A stretch of 64,000 nucleotides of DNA from Desulforamulus putei DSM 12395 (GTDB lineage: Bacteria > Bacillota > Desulfotomaculia > Desulfotomaculales > Desulfotomaculaceae), in contig NZ_FQUY01000013.1 in the NCBI RefSeq assembly GCF_900129195.1, positions 1 through 64,000 of the forward strand. The letters run 5' to 3'. The translations under genes and the position numbers were made by a program. The notes beneath the pieces were generated by a model. It did no database searches. It saw only the letters and a list, made by a program, of their open reading frames with translations, and was not told the origin of the DNA. Below, in pieces: positions 1 to 64,000 of this stretch; the stretch's first letter is position 1, and each line of letters opens with the position of its first letter.

Positions 1-241
1 TGTTTAAGTTGCCGGCATCCGCCTGCTTTTTGGTGGACACCCGGGCGTACAGGACGACGCCTTCCTGCCCGGCGTCCAGTTGGCCGGATTGCAAAAGCCT
101 GTTTAGTTCGTCCATGGAATACCGACGCTGACCGCCAGGTAAACGGACAGGCTTGATCAAACCTTGCTTCTCCCAGTTGCGCAGGCTGTTCGGATGTACA
201 CCTAATTTCTTTGCCGCTTTGCTTATGGTTAATAGTTCCAT
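1..241 (-). CDS. IS607-family serine recombinase, N-terminal part (cut by window edge)
   Basis: The reverse strand encodes about 80 residues starting MELLTISKAAKKLGVHPNSL. This is a MerR-like helix-turn-helix (RNWEKQGLIKPVR, GGQRRY), followed by the start of a serine-recombinase catalytic domain (VVLYARVSTKKQADAGNL), whose Ser in ARVS would be the nucleophile. The DNA-binding head before the catalytic domain is the IS607 TnpA arrangement, reversed relative to most resolvases. The 3' end lies beyond position 1, and a tnpB gene may follow there. IS607 enzymes move single elements as circular intermediates with little target specificity (family knowledge). The start ATG at 239-241 is the only one that keeps the helix-turn-helix whole. 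Confidence 0.85.
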   Translation of the reverse strand, partial: MELLTISKAAKKLGVHPNSLRNWEKQGLIKPVRLPGGQRRYSMDELNRLLQSGQLDAGQEGVVLYARVSTKKQADAGNLN

Positions 242-441
242 AAGTTTATTGTATTATATTTGTTATGTTTTATCAAGTATTGTCGGAAATAAGGTAGCTG
301 TTACGAACCTCCTCAATTCACTGCGTTGGCATCTGCCAACTGATAACGACGCCCAGGGCCTCGTTGTTTCATTTTCTAAAGGTTGTTATTTTATCAAAAT
401 TATAGAATTAACATCAACTGTTTATCTGTTTATAATAGATA

Positions 442-1257
442 TCACCTTAATTCAAAAAGGGACTGTTCACTTCTGTTATAAAAATCAATTCCATTATTGG
501 TCAATAAATGACAGTCTACAAAGTTTATTTCTGTTTCCAAACTATTTCTTAAAATAAATCTAATTACGTTTGTGGCATTACCGATTTTAATACCCAAGCC
601 AGTAAAGGAATTATTTACGCTGATCATTGTATTAACTGGGGCCTGTCTATCTAAACTCTGACCGGTACCTTCATACTCATGTTGCTGCCTTTCCGTTGAG
701 CAGTTGAATGCATCCAAATCATAAATTGTATAAATTTCAGTACCGAGTTGTACCTGCTGACCCTTCATACTCATTAACCAATAAAAAAATTCTTTAGACA
801 GATTAATCCCATTGAAAATTGTGGGTCCCCATAATACTGTACGGTTATGTGTTCTTTTTAGTAGTTTTGATCTTATTTTGGGGAAAAAATTATCCGATGA
901 AGCTACTAAAATCTTGACAGAGCCATTAAGTTCAACAAACAACACAGATGCTAAATGAACACCAACTGCTATGTCCCTCGATACATTTGGAGCTTGTTCC
1001 TTTTTAACATTCAAGAATTCTACTTTTGCATATGCCGGTAAGCAACGAACTAACTCACCATTAACATTAAACTCAACAATTGAAGATTGAGTAACCGTGG
1101 CATTCCCGTCTGAAGGGATCCATGCATGGTTAAAAGTAATACCTATGTCTTCTTTGGTTTCTCTATAGTCCCTATTTAATAGAGGTATCACAGTATCTAA
1201 TGACGTATGATTTTCAAGTATCCATTGCTGAACCTTTTTCTTTTTACCGTCAAACAT
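442..1257 (-). CDS. Hypothetical protein, third gene of an unknown three-gene cassette
   Basis: I do not recognise this 271-residue protein. It is soluble, with no signal peptide or membrane segment, a basic N-terminus (FDGKKKKVQQW) and mixed alpha/beta composition. The start is supported by GAGGGAGG four bases before the ATG. It lies downstream of two overlapping genes (1585-2298 and 2285-2821) on the same strand, separated by about 330 non-coding bases, so it may have its own promoter. It sits between an IS607 remnant and a nuclease plus type I restriction genes, a setting where anti-phage systems are often found. That role is inferred from position only. Confidence 0.6.
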   Translation of the reverse strand: MFDGKKKKVQQWILENHTSLDTVIPLLNRDYRETKEDIGITFNHAWIPSDGNATVTQSSIVEFNVNGELVRCLPAYAKVEFLNVKKEQAPNVSRDIAVGVHLASVLFVELNGSVKILVASSDNFFPKIRSKLLKRTHNRTVLWGPTIFNGINLSKEFFYWLMSMKGQQVQLGTEIYTIYDLDAFNCSTERQQHEYEGTGQSLDRQAPVNTMISVNNSFTGLGIKIGNATNVIRFILRNSLETEINFVDCHLLTNNGIDFYNRSEQSLFELR

Positions 1258-1584
1258 TAGTTACCTCCCTCTATAATCTTGCATTTTCTAAAGATATCTC
1301 GCTGGATCTTAGATTTTCACATTTTCAAGGACAAGATTTATGGTCAAGTTTTACATTAATGTATTATTATGGATGTGAATGTGTATACCAACAAAACTGC
1401 GTCCTTTTTAAGTTATTGCGGCCATTGGAATCCACATACTCTCCGGCGGCGTACCCTCCCATTTCTCACAGGGTCATGGCCCTAAATTTCTTCGTTCTGC
1501 CTGCCCATGAGGTGGTTGTCAGTCATGCTCCTATGCTGGGTCTGTGCCCTTAAGGATGTTATTCAATCTGACTAATCCTGGCTC
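1258..1584. other. Non-coding segment, possible fossil mobile-element end
   Basis: I see no credible gene. On the minus strand the part near 1440-1584 is GC-rich, contains short self-complementary stretches such as AGGGCCATGACCCT, and differs in composition from the AT-rich genes on both sides. It could be the non-coding end of an insertion sequence or a structured leader for the 442-1257 gene. I could not assign it to a family. Confidence 0.3.
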
Positions 1585-2298
1585 CTACATGATTTCTTTC
1601 TTTAAACCATTATAGTCTCTATAAAACTTAATAAGATGTTTACTATCTCTATCATTAACATCATAAATCAACCTGTGTAGAAAAGAAATTGATTTTTTAT
1701 CAATAGCATATTCTGGCATTATGCTAACATCACAATTACAATTTATATCAGCATCTCTGTTTTCTGCAATTATAAACTCAAAACACCTTGTGAGGGTTCC
1801 TTGCCCTTTCCCTAATAACTGCTTAACCATTTCGGATAAGTCAATAATAAAACCACTAGAATATCTTCTAATTAAATGATTTACTTCTGGTATTAAGGTA
1901 AAATAATCTTCTGGAACAGTGTTTACAATGATACCGCATGGCTTTCCTTTAAGCATCCTAAGCGCAATCCATGAAAATAAACTACTACTTTTCTTAATCT
2001 TTATTTCTACCCTGACAGTCCTTTCAGCTTCACTATTAAGAGTATAATAAAAGTAGTTTGTTCTATCTTCACCTGTTACTTTATTTTCTAGTGATATTGA
2101 TATAATTAATGGTCGTGTAAAATATTTGAAATATGATACAACAAAATAAAGCGACATCGCCACCAAAGTAACAACTGAAACCCTAGCAACGTTAGCAAAA
2201 GCTGCTGTGCTAGGGTCCAATAAGTATGCACTAAAGGCAATCAAAAATTTTAAAATTTCTATAGGCAGTTGGGGAAAACTATTTTTAAGTATTTTCAT
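1585..2298 (-). CDS. Hypothetical membrane protein, second gene of the unknown cassette
   Basis: A 237-residue protein with two predicted N-terminal membrane segments, about residues 12-30 and 36-58 (ANVARVSVVTLVAMSLYFVV). A soluble domain of about 175 residues follows, probably cytosolic, with no motif I recognise. Its start overlaps the end of the 2285-2821 gene by 14 bases, so the two are probably translationally coupled. A membrane-anchored effector next to soluble partners is common in abortive-infection and other defence modules (established pattern). Nothing in this sequence proves such a role. Confidence 0.6.
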   Translation of the reverse strand: MKILKNSFPQLPIEILKFLIAFSAYLLDPSTAAFANVARVSVVTLVAMSLYFVVSYFKYFTRPLIISISLENKVTGEDRTNYFYYTLNSEAERTVRVEIKIKKSSSLFSWIALRMLKGKPCGIIVNTVPEDYFTLIPEVNHLIRRYSSGFIIDLSEMVKQLLGKGQGTLTRCFEFIIAENRDADINCNCDVSIMPEYAIDKKSISFLHRLIYDVNDRDSKHLIKFYRDYNGLKKEIM

Positions 2299-2821
2299 TT
2301 AGGCCCTCTTGAAGATACCTGCTTTGACCAACAATAACCGGCCAAAGTAAATTATCACTTAACAATCGTTGAAAATCTTGTTCGGTTGAGTAAGTCTCCA
2401 GCACCCCGGTTGAAGTAATTTTGAATTCTACATTTCTATAAACAAATACTATTGACTTGATCTCTGTTCCATACTCCTGGTTAAGCTCAATAATGTAATC
2501 AAGCAATCCGGTATAATTTCTTGTTTCTATAAAATTGTTAATGTCACATATTTCTTCTGATTGATCATTAAGATTTGTAAGATTAACTTTTTTTATAAAT
2601 ATTCCTAGCTTAGGTGCATGTATGATTAGTTCTGCAAACCATCTCTGTAGAATGTGTACCTCTCGTAACCCAACAGATTTAACCAGAGATATACGTTCTT
2701 TTTTTTCTATCTTTAAGGTATCAATTCCTACAAGATTACAGCAGTTAAAATTATAAATACCTGGGGAAGCGTTATTAGATATTTTCCGCCAATCTTGTTC
2801 GTAAAGGAAAATACTCTTCAT
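2285..2821 (-). CDS. Hypothetical protein, first gene of the unknown cassette
   Basis: A 178-residue protein of unknown family. I place the start at the ATG ending at 2821 (MKSIFLYEQDWRK) because AAGGGGGG lies a few bases upstream. The longer frame running back to 2935 has no ribosome site and an unlikely sequence. The protein is soluble and alternates hydrophobic and charged stretches (GTEIKSIVFVYRNVEFKITS). It leads a coupled pair with the membrane protein at 1585-2298 and is preceded by an AT-rich stretch that could hold a promoter. Confidence 0.6.
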   Translation of the reverse strand: MKSIFLYEQDWRKISNNASPGIYNFNCCNLVGIDTLKIEKKERISLVKSVGLREVHILQRWFAELIIHAPKLGIFIKKVNLTNLNDQSEEICDINNFIETRNYTGLLDYIIELNQEYGTEIKSIVFVYRNVEFKITSTGVLETYSTEQDFQRLLSDNLLWPVIVGQSRYLQEGLNENT

Positions 2822-3007
2822 AACCGCACCCCCCTTAAGAAAAATTCCATGCAACATGGTACATGTATATATTGACATTTTACTGTTTATATCCTTATTT
2901 GTAAATTTCCATTTTATTCTTTGCATCTGATACAAATTACACTACCTCTTGTTTTATTGCGTTTACTGTCCTGCATTGAAAATTTACTTACTTTTAAGAT
3001 ATTGAAC

Positions 3008-3070
3008 TACTCCCGCCTATAGAGGCGGGAGATTCCGCCGCTTGTAGAAGCGGCGGTCTTCTGCTGAAAA
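3008..3070 (-). repeat. IS200/IS605-type right-end hairpins (solo remnant)
   Basis: Two adjacent perfect hairpins, CCGCCGCTT..AAGCGGCGG and CTCCCGCCTCTATAGGCGGGAG, followed on the minus strand by TAGTTCA. This matches the hairpin plus TAGTTCAC ending seen at 18699 and 16285 in this window. It is probably a leftover right end of a TnpB-carrying element. Lying just after the nuclease gene, it may now act as its terminator. Confidence 0.6.
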
Positions 3071-3083
3071 GATGATAAAAAGA

Positions 3084-3971
3084 CTAAACCTTACTCCTGC
3101 GGTAACCGGCTGCCTGTGCCTCTTCCTCGGTGAAGAACCAGGCCTCGGGTATGGTTTTATCATAATACCGTCCACCGGGGACGTGGTAAATCTTCTCCCC
3201 TTTACTATTGATATTACCTTTAATGGTTTCTCCGTTGGGGCCGGGGCCTTTGGACAAAGACATTGGAGCAGACTGGGCGGTCTGCCCCTGGCCCTGGGAG
3301 TACTGGCCGCCGCTGCTCCAGAGGCCGCGGCCACCTTCTCTTGCTTCCCGCTGTAGTTTTACGAAAAGATCGGCATACTTGACGTTGGGCGGAATGGTCA
3401 TAACCTGGGCGTAACCGTCCAGCAACAGCTTGGCGTTGTACATCTTAGCCCGCACCTCCGACTCACTATCGGAAGCCGGCTGCTCCAACCAGATATAAGC
3501 CAGCAATCGCCCGTATTTATCCCTTTCCTGAACATCCTTTTGCAACCAGATTTGTTTACCATCCAGTTGCGAGCGGGTAAATTTTTCTGCCTCGGGTCCA
3601 TAATATTCCACTGGTTTACTGGGGTGGTGGGTTTCCGGGGTATTAACCCCAATCATGCGCACCGTTTCATCCCGGCCGTTGATACTGACGTGTACGGTAT
3701 CACCGTCTATCACCCGGGTGACAGTGGCTTTAAGTAGTGGTAGGGTTTTATTTTCTCCCTGCACAGTGGTGGTAGTTTTAGTTTGGGTTTGAGCCGCCAG
3801 GGATACCTGCTGTGCTCCGGCAGCTAAACTCATCTGTTTTACCTCACTGGTAGAAGTACTTCCACAACCACTGAAGACTACAGTAAAAAGCATTAAAACA
3901 ATGAAGGTTAGACTTATGCACCAGGTACCTTTTACCTTGTTATAGATAAAATTGAATCGTCTTAATTCCAT
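3084..3971 (-). CDS. Secreted thermonuclease-like lipoprotein (SNase domain)
   Basis: A 295-residue protein with a lipoprotein signal (hydrophobic stretch ending VVFSGC, Cys36 as the lipidation site), so it should be anchored outside the cell. Residues about 80-220 form a staphylococcal-nuclease domain, with ATVTRVIDGDTVHV, VRMIGVNTPETHHP and ERDKYGRLLAYIW carrying the expected Asp, Arg and Glu active-site positions. Such enzymes cut DNA and RNA in a calcium-dependent way (family knowledge). A Gln/Gly-rich linker leads to a C-terminal domain of about 50 residues (GEKIYHVPGGRYYDKT..EEAQAAGYR), a module often found attached to these nucleases. AGAGGAGA precedes the ATG. On a mobile element it may degrade extracellular DNA, but this is inferred. 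Confidence 0.88.
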   Translation of the reverse strand: MELRRFNFIYNKVKGTWCISLTFIVLMLFTVVFSGCGSTSTSEVKQMSLAAGAQQVSLAAQTQTKTTTTVQGENKTLPLLKATVTRVIDGDTVHVSINGRDETVRMIGVNTPETHHPSKPVEYYGPEAEKFTRSQLDGKQIWLQKDVQERDKYGRLLAYIWLEQPASDSESEVRAKMYNAKLLLDGYAQVMTIPPNVKYADLFVKLQREAREGGRGLWSSGGQYSQGQGQTAQSAPMSLSKGPGPNGETIKGNINSKGEKIYHVPGGRYYDKTIPEAWFFTEEEAQAAGYRRSKV

Positions 3972-4004
3972 AAAATTATCTCCTCTTTTTACGAAGTTTT
4001 CCGC

Positions 4005-6995
4005 TTATATTTCCACATTGTGCAGTTTCTCATAAACTTTAGGGAGTAAAAATTCCATTAAGGCATTGGCAAATTGTTCATCATCAAGTATTTTCATAAA
4101 GAATTTTTCATTCTGACTCATCCTATCAACTACCTTACCCATAAATGCCTTTTGAAAAGCATAGCGGAAATCTTCTATAGTATTATTTTTTGCTTTAGTA
4201 ACCATTTCCGCATCACGGGTAAAATCTTCTTTAATCTGTTCCACCGATAACTGTTCTGCTGGAGTAAAATCAGTACCGAAACGTTTATTAAGCTGTTCAA
4301 TAATGGTGGAAAGCTGTTCCTTTTGTTCTTCTGTTTTTCCATTACCAACAAACCTGACTGGCGTCAAAGGTATGGTATTATCCTTAGGACAAAGCGAAAG
4401 GCTTCCCTCGAAAGTTTTTTTGTTCGTATAGTATTCTAAAGCCACTTTATCCGTTAAATCTATGCGGGAAGTTTTGCTTTTGGGGAGTTTCTTCAAAAGA
4501 TAAGTCAGGTACAGGTACAGCTTAAAAAGCTCCACATCTTCAAAGGGTGTGATTTGGAGCAGGAAGGAATACAATCTGGTGAATTTCACAGCTTGACTGT
4601 TAAAATCATTCCCCGTGTCTTCGGAAAGCTCTTTAAAACGTTTCACGCCAGCATCAATAATTGAATTCATTTTTGCCCTGTCACGGGAAGTTTTCTCCCC
4701 GTCAGGTTTATAGTAAAGCTTTGCAAATTTCGTTACTTCTTCTTTCAGATATACACTGTATGCATCCAGTTTTGTTTGCAGGTCATAGACTAGGTTGGGA
4801 TCAGTGGTTTCTTCCACAATTGTTTTTTCATAGTAAGGCTTAAAGGCTTCCTGAATATCCTCTGCCTTGTTGACAAAATCTAATATAAACGTATCATTTT
4901 TGCCAGGGCATGTGCGGTTGAGCCTGGAGAGGGTCTGCACCGCCTTTACTCCTGAAAGTTTCTTGTCCACATACATGGTGTGGAGCAATGGCTGATCAAA
5001 ACCTGTCTGGTATTTTTCTGCCACTAAAAGAACTTGGTATTCGTCTGTTTCAAATTTGGCAGGAAGCTCAGTTTCCCTGATATTGTTCATTTGGGATTCT
5101 GTATAATCAATTCCTCCGTCCTGCACTGTTCCCGAAAAAGCCACTAAGGTTTTCAAATCCTTATAACCTTTTTTTCTGATGTAATCATCAAAAGCCAATT
5201 TATACCTTACAGCATGCAGCCTTGAACTGGTTACTACCATTGCCTTAGCCCTGCCGCCGATCTTGTGCATGGTGATATTGCGGAAATGCTCCACCATGAT
5301 TTCCGTTTTCTGGGCAATATTGTGGGGATGAAGGCTGACAAAACGAGTCAGGGCTTTGGTGGCTTTCGCTTTATCGAAAGCTGGATCGTCCTCTATTTTT
5401 TTGGCGATCTTGTAGTAAGTCTCATAGGTTACATAGTTCTGCAGGACATCGAGGATAAAGCCTTCTTCAATAGCCTGACGCATAGAATAAAGATGGAAGG
5501 GATGAGGCAGACCGTCAGGATCTTTGGTGCCGAACAACTCCAGGGTCTTTGCCTTGGGGGTAGCAGTAAAGGCAAAGAAACTGATATTGCTCTGAGGTCC
5601 CCGTTTTTTCAGTGTATTTAAGATTTTTTCATCAGCATCTTCGTATTTGTTTTCTGCTTCTTCGTCCAAACGTTGAGCTTCTTCCAAAGAGTTTGCCGAC
5701 AGAACTTCCTTCAAAGCACCCATATTCTCTCCAGCGGAACTGGAATGTGCTTCGTCAATTATAACGGCATACCTGCGTTTTTCAAACTCTGCCACTTTAT
5801 CGAGGATAAAAGGAAATTTCTGCAGGGTGGAAACAATGATCCTTGCCCCGCCCTTCAGTGCTTCGGCAAGCTGGCTGGAATCCTTATCAATTTTCTGAAC
5901 AACCCCGTATTTGTGTTCCAATTGGTAGATGCTTTCCTGAAGCTGTTTGTCCAACACCCGCCTGTCGGTAATGACCACAACGGTATCAAATACCGAATTG
6001 TCTTGATTATCATGCAGGTTTGCCAGACGGTGGGCAAGCCAGGAAATGGTATTGGTTTTTCCTGACCCTGCACTGTGCTGGATGAGGTAATTCTGCCCTG
6101 CGCATTTTTCCTTTGCATCCTGCTCCAGTTTCCTTACGGCATCCAACTGGTGATAGCGTGGAAAAATCAATGTTTCCTTGATGTGTTTTTTGCCTTTATC
6201 GTCTTTGAGTTCTTCTTTTTTGAGGAAAACAAATTTCTGGACAATGTCCAGTAGGATGTCCTTCTGCAGCACTTCATTCCAGAGGTAGTCGGTTTTAAGA
6301 CCATCAGGGTTTTCGGGGTTGCCCTTGCCACCGTTACAACCTTTGTTAAAAGGCAGGAAGACTGTCTTTTCGCCCGCAATTTTTGTGGTCATGTATGCTT
6401 CGTCGGTATCTACGGCAAAGCAGACCACCGCCCGCTTTTTAAATTGAAAAAGAATCTCGTTGGGGCTTCTGTCTTTTCTGTACTGGCGGATGGCGTCTTC
6501 ATAAGACTGCCCCGTGAAAGCGTTTTTAAGCTCCAGCACTACAACAGGCAAGCCGTTGATAAAGATGACCATATCCACACTGTTTTCGTTTTTAGTGCTG
6601 TAGTGAACCTGTCTTGTTACCGAAATCCTGTTCTTGTTATATAGCTCAATCATTTCGGCGTTCAAACCGCTGGCAGGCTTAAAGTATGCCAGATCGAGGT
6701 TGGCGGTGTAATCCCTGATACCGTGCCGTAAGACATCCACCATACCCCGATTAGCAAGTTCCTGATTTAAGCGGTAGAGAATTTTCGCTTTATATTGGTC
6801 TTTATATGCTTCCTTAAACTTCTGGATCTTTTTTGGCTGGGTGTCCTCCAGGAAGTTAAACAGCATTTTGGTGTCAATGGCGTATTCCCTGTCGAAATCG
6901 GCGGGATCGCCTTTGATATATCCGCCTTTTAACAGGCACTCTTCTACATATTCTTCAAAACCTTTTTCGGAAAGCTCTACGGGTGTTTTAGGCAT
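4005..6995 (-). CDS. hsdR: Type I restriction enzyme R subunit (HsdR)
   Basis: At 996 residues this has the usual HsdR length. The N-terminal nuclease has a PD-(D/E)xK signature (Asp141 in SVDMVIF and ELK at 155-157 in VVVLELKNAF). The translocase core has Walker A HSAGSGKTNT near 307-316, a DEAH box (VIIDEAHSSSAGEN), FTATPK and the motif VI region GVKAVQTLSRLNRT. It pumps DNA with ATP and cuts at a distance from unmodified sites, in complex with HsdM and HsdS (family knowledge). Its ATG lies one base past the hsdS stop, so it is the last gene of the hsdM-hsdS-hsdR operon. No frameshift is seen and it should be active. Confidence 0.96.
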   Translation of the reverse strand: MPKTPVELSEKGFEEYVEECLLKGGYIKGDPADFDREYAIDTKMLFNFLEDTQPKKIQKFKEAYKDQYKAKILYRLNQELANRGMVDVLRHGIRDYTANLDLAYFKPASGLNAEMIELYNKNRISVTRQVHYSTKNENSVDMVIFINGLPVVVLELKNAFTGQSYEDAIRQYRKDRSPNEILFQFKKRAVVCFAVDTDEAYMTTKIAGEKTVFLPFNKGCNGGKGNPENPDGLKTDYLWNEVLQKDILLDIVQKFVFLKKEELKDDKGKKHIKETLIFPRYHQLDAVRKLEQDAKEKCAGQNYLIQHSAGSGKTNTISWLAHRLANLHDNQDNSVFDTVVVITDRRVLDKQLQESIYQLEHKYGVVQKIDKDSSQLAEALKGGARIIVSTLQKFPFILDKVAEFEKRRYAVIIDEAHSSSAGENMGALKEVLSANSLEEAQRLDEEAENKYEDADEKILNTLKKRGPQSNISFFAFTATPKAKTLELFGTKDPDGLPHPFHLYSMRQAIEEGFILDVLQNYVTYETYYKIAKKIEDDPAFDKAKATKALTRFVSLHPHNIAQKTEIMVEHFRNITMHKIGGRAKAMVVTSSRLHAVRYKLAFDDYIRKKGYKDLKTLVAFSGTVQDGGIDYTESQMNNIRETELPAKFETDEYQVLLVAEKYQTGFDQPLLHTMYVDKKLSGVKAVQTLSRLNRTCPGKNDTFILDFVNKAEDIQEAFKPYYEKTIVEETTDPNLVYDLQTKLDAYSVYLKEEVTKFAKLYYKPDGEKTSRDRAKMNSIIDAGVKRFKELSEDTGNDFNSQAVKFTRLYSFLLQITPFEDVELFKLYLYLTYLLKKLPKSKTSRIDLTDKVALEYYTNKKTFEGSLSLCPKDNTIPLTPVRFVGNGKTEEQKEQLSTIIEQLNKRFGTDFTPAEQLSVEQIKEDFTRDAEMVTKAKNNTIEDFRYAFQKAFMGKVVDRMSQNEKFFMKILDDEQFANALMEFLLPKVYEKLHNVEI

Positions 6996-6996
6996 T

Positions 6997-8349
6997 TTAT
7001 GCCACTCCTTCCGTATTTGGAGTAAAGTCCCTCACATCAATTTTACCTGTAACGGCTTCGGAAATAAGGGACTGGCGGTATTCTTTGAATTTGGCGATTT
7101 GGGTTTGGATGTTTTTTATTAATCCGTCAAAAAGTATATAGATTTTATTAATATTTTCTAATATTAACATTTGTTCTTGAACATTAGGCAAGGGTATAGC
7201 AATATTTTTCAAAGTATCCGAATAAATAACTTCAATTGTTGTAGCATTGCTTTGATAAAATAGCTGGTTACTCACGATATTTGTATTATTGAAAATAAGT
7301 TGAAGGTATTCAGAAATAATCTTTGAATTATCAACTTGTAGTCTTATTAAACAGGGATGTAGTATTCCTATTTCACAATCTTGAGGCAATATTCCTACCT
7401 TTCCGATAGTTCCCCTTGTAGTAACAAGAATATCGCCAGGATATACAGTGAAAGCCCGCAACTCTTTATATTTTTCATATGATGTATAGTTATCTCCATT
7501 TATAAAATCATTGTCTAAAACATTTCTCTGGTTATATACCTTAATTTCTCCTTCTTTCATTTCTTCAGATTTTAATTGGCTACCAAAAGGCCCTGGTTTA
7601 ATTGCATCTTTTTTGCTAACAAGCAAATGTTTAATCCTTTTCACTTCCCAATGTTCTGGTATTTCCCCAATCCACTCTACGCCCGAATCCTTCATGGGCA
7701 CATTCTTGTTAAGCCCTTGAGTAACAGCTTCACTGATAATCGCCTGCCGCTTTTTCTGCAGAAGCTGGATCAGTTTTTCCTTATCGGCAATAAGGCTGTC
7801 AATTTGCGCTGTTTTTTGGTCGAGGAAATCGGCAATGGCTCTTTGTTCGTTTTTATGAGGAAATGCCAATTTAAAATGTTCAAAATCATGCCTTGATAGA
7901 TACTGCTGTATTGCACCTTCACCAAGATGCTGCAGTCTTTTTGAACTTGCATTAATGGCATAGTATAAAAAAATAGAATCTAAATCTTTAATAGGCACTA
8001 TTCCTATAAAAGTTTGATTCGATATGAGTGGTCTTTTAACAATAACCGTTGTCCCCATATTACAACTACACGTACATAAAACAGTCCCAATAGGATATAC
8101 CTTAAGATTCATTTTCTTAACTAATTCTTTTGAAACTCTTTGCTCTGATTTTGAATCCTCAATATATTTACCATCAACATCTTCTATTCTAATCCAAGGT
8201 ATATCACCATTAAATTCTGTAGGCTTATCTCTCATTGGAACAATCATTCTTGCTCTATATCCTAATTTTGTAATATTCCAGTGTTCTGGTATCTCCCCAA
8301 TCCACTCCACGCCCGAATCTTTATATTTCTCATACCTCTTATAAGCCAT
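6997..8349 (-). CDS. hsdS: Type I restriction enzyme specificity subunit (HsdS)
   Basis: The 450-residue protein has two target-recognition domains, each opening with the same phrase, SGVEWIGEIPEHW (about residues 12-24 and 226-238). A helical spacer follows the first (DQKTAQIDSLIADKEKLIQLLQKKRQ) and a matching one closes the protein (QIAKFKEYRQSLISEAVTGKIDVRD). These read the two halves of a split DNA site and dock HsdM. The start overlaps the end of hsdM by 11 bases, which implies coupling. The duplicated phrase is also conserved at DNA level and could let half-domains swap by recombination, a known route to new specificities. The recognised sequence cannot be read from the protein. Confidence 0.95.
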   Translation of the reverse strand: MAYKRYEKYKDSGVEWIGEIPEHWNITKLGYRARMIVPMRDKPTEFNGDIPWIRIEDVDGKYIEDSKSEQRVSKELVKKMNLKVYPIGTVLCTCSCNMGTTVIVKRPLISNQTFIGIVPIKDLDSIFLYYAINASSKRLQHLGEGAIQQYLSRHDFEHFKLAFPHKNEQRAIADFLDQKTAQIDSLIADKEKLIQLLQKKRQAIISEAVTQGLNKNVPMKDSGVEWIGEIPEHWEVKRIKHLLVSKKDAIKPGPFGSQLKSEEMKEGEIKVYNQRNVLDNDFINGDNYTSYEKYKELRAFTVYPGDILVTTRGTIGKVGILPQDCEIGILHPCLIRLQVDNSKIISEYLQLIFNNTNIVSNQLFYQSNATTIEVIYSDTLKNIAIPLPNVQEQMLILENINKIYILFDGLIKNIQTQIAKFKEYRQSLISEAVTGKIDVRDFTPNTEGVA

Positions 8350-10363
8350 TGCCTATCACCTTCTCCAGCTTCTCCCTTATTCTCTCTTCCAGCTCCACAA
8401 TTTCCTTCAATATTTCCTCCGACGGGCGCAGGGGCTGGTATTTGTAAAAATGCCTTGTAAACGGAATTTCGTAACCGATTTTGGTCTTACTTTCATCTAT
8501 CCAGGCATCGGGCACATGGGGCTTGACTTCACGTTCAAAGTAGGCATAAATGTCCTCTTTTAGGGGCACATTTTCGGTATCCCGCAGGTCGGGATCAGGT
8601 TCAGGCTTGCCCTTGCTGTCAGTGCAGATGTCGGCGGTCTCATCTTTTTCCAAAAGCCCTGAAAGCAGGACTTTTAAAAGGCTATTGTCAAGAGGAAGTC
8701 CCCCTTCTTTAAATGCTTTCTTTAATGCTTTGATAAATTCGTCCCTGTTCCTATACAGCCTGGTCTGATCCATTGAGTGTAGTATCTCAATTATCCTCTT
8801 TTGCAGCGCATTACCTTCTTCTATTTCCTGCAGGGCAGCAGAACCCTTCTTTTTTGACTCAGCAAGTTTGATAAATTTTGGTTCATTTTTCAGGTTTTCA
8901 ATCCGTTCATTGCTCACCATGAAGTTTAGGCGCAGGGGCCTTTCCACTGTAATTTTCCGATAGCCGAAGTCTTCATTATCAAATATCTTGCAGTATTCAT
9001 TCTCTTTAAATTCCCCGTAAATGCGGGTGATTTCCCTAATCTGTTCTTCCGTTATTTTATTGCGTTTGTTGCCGAGGCTCTTGCGCATTTTCTGATAAAA
9101 ACTTGTGGCGTCAACAAGCTGGATTTTGCCTTGCCGCACGGGGCCTTTTTTCGGGTCGGCGTTTTTGCGGTTGGTAAGAATCCAGATGTAGGTGGAGATG
9201 CCCGTGTTGTAAAAAAGCTGGTCGGGTAAGGCAATAACGCCTTCCAGCATATCGTTCTCAATAATCCAACGGCGGATTTCCGATTCTCCAGAGCCTGCAT
9301 CCCCTGTAAAGAGGGGGGAGCCGTTGAAGATGATGGCAATGCGGCTGCCCTTTTCGTCATCCCGCATTTTGGAAATGAGGTGCTGCAGGAAAAGCAAAGA
9401 ACCGTCCGATACCCTGGGAGTGCCTGCGCCAAACCTGCCGTTAAAGCCCTGGGTTTCGCATTCTTTTTTAATAAACTTCTCCTGTTTTTTCCAGTCCACA
9501 CCGAAAGGCGGATTAGTCAGCATGTAGCGGAATTTCTTGTCCTTGTGTCCGTCATGGGTAAAGCTATCGCCTAAAATGATATTTTCAGCATTTTGTCCTT
9601 TGATGAGCATATCTGCTTTGCAGATGGCGTAGGACTGGGGGTTGATTTCCTGCCCGAAAAGTTCCACCTGGATATCAGGGTTCAGTTCCCGCATGTAATT
9701 TTCAGCTACCGAAAGCATTCCGCCTGTACCTGCACAGCAGTCGTAGACAGTCACAATCAGTCCTTTTTGAGTAAGTTCCTCGTTGTCTTCGTTTAGAAGA
9801 ATATTGACCATCAGCTTAATAACTTCCCTTGGCGTATAGTGGTCGCCAGCTTCGCCGTGTTCGGAAAAACGGCGGATGAGTTCTTCAAAGATATAGCCCA
9901 TTTCGGTATTGCTTACTGTTTCAGGGTGAAAATCTACTTTGGCAAATTCTGATACCACCAGGTAAAGGAGGTTGTTATCATTCAATTTGGTGATTTGCTT
10001 GTCAAAATCGAAGTATTCGATGATTTCTCTGGCTCCTTTGGAAAAGCCGTTGATGTAGTTGCGTAAATTAGCAGCGATATTGTCGGGATCGGCCAGGAGC
10101 TTTTCAAAATAATACTTACTTATATTGTGAAAGTTTTGCCCCGATATTTTATTGAGGATGGGGTCCATGTTGTGCAGCCCCATTTTTTTAAGCTCCTCGT
10201 ATTTCTTGAGGACTTCATCTTTTGTAGGAGACAGCACGCAGTCAAAACGGCGCAACACTGCCATAGGAAGGATTATATCTCCGTACTGTTCCTTTTTATA
10301 AGGTCCTCTTAAGAGTTCCGCAATTGTCCAAATAAAATTTACTTTGTCTTGAAAGTTATCCAC
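8339..10363 (-). CDS. hsdM: Type I restriction-modification DNA methyltransferase subunit (HsdM)
   Basis: A 674-residue N6-adenine methyltransferase. The N-terminal helical HsdM domain is followed by HYTPREVIKLMVNILL, the AdoMet motif VYDCCAGTGGML and the catalytic NPPF in LTNPPFGVDWKK. The C-terminus is longer than in E. coli HsdM and contains a coiled-coil-like tail (EEILKEIVELEERIREKLEK). The start is GTG (10361-10363), preceded by AGAAAGGA. It heads the operon with hsdS and hsdR. An IS200/IS605-like end lies immediately upstream (10376-10450), so the operon's promoter may lie within or just past that remnant. Confidence 0.95.
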   Translation of the reverse strand: MDNFQDKVNFIWTIAELLRGPYKKEQYGDIILPMAVLRRFDCVLSPTKDEVLKKYEELKKMGLHNMDPILNKISGQNFHNISKYYFEKLLADPDNIAANLRNYINGFSKGAREIIEYFDFDKQITKLNDNNLLYLVVSEFAKVDFHPETVSNTEMGYIFEELIRRFSEHGEAGDHYTPREVIKLMVNILLNEDNEELTQKGLIVTVYDCCAGTGGMLSVAENYMRELNPDIQVELFGQEINPQSYAICKADMLIKGQNAENIILGDSFTHDGHKDKKFRYMLTNPPFGVDWKKQEKFIKKECETQGFNGRFGAGTPRVSDGSLLFLQHLISKMRDDEKGSRIAIIFNGSPLFTGDAGSGESEIRRWIIENDMLEGVIALPDQLFYNTGISTYIWILTNRKNADPKKGPVRQGKIQLVDATSFYQKMRKSLGNKRNKITEEQIREITRIYGEFKENEYCKIFDNEDFGYRKITVERPLRLNFMVSNERIENLKNEPKFIKLAESKKKGSAALQEIEEGNALQKRIIEILHSMDQTRLYRNRDEFIKALKKAFKEGGLPLDNSLLKVLLSGLLEKDETADICTDSKGKPEPDPDLRDTENVPLKEDIYAYFEREVKPHVPDAWIDESKTKIGYEIPFTRHFYKYQPLRPSEEILKEIVELEERIREKLEKVIGNGL

Positions 10364-10375
10364 TATATATCACCA

Positions 10376-10450
10376 TTCCTTTCTATCGCGTAGATACCCC
10401 TGCCCTTTAGGCATGGGGAGGAAACGCGGCGTGGGCGTCAGCCCGCCACT
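10376..10450 (-). repeat. IS200/IS605-type end palindrome (copy 1 of a family)
   Basis: On the minus strand a hairpin made by CCCCATGCC and GGCAGGGG is followed by TATCTACGCGATAGAAAGG. The same layout (hairpin, then ATCCACGCG..AGAAAGG) recurs at 12903-12955, and a related plus-strand copy sits at 35615-35655. A second GC-rich inverted repeat (AGTGGCGGGCTGACGCCCAC) adjoins it. These look like solo ends of TnpB-type elements. Confidence 0.55.
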
Positions 10451-10491
10451 GCCGGGCTTAATTTTGGTCAATAAATTTATGGTAAACTTGT

Positions 10492-10929
10492 TCATATGTT
10501 TTTTGTATATCTACACTTTGGGTATCCAGTACAACCTAAGAAAAAACCATAGGGACCATTTCTTACTTTAAGTGTTTTGCCACATTGCGGACAAATCATT
10601 GGCTCATTATTTTTTCTCAATTCCTCTGTTTTTATTTTTACTTGGTCTTGAACAGCTTTTTTACCAGAAATAATATTAAATAACAGGTTTATTTCATCTG
10701 TAGTTCCACCGTGAAAAGGCTTATAATTTTTCTCCGCTTTAATTTTTACCCATGCGTGACCAACATCAAGAACTTCAAAGCCTTGTTCTTTTAAAAACTC
10801 TGCTATTTTGTACATATCACACGTACAGAAAATGCAGTCTGGGTTATTTATATGTTTTGCATAATGATGCCAATGTTTCAATTTGGTTGCTGTTAGATTA
10901 AAGGCTTTTTCTTTTTTTATGTAAGTCAT
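10492..10929 (-). CDS. Hypothetical protein with topoisomerase-type zinc ribbon
   Basis: The 145-residue protein ends in a C4 zinc ribbon, CPQCGKTLKVRNGPYGFFLGC..YPKCRY, the type found repeated at the C-terminus of bacterial topoisomerase I, where it binds single-stranded DNA. The first 100 residues match nothing I know and hold CIFCTCDM, perhaps a second metal site. I prefer the ATG at 10927-10929, eight bases after AGGTG, over the TTG two codons earlier. Its neighbours are DNA and RNA processing genes. A nucleic-acid-binding role is plausible but inferred. Confidence 0.65.
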   Translation of the reverse strand: MTYIKKEKAFNLTATKLKHWHHYAKHINNPDCIFCTCDMYKIAEFLKEQGFEVLDVGHAWVKIKAEKNYKPFHGGTTDEINLLFNIISGKKAVQDQVKIKTEELRKNNEPMICPQCGKTLKVRNGPYGFFLGCTGYPKCRYTKNI

Positions 10930-10962
10930 ATTCAATTCACCTACTTTTGGGTAATGTATAAT

Positions 10963-11874
10963 TTATTTAAGTGTCTCTGTATAGACATACCCCAACCCAT
11001 ACACCTTCGCCCAGGAGCCCTCTGCCTTTTCCCGGACTTTTAACATCTTTTCAACGTTGGCGTCAATCATATCACAATGGTGAATGATGTACGCTTCCGG
11101 AATTTTAGGAACAACCGGCGAACCGTATTCCAGTTGACCGTGATGGCTGGCCACAATATGCAATAACTTAACTGTTAACTTCCATTCCACCCCTGCCTCT
11201 TTAGCCAGATCCCGCAGCAGGAACCCACCAATCATAATATGGTCGAGAAACTGGCCTTCATCGGACATGGCCAGAACGCCTTCAGACCAATCATAAGCAA
11301 TCATCTTGCCAATATCGTGAAGCACCCCCCCTACAATTAACAAATCCCTGTTTAGCCCGGGCTGCCACATAGAATTAGCCATTTCCGCAACACTTACGCT
11401 ATGCTGCAGGCATCCCCCTATGCAGGCATGATGGTGTGTGACAGCACCAGGTGCTTCCGCAAACCTTTCTCCGTGCTTCTCCTTAACCAAGGTGAGCAAA
11501 TTAATTAACTGGCTGTTTTTAACCTGGGAAGCAAGAATATCCCAACGTTTCCATAATTCTTCTAAAGGAACAGGACAGACCGGCAGAAATTGTTTTGGGT
11601 CGTATTCTTCTGGTGTTGCCGGCCGGAACGAGGTTATGATAAGCTGGAACTCTCCTCTATACTCCCCTACCGTTGCCTTAATGTAGAGTACCTTTGCAGT
11701 AGGGGTCTCGCCTTCATAGTCCCAGTGTTTGGCTGCTATTTCATTGCACCCATCGGTCAGCTGCAGATTAAGGTACATTTTGTCCCCGGTTCTGGTCTTT
11801 AGTACCTGGGCGGATTTAACTGCCAAAAGGCCCTCTATATTGTTGTTTAGCTTCAGATTGGAAAGTAGGCTCAA
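10963..11874 (-). CDS. YhaM-like 3'-5' exoribonuclease (OB fold plus HD domain)
   Basis: A 303-residue protein. An N-terminal OB fold (about 1-95, KTRTGDKMYLNLQLTDGCNEIAAKHWD) precedes an HD hydrolase domain with HHACIGGCLQHSVSVAEMA, GGVLHDIGKM and a later HIVASHHGQLEYGSP. This order and length match Bacillus YhaM, a metal-dependent 3'-5' exonuclease on RNA and single-stranded DNA. The start is TTG, seven bases after AAAGGAG. It is probably in one transcription unit with the 10492-10929 gene. On a plasmid it could take part in RNA turnover or in trimming DNA ends. Confidence 0.85.
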   Translation of the reverse strand: MSLLSNLKLNNNIEGLLAVKSAQVLKTRTGDKMYLNLQLTDGCNEIAAKHWDYEGETPTAKVLYIKATVGEYRGEFQLIITSFRPATPEEYDPKQFLPVCPVPLEELWKRWDILASQVKNSQLINLLTLVKEKHGERFAEAPGAVTHHHACIGGCLQHSVSVAEMANSMWQPGLNRDLLIVGGVLHDIGKMIAYDWSEGVLAMSDEGQFLDHIMIGGFLLRDLAKEAGVEWKLTVKLLHIVASHHGQLEYGSPVVPKIPEAYIIHHCDMIDANVEKMLKVREKAEGSWAKVYGLGYVYTETLK

Positions 11875-11914
11875 ATTTTTTCTCCTTTCTCTGCTATTTT
11901 AAACTTACCCTCAT

Positions 11915-12793
11915 TTATACTTCTGCCTGTTCCAGGGCGGCCGCCATAGTCTTTTCATCAGGCAGAGTATAAACTTTTGTAGTAGACAGGTTTGAGTGCC
12001 CCAATATAGTAGCAACTGTCACCAGATCAATATTAGAACGAACCAAATTAGTGGCGCAAGTGTGCCTGAATATATGCGGGTGTAATTCCAGCCTGGCAAA
12101 GTGGCCCAGGTTATCTATGATATTTGAGACCTGGCTTTTAGAAATATGTCCACCAAGCCGGCCGGGGAAAAGATAGTTGCTGTTAATCCCCTTCTTCTCC
12201 CGTTCAGCCAGCCAATCAAATACTGCTTTCCTGGCTTCGGGCGGGACCGGAACCTTTCTTACCTTTCCCCCTTTACCAATAATGGTCATGAACCCGTGCC
12301 GTTCACCTAAGTCCAGCTGCGACAATTCAAGCGATATAAGTTCACTTAACCGTAAACCGCACGAAAGCAACAGCCGGATTATGGCGATATTACGAATATT
12401 GCCCGAACGTTCTACTTCCCTAATCACCCTGTTCTGTTCATTTCGCGTTAGCGCTTTGGGTTGAGTTTGCTGTATTTTAATATTTTTCGGAAAACTGGGC
12501 ATACGGCCTATTAATTCTTTTTCCAACAACCATTCCAGGTACAGCCGGATTGTTTTCATATAAAGATTAATTGTGTTTGCCTTTAGTCCTTTGATGTTTT
12601 GTAAAAAATTCTGATATTCCCGAAGGTCTACTGATGTTATGTCATTGGGTTCCGGGTAACGTCCGTTCGTTTCAGAATACCATTTAAAGAATGAGTTAAG
12701 ACACCGGCGGTAGGTTGCGATACTCTTTTCCGAGTTACCTTTTTGGTAACGGGTATGCTGTAAAAAATCGGTCAATAAGTTTATTCCACTCAT
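11915..12793 (-). CDS. Tyrosine recombinase (XerC/XerD-like integrase)
   Basis: A 292-residue Xer-type recombinase with an N-terminal SAM-like core-binding domain (about 1-95). The catalytic domain carries Arg in SCGLRLSELISL, Lys in GKGGKVRKVP, HxxR in HIFRHTC, His in LGHSNLST and the nucleophile Tyr in KVYTLP. All six conserved positions are present. It resembles small plasmid resolvases that separate dimers, or integrases of mobile elements. Inverted repeats of TTTATTCYACTCA flank and overlap its start (12780-12893), a likely recombination or operator site. The start ATG lies 13 bases after AAGGGGGTG, which is rather far. Confidence 0.92.
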   Translation of the reverse strand: MSGINLLTDFLQHTRYQKGNSEKSIATYRRCLNSFFKWYSETNGRYPEPNDITSVDLREYQNFLQNIKGLKANTINLYMKTIRLYLEWLLEKELIGRMPSFPKNIKIQQTQPKALTRNEQNRVIREVERSGNIRNIAIIRLLLSCGLRLSELISLELSQLDLGERHGFMTIIGKGGKVRKVPVPPEARKAVFDWLAEREKKGINSNYLFPGRLGGHISKSQVSNIIDNLGHFARLELHPHIFRHTCATNLVRSNIDLVTVATILGHSNLSTTKVYTLPDEKTMAAALEQAEV

Positions 12794-12893
12794 TTCTTGC
12801 TCTTAGCACCCCCTTTTTACTAACAAATTAATTATACACCCACCCTGTGAGTGGAATAAATGCCAGTTTATTCTATATGTTTATTCTACTCAC
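12780..12893. other. Candidate Xer recombination site or operator (inverted TTTATTCYACTCA repeats)
   Basis: GTGAGTGGAATAAA (12847-12860) and TTTATTCTACTCAC (12880-12893) form a 14-bp inverted repeat with one mismatch. Inside it another half-arm, TTTATTCTA (12867-12875), is separated from the first by the 6-bp TGCCAG. Arms of that size around 6-8 bp resemble dif or res sites. A further copy, TTTATTCCACTCA (12780-12792), covers the recombinase start codon. The arms also overlap the -35 side of a possible TATAAT (12831-12836, minus strand), so binding would repress the recombinase gene. Confidence 0.55.
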
Positions 12894-12902
12894 GACACAT
12901 CA

Positions 12903-12955
12903 CCAACCCTTTCTGCCGCGTGGATGCCCCTGGCTTCAGCCCTGGGATGGTTAAG
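12903..12955 (-). repeat. IS200/IS605-type end palindrome (copy 2)
   Basis: The minus strand reads a hairpin with GGCTGAAGCC at its centre, followed by ATCCACGCGGCAGAAAGGG and TTGGTGAT. Aligned with 10376-10450 the similarity runs through AGAAAGG and TGGTGAT. It adjoins the CRISPR array at 12959. Confidence 0.5.
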
Positions 12956-12958
12956 TTC

Positions 12959-13124
12959 GTTTCAAACCCTTATAGGTACATCAAAAACTTTTTGCTGCCA
13001 ACATTTGTTTAACCTGAAATTCAAAGTTTCAAACCCTTATAGGTACATCAAAAACGAGGGGGAATAAGCAAACACTAAAGGTAATCACAGACAGGTTTCA
13101 AACCCTTATAGGTACATCAAAAAC
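12959..13124 (-). CRISPR. Mini CRISPR array, three identical 30-nt repeats, no cas genes
   Basis: Identical 30-bp repeats lie at 12959-12988, 13026-13055 and 13095-13124, with unrelated spacers of 37 and 39 bp. Read on the minus strand the repeat ends in GTTTGAAAC and contains GTACCTATAAGGG, the form of clostridial type I-B and III repeats, which sets transcription leftward with the leader on the recD2 side (13125-13176). No cas gene is in the window, so the array would depend on host Cas proteins in trans or is a relic. The perfect repeat identity argues for recent origin or selection. Confidence 0.85.
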
Positions 13125-13176
13125 CTTGTCTGAGATGATCATATTTGTTGCACCTTCCTCATAAACATACCATAAA

Positions 13177-15318
13177 TTAATTATACAAATTCGTATCCCC
13201 CAGCAATTTCTTTAAAAGGGTGTTTCTTTCAATAGGTTTATTATTTTTAATGGCAATACCCAAAGCCTTATAATTACCAACTAAAATAACTTTTTTCTTG
13301 GCCCGGGTAATGGCAGTATAAATAAGATTTCGGGCTAACATAATCCAATGGGTTGTGTGTACCGGTATAATCACTGTAGGAAACTCGCTGCCCTGACTTT
13401 TGTGGATACTAATTGCATATGCCAGTTCTAAGTTTGCCAGGTCCCCATTTGAGTAAGAAGCCTTTTTATCGTAAAACTCAACTGTTACCTCGCCATCCTC
13501 TATGCTGGTGATAATGCCCATATCGCCGTTCATTACTTCCCGTTCGTAATCATTTTGGGTCTGGATCACCCTGTCCCCTACTTTATATTTTGTAGAACCA
13601 TATACCAGTTCTTTGCCCGTTGGATTTAACCTTTCTTGCGCCAATCTATTAAGCTCATGTGTGCCGATAATCCCTTTTTTCATAGGGGTCAACACCTGGG
13701 CATCAGGGTACTTTTCAAGAAAGGTTAGAATGGCTTTCTGGACATCCTCCGGATTTTCCCGGTCTACCAGTACGAAGTCATCCCTGTAATGGTTGATACT
13801 AACCATTTGTCCTTTATTGACCCTATGGGCATTTGTAATAATCATTGATTCAGCCGCCTGGCGAAAAACTTTTTTTAACATAACTTTGGGAACATCGCTC
13901 TTTAAAATATCTGCCAGGAATCTACCGGGGCCTACACTTGGGAGTTGGTCTGCATCCCCTACAAAAAGAAGTCTGGTTCCTGTTCTTACGTTTTTCAGTA
14001 ACCAATGAGCCATTAAAATATCAATCATGGATGATTCATCGACGATTATTAATCCATAGGGAAGGGGTTCTTCTAATGTAGGTTTCCCCTCCTTGCCGAT
14101 ACCTAAGAGTCTGTGAAGGGTTTGAGCCTCCATTCCCGTTACTTCTGCCATTCTCCTTGCGGCCCTACCGGTGGGAGCTGCCAGGGCAATAGCTTCCTTG
14201 GGGTAAATCTGACGATAAATTGAAACAATAGCCTTAACAGTTTGGGTTTTACCGGTACCGGGGCCACCTGTAAGCACCGAAAGACCGTTTCTCATCACCA
14301 TTGCAACAGCTTCTCTCTGCTCATCAGATAAAGTAAATGTGGGGTTGTGGGTTTTTTGACGTTCTGCGGACTCATATAAAAGTGTTCGGCCCAATACAGG
14401 TATCTTTGGGAATTGAATTAGTAGTCTTTCAATTTCTTTAAAGATTTGGATTTCTTTTTGTCTGACCCAATCCAGGCTAACCCGATCCTCCTCAATGTGA
14501 AGCTGTTCTAATTCTTTTAAGGGAGCCTCAAGGTCGCCGGCTTCTACATAAATAAGGTCTTTTTTATTTAACAACTCCAGGCACCGGTCAATTAATTGTT
14601 CTTTAGTCAAGTAACAATGGCCGTTATTCCAAAGTGCTTCTTCCAGGACAAATAAAATACAGCCCTTAATACGGTCAGGTGAGTTCTTAGCAATACCCAA
14701 ATTCTCAGCTATTGCATCAGCCCGGTCAAAACCTATTCCTTGAACTTGCGTCAAACAATAAGGATTTCGCTTAACGTACTCAACCACCATGCGCCCAAAG
14801 GTTTTATATGCCCTGATTGCTATTTTATTAGTTAATCCATAATCACGCAGGTATTTGACAATCTTTTGCAGTTCATAATTTTCCAATACCGAACGGGCAA
14901 TGGCTTCTGCTTTTTTACCAAGTCCTTTAACTTCCATTAGGCAGTTAGGGTTTTCCAAAATGATGTTAACAGCGTTAGGCCCTAACTGGTCAACAATTTT
15001 TGTAGCGATTCGCTTCCCTACGCCTTTAATAAGCCCGGATGAAAGGTATTCAATAGCAGTAGCCCGGTCAGAGGGAATCATTTTTTCCCAGGATGTTATT
15101 TTTAATTGTTTACCATATTTCGCATGATTGACCCATTCGCCAGAGATTACCAGTTTATCGTTTTCCTTAACTGCTAAGTTCCCTAAAGCAACAAAAGAAT
15201 TGTTTTTTTTATCTGCCTTGGGGAGAAATTTGAAAATAGTAAACTCATCAGAACTAAAAATAACCCTCTCAACCAGTCCGTGGTAAGTAATCTTATCAGG
15301 ACTCTCATCAGGACACAA
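13177..15318 (-). CDS. recD2: RecD2-type ATP-dependent DNA helicase
   Basis: The 713-residue length and domain order match RecD2: an OB-like N-terminus, tandem helix-hairpin-helix motifs (about 85-210, LIKGVGKRIATKIV and QGIGFDRADAI), and a superfamily 1B helicase core. The core has Walker A TGGPGTGKTQT, Walker B LIIVDESSMID, GDADQLPSVGPG and a final domain with SIHKSQGSEF and YTAITRAKK. RecD2 unwinds DNA 5'-3' and works in repair and fork processing without RecBC. The start is TTG (15316-15318), eight bases after AAGGGGAG. The gene ends about 50 bp from the CRISPR array. It is intact and probably part of the element's replication and repair set. Confidence 0.95.
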   Translation of the reverse strand: MCPDESPDKITYHGLVERVIFSSDEFTIFKFLPKADKKNNSFVALGNLAVKENDKLVISGEWVNHAKYGKQLKITSWEKMIPSDRATAIEYLSSGLIKGVGKRIATKIVDQLGPNAVNIILENPNCLMEVKGLGKKAEAIARSVLENYELQKIVKYLRDYGLTNKIAIRAYKTFGRMVVEYVKRNPYCLTQVQGIGFDRADAIAENLGIAKNSPDRIKGCILFVLEEALWNNGHCYLTKEQLIDRCLELLNKKDLIYVEAGDLEAPLKELEQLHIEEDRVSLDWVRQKEIQIFKEIERLLIQFPKIPVLGRTLLYESAERQKTHNPTFTLSDEQREAVAMVMRNGLSVLTGGPGTGKTQTVKAIVSIYRQIYPKEAIALAAPTGRAARRMAEVTGMEAQTLHRLLGIGKEGKPTLEEPLPYGLIIVDESSMIDILMAHWLLKNVRTGTRLLFVGDADQLPSVGPGRFLADILKSDVPKVMLKKVFRQAAESMIITNAHRVNKGQMVSINHYRDDFVLVDRENPEDVQKAILTFLEKYPDAQVLTPMKKGIIGTHELNRLAQERLNPTGKELVYGSTKYKVGDRVIQTQNDYEREVMNGDMGIITSIEDGEVTVEFYDKKASYSNGDLANLELAYAISIHKSQGSEFPTVIIPVHTTHWIMLARNLIYTAITRAKKKVILVGNYKALGIAIKNNKPIERNTLLKKLLGDTNLYN

Positions 15319-15342
15319 CTTTTAACTCTCCCCTTTCTTCTT

Positions 15343-15738
15343 TTAAATCTCTCTTAATTGCAATCGCAGGAGTACCGCAATCTCTCCGCCTTCTGCAAGT
15401 ATTTCTTTTGTTAGTCTTACGGCCTTTTCAGCTTTGGTTCTAAGCATATCTTTCTCAGCTTCTGCCGATATAGATCGTTTATATTCTTCCTGCATCTGGC
15501 GGGTACTCCAGCCTTCATCGGCTGCCCTACTAATCCATCCGATCGGATCGGTGGTCTTGGAAGCAAGTCTATGATGATAGAAGGTTAAAGTGGGTACGCG
15601 CGTACCTGGGTCAGAAAAGGCTATAAATGTCCGCACATATTCTCTAACATTTGCCGGAGACATTCCGGTTTCGACCGATATTTGCTTTGGCGTCATCTCC
15701 ATATATCTCATTATGGTTAACGCCGCAGCCTGGTTCCA
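15343..15738 (-). pseudogene. N-terminally truncated HTH-type protein fused out of frame to an iscB remnant
   Basis: The surviving part includes a helix-turn-helix-like stretch (MTPKQISVETGMSPANVREY), then TFYHHRLASKTTDPIGWISR and a charged C-terminal tail. The frame stays open upstream as QAAALTIMRYMEM before running into iscB sequence near 15738, so the original start was lost when the two were joined. The protein might still be made from ATGs near 15700. GGTACGCGCGTACC, the palindrome of the operon leaders, lies inside this gene at 15593-15606. Confidence 0.55.
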
Positions 15739-16036
15739 TTTGCCTGCGGTACATTAGCCGTTCTCGGTTTCTTTCTACCTGGCCTTGCAGGAGTTGGCAT
15801 TCCCCGGCCAGCAGTTCTTTCTTTTCAGTGATAGCTGAAAAACCTATGCTTTGGTAGCCGGCGTCTATACCTAGGGTTATTGGCTGCGTGTATTTTGTTG
15901 TTTCGTAGGTCAGCTGAATGGTGAATGGTTTGGCTTTAACCACCTTTGCCCTACCATCCCTCAGCATCCGGCGCGCCTTGCCATACCGTTCTGTGGGCAT
16001 GAGAGGTTTGCCTTCTTTGGAGAGAACGTATACCAT
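15735..16036 (-). pseudogene. iscB: Truncated IscB (PLMP, RuvC-I and bridge-helix part only)
   Basis: The protein begins MVYVLSKEGKPLMPTERYGK, which is the PLMP domain. It continues through RRMLRDGRAKVVKAKPFTIQL (RRxRR region), the RuvC-I motif LGIDAGYQSIGFSA with its catalytic Asp, and the start of the Arg-rich bridge helix (RERLMYRR). Then it stops, and the following residues belong to another gene read in the wrong frame. RuvC-II, HNH and RuvC-III are missing, so it cannot be an active RNA-guided nickase or nuclease. Its upstream omega-RNA region remains. IscB is the ancestor family of Cas9 (established). Confidence 0.85.
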
Positions 16037-16285
16037 AGTATCCCTCTTTCAGAGATAAGTCAGCCTTGCGGCTGTTGGTCCACTTCGCCCTTGTTCAAAG
16101 GGGTTTTTGCCGGCAGCACTTCGCCTACCCATCAGCGATGTTTAACCACCGGCCGCAGTGTCCGGAACGTGTGGAGTATCCCGGAGTGCCTATGTCATTC
16201 CCTTTGAACGGCTCCTTGCTTTGCAAGGGGGCTAATCAACCAGGCTCCTACAAGCCCCCGCCTCTATAGGCGGTGGGTAGTTGAC
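16037..16285 (-). ncRNA. IscB omega RNA (HEARO-like) and left element end
   Basis: The 249 bp directly upstream of the iscB start read, on the minus strand, GTCAACTACCCACCGCC, then a hairpin with CTATAG at its loop, GGGGGCTTG, and a chain of stems (CCCCTTGCAAAGCAAGG, CCCCTTTGAACAAGGG, CAGCCGCAAGGCTG). Position directly 5' of iscB, length and multi-stem layout fit omega RNA. Its 5' end is also the transposon end. The guide would be the flanking sequence just upstream (16286 onward), inside the disrupted HTH gene. It may still be transcribed although its nuclease is broken. Confidence 0.7.
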
Positions 16286-16483
16286 TGTCTCCTTTCGACC
16301 TAGCAATTCGTCAAGCGAAACATTAAAATAATCGCCTATCTTTAGCAAAACTTTTTGCGATGGCAGGCAAGAACCTTTTTCGTATTTGCAAATTGTGCTT
16401 TCGTCTAATTTTAAAATTTCAGCCAATTTTTTCTGTGTAAGTCCTTTTTCTGCCCTTAAGTTTTTTAAATTTTTTGGAAACAT
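16286..16483 (-). pseudogene. XRE-family HTH regulator, 3' end replaced by the IscB element
   Basis: Residues from MFPKNLKNLRAEKGLTQKKL to DELLGRKET form a complete Cro/CI-type helix-turn-helix of about 65 residues. After that the frame runs into the left end of the IscB element (NYPPPIEAGA comes from its hairpin) and stops at 16232. The DNA-binding part may be functional, but any C-terminal domain is lost. The start at 16483 is set by GGGGGA seven bases upstream. It resembles the intact repressor at 17837-18160. Confidence 0.75.
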
Positions 16484-16519
16484 TTTTAAATCCCCCAAGA
16501 AGTTTTTCTAAGCCAGGCC

Positions 16520-17464
16520 TTATTTTACTAAGGTTAACCTGTTTCTTGCTTTTCGTTGATTAAAGGGAACAACGTCTGTAAAATTAAACTTATCGAGATT
16601 TTTAAAAATTTCTTTTAAAAAAGCATTTATTTTATCAGCATTGGAAAAAAGTAAAACTGAGCCATCTAAAAAAGTGTTTCCTAAAACAGAATTAACAAGA
16701 TCACAAATAACTGGTGATAGGGTATTGAGTTCGTGTTCATAATACTCCAGCATAGTTTCAATATATTCTATTTCCGCATCTGCTCCAACAACAACGATTG
16801 GCAAAAATGCAAAACCTATTATCATATCTTCACGAGTTTTGGTTTCAAGATTCTTTGCGGTTGCTCTTAAATTCTTCGGAACTTGATAAATATCTTTGAG
16901 TCTATCATTTTGGAATAAATCTTCAATATTTTCTTCGATTTGCTGCAAACTATCAGGAGGTATCAATCTATCGGCAACACTATACTTTACACCACGACAA
17001 CGTAATTTAGAGATAGTTTCGTAATTAGGCAGGTCAGAAAATTTGTTTTTTAAAACATCAATTATACGATAAAGTGTTTTTTCAGGAAGCCGAGCCCCTA
17101 TGGTCTTAATATCCTGTTTATCTTGAAAGATTAAAGGGATAAATGCAAATATAATTTGAACAGTGCTGCATTCTTGCAGTGGTGGTAAGGGCAGGATAGG
17201 TACTAATTTATTGAGTTTTTCCATAGAATCGGTATCCTCTGCCATTTTTAACGCCCATCTTCTATGAGCATCGACAGTATCTATACCTTTGTTCCACTTA
17301 CGGTATTCCTCGAAGACAAACGGCACATCAATAATCCTAACTGGTTCCTCTTCAAAATGCTCACGATGAAAATGCCGATTAACAAGGTAATCTTTATAAT
17401 CTTCAATGTTTCCACCAAAATATTTTTTGTAGTCTTTAAAAGGATAAATAAGCATCACAACCAA
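16520..17464 (-). CDS. Hypothetical protein (unknown family)
   Basis: A soluble 314-residue protein that I do not recognise. It is rich in charged and aromatic residues at the N-terminus (IYPFKDYKKYFGGNIEDYKDY) and ends with a basic tail (NQRKARNRLTLVK). No catalytic motif, signal peptide or membrane helix is evident. The start may be a few codons inside the listed one (at MLIYPFK), since no strong ribosome site is seen. It lies between two repressor-type genes in the region broken by IS elements and may be phage-derived cargo. Confidence 0.55.
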   Translation of the reverse strand: MVVMLIYPFKDYKKYFGGNIEDYKDYLVNRHFHREHFEEEPVRIIDVPFVFEEYRKWNKGIDTVDAHRRWALKMAEDTDSMEKLNKLVPILPLPPLQECSTVQIIFAFIPLIFQDKQDIKTIGARLPEKTLYRIIDVLKNKFSDLPNYETISKLRCRGVKYSVADRLIPPDSLQQIEENIEDLFQNDRLKDIYQVPKNLRATAKNLETKTREDMIIGFAFLPIVVVGADAEIEYIETMLEYYEHELNTLSPVICDLVNSVLGNTFLDGSVLLFSNADKINAFLKEIFKNLDKFNFTDVVPFNQRKARNRLTLVK

Positions 17465-17836
17465 GTTATCTTTTTGAATTATTCCTGGAATAATTTTAAT
17501 ACACCTGCCTTTCTGAATTTCTTGTTGACTGAGTAGGAAACTATGTATAATTAATTTATAAACATCCCGGCAAGCCCCGAACCCAACTAATCTCTTATTA
17601 GGGGATAGCCGGAGTTTATTTTAATTATAAAATTGATTATTACTCAAGTCAAACCTTTATAAAGAAAATATTTTACTGATTATATTCTTGTCAGTGACCC
17701 CACGCCTAAAGGCGGGGGCTTGCGGTGGTAACGCTGTGAACTTTTGTCTTTAGTGCAAAAGGGTGGGACGGCGGTACTCCTATCCCTGAAGGGCGGAAAT
17801 TCTGCACTGTGTGATTTGTTGAAAGGAGTTTTTTTT
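17465..17836. other. Intergenic region between divergent genes, with a possible plus-strand promoter and an IS200/IS605-like end
   Basis: No gene is seen. TTGACT (17525-17530) and TATAAT (17546-17551) on the plus strand, with a short 15-bp spacer, could be a weak promoter. At 17697-17720 a hairpin CCCCACGCCTAAAGGCGGGG followed by CTTGCGGTGGTAACGCTG looks like the left end of an IS200/IS605-type element facing right. The repressor's ribosome site GAAAGGAG closes the region. Confidence 0.45.
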
Positions 17837-18160
17837 ATGAAAACATTAGGTGAAAGAATCAAAGAAATTAGGGAGTCATTAGGTTTAACCCAGGAGGACC
17901 TTGCTAAGAGGCTTAAAATCAAAACTGGAAGCACCATAGCGCAATACGAAGCAAACAGAAGTAAGCCATCTTTGGAAATGCTCACAAAAATAGCGGATAT
18001 TTGTGGTACAACTACGGATTATCTTTTAGGGAGAACAGATGAAAATGAATCAAATGAAATTAAATTTATTGCCCGAGCTTACGAAGAACTGCCAGAGGAA
18101 AAAAGGCAAAAAGTTTTGAGGTATTTAAAATTCTTCATTGAGGAAGAAAAGAATAGTTAA
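17837..18160 (+). CDS. ImmR-like XRE-family repressor
   Basis: A 107-residue protein with an N-terminal Cro/CI helix-turn-helix (about 5-65, IKEIRESLGLTQEDLAKRL..QYEANRSKPSLEML) and a short helical C-terminus (EELPEEKRQKVLRYLKFFIEEE) typical of ICEBs1 ImmR-type regulators. The start ATG at 17837 follows GAAAGGAG; the longer frame starting at 17744 runs through IS-end sequence. It is 15 bases upstream of an ImmA-like gene. The pair normally keeps a phage or conjugative element silent until ImmA cleaves ImmR (established for ICEBs1). Here the partner is altered. Confidence 0.85.
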   Translation: MKTLGERIKEIRESLGLTQEDLAKRLKIKTGSTIAQYEANRSKPSLEMLTKIADICGTTTDYLLGRTDENESNEIKFIARAYEELPEEKRQKVLRYLKFFIEEEKNS

Positions 18161-18175
18161 AAAGAGGTATCCGCA

Positions 18176-18718
18176 ATGCGGCAAACAGCAGTGGTCAATT
18201 ATTCAGAGGCAATTGCCGGAAGAGCACTCAAAAAAGCTGGGATTTCCCGACCTCCGGTAAATCCAGTAACAGTCGCCATATCACTCGGCGTTATTGTTAA
18301 ATTTGTTTTCGATGACATCCCCCCGGCACAAATTTTTCAGGTGAAAGATAAATATTATCTTATCATTAAAGTCCATAATGACCATGAAGCAATGAATTTT
18401 GTTATAGCCCAACAGTTGGGCCATTTATGCCTAAACCATTTCACAAAATACGAGATGGACACTCCCTCACAAAGCAAACTTTCCAAAGAGGTTACTGAAT
18501 ATCTAATTAAAGAAGCAAACGATTTTGCAAATAAACTATTAATGCCTGAGTCATGGTTAAAAAAATATTTCAAAAAATTATCCATTCAACAAATTATGGA
18601 AACTAAATACTTGTTTAATGTGACTTATAAAACATTAATTGACAGGTTAATCGAAACCGGTTTTGCAACTCCGCGGATTTATAGTTTTTTCCCGGAATGT
18701 GAACTACCCCCCACTTAG
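18176..18718 (+). pseudogene. ImmA/IrrE-like protein lacking its zinc motif and truncated by a TnpB element
   Basis: The 180-residue protein has the ImmA/IrrE layout (RALKKAGISRPPVNPVTVAISLGV, KYYLIIKVHNDHEAMNFVIAQ, ANDFANKLLMPESWLKK). Where the family has HELGH, this protein reads QQLGH (VIAQQLGHLCLNHF), so the first zinc His and the catalytic Glu are both Gln and peptidase activity is unlikely. The last residues (CELPPT) come from the right end of an IS200/IS605 element starting at 18699, so the native C-terminus is gone. It could still bind its repressor partner or be decaying. Confidence 0.75.
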
Positions 18719-18833
18719 CCTGCCGGCTAGAAGTGGGGGCTTCCTGCTTCAATGACCACAGCCTACTGTCGCAGGTCTTACACAGTCTCCACAGGCGTCA
18801 ATTCGGGTGGTCCCCACCCTACTGAAAAGGTAT
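18699..18833 (-). repeat. IS200/IS605 right end with TnpB guide-RNA region
   Basis: The minus strand reads GAAGCAGGAAGCCCCCACTT, a hairpin, then GGGGGGTAGTTCAC at the boundary with the immA-like gene. The preceding bases still encode, out of frame, the usual TnpB tail. In TnpB systems the omega or reRNA covers this right end and its guide is the flank just outside (18680-18698). Confidence 0.65.
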
Positions 18834-19170
18834 TTATGCAATCATAGCCAAACCACGGCGTTCGATTAGTTTTGCTGACACCAAGTCCCTGGGTTCTACT
18901 AAACCGCATATAGGGCACCGGTGGATACGAACGGACAAGTCCTTCGGCACACTGGCGCCACAAAGGCATTCCTGAGAAGTACCCTGCGGCGGCACCTTTA
19001 GAAATACTTTACCTTTCTGGACAGCTTTGTACTCCAGAAAATTCCCAAACATAGACCAGCCGGCATCATGAATAGACTTAGCAAGTTTCTTATTTTTAGC
19101 CATATTTTTAATCTTCAAATCTTCCACAAAGATATACTTATACCGTTTTACAACAAAATTGCGGCAGGTT
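18834..19170 (-). pseudogene. TnpB C-terminal fragment
   Basis: Only the last third of an IS200/IS605 TnpB remains: the RuvC-II region YIFVEDLKIKNMAKNKKLAK, a C4 zinc finger (CLCG..HRCPICG) and the RuvC-III-like EPRDLVSAKLIERRG. The N-terminal REC/WED parts and RuvC-I are absent, and the protein is joined directly to a left-end-type hairpin at 19171-19193. A stop or frameshift follows LAMIA, before the normal tail. It is inactive as an RNA-guided nuclease. Confidence 0.85.
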
Positions 19171-19193
19171 TCCCCCGCCTCTATAGGCGGCGG
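19171..19193. repeat. IS200/IS605-type hairpin inside a CRISPR-like unit
   Basis: The near-perfect inverted repeat around CCCGCCGCC and GGCGGGGG has CTATAG at its loop, as in the IscB left end. It marks where the TnpB fragment meets the 36-bp stretch next to the orphan CRISPR repeat. Confidence 0.55.
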
Positions 19194-19231
19194 GCGGAAT
19201 GCCGTGTACTGATTAGACTGCTTTTTTCCAT

Positions 19232-19263
19232 GTTTCAATCCACGCGCCCGCGTGGGGCGCGAC
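19232..19263 (-). CRISPR. Single orphan CRISPR repeat of type I-C form
   Basis: Thirty-two bases that on the minus strand start GTCGCGCCCC, carry a CGCGGGCGCG stem region and end GTGGATTGAAAC. This is the length and sequence form of type I-C repeats. A 36-bp segment (19196-19231), a normal I-C spacer length, follows before an IS200/IS605 hairpin. No second repeat and no cas genes are present. It looks like a fragment of an array carried or cut off by a mobile element. Confidence 0.75.
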
Positions 19264-19378
19264 AATAGAACCACCGGGGCCGCTGCTCTCCTTTCGGAGA
19301 ACCGTCTAGTCAGCTAGTTTCCCCTGCCCCCGCCAGGGCAAGCCCCCACTTCTATAAGTGGGGGTAGTTGACGATGGT
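19264..19378 (-). repeat. Second IscB-like left end / 5' omega-RNA remnant
   Basis: The minus strand reads GTCAACTACCCCCACTT, a hairpin, GGGGGCTTG, then ACTAGCTGACTAG and the stem TTCTCCGAAAGGAGA. This parallels the start of the IscB omega RNA at 16285 (GTCAACTACCC..GGGGGCTTG). The similarity ends where the orphan CRISPR repeat begins, so the element was truncated there. Confidence 0.5.
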
Positions 19379-19569
19379 AAGTAAGAAGAAAGACTGAATG
19401 ACTATTTGTGTCTAATTTCATAGCAATAATCAGCCCTTTATGCTATTGCTGCTGATTATATTATACTAGAAATATTTTATTAGAGTACCAAAAATCGGCA
19501 ATTCATCCCACCACTTTAGAAGTGGGGGAATTTTTGCCGAATGATGTTAAAAAACTTTTCCCTAAAAAT
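19379..19569. other. Non-coding segment with short inverted repeats
   Basis: No gene is seen. AATAATCAGC and GCTGATTAT form an imperfect inverted repeat around 19428-19460. At 19508-19530 CCACTTTAGAAGTGG is another IS200/IS605-style hairpin remnant. Confidence 0.35.
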
Positions 19570-19571
19570 AC

Positions 19572-19605
19572 AAACAAAGGGAACGTTTTGCCAACGTTCC
19601 CTCTG
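19572..19605 (-). terminator. Intrinsic terminator of the dnaN operon
   Basis: On the minus strand GAGGGAACGTTGGC pairs with the matching AACGTTCCCTTTG arm and is followed by TTTGTATTTTT. It closes operon C, just after dnaN. Confidence 0.75.
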
Positions 19606-19624
19606 TTTATGCTCGTGAAAAAAG

Positions 19625-20683
19625 TTAACGAATGGGCAATACCACAGAGAAATAACTGTTATCGTTCCATAGAAATATGGGACTTAACTCGCCTGCCATC
19701 CCTAATGTGACTTTGCCTGTAAACCTTTTTAACGCTTCAATAAGATATGCTATATTGACCTTAATCTTTAGCCTATCCCCTTCCACTTCGGCCGGAATTT
19801 CTTCGTTCAATTTTCCCCTTTCAGTCTGCACGGAAAGAACCAGCCTATCAACAACATGAACATTAATGATATTGTTTTCAGTTAGGACTTCCGCCCTTTC
19901 CAAAGCAGCTAAAACTCGTTCCGTCTCAACAGTCACCTTGGTATTATGTTTCTCCCTGATAACTTGGCGGTAATTGATGTACTCGCCGGAGATTAACCGG
20001 GTCATCAAAACAGTATTTCCGTAATTAAATATAGCCTGGTTTTCTTCGATGGCGATATTTACGTTTCCATCACTCAGAAAACTGCTTAATTGCTTTAGTG
20101 ATTTAGCAGGAATTATTACTCCCCCATCAGGAACACCGGCCCCGGAGATTGTTTTTAGTGCCAACCGGTGTGTATCCGTTCCAACGAAATTAATCTGCCC
20201 ATCTTTTGCATCAAAATACAATCCCTCAAAAACGGGACGGTATTCGCATTTGCCAGCCGCAGCATACACCACAGCGTCAATAGCTTTTTTCAATTCCCCT
20301 GCGTCCATTGTGAACGTACTGGATACAGTTTCAGGAAACACCGGAAAATCCTTAGGATCGTAAGTGCTTAGGTGTGCGTTAGATTTTCCGTATTTTAGAA
20401 CCAGTTTATTGTCTTTGACTTCCAGCACCAAGTCGGGTTCTGTTATCTTCCTGACGATGTCAAGCAGTTTAACAGGAACACCGATTTCGCCCGGTTCGAT
20501 AATGTTTGCAATCGTTGAGCTTTTGATACCAATCTCTAAATCGGTTGCAAACGCTGTTATTTGTGAACCTTCGGCCTTTAAAAGAATTCCGTTTGCCAAT
20601 GTGTCAATGGGTGTTCTGGAGACTGCTTTTCTAGCAGACGCCAAAATGTCTAATAAGTGATCTCTTTTGATTTGGATTTTCAT
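19625..20683 (-). CDS. dnaN: DNA polymerase III beta subunit (sliding clamp), element-encoded paralogue
   Basis: The 352 residues show the three-domain clamp pattern: MKIQIKRDHLLDILASARKA at the start, GTDTHRLAL in the middle and the closing SVVLPIR, the equivalent of the usual MPMR tail. The start at 20683 follows AAAGGAG; the longer upstream frame is Pro/Arg-rich and unlikely. A chromosome already has a clamp, so a second one implies dedicated replication or repair for the element. The SNF2 helicase of the same operon ends with a clamp-binding motif. Last gene of operon C. Confidence 0.93.
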   Translation of the reverse strand: MKIQIKRDHLLDILASARKAVSRTPIDTLANGILLKAEGSQITAFATDLEIGIKSSTIANIIEPGEIGVPVKLLDIVRKITEPDLVLEVKDNKLVLKYGKSNAHLSTYDPKDFPVFPETVSSTFTMDAGELKKAIDAVVYAAAGKCEYRPVFEGLYFDAKDGQINFVGTDTHRLALKTISGAGVPDGGVIIPAKSLKQLSSFLSDGNVNIAIEENQAIFNYGNTVLMTRLISGEYINYRQVIREKHNTKVTVETERVLAALERAEVLTENNIINVHVVDRLVLSVQTERGKLNEEIPAEVEGDRLKIKVNIAYLIEALKRFTGKVTLGMAGELSPIFLWNDNSYFSVVLPIR

Positions 20684-20776
20684 TTTTCTCCTTTCCGGTC
20701 TGCCGGGGCCGGGTGGCCCAAACAAGCAGACCACCCGTTTTTTCTCGCCCCGGGGAAAGGCTTTAGTTAGAATATA

Positions 20777-21658
20777 TTATTTTAAAAAATTTTCAAGCAA
20801 ATCGCCCATATCGCCCATAGTGTAATAATCTTTCAAAAGAGAAGCTATTCGGTCGGCTTCTCTTTGAACCTCAATTTTACCTTCAGGAGTTTTTAAATAA
20901 TCTCTGGCCTGCCAAAAAGGTTCGAGATTACGCCCGTTAGATGTACCAACTATTTTGTCGTCACTTATACGAGAGATAACTTTATCCAGTGTAATTTTAT
21001 AAGCCCAGCAATTAACTCTCTCATTAAAAGATTCTTGATACATCTTAATGTTCTTGTTTTTTGTAATTATTCTCCGTAGTCTTAGTTTATGTTCGTTAAC
21101 TAGTTGGAAAGACATCCCACATTCGGACGGGACACCCAAACCATCTCCACCAAGAGCTTCTTCCCAGTCCCTTTTTCGTTTTTCCCATTGTTCTTCTGTG
21201 CATTCCTCGTCAGGATCAGTATTGTTCCAGTAGCCATAATATTCCACCATTGGAAGTTTGCTAAAAACACTTTCGAATTCTGCCTGTTCGCTATAGAACA
21301 ATAACAATATAGAATCCTGAATAGGAATGGCATAAACGGTGCACTCAAAATCATACTTAGGATTTCTTTCCTGAGTAATTTGGATTTGTCTCATTTGTTC
21401 GCGGATATAGCGTTCTGCAACAGATAGAGCAGAACTGTGTTTTGTTATTTCACTGTAATTCTTCTCAATACGTTCTTTATAGCTGTTAGGATAAAGAGTT
21501 TTGATATCCAGGATGTTAGTAGCTATATTAACTACCAACTCTGTATAAAGTTCTTGAGCTAATGGCTGAATAACCTTTCTGGCATCCTTCATCCAGTTAT
21601 TGAGTTCCCTAAGTGTGAAATTAGGGAGTCTATATCCATTGTATATTTTAGTACTCAT
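20777..21658 (-). CDS. Hypothetical phage-like protein
   Basis: A soluble 293-residue protein starting MSTKIYNGYRLPNFTLRELN, with an acidic insert (NNTDPDEECTEEQWEKRKRDWEE) and a helical C-terminus. I do not recognise the family; it resembles phage-borne proteins of unknown role in composition. The start is fixed by GAGGGAGAG and by a 4-base ATGA overlap with the preceding 21655-21990 gene, so the two are translationally coupled. It is part of operon C, upstream of dnaN. Confidence 0.6.
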   Translation of the reverse strand: MSTKIYNGYRLPNFTLRELNNWMKDARKVIQPLAQELYTELVVNIATNILDIKTLYPNSYKERIEKNYSEITKHSSALSVAERYIREQMRQIQITQERNPKYDFECTVYAIPIQDSILLLFYSEQAEFESVFSKLPMVEYYGYWNNTDPDEECTEEQWEKRKRDWEEALGGDGLGVPSECGMSFQLVNEHKLRLRRIITKNKNIKMYQESFNERVNCWAYKITLDKVISRISDDKIVGTSNGRNLEPFWQARDYLKTPEGKIEVQREADRIASLLKDYYTMGDMGDLLENFLK

Positions 21659-21990
21659 GACAATCTCTCCCTCGAAGTTAGTAGTATTTTTAGGTTGAGT
21701 TTTATAACGTTTTTGAAATGCTCCCAATTGCCTTGAACCGTTAAGTAAGTTGATGGTACAAAGGACAGTGTAAATTTAATTTTTCTGAGAGCAAGATATT
21801 CTACAAAATCTTCTGGATCAAACCCATTTTCTAGTTGACTTTGTATCTTCATCAGGATACTTGTGCAGTCAACTGACGTTAATTTATCAAATTTAAAATA
21901 ATAGCATAGAATCTTAAAGGATTCTATGCTATCGAAACCTATTTCCAGAAGGTTATCGTATTTTCCGTTTTCACCAATCCATTTTCCCAT
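21655..21990 (-). CDS. Hypothetical small protein coupled to the next gene
   Basis: A soluble 111-residue protein of unknown family (MGKWIGENGKYDNLLEIGFD), acidic in the first half and basic at the end. AAAGGAG lies upstream of the ATG. It ends in ATGA shared with the next gene. The 135-bp space before it holds a GC-rich hairpin (CTGCCGGGG..CCCCGGCAG) and a second pair, TGTACGGG..CCGTGTACA-like, probably regulatory. Confidence 0.55.
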   Translation of the reverse strand: MGKWIGENGKYDNLLEIGFDSIESFKILCYYFKFDKLTSVDCTSILMKIQSQLENGFDPEDFVEYLALRKIKFTLSFVPSTYLTVQGNWEHFKNVIKLNLKILLTSRERLS

Positions 21991-22125
21991 TATACGTCTC
22001 CTTTCCCGGTGTACAGAAAAAACCCAACTTCAACTATAAGGGGACAGGGTTCTTTCCCGTACACATTTAATACCAGGGTGCCTCTGCCGGGGTAAACACT
22101 TCCCCCGGCAGGTTATCTCCCTATT

Positions 22126-22437
22126 CTATGAAACCCAACCCGGGTGGAGCTCCACCATGCCAGGTGTTTTTCCTCCCCCAGAGGGACCAATATTAGCCCA
22201 TAACATTCCCATACCGACAATGATGTCTGATTCGTTCATATTGGTGATGACTGCCTTGGCATGAGTTACTTCAGCAATCATCAAATTTTGCCAATCCTCT
22301 TCGGTGAGCCTTACGTAAACTGGGTCAAGAATTGCTTCTCCATCCCATCCCAGTTTGCGGTAAAATTCTGTTAACCGTTCACCTGGGCTATCGGCTGAAA
22401 GGGTTGGTATAGGGAGTATTTTTACTTTATTTGACAT
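22126..22437 (-). CDS. Hypothetical small protein with a structured translation-initiation region
   Basis: A 103-residue protein (MSNKVKILPIPTLSADSPGE) of unknown function, with a short glycine-rich stretch GPSGGGKTPG that is too short and badly placed for a Walker A loop. Its only strong ribosome site, AAGGAGGTG, is 35 bases before the ATG, with a GC-rich hairpin between them (see 22438-22515). Part of operon C. Confidence 0.55.
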   Translation of the reverse strand: MSNKVKILPIPTLSADSPGERLTEFYRKLGWDGEAILDPVYVRLTEEDWQNLMIAEVTHAKAVITNMNESDIIVGMGMLWANIGPSGGGKTPGMVELHPGWVS

Positions 22438-22515
22438 TTTTCAAGGGCAGGCCCCCGACGGCCCGCCCTTTTCACCTCCTTAAAGAGATTTTAAGAAAGC
22501 GGGCCGGGCCGCCTA
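22438..22515 (-). promoter_or_regulatory. Hairpin-bridged ribosome-binding module, copy 1
   Basis: In transcript order: GGCGGCCCGGCCCGC, about 28 bases, the perfect AAGGAGGTG, a hairpin AAGGGCGGGCC..GGCCTGCCCTT, then GAAAA and the ATG. Folding the hairpin brings the ribosome site to normal distance from the start. The upstream arm can instead pair with GGGCGGGCCG and undo it. The same module precedes the 22539-23417 gene. Confidence 0.6.
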
Positions 22516-22538
22516 GAATATTTTTCAGGTATCTCCGG

Positions 22539-23417
22539 CTATGCTGCTTTTTCCAGCAGATAGCGGTATTCTGACGGGATGTGTTCGGATAGTCCGTTCT
22601 TCTCCCAGTCGGTTCCATAAAAACCCCAGCAGCTGTCAATCTCGTTTCCTTCAGCGTCCTTTAGGACAAACCCGTAGACATCGCCTTCCAGCCACTGGCT
22701 ATAGGTTTCTACTTCCGACTGCAATAATTGAACGGCTCTATTTGCCATTACTTCTTCTACATCCGACAGCGGCACGCAGACGATATTTTCGTCTTTTCTG
22801 AAATTCGCCACCTTATTGTAATCAAAATCCACTGTAAGTGTACTATTTTCAATAGATATAATTTTTCCGAAACCTTTGTCGGCATATCCTTTTAACTTGA
22901 CGAGCTCGCCGACTACAGGTGCCCTATGTTTGTCGTGGCTGAATAGTTCACTTTCCGTATAGCCGGTTTCTTTTCGGAATCGTTCTTTCGAGCAATATAT
23001 CCATCCTACCTGACCGCTGTCCCACGGGCAGCTGAAACCAGTGGTGTTCATGGTAATACCGCTGTGGTCGTACAGGTACAGAGGTAAAATAATAAACTTC
23101 TGCTCTATTACCGCTAAAATCTCATCATCTATCGCTTTGTTGTATGCCCCATATGACCGATATACTTCTCGGTCTATGCTGTTTCTAATTTTTTCGTATA
23201 TCTTCTCTGCTTTTTCGGTATCCCCGACAGTTTCTTCGAGGAGCCAGAACAAGAACTCATCCTTGTCGGCAAAACGGTGCTGGTCGCCCAGGTTATACCT
23301 ACGGTGCCAGCATACCATTGTGCCCAGATTATCCCATTCGCGAGGATTTTCAGCATCCTCGTCATGGAAAATGGTTAATATGGCTTTTTCGTCTTTAAAT
23401 TCCTCATATTTATACAT
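22539..23417 (-). CDS. Conserved phage/plasmid protein of unknown function
   Basis: The 292-residue protein carries LPLYLYDHSGITMNTTGFSC and PWDSGQVGWIYCSKE. I recall this signature from a family found on many phages and plasmids of Firmicutes, without a known function. Residues about 170-215 (APVVGELVKLKGYADKGFGKIISIENSTLTVDF region) look like a small beta-barrel. It is soluble. Like the next gene, its start follows a hairpin-bridged AAGGAGGTG (23418-23495). Part of operon C. Confidence 0.65.
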   Translation of the reverse strand: MYKYEEFKDEKAILTIFHDEDAENPREWDNLGTMVCWHRRYNLGDQHRFADKDEFLFWLLEETVGDTEKAEKIYEKIRNSIDREVYRSYGAYNKAIDDEILAVIEQKFIILPLYLYDHSGITMNTTGFSCPWDSGQVGWIYCSKERFRKETGYTESELFSHDKHRAPVVGELVKLKGYADKGFGKIISIENSTLTVDFDYNKVANFRKDENIVCVPLSDVEEVMANRAVQLLQSEVETYSQWLEGDVYGFVLKDAEGNEIDSCWGFYGTDWEKNGLSEHIPSEYRYLLEKAA

Positions 23418-23495
23418 CCTAAGAGGGCAGGCTCCCGGCGGCCCGCCCTTCTCACCTCCTTAAAATAGTGTGAGTTGAGGCGGGCCGGGCCGCCA
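23418..23495 (-). promoter_or_regulatory. Hairpin-bridged ribosome-binding module, copy 2
   Basis: Same order as copy 1: GGCGGCCCGGCCCGCC, a short AT-rich stretch, AAGGAGGTG, the hairpin AGGGCGGGCCGCC..GGAGCCTGCCCT, CTTAGG and the ATG. The distance from ribosome site to start is again 35 bases. The loop bases differ between copies while the stems are kept. Confidence 0.6.
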
Positions 23496-23505
23496 ACTAA
23501 ACTGA

Positions 23506-23760
23506 TTATTCTATTAATCCATATATTGTTAGCCCAATCAGGCTAAACAACAAAATAAATAAAAACCCTTCTGGACAGTACATCAAAATATTCCACCCGA
23601 AGTACACCGCAGCCAAGATTATGACGGGGTACTTAATCCGTTCCAGCACCAAATCAATTGACTCGGCCGGAAACCCTTCAAAGGTGGAATCTGTGGAATC
23701 TGTAGCAGAATTCACTTCCTCGTGTTTATAAATATCAATCTCAATCTCTTTTACTGTCAT
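23506..23760 (-). CDS. Small two-helix membrane protein
   Basis: Eighty-four residues from MTVKEIEIDIYKHEE, an acidic cytosolic-type N-terminus, then two hydrophobic segments (about 47-64 PVIILAAVYFGWNILMY and 67-83 FLFILLFSLIGLTIYGLI). Family unknown. AAGGAGGTG is far upstream, at about 23815, and separated by a hairpin (TGCCCTGGGGG..CCCCCAGGGGCA), so initiation may again depend on folding. A TTG farther upstream (23793) is possible but would encode a Pro-rich leader. Part of operon C. Confidence 0.55.
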   Translation of the reverse strand: MTVKEIEIDIYKHEEVNSATDSTDSTFEGFPAESIDLVLERIKYPVIILAAVYFGWNILMYCPEGFLFILLFSLIGLTIYGLIE

Positions 23761-23830
23761 CGCAGTACCCGGAGGGATTGCCCCTGGGGGCAATTAAATC
23801 CCCCAGGGCAGTTCACCTCCTTTTTAAAAA

Positions 23831-26800
23831 TTAAGTTAACATCATGTCGAACAGAGTAAGCTGTTCGACTGGTTCCACTTTTTTGCGTTTCTTTTTAATC
23901 GGCTTCTTGGTTGCCTCAACCGTTCCCCACAAGTCTGTCAGTACAGACATATCATCTTTTACAGGTTCAAAGGGCGAAACCTCGGTATGCCCGAACGGTG
24001 AAGTTTCACTTGCTTCGATGGCTTTTTCTTCTTTGGATTCTTCGATTACACCGCAAAGACGTTTGGTTTCTTCGGTTAATTCTTTCATGGCTTTTCTTAA
24101 TGCCTCTTGGAATTTATCTTCAGAGACCATAACGATTTTTTCGTCGATGTCTTTAGCGGCGATCTTCTTCCATGTATCGGCCATATCGGAATCAGCGATA
24201 CATTCAGCAATGCTTTTAGCCAGAGATGAATGAGCATCCTTGCTGTATTTGCTCAATTCACTCCGGTCAAGCCGTCCCTCAACGATAAGTGCATGCCCTC
24301 TTTTGAGCATTACATTCTCAAATTGAGGTACTTGTTGGGACTGGTTATAAACCATATAGTAAACTCGACATTCTCTTGTTTGACCAATACGCCACGCTCT
24401 GCGGGACGATTGGCGAACTATGTTAATGTCATAGTTCATTTGGTAAAAAATGATCGTCGGGTAATTGATGATGTTAAGGCCCACCTCAACAAGACGCATA
24501 TTGGCAATTAATACCTTAATACCCTTAATCTTTTGGGCTTCCAGCCAGTCAACACGTTTTTCGGGACTAACTGAGCTTGAAAGAATTTTTGCCTCAATCC
24601 CGTGAGCAGCCAGGACTTCTTTGATTCTTGCATCTACACCGTAAGTATCAGTGTAGTTGCAATAGATCATAACCCCTCTGTCTTCGGCTAGTTCTTTTTT
24701 AACCAGTTCTACCAATGTCCTTTCCTTGGCGTGGTAGTAGTCTCTTGGCAGAGCCGGAGCGTTATAAATTTCTTTGCCGATTTTAACCGAGGCTCCCAGG
24801 TGGGGAACATCAGCATAGTTTATTGTTGCCGGGATAAATTTACTGAAAGCCCCTTTTGCTCCTTTCATGGCAGCCGTAGCACAAACGTCATGGAGCCTGC
24901 TGTGAAAACTCCTGTAGAGGCTTCCGTGTTCTTTATCAAAGTCAATAAATATCGGGATTTCTTTTAACTCTGGCAACGGTAGACCTAAGTCTGACAACTC
25001 CCGAAATACTGCCCGGTGTAATATAAATTGTGCCGTCATTCTCGGAGCAATACCCGGCTCCTCGGTAGGCTGTCGCTCGACTTTTTTCCTTCTGGTTACA
25101 ATTCCTTCATCTTCGCCGGTGGTTTCTATAATTTTCTTGACTACCCCGAAGCGCTGTGCCCAGGTAACTGTCCCTGATTTATGGTTAAACCCTTCTTCAA
25201 GAAGTTCCTCCGGGGCAATACGCCAGAGGATTTCTTTAATAGATGACGATTTACCGTTTACCAGGGTACCGGTTAAACACAGTACCCGTTTACTGGCTTT
25301 CACCAGTTGGGCGAAAGCGTCTCCCCGGCCGGAATCGGCAGCCTTCATCTGTTGTATTTCATCAAAGATTGCCAGGTCAAACCATTTCTTTAAGTGGCGT
25401 TTAAACAACACTGAAATGAAATACCTTGGCTTGTTTTTAGTTTCACCCCTTGATTTCACCGCAGGCCGCCAGAGCTTAGCCTTGCAGTTGGGGCAGTTGT
25501 TCATTTTCTTGTTCCATTTTACCGCCATATCAACAGGCACCCCGTTGGGATGGCGTTTTCTGTAATGTTCCGTAGGCCCCAAATCTTCATCGTCAGCATG
25601 AACAAAGGTATTCCAGCCTGCCAATATGTCTGTTGTCATTCCCGACTCATCTTTGTCGGTATAAATAATGGGTTCTTGACACTCAGGGCAATGCCATGCC
25701 CAGGTGTCTTTTGAATTTTTTAATCTCTTCCAAACTGCCGTACACCACGGGTCAGGTCCCAATTTTGCCCGGTCTGTAGATACCAGGATAAAATTAAGGC
25801 CTTCCCGGTGTTTCCCTGCTTTCACTTCCTGTATATACCGCAGAGCATCTTCGGTACTTTTTATAATTCTTGTGGTGGCATATGGCAGTTGGACATTAAT
25901 TTCCTCCACAACCCACTTTGGAATTGTTATTGACGGGGCCATTATCAGCACATTTTTCACTCCATCTTCGTGGTGCATCACATGAGCCACGGTCAGTGAT
26001 GTGGCTGACTTACCCGTCCCCATGTCCCCGACATCAAAGCAGTTGCCTTGTTCCCGCAGGGTATTGATAATCCCCTGGGCGCTGTGAGCTTGTGCGGGGA
26101 ATGGTATTCTTTTTTGTTTTGCAATCCAAGGGCTTAACGGGTCTTTGCCCGGGACGTGCCGGGGGCGGATGTTCTTTAATTTCTCAACGAATATATGTGC
26201 GTTTCGCATCATATATTCTGACCAGTTCCAGGAAGGGTCAAACAGCCCTTCCGGTTCAAAGGGGGAGATCTCTGGAATCTTTAATCGACCATCTTTAAGT
26301 CTTTGGTCGATTTGGTCCAGAATGAACTTTTCGTCGTAATAGTCTTTGGGGATATTAACAATTTTGCAGGACTCTGTTGGGAGAAGGTTCCCTACTGTTT
26401 TACGAACCATTTCCTGAATATGAGGGTTCTTCATTAATTCAGGATAAATGGGGTTCATAAAAATAGTGTAAACATCCTTATCGGGAAGCATATCGTAGTA
26501 GAGCATCACCCATTCCCGGGGCAAGGCAAACTGTGAGGAATAATGTTCCCCTACGGCCTTTCTAACATCCCCGTCAAGGGCCATAATTGCTTTCCCTTCG
26601 GTCTTTTCGATATAGACTGCCTTTTTAGAGATAATAACCCCATGTGTTATAACCTCGTTTAGCTTAACTTGGGTAAATGTGTACCCAGAGCCGCCCTTTA
26701 AGTCCACAGGGGGTTTATCTTTTTCAAGGAGATTTAAGTCCTTGCCTGTTGTGATAGACGAACAAACGGCGTCTACCGCTGTTGCTGTCCCCGCAAAGCT

Positions 26801-26890
26801 GGCGAATAGAATTTCACCTAACCCATCTGCGATTATACAGTGGGCATCAACAGTGAAACTTCTACCTGTGGAAACTACATATAGTTCCAT
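23831..26890 (-). CDS. SNF2-type DNA translocase/helicase with C-terminal clamp-binding motif
   Basis: A 1019-residue superfamily 2 ATPase. The core has Walker A GDMGTGKSATS, the box II variant DEIQ (AIFDEIQQMKAA), LTGTLVNG and the C-terminal helicase lobe with VGLNIINYPT and RQSSRRAWRIGQTREC, the SNF2 RxxRxxRIGQ motif. Two CxxC pairs (WHCPECQEP and NNCPNCKAK) form a zinc ribbon inserted between motifs. The final residues, VEQLTLFDMMLT, contain QLTLF, a near-consensus beta-clamp binding peptide, and the operon encodes its own clamp. The start at 26890 follows GGAGGGAT. It probably remodels or tracks on DNA during element replication. Confidence 0.9.
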   Translation of the reverse strand: MELYVVSTGRSFTVDAHCIIADGLGEILFASFAGTATAVDAVCSSITTGKDLNLLEKDKPPVDLKGGSGYTFTQVKLNEVITHGVIISKKAVYIEKTEGKAIMALDGDVRKAVGEHYSSQFALPREWVMLYYDMLPDKDVYTIFMNPIYPELMKNPHIQEMVRKTVGNLLPTESCKIVNIPKDYYDEKFILDQIDQRLKDGRLKIPEISPFEPEGLFDPSWNWSEYMMRNAHIFVEKLKNIRPRHVPGKDPLSPWIAKQKRIPFPAQAHSAQGIINTLREQGNCFDVGDMGTGKSATSLTVAHVMHHEDGVKNVLIMAPSITIPKWVVEEINVQLPYATTRIIKSTEDALRYIQEVKAGKHREGLNFILVSTDRAKLGPDPWCTAVWKRLKNSKDTWAWHCPECQEPIIYTDKDESGMTTDILAGWNTFVHADDEDLGPTEHYRKRHPNGVPVDMAVKWNKKMNNCPNCKAKLWRPAVKSRGETKNKPRYFISVLFKRHLKKWFDLAIFDEIQQMKAADSGRGDAFAQLVKASKRVLCLTGTLVNGKSSSIKEILWRIAPEELLEEGFNHKSGTVTWAQRFGVVKKIIETTGEDEGIVTRRKKVERQPTEEPGIAPRMTAQFILHRAVFRELSDLGLPLPELKEIPIFIDFDKEHGSLYRSFHSRLHDVCATAAMKGAKGAFSKFIPATINYADVPHLGASVKIGKEIYNAPALPRDYYHAKERTLVELVKKELAEDRGVMIYCNYTDTYGVDARIKEVLAAHGIEAKILSSSVSPEKRVDWLEAQKIKGIKVLIANMRLVEVGLNIINYPTIIFYQMNYDINIVRQSSRRAWRIGQTRECRVYYMVYNQSQQVPQFENVMLKRGHALIVEGRLDRSELSKYSKDAHSSLAKSIAECIADSDMADTWKKIAAKDIDEKIVMVSEDKFQEALRKAMKELTEETKRLCGVIEESKEEKAIEASETSPFGHTEVSPFEPVKDDMSVLTDLWGTVEATKKPIKKKRKKVEPVEQLTLFDMMLT

Positions 26891-26911
26891 TCTTATCCCT
26901 CCAAACAAAAT

Positions 26912-26942
26912 AAGCCCTCGAATAAAATATATTCGAGGGCTT
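26912..26942 (-). terminator. Terminator-like intercistronic hairpin (methyltransferase/SNF2)
   Basis: AAGCCCTCGAATA and TATTCGAGGGCTT are perfect 13-bp arms, followed on the minus strand by ATTTTGTTT and overlapping the stop of the upstream gene. It is preceded by ACTAAAA like the leader attenuators. Because the SNF2 gene starts 20 bases later, full termination here would silence the rest of operon C. Confidence 0.6.
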
Positions 26943-27989
26943 TTAGTCGTTTTGCAGTACGTGAACGCCGGTTGGGGCGAACACAAAACACTTTGTAACG
27001 TCCCGGATTATTTCTACCCGGGTTTCTTTTCGCTTGCCGTCCTCTTTGATTTCCTCGCTTACTTCAACCTCCTTATGCTTAACAGTGGTTGCAGTTAGTA
27101 TATGGGAACCAAAGTTTTCCGGCAAGTCGCCGCTTACTGCCCTGACAGCAAAGTGCATAATCTTTTCGGGCAGTACGGCAGGTTTTTGGGTTACCCCTTT
27201 TCTAGCTGAAGGGGGAAGCAGTTTATTTGACAGCCACTCCCATGCGGGAGAGACCATTACATCCTTAGCAATTTCAACGGGGTCATGGACTGAGCCCCTG
27301 AACATTGTTACTGGTTTTGTGGCTTCGGGCAGATCGTAGGTTACGTTGTCTTCCATATCCAGTGACGGGAGCGCAGACGGCCCCATTTCTGCCAGTGCCT
27401 CCAGTGTCTTTTTAAGCAGGGGATTGCGTTCAATCCCCTTTTTTCTGGTACCGAACAAGACTACCTGGTTATAAACCGGGTAATTTTCGTCGGTAAACCT
27501 GTATACTGTTACGTTGTCTAATCGGGCCTCGGCCAAACGGGCAATATCCTTTAGGACGTATTGGGGAATGATTAATACCACCAATCCACCGTCTACAAGA
27601 TATTTACCCGGAGCAGTCAGGTCCCGAAAGAATATTTCCTCTACCCTCTTACCGAAGCGCTCATCATAGGGTGGATTCAAAAAAAGCAAGGAAACACAGT
27701 CATTTGTCATTCTTAACCCTTCGTACCCACCCTTAATAACTCTTTCCCGACCAAAAAGCTCACGAGCTTTTTCTGCCCGCGAGCTTTCGAGTTCAACTGC
27801 ATAGGGTTCTACATTGGAACCCTTGCCTTTCAGGTTTTCGACAATTTGGTTTAGCGCCAGTCCCTCACCCGCACAGGGGTCAAGAACTGTTACTGTACCG
27901 GCTGCATTAATTTTTTTGAGTATTAACTCCAACTCCTTTTCAGGAGTAGGATAATACCCACCTTTAGCCTTAGACTCTATCCTTGCCAT
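26943..27989 (-). CDS. DNA methyltransferase-like protein (DUF6094-type)
   Basis: A 348-residue Rossmann methyltransferase with AdoMet-binding motif I VLDPCAGEGLAL and the catalytic NPPY in LFLNPPYDERFG, the signature of N6-adenine or N4-cytosine DNA methylases. The C-terminal half has no target-recognition domain I recognise. I associate this family with plasmids bearing type IV secretion genes, where a DUF6094 label is used (memory, not checked). Its 5' end overlaps the 27970-28230 gene by 20 bases. The role could be self-protection against restriction or marking of origin DNA. Confidence 0.82.
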   Translation of the reverse strand: MARIESKAKGGYYPTPEKELELILKKINAAGTVTVLDPCAGEGLALNQIVENLKGKGSNVEPYAVELESSRAEKARELFGRERVIKGGYEGLRMTNDCVSLLFLNPPYDERFGKRVEEIFFRDLTAPGKYLVDGGLVVLIIPQYVLKDIARLAEARLDNVTVYRFTDENYPVYNQVVLFGTRKKGIERNPLLKKTLEALAEMGPSALPSLDMEDNVTYDLPEATKPVTMFRGSVHDPVEIAKDVMVSPAWEWLSNKLLPPSARKGVTQKPAVLPEKIMHFAVRAVSGDLPENFGSHILTATTVKHKEVEVSEEIKEDGKRKETRVEIIRDVTKCFVFAPTGVHVLQND

Positions 27990-28230
27990 TTATACTCCCG
28001 CCTTTAAGTTCCCGATAAAGTTCCAACAAGGGGGCAGCGATATGAAGCAGCTCTTTTTCTACTTCATCTGTCTTTTCTGACAAGATTGCCCCAAACAAAT
28101 GTCCCATGTGTTCCTGGGCAATCATAGCCCAATCGCTCATGGGACGTCTTTTTTCGCCGTGCATCATGCGGTTGAGATCCACCTGGACTGCAACGGCTTT
28201 CAAAAAATCGTTTTTGGTTTGTTCTGTCAT
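27970..28230 (-). CDS. Small helical protein, MazG-like in pattern
   Basis: Eighty-six residues (MTEQTKNDFLKAVAVQVDLN). The run DWAMIAQEHMGHLFGAIL..EVEKELLHIAAPLLELYREL has the helix spacing of MazG-type nucleotide pyrophosphohydrolases. However, the usual ExxE metal ligands are replaced (QEHMGH), so activity is doubtful and the likeness may be superficial. It is the first gene of operon C, directly after the tandem-hairpin leader. AAAGGA sits nine bases before the ATG. Confidence 0.5.
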   Translation of the reverse strand: MTEQTKNDFLKAVAVQVDLNRMMHGEKRRPMSDWAMIAQEHMGHLFGAILSEKTDEVEKELLHIAAPLLELYRELKGGSINGKDRV

Positions 28231-28264
28231 TGTGTATCATCCTTTCTTTTTTTAAAATAAAAAA

Positions 28265-28293
28265 AGCCCTACTGTTAAAAAAACAATAAGGCT
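28265..28293 (-). terminator. Attenuator-type terminator of leader C
   Basis: In RNA sense AGCCTTATTGTT pairs over 12 positions, with wobbles, with AACAGTAGGGCT and runs into seven U residues. It lies between promoter C and the first gene of operon C, so it must be overcome for expression. Confidence 0.65.
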
Positions 28294-28328
28294 TTTTAGA
28301 CATAAATATAGTATTTTTTTAGATATAA

Positions 28329-28474
28329 GTACGCGCGTACCTGTTAAATTTTGTAATTTCTTTAACCGGTTCCCACTCGTGTGGCATCCGGTAAACAATC
28401 TCCCTATACAGTTCTCACTCGTGTGGCATCTGTATAGGACACCCTGCCTGGTTCCCACTCGTGTGGCATCCAGG
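28329..28474 (-). ncRNA. Leader C: three tandem ACGA-loop hairpins plus GTACGCGCGTAC palindrome
   Basis: Three 28-nt hairpins lie at 28365-28392, 28407-28434 and 28447-28474. In RNA sense each is a variable 5-bp outer stem, AUG, a 4-bp inner stem (CCAC/GUGG type), loop ACGA, GAA, and the outer stem closing. The outer stems differ completely between copies yet stay paired (ACCGG/CCGGT, TACAG/CTGTA, CCTGG/CCAGG). The palindrome is at 28329-28340. The leader follows promoter C by a few tens of bases. Confidence 0.75.
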
Positions 28475-28498
28475 AAATTAAAAACTAACTATAAAAAA

Positions 28499-28526
28499 AT
28501 TATAGCACCTGGTAAAAAAATGGCAA
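28499..28526 (-). promoter_or_regulatory. Promoter C of the clamp/SNF2 operon
   Basis: TTGCCA (28521-28526) and TATAAT (28499-28504) with a 16-bp spacer on the minus strand, a near-consensus sigma-A promoter. The spacer ends TTTACCAGGTGC, identical to the end of the promoter A spacer at 41424-41440. Confidence 0.8.
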
Positions 28527-28559
28527 TAGAAAAAAAGAAAAAAACCGGCCAACAGCCGG
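28527..28559 (-). terminator. Terminator of operon B
   Basis: CCGGCTGTTGGCCGG followed by a long U-rich run on the minus strand, placed directly upstream of promoter C. It ends the primase operon. Confidence 0.75.
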
Positions 28560-28618
28560 ATTCGGTAATTAGTTAGATTTTCTTGAAACGCATATTTTAA
28601 AGATATCATTTTTCTTAA

Positions 28619-28646
28619 ACCGGTTCCTGCTCGTGCAGTATCCGGT
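28619..28646 (-). ncRNA. Fourth ACGA-loop hairpin, in the 3' region of operon B
   Basis: RNA sense: ACCGG, AUA, CUGC, ACGA, GCAG, GAA, CCGGU. It has the same architecture as the leader hairpins with a different inner stem (CTGC/GCAG), but lies between the primase stop and the operon B terminator rather than after a promoter. Confidence 0.65.
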
Positions 28647-28668
28647 AAACTTTAATGGATTAAATTTT

Positions 28669-29745
28669 TTACATTGCCAAAGTTGTGATTTTTGCCCGAT
28701 TTACCAGGGCATCGTCAATACCTTTTCCTGCATGGACGCTCCAGTATGCTTTATAAACCTTAAACCCATGACCAGTTAACAGGTCAACGAGTTTACGGGT
28801 GGCTTTTTTAACACCAGGGTTATCCATACGGTCGATGTCGTAAGCTATCACAACTTTTTTGGCTCCGATTTCTTTTAACACTTCAGGAATTTCGTTAATA
28901 ATCGCCACTCCACCGTTGGCGATCATTGTTCTTCCTGAAAAGAAATGAGCAATATCAAGTTTTAAAGGGCCCTCGGTTAAGTAAACCGTAGTCGGGTCAT
29001 TCCCTATCCGGCAGTGAATAGGACTCCCGGAACCAGCACCTTTACTGGTAGAGAACCATTTGTACTTGCCCTTAGATTCGTCGTCAACACGAATCTGCAT
29101 GGCAATAATTTGTTTTTTAGGGTTCAGCACCGGGATAAAATAGCCTTCAGGAGCATAAAAGTCCCAATAGAGACCTTTTCTGCCTTCCCGTTGAAAAAAG
29201 CCAGGTATCTGGGTCAAATCATATTTTGGGGAAAGAATCCTGGCAATCTTCCACCTTTCGGGGCCATTATTTGGTACCGACTTATAATGGTTTTTCTTAA
29301 TAACCTCTTCAGGAAGTTTTCTCCTGATTAAGTCATTCCTGTGTTTGTCGTATAGGGGGAGCATAGATAAAAATTCTCTGTAGATAATATCCCGATATTC
29401 TGCTATACCCCCTTCGACTGTCCGCCTCACCCTGGGAGTTTCAACAGCCACTGATTCATAAAGTATGTTCCTCACTTCAGGGTTTTCCGATAACTGACGG
29501 TATGCTTCACTGTAAGTAATCCTCATTAAATCTCCATAAAGAGTAAGGGCATTGCCCTCTTTGCCACAGTTAAAACAGTGGAAGGTTTGTTTTCTGATAT
29601 TGGCACTGAAACGGGCTTTGTTAGGGTCTTTTTTGCTGTCACCGCAGAAAGGGCAGCGGTAAAACCACTCGTCACCAGATTTCTTTTTGGGTTCCATATT
29701 TAAAAGTCTGGCAACTTCTGCTATTTCAAAGACTTTAAGTGCCAT
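28669..29745 (-). CDS. DnaG-like primase with CHC2 zinc finger and TOPRIM domain
   Basis: The 358-residue protein opens with a zinc-binding region (Cys31-x2-Cys34 in YRCPFCGDS and HCFNC at 56-60), as in DnaG and phage primases. It continues with a catalytic TOPRIM domain: Glu in VYLTEGPLKLD near 258, Asp-x-Asp in VVIAYDIDRMDN near 303, and GKGIDDAL. It lacks DnaG's C-terminal DnaB-binding domain and is short, like many phage or plasmid primases. GAGGAGG precedes the ATG. Last gene of operon B, it probably primes lagging-strand synthesis of the element. Confidence 0.88.
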   Translation of the reverse strand: MALKVFEIAEVARLLNMEPKKKSGDEWFYRCPFCGDSKKDPNKARFSANIRKQTFHCFNCGKEGNALTLYGDLMRITYSEAYRQLSENPEVRNILYESVAVETPRVRRTVEGGIAEYRDIIYREFLSMLPLYDKHRNDLIRRKLPEEVIKKNHYKSVPNNGPERWKIARILSPKYDLTQIPGFFQREGRKGLYWDFYAPEGYFIPVLNPKKQIIAMQIRVDDESKGKYKWFSTSKGAGSGSPIHCRIGNDPTTVYLTEGPLKLDIAHFFSGRTMIANGGVAIINEIPEVLKEIGAKKVVIAYDIDRMDNPGVKKATRKLVDLLTGHGFKVYKAYWSVHAGKGIDDALVNRAKITTLAM

Positions 29746-29836
29746 ACCGCAACCTCCTCACGGAATATTTCATAGAAATCGGTGCCGACCTTGCGGCCGA
29801 CACCTTTTCCTCCCTTCGGTGCCGGCCAGGGCCGGG

Positions 29837-30922
29837 TTATTTAATACTAACGAGTTTAAAGTTTTTAGTTGGTTTAATACTGGCTCCTAATTCCGCAATT
29901 TCCTTATCTGTCCAATTCAATTTTTTAAGTCCTGTGGCGGTTAAGGAGAATACGGTTAAGGGGTCAATATTTTGGTCCTTCATTTTTTCCTCGGCCTTTT
30001 TCATGGCTTCCTGTGGAAATTTCCAGTATTGGGAAATTACTAAATCCCACTGTTTTTTTCCAACGGGAACCGGACCGTTTTTCTCAACATATTGCTTTAA
30101 CCGTTCTTTCATCAGGTCGGCGGCCCTTTCAAGCCGGCAGATTTCTCGACCGTATTTTTCTGCTTCTTTCATGCTTACAAACTCACCGGGATCATCTTCC
30201 AGTATATCGGCAAGCTTAGCGCATTCCTCGGCATACCCGCAGTATTCACAAACGTCCCCAGGGGTGGCCGGGAAAAGCTCGTCAAGATTACCGCCGCAGT
30301 TTAGGGCATATATTTTTTGCTGAATATCCAGCGCCGTATCATATGCCCACCTGCGGGCCTTTTCAATATCCTCCGGGGTATATAAGTGCTCCCGGGTTTC
30401 TCCTGTACGCAGGAACACCAGCCGACCGCAGACTGGTTTATTATACTTTTGCGTGAGGTACAGGGCATATAACCCTAATTGGTGAGTATCCAACGGGTTA
30501 TATGGAAGCCTGTTGGTTTTCCAGTCCGTTACGACAATCTCTGTATCCGTAACTTCGTAGTAGTCAATATATCCCTGCAGTTCTGGGCCAAAGGGGTCTT
30601 CCGGTGACAAGGAAATTTTGAAATATTCTTCGGTAAACCCCTTACCGATACTTTCAGTAACCTTTCTCCTGGTAGCCAGAGTCAGGATTTCTTCGGCATT
30701 AACAGGGAGTGAAGCTACACCTGCAATAGATTCAGCTAGGAACTTTAATTCTTCTTCTCTTTCAACTTTTAACACCCGAGCCATCTCAATAAGTGTGTGA
30801 ACCGATTTCCCGAGTACCAAAGCCTCGGTGACAGGCTCTTTCTTTTCAAGGATATAGCTCTGGGCAAAAGCCCAGGGGCAACGAGATTTTTTATCTAGTC
30901 TCGAATAAGAGAATACTTGCAT
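29837..30922 (-). CDS. RecB/Cas4-family PD-(D/E)xK nuclease with iron-sulphur-type cysteines
   Basis: A 361-residue PDDEXK_1 nuclease. It has a first Cys (SRCPWAFAQ), Asp in LQGYIDYYEV, the catalytic VVTDWKTNR, the QxxxY motif HQLGLYALY, and three clustered cysteines (CEYCGYAEEC) that with the first would hold a 4Fe-4S cluster, as in AddB and Cas4. The C-terminal 100 residues are helical and unassigned. The start at 30922 has AAAGGA eight bases upstream. It sits between the VWA protein and the primase in operon B. No cas1 is present, so DNA-end processing in recombination is likelier than spacer acquisition. Confidence 0.88.
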   Translation of the reverse strand: MQVFSYSRLDKKSRCPWAFAQSYILEKKEPVTEALVLGKSVHTLIEMARVLKVEREEELKFLAESIAGVASLPVNAEEILTLATRRKVTESIGKGFTEEYFKISLSPEDPFGPELQGYIDYYEVTDTEIVVTDWKTNRLPYNPLDTHQLGLYALYLTQKYNKPVCGRLVFLRTGETREHLYTPEDIEKARRWAYDTALDIQQKIYALNCGGNLDELFPATPGDVCEYCGYAEECAKLADILEDDPGEFVSMKEAEKYGREICRLERAADLMKERLKQYVEKNGPVPVGKKQWDLVISQYWKFPQEAMKKAEEKMKDQNIDPLTVFSLTATGLKKLNWTDKEIAELGASIKPTKNFKLVSIK

Positions 30923-30936
30923 TTTTATCATCCTTT

Positions 30937-33306
30937 CTAGCCAGCAATTACTTTTTTAAGCATCCTGCCGATGATAATTGGCAGGTTTTCTAATTGCTCT
31001 ACATTAATGAGGTTGTTATAAATTTTTTGAACAGTAGGCAATGATGAATCCGGGCCAAAGTAGAACCCGATAACACCAATTCCCTGTTTTTCGGCTTCAC
31101 GAACAGCAAGGGCGGTGTCTTTATATCCTTCTTCTCCTACATACTTGGTGTAACCATGCCACGGTTCTCCATCAGAGAGAACCATGATAATCTTTTTTAG
31201 CTCACTAACTGCTTGAAGTTCTTGAGTGGCGACCCTAATTGAGTAACCATCTCTGTTTTGAACTTCAGCCTTAATGTTTACTAATTTGGTTCCATCCTTT
31301 TCACCGAAATTTACATAGTTATGGTGGATCACAATATCGTGTCCTGTGAACGCTGTAAATCCGGTAATAGAATGGTTGATTTTAAGCTGGGTAAGGACTT
31401 CATGCAGCAACACAGCTGTTTTTCGGGCTGTTCTTACCCTGGTTCCACTCATGCTGCCGCTGCAGTCCACCAGCACCTTGATTGCCAGCGTCGGGTCGTC
31501 GGAGGGGTTATTCTTTTTACGGAACACCTTCGCATCAGCTACTCCCAATTTCCAAAGCGCCGATGGGTCAACCGCACCTTTCTTGAGGTTTCTGGCAATA
31601 AAGTGGTTTTTGTATTCCAACGCCTTCCTGATTTCATCCACTGTCCGAATTATGAGAGGGTTGATTTCTTTAACTAATTGGCTGTATCGGACAGTATCCC
31701 CGGGCAGGCTGTCAACACGTAGTCTAACATCCCTATTAATCCCCTTTGCCAAAACCGTTTCGATTTTAGAAAAGTCGATATCTATTACTGTCTCCGATTC
31801 TTTTTCGGTTTCGGCACGTTCGTAGAATTCGAGTTCTTCCTTTGAGGACTCCAAAAGCTCGCTAAAGTCAACATCTTCGTCGCGTTCTTCCGCAGTTTCA
31901 GGAAGGCTTGTTAACCTACCCCCTGGGCTTCCTCCTTCACCTTCGCTGGATTCCGGCGAGTCATCCGAAAACTCACCGCCAAAACCAGATGGCTCATCAA
32001 ATGGCTTGTCGGGTTCACCAGGAAAGTCTACGTCATCAGGAAATTCCCCTGGAAAGTCATCTTCCGGCAATTCTTCGGTTTCACCAGGTTCGGGCATACT
32101 GTCTGAAACATCTTTCGGAATATCTTCCCATAAGTCATCATCCCATGATTCATCTTTGGGTTCTACAGAAGGTTCGGTTTCCTCTGATGCGCTTTCGGGA
32201 ATTTTATCTGTGGTTTCTTCTGCGGTCTCTTTCAGAGTTTCATCTGTGGTCTCTTTTGGAGTTTCTTCGAGAGATTTTTCCGGGGCTTTCTCTGGGGTAT
32301 CTTCAGAAGTATCTTCCGGGGTTTCTTCCATGACTTCTTCTGGGGCTTCTTCTGGGGCTTTTTCTGGAGTTTCCCTTGGTGCTTTTCCCGAAGTATCTCC
32401 CGGAGCATCTTCGAGAGTTTCTTCAGGGGCTTTTTCCAGGGTTTTCTTTGCAGTTTCTCCAAGAGATTCCTCCGGGGATTCCTTCGGGGATTTCTCTGGA
32501 ATAACACTTTCTGAAGTATCCTCTTTAGCCGGAGTTTTAGAGGGTTTTTCCTTCAGCTTTTCGGTGGGTTCTTTTGACCTTTTTTTGGGTTCCCGTTCTG
32601 GAGGTCTGATTTTCGGTGTTTTTCGGGGGTCTTTCCCCATCATTTTGGGTTTCTTTTTAGCTTTGTCAGTACCTGTCATAGAAGGCTCCGGCAGTGATGG
32701 TGGTTCAGGAAAGTGTTTTTTAATAATTTCTGCCGCCTGGTCCGCAAGCTCTAAAACCTCCCAGGTATCATTAGCCTCCCTGCCAATATCAACTAAAGAA
32801 ATTAGTTCATAGATTACTTCCATGACATTATCCTGATCTTGAATAGAATCAGGAATGTCACCACAAACGGCATAAGTACACATGCCGTTGAGTACAGCTT
32901 CTATTCCGGTACCCCAATTCTTGCGGTTTTTGAAAATATACTCATTTTGAAACCGCAGCTGCATGGCAGTACCAGGGAAAACCGCAGCCATACATTTTTC
33001 GATACGGGAGTCCTCAATAATGTTGACTATGTGCTGGATGAGAACGCCTTTTTCACATGCACTCTTCCAAGCATTTATATCTGTGAAACGTATGTGCCCA
33101 GATTCATGTATGTTTTGGGCTTTCATTGCCAGCCAGCACTCCTCGGGGAGAGCCGGAATGCCAGGTACAATACTGTCGGTTAACTTTTTAACGAAAATCT
33201 TTTTGAAGTCGGTGCTGGCTCTATTGCTAAGCACCACCGTCAAATCGTCCACTTTGGTGAACATTCGGGCGAGTGTTTGCAACCGCCACCTTTTAAGTTC
33301 GGACAT
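30937..33306 (-). CDS. CobT-like VWA protein with HExxH motif and acidic repeat linker
   Basis: The 789-residue protein has three parts. Residues 1-200 are helical and contain an HExxH zinc motif (NIHESGHIRF, near 67). About 200-500 is a low-complexity acidic Pro/Glu/Thr linker with repeats such as EETPEKAPEE. From about 590 there is a von Willebrand A domain with an intact MIDAS (DCSGSMSG, later LSDGEPWHG). Such proteins pair with MoxR/CobS AAA ATPases, and one lies at 37121-38524 in operon A. The pair may act as a metal-dependent remodelling machine on DNA-bound complexes; the substrate is unknown. Second-largest gene of the replication operons. Confidence 0.85.
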   Translation of the reverse strand: MSELKRWRLQTLARMFTKVDDLTVVLSNRASTDFKKIFVKKLTDSIVPGIPALPEECWLAMKAQNIHESGHIRFTDINAWKSACEKGVLIQHIVNIIEDSRIEKCMAAVFPGTAMQLRFQNEYIFKNRKNWGTGIEAVLNGMCTYAVCGDIPDSIQDQDNVMEVIYELISLVDIGREANDTWEVLELADQAAEIIKKHFPEPPSLPEPSMTGTDKAKKKPKMMGKDPRKTPKIRPPEREPKKRSKEPTEKLKEKPSKTPAKEDTSESVIPEKSPKESPEESLGETAKKTLEKAPEETLEDAPGDTSGKAPRETPEKAPEEAPEEVMEETPEDTSEDTPEKAPEKSLEETPKETTDETLKETAEETTDKIPESASEETEPSVEPKDESWDDDLWEDIPKDVSDSMPEPGETEELPEDDFPGEFPDDVDFPGEPDKPFDEPSGFGGEFSDDSPESSEGEGGSPGGRLTSLPETAEERDEDVDFSELLESSKEELEFYERAETEKESETVIDIDFSKIETVLAKGINRDVRLRVDSLPGDTVRYSQLVKEINPLIIRTVDEIRKALEYKNHFIARNLKKGAVDPSALWKLGVADAKVFRKKNNPSDDPTLAIKVLVDCSGSMSGTRVRTARKTAVLLHEVLTQLKINHSITGFTAFTGHDIVIHHNYVNFGEKDGTKLVNIKAEVQNRDGYSIRVATQELQAVSELKKIIMVLSDGEPWHGYTKYVGEEGYKDTALAVREAEKQGIGVIGFYFGPDSSLPTVQKIYNNLINVEQLENLPIIIGRMLKKVIAG

Positions 33307-33326
33307 AATCTCAGCCCCTTTTTTTA

Positions 33327-33360
33327 AAAATAAATCCCCGCAAACAATTGTTAACGGGGT
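33327..33360 (-). terminator. Terminator-like intercistronic hairpin (DHH/VWA)
   Basis: ACCCCGTTAACAATTGTTTGCGGGG, in part, followed by ATTTATTTTTA on the minus strand, between the DHH stop and the VWA start. It is preceded by TAGTCCAAAAA, similar to the other intercistronic hairpins. Confidence 0.5.
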
Positions 33361-33367
33361 TTTTGGA

Positions 33368-34255
33368 CTATAATTTTTGTAGTAGAGACTTAATAAAGTC
33401 TTCTACTTTTCCTTCTGGCAGAGAACATCCGGCAGACTGGGGATGACCACCGCCACCGGCCAGTTTTGCAAGTTGAGCGACGTTAAATTCTTTTGAGCGA
33501 AATGATAATTTCCTGTCCCGGACATTGACAATTACCAAGAAGTCTATATCCATTTCTTGGTTTTTGTAGTATCCGAGTTCGGAAGTGTATTGTTCTGCAT
33601 AACATACTCCGAATTTAACAGGCCCTTCAAAAATATCTACATTTGTTTTGCGGATGTATTCCATCCGCTTTACTTGAACCGCATCAACTACTGTTTTTTC
33701 ATAGTCCGTCAGCTGTGGCACTGGGTTGTGCATAAATTTGTTTACCCAGTATTCCCGGCTGGTTGCAGAAAGTAAATCGTTTAGTGCAACCGCCATTTTA
33801 GATTCCGGTGATTCCGGGTTTTGCGTCCATAACCACATGTCGTATGTGTTTACTATATGAACTAACCTTGATAGTTCAAAATTTAAAAATTCAAAAAGCA
33901 AGTTTGCATTATTATCCCATTCAAGTTCTTTAAACATAATACAGGCTCCACATAACGAAGTGTCGATAACACACCAGGGATATTTCTGCATCCATAAAGC
34001 TGTCGCATGGTGGTCAAACAGACGCACCTTCATCCCTGCAGAATTGGCTTTGTCGAGTTCCCGAGCTACTTCTTTATTAACAGAAATATCGGCTAAATAT
34101 AGAAGTTCCGGTTCACTTACTAACAAATCCATAACTTTTTGGTTTACAGTCTTATAGTCCTCGTAAAAAATAACACTGTCTGGAAAGGCTGTTTTAAACA
34201 CTACGGCACATGCACACCCGTCCATGTCGTTATGGGTCACAAGAATTTTTTTCAT
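33368..34255 (-). CDS. DHH-family phosphoesterase
   Basis: A 295-residue DHH/DHHA1 protein. It has THNDMDGCACAVVF near residue 7, YLADISVN, the name motif DHHATALW and the DHHA1 glycine loop AGGGGHPQSAGC near the C-terminus. Family members include RecJ exonuclease and oligonucleotide or cyclic-dinucleotide phosphodiesterases such as NrnA and GdpP. This size without membrane or OB domains is nearest to NrnA-like enzymes that degrade short oligonucleotides. The start at 34255 follows AGGGGGAT by eight bases. Second gene of operon B. Confidence 0.85.
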   Translation of the reverse strand: MKKILVTHNDMDGCACAVVFKTAFPDSVIFYEDYKTVNQKVMDLLVSEPELLYLADISVNKEVARELDKANSAGMKVRLFDHHATALWMQKYPWCVIDTSLCGACIMFKELEWDNNANLLFEFLNFELSRLVHIVNTYDMWLWTQNPESPESKMAVALNDLLSATSREYWVNKFMHNPVPQLTDYEKTVVDAVQVKRMEYIRKTNVDIFEGPVKFGVCYAEQYTSELGYYKNQEMDIDFLVIVNVRDRKLSFRSKEFNVAQLAKLAGGGGHPQSAGCSLPEGKVEDFIKSLLQKL

Positions 34256-34271
34256 TTTTATATATCCCCCT

Positions 34272-34472
34272 TTAGCCAACTAATTCTTTGATTTCCTGCA
34301 TCCATTGGGCGTTTTCTTTTGCCCGATGGTATTTCTTTGAGCCATTATCAATAGAAAAATCAAAACTGGCCTTAGACAGCCAGTTACCTTCTTCTTCTCC
34401 CAGGGCTATTGCCCTTTTTTTAATTATCCTTGTCCTGTGAAGTAATACCTTTGACCTTTCGTGTCTTTGCAT
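34272..34472 (-). CDS. Small basic hypothetical protein
   Basis: Sixty-six residues (MQRHERSKVLLHRTRIIKKR), strongly basic at the N-terminus, helical throughout, unknown family. The ATG at 34472 is eight bases from AAGGAG; the ATG two codons earlier is too close to it. First gene of operon B, directly after leader B, as other small proteins lead or follow the leaders here. It may bind nucleic acid. Confidence 0.55.
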   Translation of the reverse strand: MQRHERSKVLLHRTRIIKKRAIALGEEEGNWLSKASFDFSIDNGSKKYHRAKENAQWMQEIKELVG

Positions 34473-34582
34473 TCGCATCTCTCCTTAAGCCATATTTTTT
34501 TAACCGAGGGCTCCCTGGTACCACCAGGAGAGCCAATAAAGTGATACCAGCAAACACCCCCTTTATTTTTTTTGAAAATAAA

Positions 34583-34612
34583 AAGGCCCTGATTAAAGAT
34601 AATCAGAGCCTT
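34583..34612 (-). terminator. Attenuator-type terminator of leader B
   Basis: AAGGCTCTGATTA and TAATCAGGGCCTT form a 13-bp stem with a TCTT loop, followed by TTTATTTTC on the minus strand. It lies between promoter B and the first gene. Confidence 0.65.
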
Positions 34613-34754
34613 TTAGTCAAGACTTATAATATATTTTTGAAATAACAAAGGAAACAAGCATACGAGTCCGATCCGCTAAGGGATCTCAATACTCGAAGCA
34701 TTGTTTCCCGTTCTAGCTGTCTTTAATTCTATTAATTATTCTTTAGAAACACAC

Positions 34755-34874
34755 GTACGCGCGTACGCGCGTACCTGTTAAATAATGTAAATCACTAAGA
34801 CAGTACCTACTCGTGTAGCATCTGTCACACACTCATAACCATCCTGGCTAGTTCCTGCTCGTACAGCATCTAGC
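34755..34874 (-). ncRNA. Leader B: two tandem ACGA-loop hairpins plus doubled palindrome
   Basis: Hairpins lie at 34799-34826 (outer stem GACAG/CTGTC, inner CTAC/GTAG) and 34847-34874 (outer GCTAG/CTAGC, inner CTGT/GCAG), both 28 nt with loop ACGA. GTACGCGCGTAC occurs twice, overlapping, at 34755-34774. Between them lies TAACAGGTAC-type sequence shared with leaders A and C. Confidence 0.75.
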
Positions 34875-34898
34875 TAATTAGAAACTAAAATATAGTAA

Positions 34899-34927
34899 AT
34901 TATAACACCCCTAATTAAGATAATCAA
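34899..34927 (-). promoter_or_regulatory. Promoter B of the DHH/VWA/nuclease/primase operon
   Basis: TTGATT (34922-34927) and TATAAT (34899-34904) with a 17-bp spacer on the minus strand. The -35 adjoins TAGTTCAC (34928-34936 region), the usual end of an IS200/IS605 element, so the promoter may be partly built from an element end. Confidence 0.75.
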
Positions 34928-34936
34928 GACAGTGAA

Positions 34937-35358
34937 CTACCCACCACTTCACTATTCGAGTTATCACAAAGGGGAACACATCAATATACAGCGGAAGATA
35001 TGGCCTGTTTTCTTGATCAGGTACACCGGTGTTAGTGGGGCATTGGTTTTCTTGGTAAATCTACAGATTATTCCAGCAAGATATTATTCCATATCCAATC
35101 GCTGACGGAGGGTAGGACTGGATGAGGATTCCTTTATGTTAGTGCGATGGAGAAAAAGTTATCTTCCCGGAAGGGTTTAATCACGGTCAAAATCACTCTT
35201 ACCCTAGCACAACAACTTATAGGGTGATACAGAAAATTTATTTTATGGATTTGGATAAATTTTGGGCAAATTTTTTTCTATAAGAGAGGATATTTTACCA
35301 ATAAAAGGTATTATTAACTATAAATGGTTTGTGCATAAAATATAAGGTGGTGTAAGAT
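34937..35358. other. Non-coding segment between promoter B and a small plus-strand gene
   Basis: I see no gene in about 420 bases. Short inverted repeats include ATTATTCCAGCAAGATATTATTCC and TACCCTA..TATAGGGT. The left edge carries a remnant IS200/IS605 end (AGTGGTGGGTAGTTCAC on the minus strand). The AT-rich stretch at 35255-35350 may hold a plus-strand promoter. Confidence 0.4.
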
Positions 35359-35394
35359 GTGGGCAAGAGTAGGAAATTTAGGAAGGTGAGAAAG

Positions 35395-35565
35395 ATGTTA
35401 GCACCCAAAGCACTTTCCACGCAACAAAGATTGCTTAGAGCTGCAGAGTTGGCTAAAAGAGTTTATGCTAAAGTTGAGGCTCGTGGGCTTACTGAGGAAC
35501 AATTAAGAGCAGACATTAAGAAGGCTCGTGAGGATGTCAGAAGTCGTCGTCCCTATCGTACTTGA
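35395..35565 (+). CDS. Small basic helical protein, possibly an antitoxin remnant
   Basis: Fifty-six residues from MLAPKALSTQQRLLRAAELA, preceded by AAGGTGAG. A longer version from the GTG at 35359 adds a very basic MGKSRKFRKVRK. The tail GLTEEQLRADIKKAREDVRSRR resembles the helical C-terminus of AbrB/VapB-type antitoxins, but there is no DNA-binding fold and no toxin gene follows (IS remnants do). It is the only plus-strand gene between 18.7 and 64 kb. Confidence 0.45.
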   Translation: MLAPKALSTQQRLLRAAELAKRVYAKVEARGLTEEQLRADIKKAREDVRSRRPYRT

Positions 35566-35609
35566 TTTATACTACTATTGAGTAAATAAGTCAATAGAAA
35601 GGGGGATAA

Positions 35610-35868
35610 GCCGCTTTCCTCCCCTGAATAAATTCAGGGGTATCCAGCGGCGAGATTTCATGAAGAAAATGCGGACTACAATGCAGCAAGAAACATAAGC
35701 ATGTCAACTAAATACATAGACAGCAATTAAGTAATTTATTGTAAATTTTAGGCTGACTCCGCAGCCTGAAGGTGAGAAGTGTTGCTAGAGCCCTTTGTGG
35801 ACGTGCAATAACGCTCACCAAGCTCCGGGTGAACATCCGGAGGCACCCCCTGAAGTCAGGGGAGCGCC
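35610..35868 (+). pseudogene. TnpB RuvC-III fragment with element right end
   Basis: In one frame the plus strand reads ENADYNAARNISMSTK and a stop at about 35730, the terminal RuvC-III motif of TnpB with its Asp and Asn. It is preceded by a hairpin (CTCCCCTGAATAAATTCAGGGG) and followed by the typical right-end stems (CTCCGGGTGAACATCCGGAG and CCCCCTGAAGTCAGGGG). Everything upstream of RuvC-III is missing. Confidence 0.7.
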
Positions 35869-36023
35869 ATATAGCTGGAAAACATTTTTCAGGAACAGTA
35901 TAACTTATGCCTTTAGCACAATTTGTCGTCGATCCTACGTGGTTTTTGCGCTATTACCAGTCGACAACAAAATTACCTTTTTCAAGCTCCAACAAACCAG
36001 GCAAACCAATGCTTTCACAACGA

Positions 36024-36186
36024 GTTCTGGTACCAGCTATATGGGGCTGGAGCGCCCCGCTATAACATCCTTTTGGGCCCGGCAGTGGTGGTTCTGGTAC
36101 CAGCTATATGGGGCTGGAGCATCCATCAATAGTGCAGACATAGTCACCAGTGTAGGGTTCTGGTACCAGCTATATGGGGCTGGAGC
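36024..36186. CRISPR. CRISPR-like array, three identical 30-nt repeats of unknown type
   Basis: Perfectly identical 30-bp repeats at 36024-36053, 36091-36120 and 36157-36186 are separated by unrelated spacers of 37 and 36 bp. The repeat begins GTTCTGGTACCAG and holds a hairpin CCAGC/GCTGG. Repeat and spacer sizes fit CRISPR, but the sequence matches no class I know and differs from the repeats at 12959 and 19232. No cas gene is near. Orientation is not clear. Confidence 0.65.
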
Positions 36187-36233
36187 CTTCTATACTCATA
36201 TTCACACCTTTCCTTCTTTCGCATTATTTAGCG

Positions 36234-36270
36234 AAAGTGCATCAGAAGAATTTCACCTCTGATGCACTTT
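36234..36270. terminator. Hairpin terminator after operon A
   Basis: AAAGTGCATCAGA and TCTGATGCACTTT are perfect 13-bp arms. The U-run is better on the plus strand (CTTTTTG), but the position also closes the minus-strand operon ending at 36293. Confidence 0.6.
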
Positions 36271-36292
36271 TTGAATGTTATACGCATTAGCA

Positions 36293-36649
36293 TTAACTAC
36301 AAGGATTATCTTTACGACATTTATATTCGCAAGTATTTTTTATTCTGCACATAAAACAACAGTCGGTGAAACCATGCGGGCATTCCTGGCATTCATTTGT
36401 CGATTGCTCTAATACCTCTGAAACAACATCCGTTCCTACTTGCTTTTGAATCATTCCGGTTCCTCTGCAAGATCCACAGAAGATAGCTTCACAGATGAAG
36501 CCTTCTTCAAAAATACATTTACTGTAACCACTTCCCCCGCAAACAGGGCATGGCATTTTGACGTTTTCAGGAACCGAAATTTGGGATACCGGTATTTTGT
36601 GTATACAACCTTTAACCTTCATTTCTCCAATATTGCAGTAATGATTCAT
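36293..36649 (-). CDS. Cysteine-rich zinc-finger protein
   Basis: A 118-residue protein with 15 or more cysteines in CxxC pairs: MPCPVCGGSGYSKC and IFCGSCRGTG resemble the DnaJ-type zinc knuckle CxxCxGxG. A further cluster, CQECPHGFTDCCFMC, follows. It may fold a partner protein or bind nucleic acid. AAGGGGG is seven bases before the ATG. Last gene of operon A. Confidence 0.65.
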   Translation of the reverse strand: MNHYCNIGEMKVKGCIHKIPVSQISVPENVKMPCPVCGGSGYSKCIFEEGFICEAIFCGSCRGTGMIQKQVGTDVVSEVLEQSTNECQECPHGFTDCCFMCRIKNTCEYKCRKDNPCS

Positions 36650-36661
36650 TTTTGAACCCCC

Positions 36662-37081
36662 TTAATTAATATTTTCGCGGTAAATTTTGAACATGGCAAA
36701 GTGGTATCGGCCCCACTTATTTACTGCCTCCAAAAAGGCATCCATGTTTTCACGATAACTGTTTTCTACTTCCGCAAGCACTTGATCTATATGCTTTTTA
36801 ATATCGGGACGATGTTTTTCTACCCATTCATAACACCCAGCAGGGTAGGCAGCCCGGACTTCATTATACACTTCCATCCAAGCCGAATCTGCCTTAGCCT
36901 CATCCCATGATATTACCTTCAGCAACTCATCGTGTTTGGCAGATCTAAGTTTTTGTAATAAAGCCATTGCATCCCCCGGTATTTCCTTTGGGGATTTCCA
37001 AGGCAACTTAATGTTGGGCTTTCCGCCCTGAATACTGAATTGCACCCCGTATGTTCTTAATTTATCGACCAGGGTTTTCAC
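36662..37081 (-). CDS. Hypothetical protein with TubC-like N-terminal domain
   Basis: The 139-residue protein begins VDKLRTYGVQFSIQGGKPNI followed by KLRSAKHDELLKVI. This beta-beta-helix pattern resembles the TubC docking module, often found at one end of plasmid primases and helicases. The C-terminal half is helical (HRPDIKKHIDQVLAEVENSY). Function unknown; it might dock a replication protein. Part of operon A. Confidence 0.55.
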   Translation of the reverse strand: MKTLVDKLRTYGVQFSIQGGKPNIKLPWKSPKEIPGDAMALLQKLRSAKHDELLKVISWDEAKADSAWMEVYNEVRAAYPAGCYEWVEKHRPDIKKHIDQVLAEVENSYRENMDAFLEAVNKWGRYHFAMFKIYRENIN

Positions 37082-37120
37082 GTTTGCACTCCCTTTTTAG
37101 ATAGCAAAGCCAGGGGTGGC

Positions 37121-38524
37121 TTATGCTAATAGGCTTTGGCAAATATCAGTTACCTGCTCGATTTCGTACTTATCGCCTAGGCCCTCGGTCAAAACGCTGA
37201 TGGCAGCACTCTTTAAATTGCTCCCATCCATATACTCCTCCGCAATAGTGAACAGCGCCCGGACGGAAAGAGTTCTGTCTGAGATGTCACCGTTTTTTAC
37301 TCTCTCTGAAAGTAGTTGGAACAATTCAGAGAGCTTTCGGGCGATCTCTCGTTTTACCCCGGTTTTGTCCTGAATGAGTGACGTTAAATTCTCTCTAGTC
37401 AGATGAGGCACATAAATAGACCGAAAGCGGTCTTGGAATGCCTCATTTAAGGGCTTCGTTCCTGCGTATCCGTAGTTCATGCAGGCAACCAGCCTAAAGG
37501 ACTCGGGGGCTTTTACCTCGCCATAACCGGGAACCGAAAGGGTTTTCTGCCAGTCAAGCAACCCATGCAGTAGGGAGGTTACCTCGGGGATGAGCATATT
37601 GACTTCATCCACCACCACTAACTCCCCATTTAACACAGCAGATAAAAGAATGCCCGGCTCGAAACCAATTTTAAGCTGTGCGCCCCTTAGTTTTTGGACT
37701 AACGGCTCAGCATCTATTCCTGCGGCCTTACATGCAGCCCTTAATTTGGTTTCCGTAATCAAGTCAACGCCCTCCTGGGGTTCCAACGTCTTGGACCCTA
37801 ACAGGGCTTCGGCAGACAAGTCGATTCCTCCGAATATTTTCCGAATCGGGAGCATCAGTATTGCCGCCAGGGTTTCGGCCATGGTAGACTTACCGGACCC
37901 CTTCGGACCAATCAATAGCGGTGCTACCCATGAGGAACGAGTCATATTACCGACCGCCCGGATAACTTCCTCACCGGACGGAATATAATTCGCTTCGGGA
38001 ATTCTGGATAATTGTTCCGGGGTTAACTTTTCTTTTTGTTTAGCCCGGAACTCTAAAACTCTTTTCAATATCCGCGGAGGGAAGTTAAACCTTGCCAACC
38101 AGCGGTCCTCATCAGGGAGATCAACGGTTTCAGGTATAATTTCTTCCCCTTCGGTTTCATAGACCGGTTTTAAAAGTTCAAACCGGCCTTTGCGACCTAA
38201 TTTTTCTTCGGTTAGGTCTTTTACGATTCTCACCGTATTGGGGTCAGGGATGACACCTGATACGGTAACCTCTTCCCGGCGGTTGAAGCCTCTAGCAAAA
38301 TCTATCAGGGCCGCCAGATGCCAGCATGGCATCCCCTTTTCAATCGCCATGCAATGATGGTCCACAATAAGAGTACCAGGATTAATCCGGCACAAAAAAG
38401 GATTGGTTGAGGCCATCATTTCGGCGTATATTAAGCCGTCAGCACCCAGACCAACGGTTAATATGTTATCTTTTTGCTCAATGTATTTATTGTAATTTTT
38501 TTCGAATACACTGATTTTTTTCAT
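37121..38524 (-). CDS. MoxR/CobS-like AAA ATPase
   Basis: A 467-residue AAA+ protein with Walker A LIGPKGSGKSTMAE near 205, Walker B LVVVDEVNML, and the sensor region FRLVACMNYGYAG. The first 150 residues carry CMAIEKGMPCWHLAAL, a partial SWIM-type zinc motif, and are not typical of MoxR. CobS/MoxR ATPases work with VWA proteins (here 30937-33306) to remodel a target complex (family knowledge). The start at 38524 has AAAGGA eight to nine bases upstream. Part of operon A, separated from its VWA partner by about 4 kb but sharing the leader type. Confidence 0.85.
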   Translation of the reverse strand: MKKISVFEKNYNKYIEQKDNILTVGLGADGLIYAEMMASTNPFLCRINPGTLIVDHHCMAIEKGMPCWHLAALIDFARGFNRREEVTVSGVIPDPNTVRIVKDLTEEKLGRKGRFELLKPVYETEGEEIIPETVDLPDEDRWLARFNFPPRILKRVLEFRAKQKEKLTPEQLSRIPEANYIPSGEEVIRAVGNMTRSSWVAPLLIGPKGSGKSTMAETLAAILMLPIRKIFGGIDLSAEALLGSKTLEPQEGVDLITETKLRAACKAAGIDAEPLVQKLRGAQLKIGFEPGILLSAVLNGELVVVDEVNMLIPEVTSLLHGLLDWQKTLSVPGYGEVKAPESFRLVACMNYGYAGTKPLNEAFQDRFRSIYVPHLTRENLTSLIQDKTGVKREIARKLSELFQLLSERVKNGDISDRTLSVRALFTIAEEYMDGSNLKSAAISVLTEGLGDKYEIEQVTDICQSLLA

Positions 38525-38548
38525 AAGAACCATCCTTTCTAAAAATGA

Positions 38549-38580
38549 AAGAGGACAGCCTTAAAAAAGACCGTCCTCTT
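38549..38580 (-). terminator. Terminator-like intercistronic hairpin (Sak4/MoxR)
   Basis: AAGAGGACGG and GCTGTCCTCTT arms, followed by TCATTTTT on the minus strand, between the ATPase stop at 38588 and the MoxR start. GGCTAAA precedes it, as before the SSB hairpin. Confidence 0.5.
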
Positions 38581-38587
38581 GTTTAGC

Positions 38588-40222
38588 CTATACAGCAGAC
38601 TTATTATGGGATTTAATACCCGTAATGAATAAGACATTACTGCCTTTAAACTGCTGAACGTTGCCGGTGACAACCAGAATGTCATTTTCTTTAACAGGGG
38701 GCAGTTTAAGCCCGGACTCCTGATCTACCGCAACAACGCCTTTATTTTCGCCCACGAAGGCCCAGAACCAGTGGACCTTCAGTAATTTACCATTTTCTTC
38801 CGCAGAACCTTCCGCCGGAAGTGAGGCCACTTTCAAAGTATAAGTGGGTTCCTCATCGGCTTTAGGAGGTTCCTCAGCAGGGCTTCCAAAGGACTTGTAG
38901 GACTCAACAGTTACTATACCGTCCTTGATTTTCCCGGTAATCTCTACGCCTTCGCCGGGTTTTAAACCTTCGATGTTGCCAACAATGGTCAGAAGGTTGT
39001 CTGTTGCAACATCGAATCCTTTGAAGCCGCCTTCAACGGGATCGGTTATAGCAACCATTCCGGTATAAGGTTCACCTTCGTCCTCTCCCGCAAAAGTGAT
39101 GGTAATGCCGGCATACGTTCCGGCTTCCTTGCCATCATTTAACCATTCTGCAGGAGGGGTTAAGGTTTCATCGGGAGTACCTGGAAGTTGGGGCTCAACC
39201 TCGATCTTTTCAAATTGAGCAACCTTAACCTTACCCTCTTTGAATTGACCTTTGATTTTATATTTTTCGCCTTCAGCAAAGGAACTGAGTTTTTCGTCGC
39301 CTACCAAGCCGTCCACCTTACCGTCCTCTGAGGTTACAGTAACGGTGTAGTAAACACGCTTTTCGCCATGCTTTTCAGGGGCGGCAGCGATGGTTACAAC
39401 ACCTTCGTAAACCTCAACCTGTGGCTTCGGATCAGTTTTTGGAGGTTCAGGTTTGGATTCGAGTTTAGCTTCAGGTTTAGGTTCGGGTTCCGGGGGATCA
39501 ATCGGCACACCGCCTGCATTCAGCCAATCCAGCAGGATTTGACCGGTTTGAACCGACGGCTTGAAATACCGACCATCCAGCGTGTTGGTGCGGTCTTTTG
39601 AGGCCCTGGCCATATGGTCATGGTCGATGTCCAAAAAGACCGTGAATTCGTATTCCATGCCGTCCCTTTGGATAGGTGCCATGCCCACTTTTCTAATAAC
39701 GGTTTTCCCTCTATCATCAACCGTTTGGACGTACTCAGTTTTCGCCCTAATTGTTGCCAAAATGTGCAGCTTGGACTGCAGCATGGCATCGACCAGTGCA
39801 TTATGCTGCGGCGTGACTTTGCGCCACGCTGCCCAAGAATTGTTTACCTCCCCACGGTCAACAATACCACCGTGGATGTCTAACAAACCTCCCTGACCTG
39901 CCCAGGCGTGGGTTAACGAATCAATAATCAGCGCTTTTAACCCACTTCTTTCGGCCATTTCAATTGCTTGAATGTATTTTTCCGGGGTAAAGGGAGGAGT
40001 AATCTCGCAAGTTAAGTATTGGCCGATGCGGACACCGTTGATTTCAGCTCCGACATAGAGTTCGCCGGAGCGATTTTCAGTATCGGCAATACCAATGAGC
40101 CCCCAATCTTTTACCAGCCCATAAGCCATTAATAGTGAACTGGCAGTCTTACCGGAACCTGAAGGGCCACTGATACCTAATTTTATAAAAGCATTAGACC
40201 TTTTGGCAGGACGAAATTCCAT
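38588..40222 (-). CDS. Sak4-like RecA-fold ATPase with C-terminal OB-like repeats
   Basis: The 544-residue protein starts with a RecA-type ATPase of about 240 residues: Walker A ISGPSGSGKTASS at 17-29, Walker B ALIIDSLTHAW and a sensor ATIRAKTEYV. This is the AAA_24/Sak4 form used by phages for single-strand annealing with their own SSB, and ssb is the gene just upstream. After a Pro/Lys/Glu linker there are two or three beta-rich repeats (about 290-350, 385-455, 470-540; YKIKGQFKEGKVKV, VEITGKIKDGIVTVESY, LVVTGNVQQFKGSNVLFITG) that look like OB folds. It is probably a recombination mediator of the element. Confidence 0.82.
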   Translation of the reverse strand: MEFRPAKRSNAFIKLGISGPSGSGKTASSLLMAYGLVKDWGLIGIADTENRSGELYVGAEINGVRIGQYLTCEITPPFTPEKYIQAIEMAERSGLKALIIDSLTHAWAGQGGLLDIHGGIVDRGEVNNSWAAWRKVTPQHNALVDAMLQSKLHILATIRAKTEYVQTVDDRGKTVIRKVGMAPIQRDGMEYEFTVFLDIDHDHMARASKDRTNTLDGRYFKPSVQTGQILLDWLNAGGVPIDPPEPEPKPEAKLESKPEPPKTDPKPQVEVYEGVVTIAAAPEKHGEKRVYYTVTVTSEDGKVDGLVGDEKLSSFAEGEKYKIKGQFKEGKVKVAQFEKIEVEPQLPGTPDETLTPPAEWLNDGKEAGTYAGITITFAGEDEGEPYTGMVAITDPVEGGFKGFDVATDNLLTIVGNIEGLKPGEGVEITGKIKDGIVTVESYKSFGSPAEEPPKADEEPTYTLKVASLPAEGSAEENGKLLKVHWFWAFVGENKGVVAVDQESGLKLPPVKENDILVVTGNVQQFKGSNVLFITGIKSHNKSAV

Positions 40223-40258
40223 AGTTGAATCCTCCTTAATTAATAATTTTTAGATGTG

Positions 40259-40285
40259 AAAGGGCAGGTTTATTTCCTGCCCTTT
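40259..40285 (-). terminator. Terminator-like intercistronic hairpin (ssb/Sak4)
   Basis: AAAGGGCAGG and CCTGCCCTTT are perfect 10-bp arms followed by a weak run, between ssb and the Sak4-like gene. GGCTAAAGGGC at its 5' side matches the other hairpins. Confidence 0.5.
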
Positions 40286-40300
40286 AGCCTTAGTTAGTTA

Positions 40301-41056
40301 TTAAAACGGTATGTCGTCCAAATCTCCGAACGGATTGTCACCGAATGGATTGGATTCCTTTTTCTTCGAGCTGAATGGGTTTTCTAAAGGTGGAGTTTCC
40401 TCAGCTTTAGAACCACCGCCATTACTACCGCCGCCGCAAAGACGAACGGTGTTTACTATAATTTCCCATGCGGTACGTTCTTCACCCTCTTTTGAGGTAT
40501 ATCTCCGGCTCCGAAGGCTGCCTTCAACCAGGAGTGGAGTACCTTTTTTGATGTACTGGCAGGTCTTTGCTGCTTCCCAATATTGGCAGTTAAAAAAGTC
40601 TGTCCCATCGTCTTTGTTGAAACCGCGATTAACCGCAATCGCAAAGTTGCCAACGTCTTTGCCATTTGTCGTTGTCCTATTTTCACAATCTTTTGTGGAT
40701 CGCCCAAGCAGGACAACTTCGTTTAAAAACGGGACTTCTTCCTCGGTTACAGGGAAGGGAATAATTCTCGTAAGAACAAGCTCAACTACTTTTTTCTTAG
40801 CGCCGCCGTCAAGCTCTATGGTCCGGTCAATAAGGCGACCTTCAACCATATAAAACTTGTTGGCTTCCACGTTTTTAACAACGGCAACCTGTCCGTTATA
40901 GGCGTGGATATTAAGTGACATCGAAACATACTGCCGACCTTCCTCGTTCGTGCGGACTATCTCCAGCACAAAACGAGCATAAGGTTGATCTCCCTCCGTT
41001 ACATCCGGGAATCCAGCAGCTCTTCCAATAAATCTTGCTTTGTTGTAAAAAGACAT
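40301..41056 (-). CDS. ssb: Single-stranded DNA-binding protein with two OB folds
   Basis: A 251-residue SSB. The first OB fold (about 1-105, KARFIGRAAGFPDV and QYVSMSLNIHAYNGQ) and the second (about 110-215, NEVVLLGRSTKDC, FNCQYWEAAKTCQYIKKGT) are in tandem; most bacterial SSBs have one per chain. The tail ends DLDDIPF, the acidic tip that recruits partner proteins. I take the ATG at 41056, eight bases after AAAGGA. A TTG at 41173 preceded by AAGGAGGTGG is also open and would add 39 residues. First gene of operon A. Confidence 0.9.
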   Translation of the reverse strand: MSFYNKARFIGRAAGFPDVTEGDQPYARFVLEIVRTNEEGRQYVSMSLNIHAYNGQVAVVKNVEANKFYMVEGRLIDRTIELDGGAKKKVVELVLTRIIPFPVTEEEVPFLNEVVLLGRSTKDCENRTTTNGKDVGNFAIAVNRGFNKDDGTDFFNCQYWEAAKTCQYIKKGTPLLVEGSLRSRRYTSKEGEERTAWEIIVNTVRLCGGGSNGGGSKAEETPPLENPFSSKKKESNPFGDNPFGDLDDIPF

Positions 41057-41106
41057 TAAAATCATCCTTTCTCGAAATAAAATATTTTTAAGACCTGTGG
41101 TCTGTC

Positions 41107-41153
41107 GCTTCGTTAGTCCCCTTATGGGACTAACGAAGCAGTCCCATAAGGGG
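41107..41153 (-). promoter_or_regulatory. Mutually exclusive hairpins upstream of ssb
   Basis: Two perfect 14-bp inverted repeats overlap. GCTTCGTTAGTCCC (41107-41120) pairs with 41126-41139, and CCCCTTATGGGACT (41118-41131) pairs with 41140-41153. Only one can form at a time. A strong AAGGAGGTGG lies just upstream in the transcript (41174-41183 region). The layout is that of a two-state RNA switch or translation attenuator. Confidence 0.6.
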
Positions 41154-41219
41154 AAAATAATGATGGCGGTCAACCACCTCCTTTAGAGAGTAAAAAATTT
41201 AAGGCTTATAAACGCAAAA

Positions 41220-41247
41220 AAGCCCTTAATGCGAACATTAAGAGCTT
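41220..41247 (-). terminator. Attenuator-type terminator of leader A
   Basis: AAGCTCTTAATG, loop TTCG, CATTAAGGGCTT, then TTTTGC on the minus strand: a 12-bp stem with a stable UUCG loop, between promoter A and ssb. Confidence 0.7.
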
Positions 41248-41280
41248 TTAGAACTAAATATTTATGAATTTTTAGACACA

Positions 41281-41392
41281 GGTACGCGTATACCTGTTAA
41301 ATAATGTAAATCATCCAAGCAGTCCCCACTCGGGTGGCATCTGTCAATACTCAAAATCACCCTGCTCGGTTCCTGTTCGTACAGCCTCCGAG
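41281..41392 (-). ncRNA. Leader A: two tandem ACGA-type hairpins plus variant palindrome
   Basis: Hairpins at 41318-41345 (inner stem CCAC/GTGG, loop CCGA, outer stem partly mispaired) and 41365-41392 (outer CTCGG/CCGAG, inner CTGT/ACAG, loop ACGA), both 28 nt. GGTACGCGTATACC at 41281-41294 replaces the perfect palindrome. TTTACATTATTTAACAGGTA is shared with leader B. Confidence 0.72.
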
Positions 41393-41417
41393 TAATTAAA
41401 AACTAAACTATGGAAAA

Positions 41418-41446
41418 ATTATAGCACCTGGTAAAAAACTTGGCAA
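41418..41446 (-). promoter_or_regulatory. Promoter A of the ssb operon
   Basis: TTGCCA (41441-41446) and TATAAT (41418-41423) with a 17-bp spacer on the minus strand. The spacer shares TTTACCAGGTGC with promoter C. Confidence 0.8.
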
Positions 41447-41470
41447 CATGGTAATAAGAAATAATGTTGT

Positions 41471-41547
41471 TGTTCTGTGATATTGTCACTATATAACTGT
41501 TCTGTGAAAATGTCACTATGGAACAGGAAAGGTGACATTTTCACAGA
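41471..41547. promoter_or_regulatory. Three operator-like sites TCTGTGANANTGTCACT
   Basis: Copies lie at 41474-41490 and 41502-41518 on the plus strand and, inverted, at 41532-41547. The second and third form a perfect 16-bp inverted repeat. Each copy has GTGA..TCAC symmetry. They lie just upstream of promoter A and touch the end of the winged-helix-like gene at 41548, so its product or another regulator may bind here. Confidence 0.6.
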
Positions 41548-42153
41548 CTATTGACAGCCAAAATTAACCCGGTCAATCTTGCCATCAGGAGTTAAAAACA
41601 TTTCGGAAACATCGTTTCGGAAAAGCATCTCGTCAGTTGTTATCCTTACAGGAATAGGGTACTTTTCCGGTTTGAATTTTTCTGTAATAATAATAGCTCT
41701 TGGTAACCCTTTTAAGAGAGGAGTAAGAATTTTTTCGTTATGTCTAAGCACGAATACCGGAAATAAAGCCTTGCCAATGCTTAATAACGTCAGGTCCCCA
41801 CGGAAAATTGAACAGGATTGATATCTTCTTATTTTAGTATAAAGCTGTGCCAAAACAATATCTTTAATTACTTTTTCAGGCTTAGGGAAGAAGGAAGGAA
41901 GAGTGTATATATTAATCTTCTTCCCATTGGAAATAAGCACATGATTATTTAAAAGACCGTTCACAGCCATAGTTTTTAACTTGTTCTTCGATTTAGCCCC
42001 CCATAGAAATTCTAACTGCGTGGCAATAACAGCGTGACATTCTTTAATGATGTTCATGGTCACCAATTCTGCAGGAAAAAGATTAACCGGCTTTTTTTTC
42101 GGTAGTTCATCGTATATGATTTGTAAATTGTTAGCTGATGAGTAAAGGTTCAT
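41548..42153 (-). CDS. Hypothetical winged-helix-like protein
   Basis: A 201-residue protein starting MNLYSSANNLQIIYDELPKK. The stretch ECHAVIATQLEFLWGAKSKN..LLNNHVLISNGKKINIYTL has the look of a winged helix with its wing, as in the replication-relaxation-like protein at 45954-46823. I cannot name the family. AAAGGAG precedes the ATG at 42153. Operator-like repeats lie right after its stop. It may regulate operon A; that is inferred. Confidence 0.55.
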   Translation of the reverse strand: MNLYSSANNLQIIYDELPKKKPVNLFPAELVTMNIIKECHAVIATQLEFLWGAKSKNKLKTMAVNGLLNNHVLISNGKKINIYTLPSFFPKPEKVIKDIVLAQLYTKIRRYQSCSIFRGDLTLLSIGKALFPVFVLRHNEKILTPLLKGLPRAIIITEKFKPEKYPIPVRITTDEMLFRNDVSEMFLTPDGKIDRVNFGCQ

Positions 42154-42189
42154 GATCAAAACTCCTTTGAATGGTAAATTCAAAACGGG

Positions 42190-42355
42190 GATCAGGTCAG
42201 GCCTGGCACCGCCTGGTGTATCCGTCGCCCACTACGCTCTCAATGTGGTAGCGGCCATGCCGCAAATACTACGAGCAGCGACTACGCACGGGTGCCCGAA
42301 GAAGCCGCTGGGCTTAAGCCCACGGCGGAGTGTCACATATTACCATCATCCAAGG
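42190..42355 (-). ncRNA. Structured GC-rich leader before the winged-helix-like gene
   Basis: About 165 non-coding bases with several stems on the minus strand: CCGCCGTGGGCTTAAGCCCA..GCGG, GCGGCATGGCCGC and outer GTCGC..GCGAC. Its GC content far exceeds that of the flanking genes. It could be a structured 5' leader, a small RNA or a transfer-origin region. No known riboswitch signature was recognised. Confidence 0.4.
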
Positions 42356-42371
42356 AAATAGTTCAAAAAAA

Positions 42372-42392
42372 GCCAGGGCTGCGCGCCCTGGC
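42372..42392 (-). terminator. Terminator of the S1-domain gene
   Basis: GCCAGGGC and GCCCTGGC arms followed by TTTTTTTG on the minus strand, 20 bases after the stop. Confidence 0.75.
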
Positions 42393-42411
42393 GGTAAAAA
42401 TTAATTAGCTC

Positions 42412-43269
42412 TTAACTAGCTCTATTGATGATACTGCGAATAATCCCCTTAATCTTTTGCTCTTGAATATCTATATTCTCAACCTCGAAACGCACCATAT
42501 CTCCAACCTCGGGATAGATGCCGTTCCGATTGTGCCGGCAAAGTATATCTACACCAGGTTCAAAATTAACAAATACACCGTACCGCGCAATACCAGTGAC
42601 TTTGCCTGCATAGACACCTTTTTTCTGAATCCTGCGCGCTACATCCGGCCAGGGGTTCGGCAGGAGTGCCTTCATGGAAACCTGGCAACGTTTCTTGTCC
42701 TTATTAACGCGGATTACTTTAACAACTACTTCAGTACCCGGCTGGAGAGTGTCGCGAATTTCTTCAACCCAACCATGGCTGATTTCGTAAATTGGCAGTA
42801 CCGCTTCAATACCATCAAATTCCACATAGGCACCGTCAGGAGTCTTTTTGCCATCCTCACGAACTACACCCCGGTAAGTGCGGCGAATAGTAGCTTTTTT
42901 AACCTGACCCACTTCTAAAGTATCCCAAACGTGACGGGATAACTCTTCCATGGCGGCCTTACGGGACGCAATAAAAATATCATCTTCCTCAACAATGCCA
43001 GTTACGATAATAGAAATATCCTGCCCGATTAATGTGTTTAAACGGCTTTTGTTAGCTTTTTTATTCTCACCTTCGGATACGCCGCTTTCGTGCATGGGGA
43101 TAATCCCCTTAACAGTGCCCTTTTGGACTACCAGGCAGGGAACTTTCAGAATTTCGCCATCCTTGAGTCTTACCTGGTGTTCCTCTACACCTACAACAGG
43201 CCATTTAATGATTCCTCTGTTTTGGCGACTTGCAAAAACCTCAGTCCATATTTGTTCGTGTGTTAACAT
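42412..43269 (-). CDS. S1-domain RNA-binding protein
   Basis: A 285-residue protein with about three S1-type OB modules: a divergent first (about 20-110), a middle one (about 125-205, VGQVKKATIRRTYRGVVRED..YVEFDGIEAVLPIYEISHGW) and a C-terminal one (about 215-280, VYAGKVTGIARYGVFVNFEPGVDILC). The middle and last have the classic GxV.. and GVFV..PGV patterns. It resembles ribosomal S1-like regulators that bind structured or A/U-rich RNA. AAGGAGG lies before the ATG at 43269. Its position beside the hairpin-leader operons makes it a candidate leader-binding factor; that is inferred. Confidence 0.82.
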   Translation of the reverse strand: MLTHEQIWTEVFASRQNRGIIKWPVVGVEEHQVRLKDGEILKVPCLVVQKGTVKGIIPMHESGVSEGENKKANKSRLNTLIGQDISIIVTGIVEEDDIFIASRKAAMEELSRHVWDTLEVGQVKKATIRRTYRGVVREDGKKTPDGAYVEFDGIEAVLPIYEISHGWVEEIRDTLQPGTEVVVKVIRVNKDKKRCQVSMKALLPNPWPDVARRIQKKGVYAGKVTGIARYGVFVNFEPGVDILCRHNRNGIYPEVGDMVRFEVENIDIQEQKIKGIIRSIINRAS

Positions 43270-43284
43270 CCCAAATTCCTCCTT

Positions 43285-43895
43285 ATATTTTTTTGACATC
43301 CTCCCCCGAATGAATTCGGAGGATTCCCGAAGAGAAACCCTCCGGACCCACCCGGAGTTCCCCGGGAATTGCGTGCCCTTGCGGGTTCACGCCCGGTTTC
43401 GGTCGGGATCCGCTTCGGCAGGCACATTTCTGCCCCGCCTCATCAGCTCACCCGCTGGGCCGTGCCAACCGGCCCGCCCCGGAAGGTTCAAGGGACCACC
43501 TGCCCTCCACCCTCCCGGGCAGCGGCACTTTCCAGCCCGAAGGCCGTACTCCATACCGCCAGGGTCAATTCTCACGCGGCAAGCCCGCTGACTGCCTGGG
43601 CGATGTTGTCCGCCGCGTTCGCGTCGATGTGTTTCACCCTCCTGCACCGCGGGCATTTGAACCACCGGCCTTTGGGACGGCTCCGCCGTACTTCCCCGCA
43701 CCTCGAACAGGTCAGGGTGGTCAGGTCAGGGTTCACACAGCTTCAGCTTGACCGTGATCGCCTGCTCCATCCGCTCCCCACCCCCCTTTCCCCCACCCCC
43801 TTTCCTCTGTAAAAACGCTCCAAAAATAGAAAAGCGTCCGTCTTTCAACAGCCGCTGAATATCAACTGCCTCTCATCCCCCAATTGAAATTGGGG
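43285..43895 (-). mobile_element. Internally deleted IS200/IS605-family element (both ends kept)
   Basis: On the minus strand it opens with a hairpin CCCCCAATTTCAATTGGGGG (43870-43890) and closes with the right-end hairpin around CCTCCGAATTCATTCGGGGG and AGGATGTCA (43290-43330). Between them are only the first 14 and last 48 or so codons of tnpB and about 240 bp of GC-rich right-end sequence that would encode the guide RNA. A non-autonomous relic that could still be moved by a TnpA in trans. It adjoins the S1-domain gene and may supply part of its leader. Confidence 0.7.
43572..43770 (-). pseudogene. tnpB: tnpB with internal deletion
   Basis: A normal TnpB start (MEQAITVKLKLCEP) hits a stop after 14 codons. 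In another frame the protein resumes as LTCSRCGEVRRSRPKGRWFK, CPRCRRVKHIDANAADNIAQ and ends. That is the C4 zinc finger and RuvC-III motif (Asp-Ala-Asn). About a kilobase in the middle is missing. Confidence 0.8.
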
Positions 43896-43927
43896 GAATT
43901 CCCGGCAGTGATCTTAAAAAAAGCCGG

Positions 43928-45940
43928 CTACCGCCGACTCCAAAAATCGCTTTCTTCCAGGTATTCGTGATTGATTCGTTCCATGAGTTCTTCTTCTGTT
44001 ATACCTTCTCCGTCTTCGATTACTTCCTCAACAAAAGTATCGGTGTGACGTATAATTTTTGACCCTGTTTCTTCTACCAAATCTGCTTCTTCTGTTGTAT
44101 CTACTTTCTTTGTTAATTCTACTTTCTCTATTGACCCTGCCTTTATTGACTTTGTTTCTTTAATTACACTGGATTCAAATTCAAACTCGTCCCATTCTTC
44201 AAATCTCGGGTCAGGTGGCAATAAATCTAACGCCCAATGAGGTCGGTAATTTAATATGTGGCTCGGTGTTATTTTGGAATTCTCAGGGTGTTGAGAATAA
44301 TCCAGCTTATCAACCATTAAGGGATACTGGCCACGTACCAGAACAATAGCTTTGTTATTATCCAACCGCATAATTTCGTCCACTGTTAAAAGCTCTCGTG
44401 ATTTATAGCTGTATGTCACACGACCCAATTCCAGAGCGCCCTTAATGCCTTCTGTCCTAGTAAAAGAAACGTTTTCTACAGGCCCTTTACCAAGGAGTTC
44501 AGCTAGATATTTAGCTGTCATGGTGTCATTAACACCTAAAAATAAACGAGTATCACAGCATGATATAATCTCCTGCCAGCCGTTCTGCTGGTAACGGTTT
44601 GACAACTGCGGTAGCGACTGCACAATCATGGTAACGTTAATCCCCCGGCTTCGCATGGTTGCAAGGCGCTTCGTAAAGTCTAATCCCAGACTGCCAACGT
44701 TACAAAATTCATCCAGCAGAAAATTAACCGGCACCGGCATCCGACCGCCGCTTCTGTCACCGAGTTTTGTTAGTTTAATCATCAAGAAAGACAAAAACAG
44801 CGAAGCGATAAACTCAAATGTTGAATCGGTATCCGGTATAATCAGGAAATACGCGCATTTTCTTTTTCCCGGTGCCTCCAGATCAATGTCGCTTTCTTCT
44901 GTTAGTCTCTTAACGATGGTATTTTGGAAAAGCTGCAGCCTGGTGCCTAAACCCATTACCATACCTGTCCTAACAGAATCTTTGGCCTGGCAGAAGATAT
45001 TGTACGGCGCCTTAGCCGGGTGGTCGGCGTCCAGAGACTTAAAAATAAAGTCCAGTTGGTCCATATCACCGCCGGAAATTAATTCATAAAAGGCTTCCAT
45101 AGTAGGGTTATCCGGTGCCTCGTTGACTACATAGAGTGCAATGGCTTTTATAAGATTTTTCTCGCCGCGGTCAAAAAACTGATCGCCGCCGACTTTTGTT
45201 CCTGCATTGGTGTTCGCTATCACAATTTCCGCAAACATTTGGGCATCCAGGTCTTCTTTAATCTCTTTTAAAGGGTTCCAACGGTCCGAGTGAAGCATAT
45301 TAACCAGGTTAAAAACTTTGGTTTCATAACCGGCATCCTTATGGTACTGCAGCATAGTCTGTGCTATTTCACCTTTAGGGTCAACATATATTACAGACTC
45401 ACCGGAAGCCACCGCTTGCATTCCTGCGGGGATAATCTGGCTTCTGGTTTTCTTTGTGCCCGGAGCCCCGAATACGATTATATTTCTGTTTATCAATGGG
45501 TTCGTTAAACGTATTGGAGTGCCCTTATATATCCCGAGCATTACACCTGCACCATATCCCTGCTCGAAGTTTGCTTTTACTTCTTTATCATTCATCCATC
45601 GGGATGTGCCATGAACAGGGTTCTTTATGAATTTTAAATCCTCCGGTACATTCTGCCGGTTCATTTTATAAATAAAATAACCAAGTCCAATAATCCCCAA
45701 AATAATGGCATTAAAAAAGAGCCAGTAATTTCTTGCTTCAGAGAATGGCAAGAATACGGCCGCTTTTAATGGGTTTTCCCATATTGATTTTGCAAAGGTT
45801 GTGTCGCCCAGGGCGAGGCCCTTTAGAAAGGCGGCTGGCGTACCAATGACCCAAGCATCAATAATATAAAAGACTAAACCAACAGAAACATAAAGGATTA
45901 CTTTCTTTTTATCAATCTGAGGGAGTTTTATATTAATCAC
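43928..45940 (-). CDS. VirD4/TraG-type type IV coupling protein
   Basis: A 670-residue protein with two N-terminal membrane helices (about 14-34 and 72-92), a nucleotide-binding loop IVFGAPGTKKTRSQIIPAG near 155-170, Walker B VNFLLDEFCNVG and the coupling-protein signature MRSRGINVTMIVQSLPQL. It links the relaxase-DNA complex to the secretion channel in conjugation (family knowledge). The loop reads GTKKT where most have GTGKT or GSGKT, an unusual change of the last Gly to Lys. The C-terminal 120 residues are acidic and variable. The partner relaxase and VirB4 are not in this window. Confidence 0.92.
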   Translation of the reverse strand: MINIKLPQIDKKKVILYVSVGLVFYIIDAWVIGTPAAFLKGLALGDTTFAKSIWENPLKAAVFLPFSEARNYWLFFNAIILGIIGLGYFIYKMNRQNVPEDLKFIKNPVHGTSRWMNDKEVKANFEQGYGAGVMLGIYKGTPIRLTNPLINRNIIVFGAPGTKKTRSQIIPAGMQAVASGESVIYVDPKGEIAQTMLQYHKDAGYETKVFNLVNMLHSDRWNPLKEIKEDLDAQMFAEIVIANTNAGTKVGGDQFFDRGEKNLIKAIALYVVNEAPDNPTMEAFYELISGGDMDQLDFIFKSLDADHPAKAPYNIFCQAKDSVRTGMVMGLGTRLQLFQNTIVKRLTEESDIDLEAPGKRKCAYFLIIPDTDSTFEFIASLFLSFLMIKLTKLGDRSGGRMPVPVNFLLDEFCNVGSLGLDFTKRLATMRSRGINVTMIVQSLPQLSNRYQQNGWQEIISCCDTRLFLGVNDTMTAKYLAELLGKGPVENVSFTRTEGIKGALELGRVTYSYKSRELLTVDEIMRLDNNKAIVLVRGQYPLMVDKLDYSQHPENSKITPSHILNYRPHWALDLLPPDPRFEEWDEFEFESSVIKETKSIKAGSIEKVELTKKVDTTEEADLVEETGSKIIRHTDTFVEEVIEDGEGITEEELMERINHEYLEESDFWSRR

Positions 45941-45953
45941 CAGTCAATCCCCC

Positions 45954-46823
45954 CTACAACATAAAATATTTCAGCTCAGGATAATTTTTAAAAATCTTCC
46001 TGAAGTGTGATTGCTGATCTTTCAAGATAACTGCAGTTATGGATTTGCTTTTCTCGTATTGAATCACCTGGTCGTAGAAAAGTTTAATTCGGTTTATCTT
46101 AACAATGTCGTTTGTAACCAGATAACTGAAGTAAGTATTGTTACCAGCAATATAATCTGCAAAAGTCCGGTCGGCTGGCTTTAACGGTTCTTTAATTATC
46201 TCACAAAGATTATCCTTCCGTACAAACCAGTCTATTCCTAGGGGATAAGGCAATAAGAGCAGTTCATCTATTCCTTCACAGGGATTGTCGGGGTCAAAGG
46301 CATCATACGATTCTTTAGACGGACAGAACACAATAGCTTTTTTAATGTTATAATGCCTTAATTTATTAATCTCGTTTTTTATGTCTTTAACTAATTTTTG
46401 TGTTGTTTTTTTGGGCAGTGCATATACAGCATAAATACCGTCCTTTTCTACCCCGCCACCAATACGGAATGTAGTCGGAATCAAACAAAGTTCTTTAATT
46501 TCCTTTGAGGAATATACATTCAGATGTTCAGAAAGTGAAATAAGTGCTTCATTGACAGCTATTTTTTTATGAACGTTATATTCTTTAACTACAGGAACAC
46601 TATCCAGCCCTATTTCCCTAGCCCCTTTAATGGTTAACGTAAGATTATATCCATCACGTTTTATATAGCCCCGTTCAATCAATTGGTACGTTCTTTTTTT
46701 TACGTAATTCTTACTTACATCCGTAATAATTTCGCTCAGCGCATTAGTTGATAACACAGAATACTTCCCAAATAGCCGCAATATTCTCAGGTCATTTTCC
46801 GTAACCATTTTTGGTCTCGGCAT
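45954..46823 (-). CDS. Replication-relaxation-family winged-helix protein
   Basis: The 289-residue protein starts MPRPKMVTENDLRILRLFGK, the opening of an N-terminal winged helix (about 8-75), followed by an alpha/beta domain (KKAIVFCPSKESYDAF, LLLPYPLGIDWFV) as in the plasmid replication-relaxation (MobC-like) family. Such proteins bind origin DNA to control replication or mobilisation. AGGAGGG is seven bases before the ATG at 46823. An iteron cluster lies directly upstream (46911-47202), a natural binding target. It precedes virD4 by 13 bases, so the two are one transcription unit. Confidence 0.75.
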   Translation of the reverse strand: MPRPKMVTENDLRILRLFGKYSVLSTNALSEIITDVSKNYVKKRTYQLIERGYIKRDGYNLTLTIKGAREIGLDSVPVVKEYNVHKKIAVNEALISLSEHLNVYSSKEIKELCLIPTTFRIGGGVEKDGIYAVYALPKKTTQKLVKDIKNEINKLRHYNIKKAIVFCPSKESYDAFDPDNPCEGIDELLLLPYPLGIDWFVRKDNLCEIIKEPLKPADRTFADYIAGNNTYFSYLVTNDIVKINRIKLFYDQVIQYEKSKSITAVILKDQQSHFRKIFKNYPELKYFML

Positions 46824-46910
46824 TTTAAATCCCTCCTGCATTTTTTTTAAAAAAAACCAAAGGGGGCTTATCCCAAAACTGACCAGTCTCTAACTACACA
46901 GTCGTTCAGC

Positions 46911-47202
46911 AACCCGTATTCTTCAAAACCGCCTAAGCCTTGAAATTAAAGACTTTTTTAAAAAAATACAGGTTGCGTGCAACCCGTATATACGAGTTTT
47001 TTCGCTACCAAGCCTATAAAGGTTACACGTAACCCGTATATTCAGGTTTTTTTTCCGTACCAGCGACCCGTATAACGCCCACTAATAACCCGTATAATGA
47101 CCCCCCAGTAACCCGTATAATTTTCTAACAACCCATATAATAATACTCAGAATAACCTGTATTTTAAAAGATTTTACTATTTTTACCAAATAAATACAGG
47201 TT
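46911..47202. repeat. AACCCGTATA iteron cluster
   Basis: Direct copies of AACCCGTAT(A/T) start at 46911, 46981, 47031, 47066 (first base changed), 47087, 47110, 47130 and 47154, the last five spaced 20-23 bp, about two helical turns. Inverted copies lie at 46965-46974, 46988-46997 and 47193-47202. GGTTGCGTGCAACC and GGTTACACGTAACC palindromes link them. The region is otherwise non-coding and AT-rich. Candidate origin, centromere or operator. Confidence 0.8.
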
Positions 47203-47779
47203 GTTCTTTTCTACCTATCGTGATTTTATTATCAAATTTTTCCAAATCATAAACCCAAATTTCAGTCCTGGGGTTCTCTTTATCAGTTCCACCAATTACC
47301 ATATAAGACATTTTATCCCATGAGTCGTCTTTAATTAGTCTACCAAGTTTGACCCCGTTTATGACATAATTTATAGCTCGGTTGTCTGGATCCCACGCAA
47401 CCGATAAGGGTAAAAAAAACCGAATGATTATCAATGCACTACTAATGGTTTTAATATCATGTTTCCTTAGGGCACTTGAAATACTGTACTGCCAAATATT
47501 GCGGTATTTATCAGATTTTTTTACGGCTCTTGCAGGATAATCATAAACGGTTATTTGTGTTACCCCATCGTAAGGGAAAGAAACTACCGGCCCTTTAAGA
47601 TTGTCGCACAAACAAGCCATTTCTTTGTATTCATCCTGAATGTCCTGAACTTCTAGGGTTTGCTGCATCAATTCAAATAACTCCAGCCTAATTCTTTCAA
47701 TTTTTTCATAGGTAGAATTAGTTACCTTTATGAACTTGTCCAATCTGTCAATAAATTTTTCAATGGCTATTTCCTTCAT
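47183..47779 (-). CDS. RusA-like Holliday-junction resolvase (probable)
   Basis: A 198-residue protein with a helical N-terminus (about 1-60, IDRLDKFIKVTNSTYEKIER) and a C-terminal domain. There FFLPLSVAWDPDNRAINYVINGVK and LIKDDSWDKM place a DxDN motif and a following double Asp as in RusA resolvases, which use these acids to cut four-way junctions. Overall similarity is low, so the assignment rests on this motif. Start at 47779, nine bases after AAAGGG. One iteron copy overlaps the 3' end of the gene. It would resolve recombination or replication intermediates. Confidence 0.65.
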   Translation of the reverse strand: MKEIAIEKFIDRLDKFIKVTNSTYEKIERIRLELFELMQQTLEVQDIQDEYKEMACLCDNLKGPVVSFPYDGVTQITVYDYPARAVKKSDKYRNIWQYSISSALRKHDIKTISSALIIIRFFLPLSVAWDPDNRAINYVINGVKLGRLIKDDSWDKMSYMVIGGTDKENPRTEIWVYDLEKFDNKITIGRKEQPVFIW

Positions 47780-47802
47780 TTTCACCAACCCTTTCTATTG
47801 TT

Positions 47803-48180
47803 TTATCCCAGAGCGATAGTGCCGGCGATTCTGTTTTCGTAAGGTACGATTCTCATAGCCAGGTGGTCATCGGCACCTACGCCCAGGGCATCCAACACTT
47901 CACGGTTCACATAAATATAACCTATTTCGCCCATTTCGTTTAGATTTTCACTGTATCGGATACATGCTTCGTATTCTTTGTTGGGCTTCAGGGAAGTAAT
48001 ATACCCGCCCGGGGGAAGATATTTTTTGTCGGTATCCAGTTGGACAAGAATTTCATCCACAATTCCAAGTCTGTTTTTAAGCTGGTGCGGGATATAAATT
48101 TTGCCGATTCGGTTCATACCCTCGGTGAATACCGTTTTATTTGGTGTTTTTTTGTAATATCTCATGTAGAAGTTATACAT
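47803..48180 (-). CDS. AbrB-like (swapped-hairpin) small regulator, probable
   Basis: A 125-residue protein with two similar beta units, MNRIGKIYIPHQLKNRLGIV and GYIYVNREVLDALGVGADDH, each with the looped-hinge pattern of AbrB/MazE DNA-binding domains. Two such units in one chain would form an internal dimer. AGGAGAG is eight bases before the ATG. It is followed closely by the RusA-like gene. It may control this replication operon. Confidence 0.55.
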   Translation of the reverse strand: MYNFYMRYYKKTPNKTVFTEGMNRIGKIYIPHQLKNRLGIVDEILVQLDTDKKYLPPGGYITSLKPNKEYEACIRYSENLNEMGEIGYIYVNREVLDALGVGADDHLAMRIVPYENRIAGTIALG

Positions 48181-48319
48181 AGATTTGTCTCTCCTCTCTT
48201 GCTTTGTTACATTTTTACAGATTTTACATTTTTACCGTTCGTTTTAAGACCCCAAAAATACTTTTAGGGCCAATTCCTGTTACCTGAACCTTTTTCTCCG
48301 TTTCCAGGGGTATTTCTGC

Positions 48320-48868
48320 TCATCTGGGACGGTTTTGGATGTCCTGCACTATCCTGCCTGCATCTAACATCAGCTGTTCCGCCACGCCGCTAATCAACTG
48401 GCGTACATCAGCAGGCATGATAGCCATTTCTCGTTCCCGGGCGGCGTATTGCTCATAGGCCATGCGGAATTGACCCCGAAGCACCTCTGGTTCCTCACAG
48501 GCACACATTTCGCGCCAGCCAAAACGTTTTACTACGGCGGCAGTGGCCGGGGACATCGAGGCCAAGGCCTCATCCGGCCGGTAGTAGCCATATAACCTCA
48601 TGGCTCTGGTTACTTCGCCCCAAGCTTCGGACGCACTGGGCAGTCTTGGAGTAGTCAATTCTACAGCTGCTGCCCTGATTTTTCCCACCGCCGGCAGGCA
48701 TGAAATTTCTTGTTCAGCCAATACTTTTTTGACGGCTGCTTTGGCGTTTTCGTAGGGTATGTCACATAAGAGGTCGTGCCAGGCTTCAATGGTCCCCTGC
48801 CGAATGTCGATATTGGGATATACCGCCGTGATGTAGCTTAACAGTTTAGCTGTTTCTGTTTTTGTCAA
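48320..48868 (-). CDS. G39P-like replicative helicase loader
   Basis: The 182 residues begin TKTETAKLLSYITAVYPNID and continue with WHDLLCDIPYENAKAAVKKVLAEQEISCLPAVGKIRAAA. This is the pattern of the phage SPP1 G39P helicase-loading domain (about 1-70), followed by a helical C-terminus. It delivers the host DnaC-type hexameric helicase to the origin. The start is TTG (48866-48868) with AGGAGGG upstream, and it overlaps the initiator gene by 23 bases, so the two are coupled, as in phage replication modules. Confidence 0.8.
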   Translation of the reverse strand: MTKTETAKLLSYITAVYPNIDIRQGTIEAWHDLLCDIPYENAKAAVKKVLAEQEISCLPAVGKIRAAAVELTTPRLPSASEAWGEVTRAMRLYGYYRPDEALASMSPATAAVVKRFGWREMCACEEPEVLRGQFRMAYEQYAAREREMAIMPADVRQLISGVAEQLMLDAGRIVQDIQNRPR

Positions 48869-50204
48869 TGGAGCAGCCCTCCTCTTCTTGCAGGTATTTT
48901 CTCAATACATGCCAGGCTTTCGGCACATTATCCCCAGCAGTTTTAAGTGCTTTTTCCAACCAGTCATCACTGTGGCTTTGCTCGCAGGACTCTTCCTCAA
49001 GGTATCTTTTGATTGTGTGCCATGCTTTAGGTACATTCAGTTGTGTTTCCACAGCAGGGTTTATCCAGTCCTCATAAGGTTTATTGGGGCCCAGGAAAGT
49101 TGCCGGGTGTTTGATGTATTTGGGTTCGGTACCGTGTGTCAAGCAGTACTCCCGGTAGTTTTGGGCAGCCAGTATCAGATCCCCGGGGTTAACGCCTTCT
49201 TTTAATCTGGCTTGAAAAGCTTTAAATGCTTTTCGTTTTTCGATTTTACGGGGATATTCGGCATAGAATTCTTCAAATTCTTGGGTATATGTGTTGTTAA
49301 CCGGGTTATTATCTTTTCTGATCTCTTCGGGTTTATTAATATAGGCAGGAATGTCTTGCGGCATATCTGTTTTTTCTGGCGTCAGTTTGGCAATAACAGC
49401 CTCTTCCTGCATCACGGTGTTGATAACCGCCTTTAAAAGACCGAAATAACTGTGTTTGATATTGCCCTGTTTTTGTTGCTGATTGGTCCTGCGGATTGCT
49501 TCAAAAACTTGTTCCGGTGTGGCTCCGGTTTCTGCGCATAACTGGTCAATGATAACTTGTTCCGGGTCATTTTTATCTGCCTCCGGGTTTTTGTCTTGAG
49601 CAATCTCTGCGCAATTTTGGTGCGACATATTATATCTATCTATCCATCTATCTTTATTACTGTTAATATTATTAAGATTATCTTTGTTAATATTAGATAA
49701 TATGTTAATATTAGTGTCCGCTTTTTTGGGACACGGTAAATTAGGACACGGTTCCGTGTCCTGTTTTTTGGGACACGGAAATTTGGTACACGGGTCCGTG
49801 TCCGTATTTTTAGGACGCGGGTTTTCTACCGTGTCCTGTTTTTTAGTACACGGCTTTTGATATTTGCTATCATCGTTTTGACCATGCAAAAGCACGGGAT
49901 TTTGCACAATCCAAAATATATTACCAAGGAATTTCCCTTGTTCATTTTTGCGTTGCTCGATTCTGATGTAATCCCGTTTTTTTAGCTCGGCCAGGTATTT
50001 TGTTAAGGTATTTTTGTTAATGCCAAGGTCTTCACAGATGCGTTCCCTGCCCGGCCAGGCGGTGTTACCAGCTCCGGCATAGCTGCATATATATGCGTAT
50101 AGACCCTTTGCCCCTATAGACAATGAGTGGTCTTTCATGATAGACTTGGCTACCATTCCATAACCTTGGCTGTATATACCGTTTATCTTCAGTTGGTCTA
50201 TCAT
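48846..50204 (-). CDS. Replication initiator with N-terminal winged helix and internal iterons
   Basis: A 452-residue protein. Residues about 20-100 form a winged helix (HSLSIGAKGLYAYICSYAG, WPGRERICEDLGINKNTLTK). A middle stretch (about 118-165) is built of repeats like PCPKKQDT encoded by GGACACGG iterons. The C-terminal part has a conserved phage/plasmid replication motif (FEEFYAEYPRKIEKRKAFKAF) and an internal duplication (NVPKAWHTIKRYLEEE and NVPKAWHVLRKYLQEE). Initiators with the origin inside their own gene are well known (lambda O, SPP1). AAGGGGG precedes the ATG. The helicase loader follows. Confidence 0.82.
   Translation of the reverse strand: MIDQLKINGIYSQGYGMVAKSIMKDHSLSIGAKGLYAYICSYAGAGNTAWPGRERICEDLGINKNTLTKYLAELKKRDYIRIEQRKNEQGKFLGNIFWIVQNPVLLHGQNDDSKYQKPCTKKQDTVENPRPKNTDTDPCTKFPCPKKQDTEPCPNLPCPKKADTNINILSNINKDNLNNINSNKDRWIDRYNMSHQNCAEIAQDKNPEADKNDPEQVIIDQLCAETGATPEQVFEAIRRTNQQQKQGNIKHSYFGLLKAVINTVMQEEAVIAKLTPEKTDMPQDIPAYINKPEEIRKDNNPVNNTYTQEFEEFYAEYPRKIEKRKAFKAFQARLKEGVNPGDLILAAQNYREYCLTHGTEPKYIKHPATFLGPNKPYEDWINPAVETQLNVPKAWHTIKRYLEEESCEQSHSDDWLEKALKTAGDNVPKAWHVLRKYLQEEEGCSIDKNRNS
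49630..49853. other. Candidate replication origin inside the initiator gene
   Basis: Eight copies of GGACACGG or close variants lie in 125 bp (starts 49729, 49744, 49754 inverted, 49771, 49786, 49796 inverted, 49813, 49829 inverted, 49846). They include the perfect palindrome GGACACGGTTCCGTGTCC at 49744-49761 and a near copy at 49786-49803. A very AT-rich stretch, 49630-49713, adjoins on one side, as expected for DNA unwinding. Confidence 0.7.
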
Positions 50205-50218
50205 CGTCTATACCCCCT

Positions 50219-50629
50219 TTACTTCCAACAATCCCTTTTCCACCAGTCCCCTTCTTCCTCTGGTTCAGTCTTTACCGGTGGTAAATTACTACCCTCATCT
50301 GTTTTGGGAGGGTCCAATAGGGCATAGACAGTGCTTTCATGTTCCTGGTTGGGTCTGATGCGGATTGTTTTTTGTATCCAGCCTTTTTCTTCCAGTTCAT
50401 GAATTGCTTTTATTACGGTTGGTTTGCTTATTCCGCAGCATTTGGCAATGTAGTTTAGTGACGGCCATGATTGACAATCTCCGTTGGCACAACGAGCTAA
50501 AAATAACCTCACAAGTTTTGCTTTGTCTGAAAGGTCAGAGGAAAACACATCGTTATAGTCCCAAAACCAATTTTTACGGCGGTTGTCATTTAAGTAGATT
50601 TTGGGTTCTGTAATTTGAATATCGGGCAT
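50219..50629 (-). CDS. Small winged-helix protein of the replication module
   Basis: A 136-residue protein with a winged helix at about 25-90 (LSDKAKLVRLFLARCANGDC, WPSLNYIAKCCGISKPTVIK) of the HTH_36 type found in replication initiators, then an acidic Pro-rich tail (LPPVKTEPEEEGDWW). It resembles the N-terminal domain of the initiator 15 bases downstream and could be a duplicated regulator or co-initiator. Confidence 0.68.
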   Translation of the reverse strand: MPDIQITEPKIYLNDNRRKNWFWDYNDVFSSDLSDKAKLVRLFLARCANGDCQSWPSLNYIAKCCGISKPTVIKAIHELEEKGWIQKTIRIRPNQEHESTVYALLDPPKTDEGSNLPPVKTEPEEEGDWWKRDCWK

Positions 50630-50673
50630 TTTTATCCCCCTTTTGGCTCAGATGTTTCTCTTAAAAAATAAAA

Positions 50674-50695
50674 GCCTACGGGATATACCGTGGGC
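50674..50695 (-). terminator. Terminator-like hairpin after parR
   Basis: GCCCACGG and CCGTAGGC arms with a 6-nt loop, followed by TTTTATTTTTT on the minus strand. CTAAAACAT precedes it, like the CTAAAA before the leader attenuators. Confidence 0.65.
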
Positions 50696-50700
50696 ATGTT

Positions 50701-50973
50701 TTAGAAGTCGATAAAACCTTCCAAAAGAGTTGATAAACCGCTGTTTTCTTCTTGCTTTTCTTCCTTTTGGACGGTAATTACCTTGATATTTTTAATTTCG
50801 TTCTGTATTTGTTCAAACCCCAGTTTTATTTCTTCCTGCAAGGACAAAAAGAGAGCTTCAAAGCGTAAACCAAGTTCAATTAGTTCCCTGGCCCTGTCTC
50901 CCCGTTTGCCTTTAGGCAGGGTAAATAAAACGTGATCTTCAGGGAGCTTAATATGGAAATTTTTTAAGGCCAT
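50701..50973 (-). CDS. parR: ParR-like ribbon-helix-helix partition protein
   Basis: Ninety residues. The N-terminal part FHIKLPEDHVLFTLPKGKRGDRARELIELG fits a ribbon-helix-helix fold, with a strand then two helices. The C-terminal half is a coiled coil (EEIKLGFEQIQNEIKNIK) ending in an acidic-hydrophobic tail (LSTLLEGFIDF) that could contact the ParM filament. Position directly after an actin-like ParM gene supports ParR. It would bind the centromere; the nearest inverted repeat is at 51030-51067. Confidence 0.75.
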   Translation of the reverse strand: MALKNFHIKLPEDHVLFTLPKGKRGDRARELIELGLRFEALFLSLQEEIKLGFEQIQNEIKNIKVITVQKEEKQEENSGLSTLLEGFIDF

Positions 50974-51029
50974 GTATCACCGCCTCCGGCCAGTCATTTC
51001 AAGGCATTAAGACCGTTTTTTTATTATTT

Positions 51030-51067
51030 TGTAACATCCCATCTTTGGTAATTTATGGGATGTTACA
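51030..51067. promoter_or_regulatory. Perfect 13-bp inverted repeat between parM and parR
   Basis: TGTAACATCCCAT (51030-51042) and ATGGGATGTTACA (51055-51067), separated by 12 bp. It could be an operator or centromere half for the ribbon-helix-helix protein, or an RNA hairpin tuning parR translation. There is no U-run, so it is not a typical terminator. Confidence 0.55.
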
Positions 51068-51119
51068 ATTTATCATTTTTTAACCTCTCAGCCCTTGATT
51101 CTTCTGGGTTAAAGCGGTA

Positions 51120-52112
51120 TCACGCTGTTTTTGTTTTATTCATGGCAATTTGTGCCATTTTGTAAAAACCAACAGCATTGGCAAACTGGGGATCATTAAT
51201 TTGTTGAACCTGGGGCAGCATATTTTTAATAGCATCACCCAGTTCTATTGCCCCGCCGCCGGCCATTAGTATCTGGTCAATCATTCCGATATGTTCTGTC
51301 CATATTTCTCTAATTGATGATGTTATAGTCCTTGCGGCATAGTTTTTGGCGTCCCTGACCATATCTTCGATATTAATTTCTTGGCCGTTATACCTTACTT
51401 CTTTTCGTTTCCATACGTTCATGGCATTGATCAGGGTAAGCGATGCCCCTGTTTGTCTTGTAAAGTTATCGAGAAACAACTGCAGTGCCCGTGATACTCC
51501 CTGATTAACTGACCGGAAATAAGTAGGCAGGGGAGTAATCACCCCATCATTGCATTCAAACAGCACCATATCGGTAGTAAAGAATCCTATATCAATCAGG
51601 CCGATTAGTCCGTTCTTGGGTATGTTGTCAAGGGCATAAACAGCACCAACGCCCTGGGCAAAGCAAAATACATTGGAAAAGGTAATGTATCTCTCCGGCC
51701 CGCCGTCAATACTGACGTATGCATTGATAGATTTTAGTGTTTTAATCACGTCTTCCCTGTACTGTTTATTTTTATATGTGTTGATCGGTAGGCCTACAGC
51801 CAGATCCACGCTGTCCTTTGCACCTATCAGGCCGGCAGCAGCCAGGGCTAGCACCGCGCTGGCCTCTTTGGTGAATTTTTGATTGTCCAGACTGAGTTCT
51901 ACCGCCCGTCCTTCCTTGATCGCTCTTTCCCCGAATGAAAGGGTTCTCTTTTTGATTTCCCCAGGTTTTTTGAGTTCGATAATATGCCCGATGGTGTTAA
52001 ATCCTTCGATGGTGTTTGCATCAGACGGCGCTACTGCAGATGGAAATATGACTCTGTTATCGGATGATACGGCCTTTGTGTAGCCAAAACCAAGATCGAT
52101 AGCTATTTGCAT
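51120..52112 (-). CDS. parM: ParM-like actin-family plasmid segregation ATPase
   Basis: A 330-residue actin-fold ATPase. Phosphate-1 loop IDLGFGYTKAV at 4-14, phosphate-2 LIDIGFFTTDMVLF near 170 and the adenosine motif ILMAGGGAIELG near 285 are all present. Length and order fit plasmid ParM/Alp proteins rather than MreB. Filaments push plasmid copies apart with ParR bound to the centromere. AAAGGAG lies upstream of the ATG, and the gene overlaps the end of the HD-GYP-like gene by 10 bases. Confidence 0.9.
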   Translation of the reverse strand: MQIAIDLGFGYTKAVSSDNRVIFPSAVAPSDANTIEGFNTIGHIIELKKPGEIKKRTLSFGERAIKEGRAVELSLDNQKFTKEASAVLALAAAGLIGAKDSVDLAVGLPINTYKNKQYREDVIKTLKSINAYVSIDGGPERYITFSNVFCFAQGVGAVYALDNIPKNGLIGLIDIGFFTTDMVLFECNDGVITPLPTYFRSVNQGVSRALQLFLDNFTRQTGASLTLINAMNVWKRKEVRYNGQEINIEDMVRDAKNYAARTITSSIREIWTEHIGMIDQILMAGGGAIELGDAIKNMLPQVQQINDPQFANAVGFYKMAQIAMNKTKTA

Positions 52113-52654
52113 AAAATTTTCACTCCTTTTAACTTTTCTCCCTCTGGTTTGCTGATCTGCGCCACCCTCGCCAACGCATCCACCACCTGTTCCGGCGCAA
52201 ACCTGGCTATTTCCGCCAGGGCAACCTCCGGGGTGAAGGCTTTCGCAGTGCGGTAGTCCCTTTTTGCCACCATTGCGGTGTACACATCGCAGGCTGCCAG
52301 TACCAGCACATCCAGGGGCGGGTCATATATGCCGTGTGGATAACCCCGGCCGCCGGGCCTTTCGTGGTGCTGACATACCAGGCGCAGGATATCCCGGGGC
52401 ACGTCCGGCCAATTTTCAAGAATAATTTTCTCACTCTGTAGGGGATGGGTCTTGATAATATTCCATTCATGCGGCAGGATGGGTGTTCTCCAGAAAAGTT
52501 CTTCCGGCCAGGTGGTTTTACCCAAATCGTGCAAAAATGCCGCTGTACCAATGCTTGTTACCGTTTTTCTGTCAAAGGACATGGCAACAGCTGTTTTTAC
52601 TGCCAGCTCCATCATTTGAAATGAGTGCTGGAGTAGTACAGGTATTGGCTTCAT
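52103..52654 (-). CDS. HD-GYP-like phosphohydrolase
   Basis: A 183-residue HD domain: HSFQMMELAVKTAVAM, the metal motif FLHDLGKTTWPE, then CQHHERPGGRGYPHGIY, matching the HD-GYP signature (HHE..GxGYP), and DVYTAMVAKRDYR. HD-GYP enzymes degrade cyclic di-GMP. Here the domain stands alone, without a receiver or sensor. The ATG at 52654 follows GAGGA. It is translationally coupled to parM, an unusual pairing, and precedes the partition genes while following the pilus and adhesin genes. Confidence 0.78.
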   Translation of the reverse strand: MKPIPVLLQHSFQMMELAVKTAVAMSFDRKTVTSIGTAAFLHDLGKTTWPEELFWRTPILPHEWNIIKTHPLQSEKIILENWPDVPRDILRLVCQHHERPGGRGYPHGIYDPPLDVLVLAACDVYTAMVAKRDYRTAKAFTPEVALAEIARFAPEQVVDALARVAQISKPEGEKLKGVKILCK

Positions 52655-52730
52655 TTTTTCCTCGGCCCAATATAAATCTTTCAAAGGTAACACCGCCTTT
52701 GCTTTTAATTTTGGTGCCTATAAAAAAACC

Positions 52731-52749
52731 CCACCGTATTGGTGGGGCT
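52731..52749 (-). terminator. Terminator after the first PKD protein
   Basis: CCCCACC and GGTGGGG arms followed by TTTTTTTATAG on the minus strand, just after the stop at 52758. Confidence 0.75.
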
Positions 52750-52757
52750 TCAGAAGT

Positions 52758-54047
52758 TCACTGCATTTTTTTAGTTACGTTAATCAATCGGTCTAAGATA
52801 TTTCCTTTTATTGTAAAGGGAACATTACAACTTTTAACCGTTACGGCTTTTCTGCCTGTTACAATTACTTCATAGGTGCCGTTATCAGGCCATTTACCTT
52901 TTTGGGTAATGTGGCTTGGAATGAGATAATCTCCATACCAATCTTTTCTCGCTGCGTCATATTTTAAGTTGATAGTGGTCGGAACAAACCCGGCCGGGGC
53001 TTTGCCTGTACTGGTATCTATGATTGTTGCTGTTGCACTGTCGATGTCTACCCGTGTAGATAAATCGCTCGGCCTTACAGCCCGAGCAAAAATTCTTATT
53101 TTACGGCCCCGTTCTGCTGGCGCCGGGATAATATCCCCTCTCATAACAAAGCCTTCCAGTACAGTAAAGGTACGCTTAAACCAGGTATTCGGATCGGCAG
53201 ATGGGTGTGACCATTTTGCTGACTGCTGCGGGTATTTTGGAATGTCGATGGCTCTTAACGCCAATGTAAATGTACCGGCGCCGTATGCTTCGTAGTTACT
53301 CGGCGGGTTGCTGAGGTAAATCCATGAACCGCCGTTCTTTCGCAGGGCCCACTGATAACCGCCGCAAGGATCGCCGTCCGGGTCGCTGTAGCTTACGTTA
53401 TAGGTTACTGGTTCGAAGTCGTAGAAGTTTGTTGCCGGGGTCATGGTAAAGCTGACTGTCGGTGGGTTGTTGTCCGGGATAACTTCTACATCTTGATAGT
53501 ACGGTTCTGATGACATAATTCCATCGCTTACTATCAGCTCAATTTTATATTTGCCCACTGTACTAAAGGACGCCGGCGGTGTTGACGACACTGCACTCCA
53601 AGTACCGGCAGGGTTTTGGTAACGCCAAGAACGGGACGTAATAGGTTTGCCGGTAGGACTATAGGAAGCATCGTTATATGTTAATGCCTTTCCAGCCACT
53701 ACCGGATTTGGCGTCACTGTGAAAAGTGCCACAGGAGGCAAGTTGATGTTTCGAGTGGATATCAGTTTTATATCCGGCAACGACCAAGCGCCTTCTTTAT
53801 CCTGCACTTCATACTTAATTAGATAATCTTTATTATCCTCTAATATTGAAGGATACCCGTTTATCCATGTTGGGCTTGTGGCCTCACGCCAGGACCACTT
53901 TTCCTGAATAATACCTTTATTTGGTTGGCTAAAATGATCCAGGTCATAAGCTGTTTTGTTAAAAGTAATTGACCAGGCAGCCAGGGCCGTTGAGGTACAC
54001 AGGAAAGTCATGATTAATGCTAGGAATATAATTCTTAATTTGTTCAT
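52758..54047 (-). CDS. Secreted PKD-domain protein
   Basis: A 429-residue exported protein with a signal peptide of about 23 residues (LIMTFLCTSTALA). Two or more PKD/Ig-like domains occupy about 100-290: VALFTVTPNPVVAGKALTYN with FSTVGKYKIELIVSD, and PTVSFTMTPATNFYDFEPVTYN. The C-terminal 130 residues are beta-rich and unassigned (KDWYGDYLIPSHITQKGKWP). There is no sortase signal or membrane anchor. It follows a larger PKD protein in the same direction and is probably a co-secreted surface or pilus-associated protein. Confidence 0.8.
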   Translation of the reverse strand: MNKLRIIFLALIMTFLCTSTALAAWSITFNKTAYDLDHFSQPNKGIIQEKWSWREATSPTWINGYPSILEDNKDYLIKYEVQDKEGAWSLPDIKLISTRNINLPPVALFTVTPNPVVAGKALTYNDASYSPTGKPITSRSWRYQNPAGTWSAVSSTPPASFSTVGKYKIELIVSDGIMSSEPYYQDVEVIPDNNPPTVSFTMTPATNFYDFEPVTYNVSYSDPDGDPCGGYQWALRKNGGSWIYLSNPPSNYEAYGAGTFTLALRAIDIPKYPQQSAKWSHPSADPNTWFKRTFTVLEGFVMRGDIIPAPAERGRKIRIFARAVRPSDLSTRVDIDSATATIIDTSTGKAPAGFVPTTINLKYDAARKDWYGDYLIPSHITQKGKWPDNGTYEVIVTGRKAVTVKSCNVPFTIKGNILDRLINVTKKMQ

Positions 54048-54109
54048 TTACATTTACCTCCTCTTTTTAAAACTTAGAGGGTAAGTGCATCTCTGCACTT
54101 ACCCCCGTT

Positions 54110-57100
54110 TTACCGTTTAGTCATTTGAAAGGTAAATGTTCCGATAGGTCTGCGGTGAACAAAGAGCGACAGTTTATCCGCCGGAGAGAAAGACCACAAC
54201 CGGTACTCGTCAAAACGGTCATCTGGTGTGGGATTATCTCTCTTTTGGAAGTCAACCAGGTATTTACCAACTTTGTCAAAGCGGTATACCGGGCTGCCAA
54301 TCCACTGACCGTCAAAGGAGGCTTTCCCAAAGCTGTTTTCAAAGAAGTTGGGGTCGTGTTCATATATCCATCTTTGAGCTATTTCAGGGTCGTTTTCGTA
54401 GTCGTTGTAGTAGGTTTTATACTCAACTTCTTCGTTAAGAAGTATATACTGGTTATTCCCAGCCGGTTTGTTTAAGATTTTCTGCAATATATATTCTCCA
54501 GCTGTGTTTAACGCATTATCTATATCATTATTATTTATAAACACTCCTTTATCAATTTTACTTATTAAGTTTTCGTAGATTGCAGTATTATTACCTAAAC
54601 CAATAAAATCAATATTATTTTTTAAAATACACTCTACTGCAGTAAATAAATCATCTTTTTTAGCACCTCCAGAAACAATACCTTCACCTATAACAAGCTC
54701 GGTTCCATAAGGATCAAATTTTTCAAAAATTACGTTACCTCCTTTAACAGCAGCAAAAGCAAGTCCACGTCTCCAATGTAAATTATTTACTATGTTGCTA
54801 GACATTTTTAGATTAAGCAGTTGATTTTTAAGGGACGGTGTTAGTCCTCCTATAGCATCAAGAATTGATAATGTAATAATACAACCATTAGGAATCGATG
54901 CAATATCATTAGCTAAGTTATCACCTAAATATGGATGAGCGTATGAATCATACTGAACTGCTTTAATAACCTGCAAATTATTAGGATCTAAAGCTACCAT
55001 CGCCCATCCTCGAAAAGGACTAGCATATACCAAAACCCCATTCTTATAAGTATTAGCTCTGAGATAATTGTTAGGATAAAGATAAGAGTATTTAAAGTAA
55101 TAATCAAATCCTGTCGATTCTACTCTTAATATACAAGAAGGTTTGTCGCGCAAATCAATAACAAAACGATCTGCCCCCTCATTCCAATTTATCTGATTTA
55201 TTGAATTGCTTATGTTTTTTAATTCTTGAACGTTGACCTTGGTGATATTGGAGTATATCCCGTTCTGCTGTAGCTTTGACTTGATGTAAATATCAATTTT
55301 ATTATCTATACCCCATACTTTCCCAGCATCAACATCCCCCACCGTAAACACAATATCCACCTTTTTCTTCCTTTGGGCTTCAAAGGCCACGACAGGCTGG
55401 ACATTTATTACCTCAGTTTTCTTCTCCTGCAGAGGTTTATTATCCGTGTTAGCCTTCAAATAGTCTTCCGGCGAGATAAACTCATCCAGCGTTCCCGTAG
55501 GTTCACCGAATCCCTCGGTAACTTCCAGCTCTACCAGGTACTTGCCCACATGACTGGTGCGAATTACCGGCGATGGGTTGTTAGCCGCATCAAAAACAAT
55601 AAAGGTTTCATCGTCAAAACTGCCGTCGTTGTCGCTGTCAAACTTGTACTTCCATACCCGTTTATTAATGACGTCACCGTCCGGGGAGTAAGACAGGTCT
55701 CTGATGAGTAATTCAGATACATTTCTGTCTTCCGGGTTCCTGAGATAGGCACTCTGGACATTAAAGTCAGCCACCGGGGGGGCATCGGGCTGTATGTCAT
55801 AAAGCTTTTCGTACCATTCCGAGGTATGCCCTGCGGTGTTGGTGACTTTCAATTTTACCCTGTACTGCCCGGGTTTTTTAAATAATAAAACCCTTTCCCC
55901 TTTATTATCAGGGTTTTCCAGCCTGATTTTAATATCATCTGCCGTAAGGCCGGAAGTTACTGGTTCAATAACCCACTGATTCAGGTTGGTTATGATGGGA
56001 TACCGTGAAGGTGATGAACCACCTGCCACAAACTGCAGTTTACGGTTTTGCTTGTAAGGGCCAACCGGTTCAAAATATGCGTTGGGGATGGCCGGTTTTA
56101 CTACAATGGTCTCTGTGGTACTGGCCTTTTTACCCCAGTCGTCAGTCACTTCAATCGTAACCTTATAGGTTCCCTCCTTGTCAAAATATACTCTGTTTTC
56201 ATCCTCGGTGAATTGCGTTACCACGCTGCTGTCGGAGGATTTTTTGATCACCCCGCCGGCAGGTATTTCCAGTGTCCATTTAACCTCTTTGATTTCACCG
56301 TCCGGGTCATAGGAACGGTTTTTGATAACCACATCGTCCCCCTGCATCACATCAGTGGGGCAAGATATAAGGGCCCTTGGTGCACTGTTTTTAACATCAA
56401 TGGTACCGCTGACGGAAGCTGTTTCGCCGCCGTCATCCTTAACAGTCAGGGTGATTTTATATTCCCCCTCTTCCTTAAAGATAACGGTACCGCCGTTATC
56501 ATCCAGACCGCTGTCGTCAATACTGCTGCTACTCTGCCCTTCCTGGGGGTCAATGTCCCAGTCTACGTCAACAATAGTGCCGTCAGTATCATAAGAAAGG
56601 TTTTCAATTTGGGCGGGCTTGCCGATACCAACGGTTTTCGGGTACTTCATCTTAGCTACCGGCGGACCGTTGGGCGGGTCCGGCGGAGTCGGGGGAATGA
56701 AGTCGCCTTGCACTATAATTGATTTCTCGCAGGGGTCAGAAGTGTTGCCCTTGGAATCCTTAACAACCAGCTTGACTGTGTAAGTACCTTCCGAAGGGAA
56801 GGACACCGAATAACTGGTGCCTGCCGGGGTGCCGCTGTAGCCGCTGGGCGTAATGGTCCAGGTGCGGGTGGTAATGGTTGCCCCGCCATAAGCCTGGGAT
56901 CTGTCCGTCACGGTTACGCTGGTATTGGGCGTGGTCATGTTGGGCATATCAAAGTCCGCCAGTGGTTTACCGCCCGAAGGTGGTACAGGCGGCGGCCCGG
57001 TACCGCCCGCCTCAACAACTACTTCTTTGGTAATGGGCGGTGCGGCACGCTTAAAGGCATCGGTCAGTTCCAGGGTCAGGGTGTATTTACCCGGTGACGG

Positions 57101-57778
57101 GAAGGTGTAGTTTACCTGCTTAGACAGGCTCTTACTGGCCGTCCCCGAATCAACCTGGCTGCCGTTAACCTTGAATTTGTAGTCTAGTCTATACTTGTCA
57201 TACTTTACATCTATACCACTCAAGGTTAGGCTGGCAGCTGTCAGGCTGATATTAACCGGCTGGCCCGCCTTAATGGTGGGCGGTGTTGAGATATTGCCCG
57301 TGGGCAGGGGAGACGGGGTTATGTTTACAACCTTCCCCGAGTAAGCTACGTCTGCGCCGCTGTGGTAGCCTACCTCCCGTATCCAGTAGCGTTTGTTGTT
57401 GTTTGGGTTAATGGTGTATAGGTTAACGTTGCCGCTGACATGGCTGTAATTGCCCTTAAATGCTGAAACGGCTTCACTTAAGGCCGAGGAAGGTATAAAG
57501 GCATAGCCACCGTAGCTGGGGATTTGGTTGATTAACACCGCACTGCCCACTTGTGAGCCGTTTACCTTTACATCGTAAAGGGTGTTGTATTTGTAGGTGC
57601 CTGGCTTAATATCACTTCCACCAGTTATTGTAACCTGCGTACCCTGTACCACACCGGGCCCTAATCCCGGGTCCGACCATGCATAAACCGCCCCCGGAAA
57701 GATGACCAGATTTAAAAGACATAAAAAGAAAATTATCAACCGCATTTTTTGTTTTGGTTTATCAACCGTAGGCATCAT
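54110..57778 (-). CDS. Large secreted PKD-repeat adhesin with an ILEI/GG-like domain
   Basis: A 1222-residue protein with a signal peptide (LIIFFLCLLNLVIFPGAVYA). From about 160 to 790 there are five or six PKD-type domains (FPSPGKYTLTLELTD, FPSEGTYTVKLVVKDSKGN, FKEEGEYKITLTVKDDGGE, FDKEGTYKVTIEVTDDWGK). About 870-1030 looks like an ILEI/PANDER (GG) domain: RGWAMVALDPNNLQVIKAVQ, IASIPNGCIITLSILDA, RGLAFAAVKGGNVIFEKFD. It is set within a less familiar domain (KKKVDIVFTVGDVDAGKVW). No anchor is seen. AAAGGAG is 14 bases from the ATG. It is probably a surface or pilus-tip adhesin. Confidence 0.78.
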   Translation of the reverse strand: MMPTVDKPKQKMRLIIFFLCLLNLVIFPGAVYAWSDPGLGPGVVQGTQVTITGGSDIKPGTYKYNTLYDVKVNGSQVGSAVLINQIPSYGGYAFIPSSALSEAVSAFKGNYSHVSGNVNLYTINPNNNKRYWIREVGYHSGADVAYSGKVVNITPSPLPTGNISTPPTIKAGQPVNISLTAASLTLSGIDVKYDKYRLDYKFKVNGSQVDSGTASKSLSKQVNYTFPSPGKYTLTLELTDAFKRAAPPITKEVVVEAGGTGPPPVPPSGGKPLADFDMPNMTTPNTSVTVTDRSQAYGGATITTRTWTITPSGYSGTPAGTSYSVSFPSEGTYTVKLVVKDSKGNTSDPCEKSIIVQGDFIPPTPPDPPNGPPVAKMKYPKTVGIGKPAQIENLSYDTDGTIVDVDWDIDPQEGQSSSSIDDSGLDDNGGTVIFKEEGEYKITLTVKDDGGETASVSGTIDVKNSAPRALISCPTDVMQGDDVVIKNRSYDPDGEIKEVKWTLEIPAGGVIKKSSDSSVVTQFTEDENRVYFDKEGTYKVTIEVTDDWGKKASTTETIVVKPAIPNAYFEPVGPYKQNRKLQFVAGGSSPSRYPIITNLNQWVIEPVTSGLTADDIKIRLENPDNKGERVLLFKKPGQYRVKLKVTNTAGHTSEWYEKLYDIQPDAPPVADFNVQSAYLRNPEDRNVSELLIRDLSYSPDGDVINKRVWKYKFDSDNDGSFDDETFIVFDAANNPSPVIRTSHVGKYLVELEVTEGFGEPTGTLDEFISPEDYLKANTDNKPLQEKKTEVINVQPVVAFEAQRKKKVDIVFTVGDVDAGKVWGIDNKIDIYIKSKLQQNGIYSNITKVNVQELKNISNSINQINWNEGADRFVIDLRDKPSCILRVESTGFDYYFKYSYLYPNNYLRANTYKNGVLVYASPFRGWAMVALDPNNLQVIKAVQYDSYAHPYLGDNLANDIASIPNGCIITLSILDAIGGLTPSLKNQLLNLKMSSNIVNNLHWRRGLAFAAVKGGNVIFEKFDPYGTELVIGEGIVSGGAKKDDLFTAVECILKNNIDFIGLGNNTAIYENLISKIDKGVFINNNDIDNALNTAGEYILQKILNKPAGNNQYILLNEEVEYKTYYNDYENDPEIAQRWIYEHDPNFFENSFGKASFDGQWIGSPVYRFDKVGKYLVDFQKRDNPTPDDRFDEYRLWSFSPADKLSLFVHRRPIGTFTFQMTKR

Positions 57779-57854
57779 ACCGGATTAACACGCTCCTTTT
57801 TCTAATAAAATCGACCCCCTTTCTATTTCGGCAATACCGCCCTAAAATAAGAAA

Positions 57855-57885
57855 GACCTCCAGGTTCTTTTAAACCTGAAGGTCT
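57855..57885 (-). terminator. Terminator after the stalk-domain gene
   Basis: AGACCTTCAGGTTTAAAAGA and the matching ACCTGGAGGTCT arm, followed by TTCTTATTTT on the minus strand, placed right after the stop at 57890. Confidence 0.7.
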
Positions 57886-57889
57886 CTTC

Positions 57890-58864
57890 TTAACGGATTA
57901 TAATACTCTGGGTTTTGCTGTCCCAGTTTACGGTCAGCCCCAATCCCTCCGAAACAAACCGCAGGGGGATCAGTGTCCTGCCCCCCCTTACCACCGCCGG
58001 GCTTGCCAGGGTGTACTCTTGATCGTTGACAAAGGCTTTATCGGAATTCAGGGTTAGGTTAACCTTTTTGTCCCCTTTGACAACCTCAATTTTCGTACCG
58101 CCGTCCCAGGTAATCTCTGCTCCCAGTTTATCCACTACGCCCCGTAAAGGCACCAGGGTCACGCCGTTTAACACAATGGGTTCCGTATCCAGCAGAGCCG
58201 GGCGGCTGAGGCCGTCCTTCACTTCACTGTATTCCTTTTTACCTACCGTAAGCACCAGGCTGTCCGGCCGTGCTTCAGTTACAGCAGGTTCCTGTGGTTC
58301 GGTTTCAATCTTACCCTGATTATCTTGGACAGGCGGTTCTTTGACCTCCGGCTTACCCAGCAGGGCCTTTATCTCGGCGGCGGTCTTACCGGCTTCTACC
58401 AGGGCAATAACCTCTTTCCCCTTGCCGTTCAAGGACGGGTCTAAGAAAAGTTCTTCCATAGGGGTACCAACCCATTTAGACGGTTCTGTGTACTGCTTGT
58501 CAGCATAAAATAACTCTTTCTTAAGCATCTCTGCATAAGGGGTCAACTGCCACGGTTTGCCGTCAATTTCCAAAAGCTCATATTTGGGATACACTGTTGC
58601 CATTTCACTGGCAGCACCACGAAGTGAATTCTCAAATTCTTTAAACACATCTTCCTCTTTTATATAGCCCTTACTCTCCGCCCACTTGATGTTTTCCCAA
58701 ACATCTACTTCATAAACTAGCCCATTATCATTAACTTTAACGACAGTGTGTAAATCTTTGCACTTATCACAAGCCAATGCCTGACCTGTAAACATCCCTA
58801 AAATCAACCCAAATGATAAAACGCCAACCGCAGCAATCTTTTTCATATTCTTAAACAGCTTCAT
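57890..58864 (-). CDS. Secreted copper-amine-oxidase-like stalk-domain protein
   Basis: A 324-residue exported protein with a signal peptide of about 30 residues (VLSFGLILGMFTGQALA) and a CDKC pair just after the cleavage site. Residues about 205-324 form a copper-amine-oxidase N-terminal (stalk) domain: VLNGVTLVPLRGVVDKLGAE and ASPAVVRGGRTLIPLRFVSE with NWDSKTQSI. Firmicutes use this module on many cell-surface proteins as a wall-binding or assembly element, without amine oxidase activity. The first half is helical and unassigned. It has its own promoter at 58914-58942. Confidence 0.85.
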   Translation of the reverse strand: MKLFKNMKKIAAVGVLSFGLILGMFTGQALACDKCKDLHTVVKVNDNGLVYEVDVWENIKWAESKGYIKEEDVFKEFENSLRGAASEMATVYPKYELLEIDGKPWQLTPYAEMLKKELFYADKQYTEPSKWVGTPMEELFLDPSLNGKGKEVIALVEAGKTAAEIKALLGKPEVKEPPVQDNQGKIETEPQEPAVTEARPDSLVLTVGKKEYSEVKDGLSRPALLDTEPIVLNGVTLVPLRGVVDKLGAEITWDGGTKIEVVKGDKKVNLTLNSDKAFVNDQEYTLASPAVVRGGRTLIPLRFVSEGLGLTVNWDSKTQSIIIR

Positions 58865-58913
58865 CCAAACCCTCCTTGCATTAATAACTTTAACGTAATA
58901 TTCATATATAATA

Positions 58914-58942
58914 ATTATACACTATTTAGCAAATTTTGTTAA
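58914..58942 (-). promoter_or_regulatory. Promoter of the stalk/PKD genes
   Basis: TTAACA (58937-58942) and TATAAT (58914-58919) with a 17-bp spacer on the minus strand, in an AT-rich gap after the Tad genes. Confidence 0.7.
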
Positions 58943-58950
58943 GCATTTTA

Positions 58951-59484
58951 TTATGTTTGCGGTATTAACTGCGGCTTAACAGTTGCCTGAACATACAGGT
59001 CAAAATCCTCCGGTATATCTGCCGACACCTTAGCAAAGCCGGATAGTTTAATCGGCACCTTAATGACAGCCGACACGCAGACATCGTTTATATTTTCGGT
59101 ATAACTGCCGTAGGTAAACTGATTGGGCACGGTATTAAAAACCTGAAAGGCTTCCACTATTACCCGGTCCTTCGCAATGGAACCCGTATCCGGGTTAAAC
59201 CCCGCATTAAGTTTAAGGTTCTTCTGCAAAATCTGATCAAACTTTGCCCTGGCTTCCGGCTCTTTAATATACAGTACCGGGTTTACGGGGTCAGCCAGGC
59301 GGTTGAGGTCGATTTCATTGGCGGCGGCCCGGAGCGCCAGATTTAAAGCGTGCTTGGCCTTGATTTTAGCCATCAGTACATGGCCTATGTCTACAGCCAC
59401 CGAGATGAACAGCATGAAAACCATGAAACAAAGCAGGGTATAGATAAAGGCCATACCCCGGTTGTCTTTAAATATATTTTTCAC
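58951..59484 (-). CDS. TadE/TadG-like pseudopilin
   Basis: A 177-residue protein with the TadG-type start, MKNIFKDNRGMAFIYTLLCF: a short basic head, NRGMAF and a hydrophobic helix (about 13-35). After it come AKHALNLALRAAANEIDLN and an extracellular beta-rich domain. The start overlaps the end of the 59468-59956 gene by 17 bases. Such proteins assist Flp pilus assembly at the membrane. Last gene of the Tad block. Confidence 0.82.
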   Translation of the reverse strand: MKNIFKDNRGMAFIYTLLCFMVFMLFISVAVDIGHVLMAKIKAKHALNLALRAAANEIDLNRLADPVNPVLYIKEPEARAKFDQILQKNLKLNAGFNPDTGSIAKDRVIVEAFQVFNTVPNQFTYGSYTENINDVCVSAVIKVPIKLSGFAKVSADIPEDFDLYVQATVKPQLIPQT

Positions 59485-59956
59485 TGCTGCTCACCGCCCA
59501 TGCTTTTAAAGTCAACTCTGTTTGCTCAACCACCCACTGGAAAGTGCCTCGGACGATAAAGGTTTTAAAACGCACCGGATACACAACCCCTACTTGAATA
59601 TCATCACCCCTCTGCACCTGGGTAGTTCTGTCGGTACCATAGACGACCACCACACCGGGGGCATAGTAACCGGATGTGCCGGAAACATCAAAACCGTATT
59701 TTTTACCGTTTGATGTCCAGTTGCGCAAGTTGTTCTGCAAGGATTGCCGGATGGTATCATTGAAACTACCCTCCATCGCCGCTTTTTCTGCGGCGGTGGA
59801 GGTGAAGTAGTTTACTACGGCAAAGTCATACATGATAAAGGCGCTTTCGATGATAAAAAGAAACATCATAAAAAGCACCGGCATTACCCAGAGCAGTTCC
59901 ACAGCAGATAAACCCCTGGTATCTTTAAGCAATTTTTTCATACTATCAGCCGCCAA
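59468..59956 (-). CDS. TadE-like pseudopilin
   Basis: TadE motif TRGLSAVELLWVMPVLFMMF, in which the Glu (V-E) is the mark of type IV pilin-like proteins, with a single helix and a 120-residue outer domain. I favour the TTG at 59956, seven bases after AAGGTG and inside the end of the pilin gene, over the ATG at 59941, which has no ribosome site. That adds MAADS. It is translationally coupled to the pilin upstream. Confidence 0.82.
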   Translation of the reverse strand: MAADSMKKLLKDTRGLSAVELLWVMPVLFMMFLFIIESAFIMYDFAVVNYFTSTAAEKAAMEGSFNDTIRQSLQNNLRNWTSNGKKYGFDVSGTSGYYAPGVVVVYGTDRTTQVQRGDDIQVGVVYPVRFKTFIVRGTFQWVVEQTELTLKAWAVSSSEKYI

Positions 59957-60116
59957 TCTGGTTCACCTTGTCAGTAAACTGGGTGAACTTAACACCGACA
60001 GCACCTGTAAGGGCTGCCAGGAACGGGGCTGTACCCAGTACCACAATTATAAGATACAAGGCATACTGGACAAAATCTCCCCGTTCATCCTTTAAAAAAT
60101 TGCTAAAGCTCCTCAC
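59946..60116 (-). CDS. Flp-type pilin, second copy (short gene)
   Basis: Fifty-six residues read from the GTG at 60114-60116, ten bases after AAGGGGG: MRSFSNFLKDERGDFVQYAL followed by YLIIVVLGTAPFLAALTGAVG and KFTQFTDKVNQIGG. The first part matches the other pilin (KDERGDF), with one hydrophobic helix, as in Flp/Fap pilins. The stop overlaps the TTG start of the TadE-like gene. It was probably missed by length cut-offs. Confidence 0.75.
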   Translation of the reverse strand: MRSFSNFLKDERGDFVQYALYLIIVVLGTAPFLAALTGAVGVKFTQFTDKVNQIGG

Positions 60117-60134
60117 AAGAGAACAGCCCCCTTA

Positions 60135-60314
60135 TTAAATGTGAGGCACTTGTACGTTATCTACACTGCCCTTAATGCCGTCAAACTTGCCCTTTAGACT
60201 ACCCGCAAATGCTAAAGAAGCACCTGCTACCAGAAGTACCACAATGACAATCCACAGACCGTTTTGGATGAAGTCGCCTCTTTCGTCTTTAATAAAGTTA
60301 ACCAAGTTTTTCAT
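60135..60314 (-). CDS. Flp-type pilin, first copy
   Basis: Fifty-nine residues, MKNLVNFIKDERGDFIQNGL then WIVIVVLLVAGASLAFAGSLKG, with a single helix and a short tail. The sequence after the predicted cut by a TadV-type peptidase differs from the classic G/XXXXEY pattern (no Glu-Tyr), and cleavage is uncertain. The start at 60314 follows AGGAGG. It is the major pilin candidate. Confidence 0.78.
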   Translation of the reverse strand: MKNLVNFIKDERGDFIQNGLWIVIVVLLVAGASLAFAGSLKGKFDGIKGSVDNVQVPHI

Positions 60315-60423
60315 AATAAAAATTCCTCCTTGTGTTTTTTTAGATATGGAAGTTAATAGATGCAAAAATAACTACTGTGATTTTGGCAACCACCCCCTTT
60401 AAAAACTCTATAAATAAAAAAAG

Positions 60424-60441
60424 CCGGGGCTGCTTCCCCGG
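60424..60441 (-). terminator. Terminator between tadC and the pilins
   Basis: GCCGGGGAAGCAGCCCCGGC followed by TTTTTTTATTT on the minus strand, right after the tadC stop. Pilins therefore probably have their own promoter, or read-through sets the ratio. Confidence 0.78.
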
Positions 60442-60443
60442 CC

Positions 60444-61217
60444 TTAAAATTTGTTCAAGCTGGTTATGATGTTGGAGAACATGGGATATACGATGATTAA
60501 AAGTAGAGCGAACATTAATATGGCTGGCATAAGGGTTTGGATAATGGGTTGGGCCTTAATTTTTCTTTTAATTTCATCCACCCTTACCCGATAAGCTCCT
60601 TTGGCAAACTTATCAAGGATTTCGTCTATGTCATTGCCGTTATTAATGCCCATTAACAGCACACTTACCAGGTTAGTTAAAGGCGGATATTTGCAACGAT
60701 CGGAAAGCCTGTCTAGGGCTTCCTGCAGGGGATAAATTTCCAACTCCAGCACCAATATATCTAACTGCCGCCTTAATTCCCCCTGTACGGCATCCTTTAC
60801 TATTTTTAACGCTTTGTAAATACCGCCAGCCCGGGAATAAACACGCAGCAAAGAAACCATCAAGGGAAATTCTTTGCTGAGATCCTTTAACCGTTCTTTT
60901 TCCCGTGCATTAAGCCAGGCCATTGGAGAGTAATAAATACCGATGGCAGCCGCCGTAAAGCTAAAGGTTGTAAACCAGTTCAAGGTGGAACCAATTACAA
61001 TACCCAACAGCACCACCAAAACCACCGCTACCATACGAAGTCCCAAAATAAATTCAGCATTAAGCTCAATGCCCATACTTTTGGCACCGGACTTGAAACG
61101 ATTATAAAGACTGTCCGCCCGGCCCAGGGCTGTGATAACATCCTCTATACGGAGGGAAATTAATATTCCACTGACGGATAACCCCAAAAGAACAGATGGT
61201 AAAATCAATTCAACCAT
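60444..61217 (-). CDS. tadC: TadC-like pilus membrane protein (T2SSF domain)
   Basis: A 257-residue integral membrane protein with a type II secretion F domain (about 100-225; LSKEFPLMVSLLRVYSRAGG, LLMGINNGNDIDEILDKFA) and hydrophobic helices at the start, at about 65-100 and at the end (QTLMPAILMFALLLIIVYPM). It starts at the ATG of ATGA overlapping the tadB stop. With TadB it forms the inner-membrane platform on which TadA drives pilin assembly. Confidence 0.88.
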   Translation of the reverse strand: MVELILPSVLLGLSVSGILISLRIEDVITALGRADSLYNRFKSGAKSMGIELNAEFILGLRMVAVVLVVLLGIVIGSTLNWFTTFSFTAAAIGIYYSPMAWLNAREKERLKDLSKEFPLMVSLLRVYSRAGGIYKALKIVKDAVQGELRRQLDILVLELEIYPLQEALDRLSDRCKYPPLTNLVSVLLMGINNGNDIDEILDKFAKGAYRVRVDEIKRKIKAQPIIQTLMPAILMFALLLIIVYPMFSNIITSLNKF

Positions 61218-62074
61218 CAAAGTTCATCCACCAGCCTTTGCGCCCCAGAGAAATACCAGGCAATAAAGTTTAGAAGAATGACCACGTCCAGCACAACTTT
61301 ACCCATAAAGGTATTGGTCAAAATATGTCTGGCTTCATCGTAAAAACCAATGACACCGGCAGCCGTCAGGGGCAGGAATATCAGGAAAATGGTAGTGGTG
61401 AGTTTTTGCCCCCTTAATTCATTCTTAATTTCTTCCCTTAAAATGATGCGGTCGCTGATAACCTTTGAAGTATCTATAATCACTTCGGAAGTGTTGGTGC
61501 CGTATTCTTCGGAAATGGTCACAGCCCGCACAAAAACCTCCAAGTCCCGGTTTTCGGTACGGTCTGCCAGTCCTTTTAATGCTTCCAACAAGCTTTTACC
61601 GGCTCGATACTCCATAACGGTTTTTATCAACTCGTCCCTCATGGGTGAAGCTGTGGTCTGCGCCGCCCCCTCTACGCTGTAGATAAGGTCGCCGGTGGTT
61701 TCATGCAAGGAAGCGATCATCTGCAGGGCTGTATCCACCTGGGTATCAATCATGGCCTTGCGCTGCATAAATTTCTCGTGCAGTTTTTTCTTGCGGTAAA
61801 TGACCGCAAATAGCGCCAGCATAACAGAAGCCAGGGGATTTTTTAAAACAATACCAAGTCCGGCACCAGCGGCGGCCAGCATCCCGGTCCCGAGGTAATA
61901 TTCAGACCGGTTTATGTTTAAAACGCTTAAAAGGTATTCAACGCTACCTGGTTTTGGTTTTTTTGGAGTTAAAATATATTTTTTTGGTTTTTCGGCAGTA
62001 TCATATTTTAAAGCTATGATTATCCCAAAAACCGCTAAACCGGCCAGGAAGCTGAGCGACAGCAGATCTGTCAA
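61217..62074 (-). CDS. tadB: TadB-like pilus membrane protein (T2SSF domain)
   Basis: A 285-residue membrane protein with a T2SSF domain (QMIASLHETTGDLIYSVEGA, FVRAVTISEEYGTNTSEVII) and helices at the N-terminus, about 60-95 and the C-terminal 60 residues. The start is TTG, eight bases after AGGGGG and three bases past the tadA stop. Partner of TadC. Confidence 0.88.
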   Translation of the reverse strand: MTDLLSLSFLAGLAVFGIIIALKYDTAEKPKKYILTPKKPKPGSVEYLLSVLNINRSEYYLGTGMLAAAGAGLGIVLKNPLASVMLALFAVIYRKKKLHEKFMQRKAMIDTQVDTALQMIASLHETTGDLIYSVEGAAQTTASPMRDELIKTVMEYRAGKSLLEALKGLADRTENRDLEVFVRAVTISEEYGTNTSEVIIDTSKVISDRIILREEIKNELRGQKLTTTIFLIFLPLTAAGVIGFYDEARHILTNTFMGKVVLDVVILLNFIAWYFSGAQRLVDEL

Positions 62075-62077
62075 AAT

Positions 62078-63328
62078 TTATGCCCCCTTCACAAAGTATT
62101 GCGTACATTCTGCAGGAATTTCCCTGCCGGTAAAGGCGGGCAGTTTAGGTAGTTCTTCCATAAAGTTTTGGGACAGGATTTCCAGCAATTCTTCAGAAAT
62201 AGGTTGGATAAAACGGTGACCCCGGCCGGGAGAGTATTTATAAATATCCCGGAAAGCCGGCCTACCGTCGTTGGAAAGTACCTGGCTAATGCTTACTAAC
62301 CTCCTGGTACCATCGGGGAAGCGTTTTAAGAAAATAATAAGGTTCAATATTTCACTGATCATGGCTTGTATTTCTTCCGGGGAGACTGTTCCTGCCCGGG
62401 CTGCTGCCCTAACAAAACGCTGGATGGCAGAAAGATTACCCAGGTTGGTGTGAATTGATGAAATACTTCCCTCGTGGCCTGTACCCATAGCGTTTAATAG
62501 TTCAAGGGCTTCGGCGCCCCGAATCTCACCTAACAGGATTCTGTCCGGACGCATCCGCAGGGTGTTTATAATAAGTTTGGCGGCATCTGCTTTTTCATTG
62601 GTTTCCAGGCTTACTAAGTGCTCCCTGATAAGGTTTAACTCCTTAGTGTCCTCAATGGTGATTAACCTTTCGTTTTCTGGAATGTGTTCGCACAGCCACC
62701 GCATAAAGGTGGTTTTGCCGCAGCCGGTGGCCCCGGCCACTAGGATGTTGGCTTTGCCGATTACGCAGTACCTTAAAAATTCAGCAATTTCTTCGGTAAA
62801 GTACCCGGTTTTAAGAAAATCTTCTGTGCTGAATACCTTTTTGACAAACCGCCGGATGGTGATATATGGTACAGAGGCACATGGTTTTATGACAGCGTTT
62901 ACCCTCATTTCACCTAATCTGGCATCCACCGTGGGGTCGGAGTAGTTTATCTTCCTGCCGCACCGCCTCACAATTCTGTCTAATACGTCCATCACTTCCT
63001 GCTCGTTCTCAAACTCAACCCCCTGGGCTTTTTCAATAACCCCATTTCTTTCAATAAAAATGTCTTTGGGGCCGTTTATCATAATTTCTGATACTTCCGG
63101 GTCTTTTAACAGAACATCGGCAGGGCCTAGGCCAATGATGCGTGCTTTGACATACTCCCGCACTTCCTCCGGCGACTGTCCCTCCACTTCCCTGCCGCCT
63201 GTAATACTGTCAACCACTTTGTTTATGATGTCTGTCATGTCTTTGGTGCCGTCCATTAAAACGGCTCCGTGTTCCGCAACTAAAATATTGCGGGCAGAGT
63301 CCAAAACATTTCTTAATGTTAACTGCAT
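62078..63328 (-). CDS. tadA: TadA/CpaF-type pilus assembly ATPase
   Basis: A 416-residue secretion ATPase. It has an N-terminal domain with DPEVSEIMINGPKDIFIERN and DARLGEMRVNAVIKP, Walker A LVAGATGCGKTTFMRW near 197-210, the Asp box RLITIEDTKELNL, Walker B MRPDRILLGEIRGAEALELL and the His box GSISSIHTNLG. This is the CpaF/TadA branch rather than VirB11, judging by the neighbouring TadB and TadC. It powers Flp pilus extension. AAAAAGGAGTG precedes the ATG. Confidence 0.92.
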   Translation of the reverse strand: MQLTLRNVLDSARNILVAEHGAVLMDGTKDMTDIINKVVDSITGGREVEGQSPEEVREYVKARIIGLGPADVLLKDPEVSEIMINGPKDIFIERNGVIEKAQGVEFENEQEVMDVLDRIVRRCGRKINYSDPTVDARLGEMRVNAVIKPCASVPYITIRRFVKKVFSTEDFLKTGYFTEEIAEFLRYCVIGKANILVAGATGCGKTTFMRWLCEHIPENERLITIEDTKELNLIREHLVSLETNEKADAAKLIINTLRMRPDRILLGEIRGAEALELLNAMGTGHEGSISSIHTNLGNLSAIQRFVRAAARAGTVSPEEIQAMISEILNLIIFLKRFPDGTRRLVSISQVLSNDGRPAFRDIYKYSPGRGHRFIQPISEELLEILSQNFMEELPKLPAFTGREIPAECTQYFVKGA

Positions 63329-63387
63329 TTATTCTTCACTCCTTTTTGATTTGATTAATTTAGAACAGCAGATGGCATAAAGCCTTT

Positions 63388-63412
63388 AAAAAAATAAATC
63401 CCGGCTTACTCT
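63388..63412 (-). terminator. Terminator-like hairpin before tadA
   Basis: ACCCCGGCAGAGTAAGCCGGG followed by ATTTATTTTTTT on the minus strand, overlapping the stop of the 63406 gene. Confidence 0.65.
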
Positions 63413-64000
63413 GCCGGGGTATTCATTTTATTTTTTTCTTTTATTGCTTCCGAAAGTCCGCCGTGAATTAAGTCAAGTAAATTTATATCACTCTTTTTAA
63501 CATTTATCATGTTATCTAATTCGTGTATATTTTTAAAATTTAGCGATATGCATTTGCCTAAATCCAGTACAAATAATTCGCATGTATCAGCATGCCTTAA
63601 TAAAAGTTCCTCCCTGCCATTCCAGCAGTATTTTAGCACCTCTCCCTCTATATTTTTGTCTTTATCAAAATACACCACAACAAAAGGTTTCTTATTCGCA
63701 AACCGGTAACAAATTAAAATTCTTTTTAATATATTGCCAGGTTCTACCTCTACGGCATCAGACTTTTTATTAACCCATTTTTTTAAATCCCTTTTAGCAT
63801 TCCATAATGTTTTATATTCTAAATAAAGCTGCAACCATCCTAGTATAAATCCGCCCAAAATATATACAGCAATCGTATAAACAAAAACACGATTATCCAT
63901 ATTTTCGGGTGTATTCTGAAACAATTTAAAATATGCTTTACTCACCTGTGAGCCGCTAAATGCTAAAGCTAGTGCGTTTATTATAAAGAATACAGCTGCT
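63406..64000 (-). CDS. Membrane protein of the Tad block, 5' part outside the window
   Basis: The frame is open to the right edge, so the gene starts beyond 64000. The visible 197 residues begin AAVFFIINALALAFSGSQVS, part of a membrane helix, with a second helix at RVFVYTIAVYILGGFILGWL. They end in a cytosolic-type domain (NIEGEVLKYCWNGREELLLR). A GTG at 63945 is a weak alternative start. Unknown family, probably an accessory protein of the pilus or secretion system. Confidence 0.6.
   Translation of the reverse strand, partial: AAVFFIINALALAFSGSQVSKAYFKLFQNTPENMDNRVFVYTIAVYILGGFILGWLQLYLEYKTLWNAKRDLKKWVNKKSDAVEVEPGNILKRILICYRFANKKPFVVVYFDKDKNIEGEVLKYCWNGREELLLRHADTCELFVLDLGKCISLNFKNIHELDNMINVKKSDINLLDLIHGGLSEAIKEKNKMNTPAE

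Follow-up and report, generated by a model that had tools for sequence, protein, structure and literature searches.

Tandem ACGA hairpins in operon leaders of a mobile element as the putative recognition part of antiterminator RNAs

The question raised by this locus is what a family of eight short RNA hairpins does in a mobile element of Desulforamulus putei DSM 12395. The window analysed comprises 64,000 nucleotides (contig NZ_FQUY01000013.1, positions 1 to 64,000), and the eight 28-nt units reported in an initial annotation were all recovered at their positions. Read as RNA they lie on the minus strand, as does every neighbouring gene, with the consensus N5-AUG-N4-ACGA-N4-GAA-N5'. The loop was ACGA in seven copies and CCGA in one, and the pair closing the tetraloop was standard in all eight (six C-G, one U-A and one U-G). 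The AUG segment was AGG in one copy and AUA in another and the reading frames were not conserved, which ruled out a role as start codon.

Standard pairs filled 97.2% of the 72 pair cells of the eight-unit alignment (A2) compared with 74.8% in shuffles, and none of 500 shuffles reached the observed pairing. Shifting the partner column by one left pairing at only 22-49%. Both sides had changed in a compensatory manner in seven of the nine pairs, and the covariation score was 0.84 against 0.34. The pairing and the compensatory changes support the conserved RNA structure proposed earlier. The outer stems match in seven of eight copies, as first noted, the exception being 41318-41345 with one A.C mismatch. 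Since the ACGA hairpin is known from one element only, this covariation is among eight paralogous copies. Seven hairpins folded better than their shuffles (z -2.3 to -4.9) while 41318-41345 did not (z -1.0). A model trained on the four units at 28.3-28.65 kb detected the four distant ones with E values of 6e-9, 3e-8, 5e-8 and 5e-5, and the consensus with up to three mismatches occurred ten times in the window, eight of these being the hairpin units, against 1.2 expected.

Seven of the hairpins were grouped in three arrays, each in the leader of an operon, and all features described here are on the minus strand. Promoters and terminators were predicted by consensus match. On the gene strand of the 64 kb no more than three extended -10 promoters reached 10 of 12 matches, and each was 24-25 nt upstream of one of the three arrays. 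The leader hairpins begin about 18 nt into the predicted transcript. Leader A has the promoter TTGCCA-16-TATAAT with the extended -10 TG (28499-28526, 11/12), followed by hairpin 1 (28447-28474) 24 nt after the -10 box, hairpin 2 (28407-28434) with one C.A mismatch in the inner stem, and hairpin 3 (28365-28392), ACCGG-AUG-CCAC-ACGA-GUGG-GAA-CCGGU. A conserved box AACAGGTACGCGCGTAC (28329-28345) lies between the hairpins and an intrinsic terminator (28261-28297), which precedes the first gene of operon A, a conserved gene of 86 amino acids (27970-28230) with no Pfam match. In leader B the promoter TTGATT-17-TATAAT with extended -10 TG (34899-34927) is followed after 24 nt by hairpin 1 (34847-34874), then by hairpin 2 (34799-34826), the palindromic box (34763-34779) and a terminator (34581-34614) before the DHH/DHHA1 (RecJ-like) gene of operon B (33368-34279). 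The promoter of leader C, TTGCCA-17-TATAAT with extended -10 TG (41418-41446, 11/12), precedes by 25 nt a hairpin with AGG replacing AUG (41365-41392), and this is followed by the hairpin with the imperfect outer stem and CCGA loop (41318-41345), the palindromic box (41282-41298), a terminator (41218-41249) and the SSB gene (40301-41173), the first of operon C. Box AACAGGTACGCGCGTAC was thus common to the three leaders, in which the hairpin pitch was 40-48 nt. The eighth hairpin stands alone (28619-28646) directly after the stop codon of a primase-like gene with a DnaG zinc ribbon (28669-29745) and is also followed by an intrinsic terminator (28545-28563).

All four hairpin clusters were therefore followed by an intrinsic terminator, at 67 nt from the last hairpin in leader A, 55 nt from the single hairpin, 68 nt in leader C and 184 nt in leader B, while for random sites the chance of a terminator within 110 nt is 3%. 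In the folds predicted for leaders A and B the hairpins paired within themselves and the terminator formed in the same fold. A simple switch by alternative pairing is disfavoured because the hairpins are self-paired in these folds and 67-184 nt from the terminator. The hairpin-led operons encode proteins of DNA metabolism (SSB, RecJ-like DHH, AAA, VWA, primase, DUF6094 and helicase), and strong terminator-like hairpins were also found between their genes. These include 26912-26942 in the DUF6094/helicase gap of operon A, which would require read-through, 29781-29804 in the PD-(D/E)XK/primase gap of operon B, and 38549-38580 in the AAA_24/AAA_5 gap of operon C. The initial annotation had recognized the conserved structure and its tandem arrangement, both supported here in putative transcribed leaders, but had missed the promoter spacing, the terminators and the sister elements described below with their shared layout and NusG paralog.

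Searches for the hairpin elsewhere returned no homologous copies. The initial annotation had proposed plasmid and Firmicutes genomes as the place to look for more and had named their absence outside the element as a refuting outcome. This outcome applies in part: none was found beyond the element across 100 genomes of relatives and 398 from the phylum, or in plasmids, phages and viral contigs, and by sequence the ACGA hairpin is therefore not a widespread RNA class. There was no ninth copy in the rest of the window or genome, where the ninth-ranking match was coding sequence. The earlier view that no named RNA is known to have this structure was supported, as no Rfam family matched the hairpins at the gathering score, the only match in the window being HEARO, and a lax threshold gave nothing relevant in leader A. 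BLAST of the leaders against plasmids and phages gave no match. Scans with the consensus pattern returned 52 stretches in viral contigs and 119 in genome contigs, which scored at most 28 bits on rescoring with the hairpin model compared with 40-52 for true copies and were treated as chance; one, in G060, was within a gene resembling a sensor kinase. The conserved leader tail had 42 matches in viral contigs, which were set aside because the pattern is short and the DNA rich in AT.

The same leader layout with a different hairpin is present in sister elements of related genomes, whose VWA protein is 43% identical to that of the window. Their leaders consist of a promoter, two or three tandem hairpins at a pitch of 37-52 nt and a terminator, and the hairpin, present in five elements, is a covarying type with a bulged A and the signature CU-UUNA-AG. 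Models of the two types gave no match in either direction, the sister model among the window hairpins or the window model in the sister elements; layout, pitch and positions are shared but not the loop or stem signature. Some sister leaders are found at orthologous sites, either in front of the 86-aa gene or behind that for the primase. Homologs of the 86-aa gene were present in four sister elements, and the three checked were all behind a leader, while in G057 and G017 a hairpin pair follows the same primase gene.

In seven of eight sister elements there was a gene for a NusG paralog from the LoaP/UpxY/RfaH superfamily, in one syntenic slot wherever the region was read, and the paralog was best matched by UpxY, NusG, LoaP and RfaH models. 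A PF02357 search of the window's genome returned only the nusG adjoining secE/rplK and no second NusG, and a profile of the sister paralogs added only a 12.6-bit match. No other known antiterminator was found in this element. The slot of the sisters' paralog is occupied here by an orphan gene of 125 amino acids (47803-48180), a candidate partner that lies just upstream of 47183-47788, whose homolog follows the NusG paralog in the sisters. An AlphaFold2 prediction from its single sequence had a pLDDT of 34.5. By eye the 125-aa protein resembles two AbrB-like units, with a non-significant match (E 0.99). An alternative candidate RNA-binding partner is the S1-domain protein encoded at 42412-43299, which was conserved in every sister element checked.

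These features suggest, with a probability of roughly two in three, that the hairpins serve for recognition in leader RNAs that act as antiterminators in a regulon of the mobile element. The initial annotation had explained the hairpin by a protein that binds it; the leader context and the NusG paralog of the sisters turn this into a concrete antitermination hypothesis. Three DNA-metabolism operons would each have a strong extended -10 promoter at their head, two or three small hairpins would form within the first ~20-130 nt of the transcript, as sequence and covariation indicate, and an intrinsic terminator would then precede the first gene. Once it has transcribed the hairpins, RNA polymerase may become resistant to terminators, directly or via a bound factor, and could then read into the operon and past the terminator-like hairpins between genes. 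Judged from their anatomy, the hairpins probably enable the polymerase to pass over stop signals. In the sisters it is most likely the element-encoded NusG paralog that reads their different hairpin; in the present element, with another hairpin and no paralog, recognition of the ACGA hairpin would have to fall to a different factor, which may be the 125-aa protein, the S1 protein or the polymerase. Several observations count against antitermination: the lack of a second NusG in the window's genome, the restriction of the ACGA hairpin to one element, the distant terminator of leader B, the presence of terminators between genes also in operons of the element that have no hairpins, and, in the sisters, no clear terminator after the after-primase hairpins of G057 and G017 or after the L241 hairpin pair of G036.

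Comparison with known systems points to LoaP and put, and this element probably has a similar system in which the hairpin, and probably also its partner, has been swapped. LoaP binds a leader hairpin, a single one of the UNCG type, and suppresses intrinsic termination (PMC12691694). As here, a small hairpin in the 5' leader of dfn/mln precedes an intrinsic terminator; long operons are subject to processive antitermination, as proposed for the present leaders, and the sisters' paralog falls in the LoaP/UpxY/RfaH range. The differences are the hairpins, which come as repeats of two or three and have ACGA loops in the window and UUNA loops in the sisters rather than UNCG, the lack of a NusG paralog in the window's genome, and the targets, which are antibiotic clusters for LoaP and DNA-metabolism operons of a mobile element here. 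RNA antiterminators are employed by phages, plasmids and conjugative elements, as put, EAR, conAn and canT illustrate (PMC9378689, PMC8955417, PMC11658703). By their descriptions, conAn of pLS20 (ConAn1 protein and conAn2 RNA) and canT of Tn916 (an RNA of >300 nt) differ from the present case, in which several short hairpins recur in three or more distinct operons. EAR (epsC) is likewise an RNA antiterminator for long Firmicutes operons, but Rfam gave no EAR match in the window. ANTAR targets (EutV/NasR/AmiR) also have tandem small hairpins before a terminator with conserved loops and variable stems; their hexanucleotide loops carry A1 and G4, and alternative pairing makes the motif and the terminator exclude each other (PMC3369931). 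Here the loops are ACGA tetraloops, a six-base reading would start with C or U, and the terminator is 55-184 nt away and not mutually exclusive with the hairpins in the predicted fold. Pfam scans of element proteins gave no ANTAR domain. The ANTAR and T-box readings were ruled out on anatomy. So was a type III toxin-antitoxin, which has the layout promoter, tandem RNA repeats, terminator and gene, because the repeats are common to three unrelated operons and the downstream genes encode SSB, DHH and the 86-aa protein, not an endoribonuclease toxin.

Within the antitermination reading, direct action on RNA polymerase by hairpins that stay on it from the 5' end, with no dedicated protein, is an unlikely sub-case. 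The two stem-loops of HK022 put lie close to an early promoter, also on a mobile element, with terminators downstream and early genes to be expressed, and put acts on RNA polymerase alone through the zinc-binding domain. The two stem-loops of putL just past the early promoter (PMC9378689) can be set beside the two or three hairpins that start here at about +18, and this element has no NusG paralog or known antiterminator. On the other hand the sisters carry a protein, put is compact at ~70 nt with adjacent stems whereas the pitch here is 40-48 nt, the near-identical repeats with variable stems and fixed loops, unlike put as described, resemble repeated protein-binding sites, and the single hairpin at 28619-28646 would need to act alone. 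We also tentatively consider that the element lost the sisters' system with its NusG paralog and that both halves have been replaced, by a new minimal RNA antiterminator hairpin with an AUG/GAA internal loop and an ACGA tetraloop and by a new non-NusG protein that reads it, perhaps the 125-aa one, or polymerase itself; if true, this would be a new class of processive antitermination. To our knowledge few RNA antiterminators are known, comprising put, EAR, conAn, canT, LoaP hairpins, boxA/boxB and ANTAR sites.

Leader, hairpins and terminator would fit negative control equally well. An element protein on the tandem hairpins, TRAP-like or autoregulatory, could promote termination or block the leader, co-regulating three operons of one pathway and shutting them off when its product is abundant; this is quite unlikely, as the hairpin layout of the sisters is accompanied by a NusG paralog, whose class is known to act in antitermination, and terminators between operon genes favour control by read-through. 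Structured 5' ends stabilize mRNA in Firmicutes, and terminated leaders would be small RNAs with two or three similar sites, as expected of stability or processing elements or of a sponge for an RNA-binding protein. Such roles appear improbable, leaving unexplained the terminator after every cluster, including that behind the primase, and the NusG paralog of the sisters. The conjugation genes, SSB and ssDNA-related enzymes of the element raise the further idea that the units work as single-stranded DNA in transfer or replication, as relaxase, IS200-like or ssDNA origin hairpins. It is very hard to reconcile with hairpins that are always on the transcribed strand, keep a constant spacing from promoters and precede terminators, with all eight copies in one orientation.

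These related mobile elements keep one leader plan and exchange the hairpin, one member having also lost the protein that is its most likely reader, and the system allows tests of how evolution exchanges antiterminator RNAs and the factors that read them. If the antitermination reading is correct, the leaders would give a large element a coordinated switch for early genes, and the hairpins, being short and modular, could be used as RNA parts for which loss of function is clear to design. Other features of interest included a gene of 211 amino acids (41548-42183), which by eye has a winged-helix look and had no family match. For the palindrome GTACGCGCGTAC a part as operator shared by the leaders was weighed, but it is also present inside genes. 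In the sister element of G026 a similar palindrome is located between the leader hairpins and a terminator.

The eight 28-base units described in the initial annotation, beginning at 28365, 28407, 28447, 28619, 34799, 34847, 41318 and 41365, were all present. Because all neighbouring genes are located on the minus strand, the hairpin RNA was read from that strand, with the consensus N5-AUG-N4-ACGA-N4-GAA-N5'. Standard pairs accounted for 97.2% of those counted on the alignment of the eight copies, seven of the nine stem pairs had changed on both sides, and the covariation score was 0.84 compared to 0.34 in shuffles (0/500 as high), while sliding the partner by one column reduced pairing to 22-49%. 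Single mismatches occurred in the outer stem of 41318-41345 and the inner stem of 28407-28434. Trained on the 28.3-28.65 kb group of four alone, a model recovered the other four copies, 6 and 13 kb away, at E-values of 6e-9 to 5e-5, and searching the consensus with up to three mismatches gave 10 matches, including the 8 true copies, against 1.2 expected. The claim of a covarying, conserved RNA structure was thus upheld.

The hairpin arrays look like leaders. Three predicted promoters on the gene strand, the only ones in the window to combine a TG-extended -10 with 10 or more matches out of 12, each precede the first hairpin of an array by 24-25 nt. These are followed by the hairpins at a pitch of 40-48 nt, a conserved stretch ending AACAGGTAYRCGCGTAC, a predicted intrinsic terminator and the first gene of operon A (86-aa conserved protein, DUF6094 methylase, helicase), operon B (DHH, VWA/CobT, PD-(D/E)XK, primase) or operon C (SSB, AAA_24, AAA_5). 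The fourth cluster, a single hairpin (28619-28646), directly follows the stop codon of the primase gene and is followed 55 nt later by another predicted terminator; 3% of random minus-strand positions have one within 110 nt. Terminator-like hairpins with T-rich tails, past which read-through would be needed, were located between the genes of all three operons, although comparable hairpins were also present elsewhere in the element.

Other repeats were observed in these regions. A palindrome around GTACGCGCGTAC occurs in all three leaders (28329-28345, 34763-34779, 41282-41298), at 15594-15610 and in stretches L228, L234 and L235, with some copies within genes; a similar palindrome in genome G026 sits between hairpins and terminator (L234, about 9233-9254). 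Leader B features an additional long inverted repeat, GGGAAACAA...TTGTTTCC (34655-34724, minus strand), between palindrome and terminator that leaders A and C lack. Repeated TGTTCTGTGA(A/T)A(A/T)TGTCACTAT-like units just 5' of promoter C (41470-41545) are possibly an operator or iteron array.

Related mobile elements in other genomes had the same leader plan but a different hairpin. In G057 and G017 the 86-aa homolog is preceded by a leader with three hairpins between promoter and terminator, G017 having an additional small ORF between leader and homolog; G036 had two leader hairpins and G059 similar leaders with three. A model from six of these sister-leader hairpins identified more tandem pairs in the same elements, at spacings of 37-52 nt. 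Most of these were again arranged as promoter, pair and terminator, and a pair also lay 3' of the primase gene, where the window has its single hairpin. At E ≤0.001 this class was found only in these sister elements. Its stems covaried, with 0/500 shuffles matching the observed pairing or covariation on an alignment that was model-fitted and included some reverse-strand matches. A subtype in G057, G017 and G104 carries a bulged purine (A in 8/10) two pairs beneath a UUNA or UUU loop.

A search for NusG domains identified, besides the housekeeping NusG, a short paralog on the sister elements of G017 (C37:21025), G057 (C1:931164), G104 (C146:58038), G059 (C55:12227) and G063 (C20:24267). Another was located on the S1-bearing contig of G036 (C22:26945), and G052 had a homolog; L231:14480-14851 is among the loci of this group. 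These proteins matched the UpxY, NusG, LoaP and RfaH models, all below the curated cut-offs, and therefore form an unnamed branch. They are about 140-165 aa and encoded on large mobile elements, where ParM/ParR-like genes and a RusA-like gene, recognised by eye, lie beside them. Wherever the region was read, the paralog was directly ahead of a homolog of window gene 47183-47788. UUNA-type hairpins and the paralog co-occurred in five elements and were both absent from two, a count leaving out the paralog-bearing G063 and G052; G026 had neither a paralog nor UUNA hairpins within the 60 kb fetched.

In the LoaP system, the protein binds a hairpin in the leader and suppresses the intrinsic termination that NusA aids (PMC12691694), conAn and canT are RNA antiterminators of Gram-positive mobile elements (PMC8955417, PMC11658703), HK022 put consists of two stem-loops close to an early promoter (PMC9378689) and RfaH-like genes are known from plasmids (PMC7819879). 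The sister family matches the LoaP-type processive antitermination signature of leader hairpin, terminator and NusG paralog. Given this signature, the known mobile-element RNA antiterminators and the plasmid RfaH-like genes, the window hairpins are probably antiterminator sites of the element's DNA-metabolism regulon, where the leaders would be transcribed, transcription would terminate at the leader terminators and the hairpins, with or without a dedicated factor, would permit read-through into the operons. The window's element differs, however, in that NusG-domain and paralog-profile searches of its genome recovered no NusG paralog, and its factor cannot be a recognisable one. The paralog slot instead holds an orphan 125-aa protein (47803-48180), which has no convincing family match and no relatives in the plasmid collection, together with three genes of replication type. 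Candidate factors are the 125-aa protein, an S1-domain protein, encoded by all seven element-bearing genomes searched including the window's, or RNA polymerase itself. The S1 protein (42412-43299) and its homologs are ribosomal-S1-like with S1 domains, adjoin the TraG coupling protein and are kept at about 46-50% identity in every checked sister element, which is unusual for a conjugation region.

The ACGA hairpin itself was confined to the window's element in all searches made. It was absent from 100 related genomes, where one weak match in G060 lies within a gene, from 398 genomes of the phylum and from the sister elements, and BLAST of the leaders against plasmids and phages gave zero matches. 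Weak matches on viral and genome contigs were rejected as resembling chance. The main inference of the initial annotation, a conserved, probably protein-bound RNA structure, stands, but the hairpin is not a widespread RNA class; it would be the form taken in this one element by an antitermination leader plan common to a mobile-element family.

The window is a portion of an 80.5-kb contig encoding a T4SS coupling protein, Tad pilus genes, a ParM-like protein, DnaN, RecD2 and SSB, and is therefore part of a large conjugative-type element. Relatives detected through the VWA protein in other genomes of the class kept the gene order VWA, PD-(D/E)XK, primase, AAA, SSB, S1, TraG and ParM. A HEARO RNA (Rfam RF02033, 127.8 bits) was located at 16074-16285 on the minus strand beside a small ORF (15644-16036) that, by eye, may be an HNH-type partner. 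An apparent IS200/IS605-type TnpA/TnpB pair, also recognised by eye (L203, 14297-14695 and 13000-14352; contig about 76.3-76.7 and 75.0-76.4 kb), has close relatives of 60-64% identity in sister genome G057.
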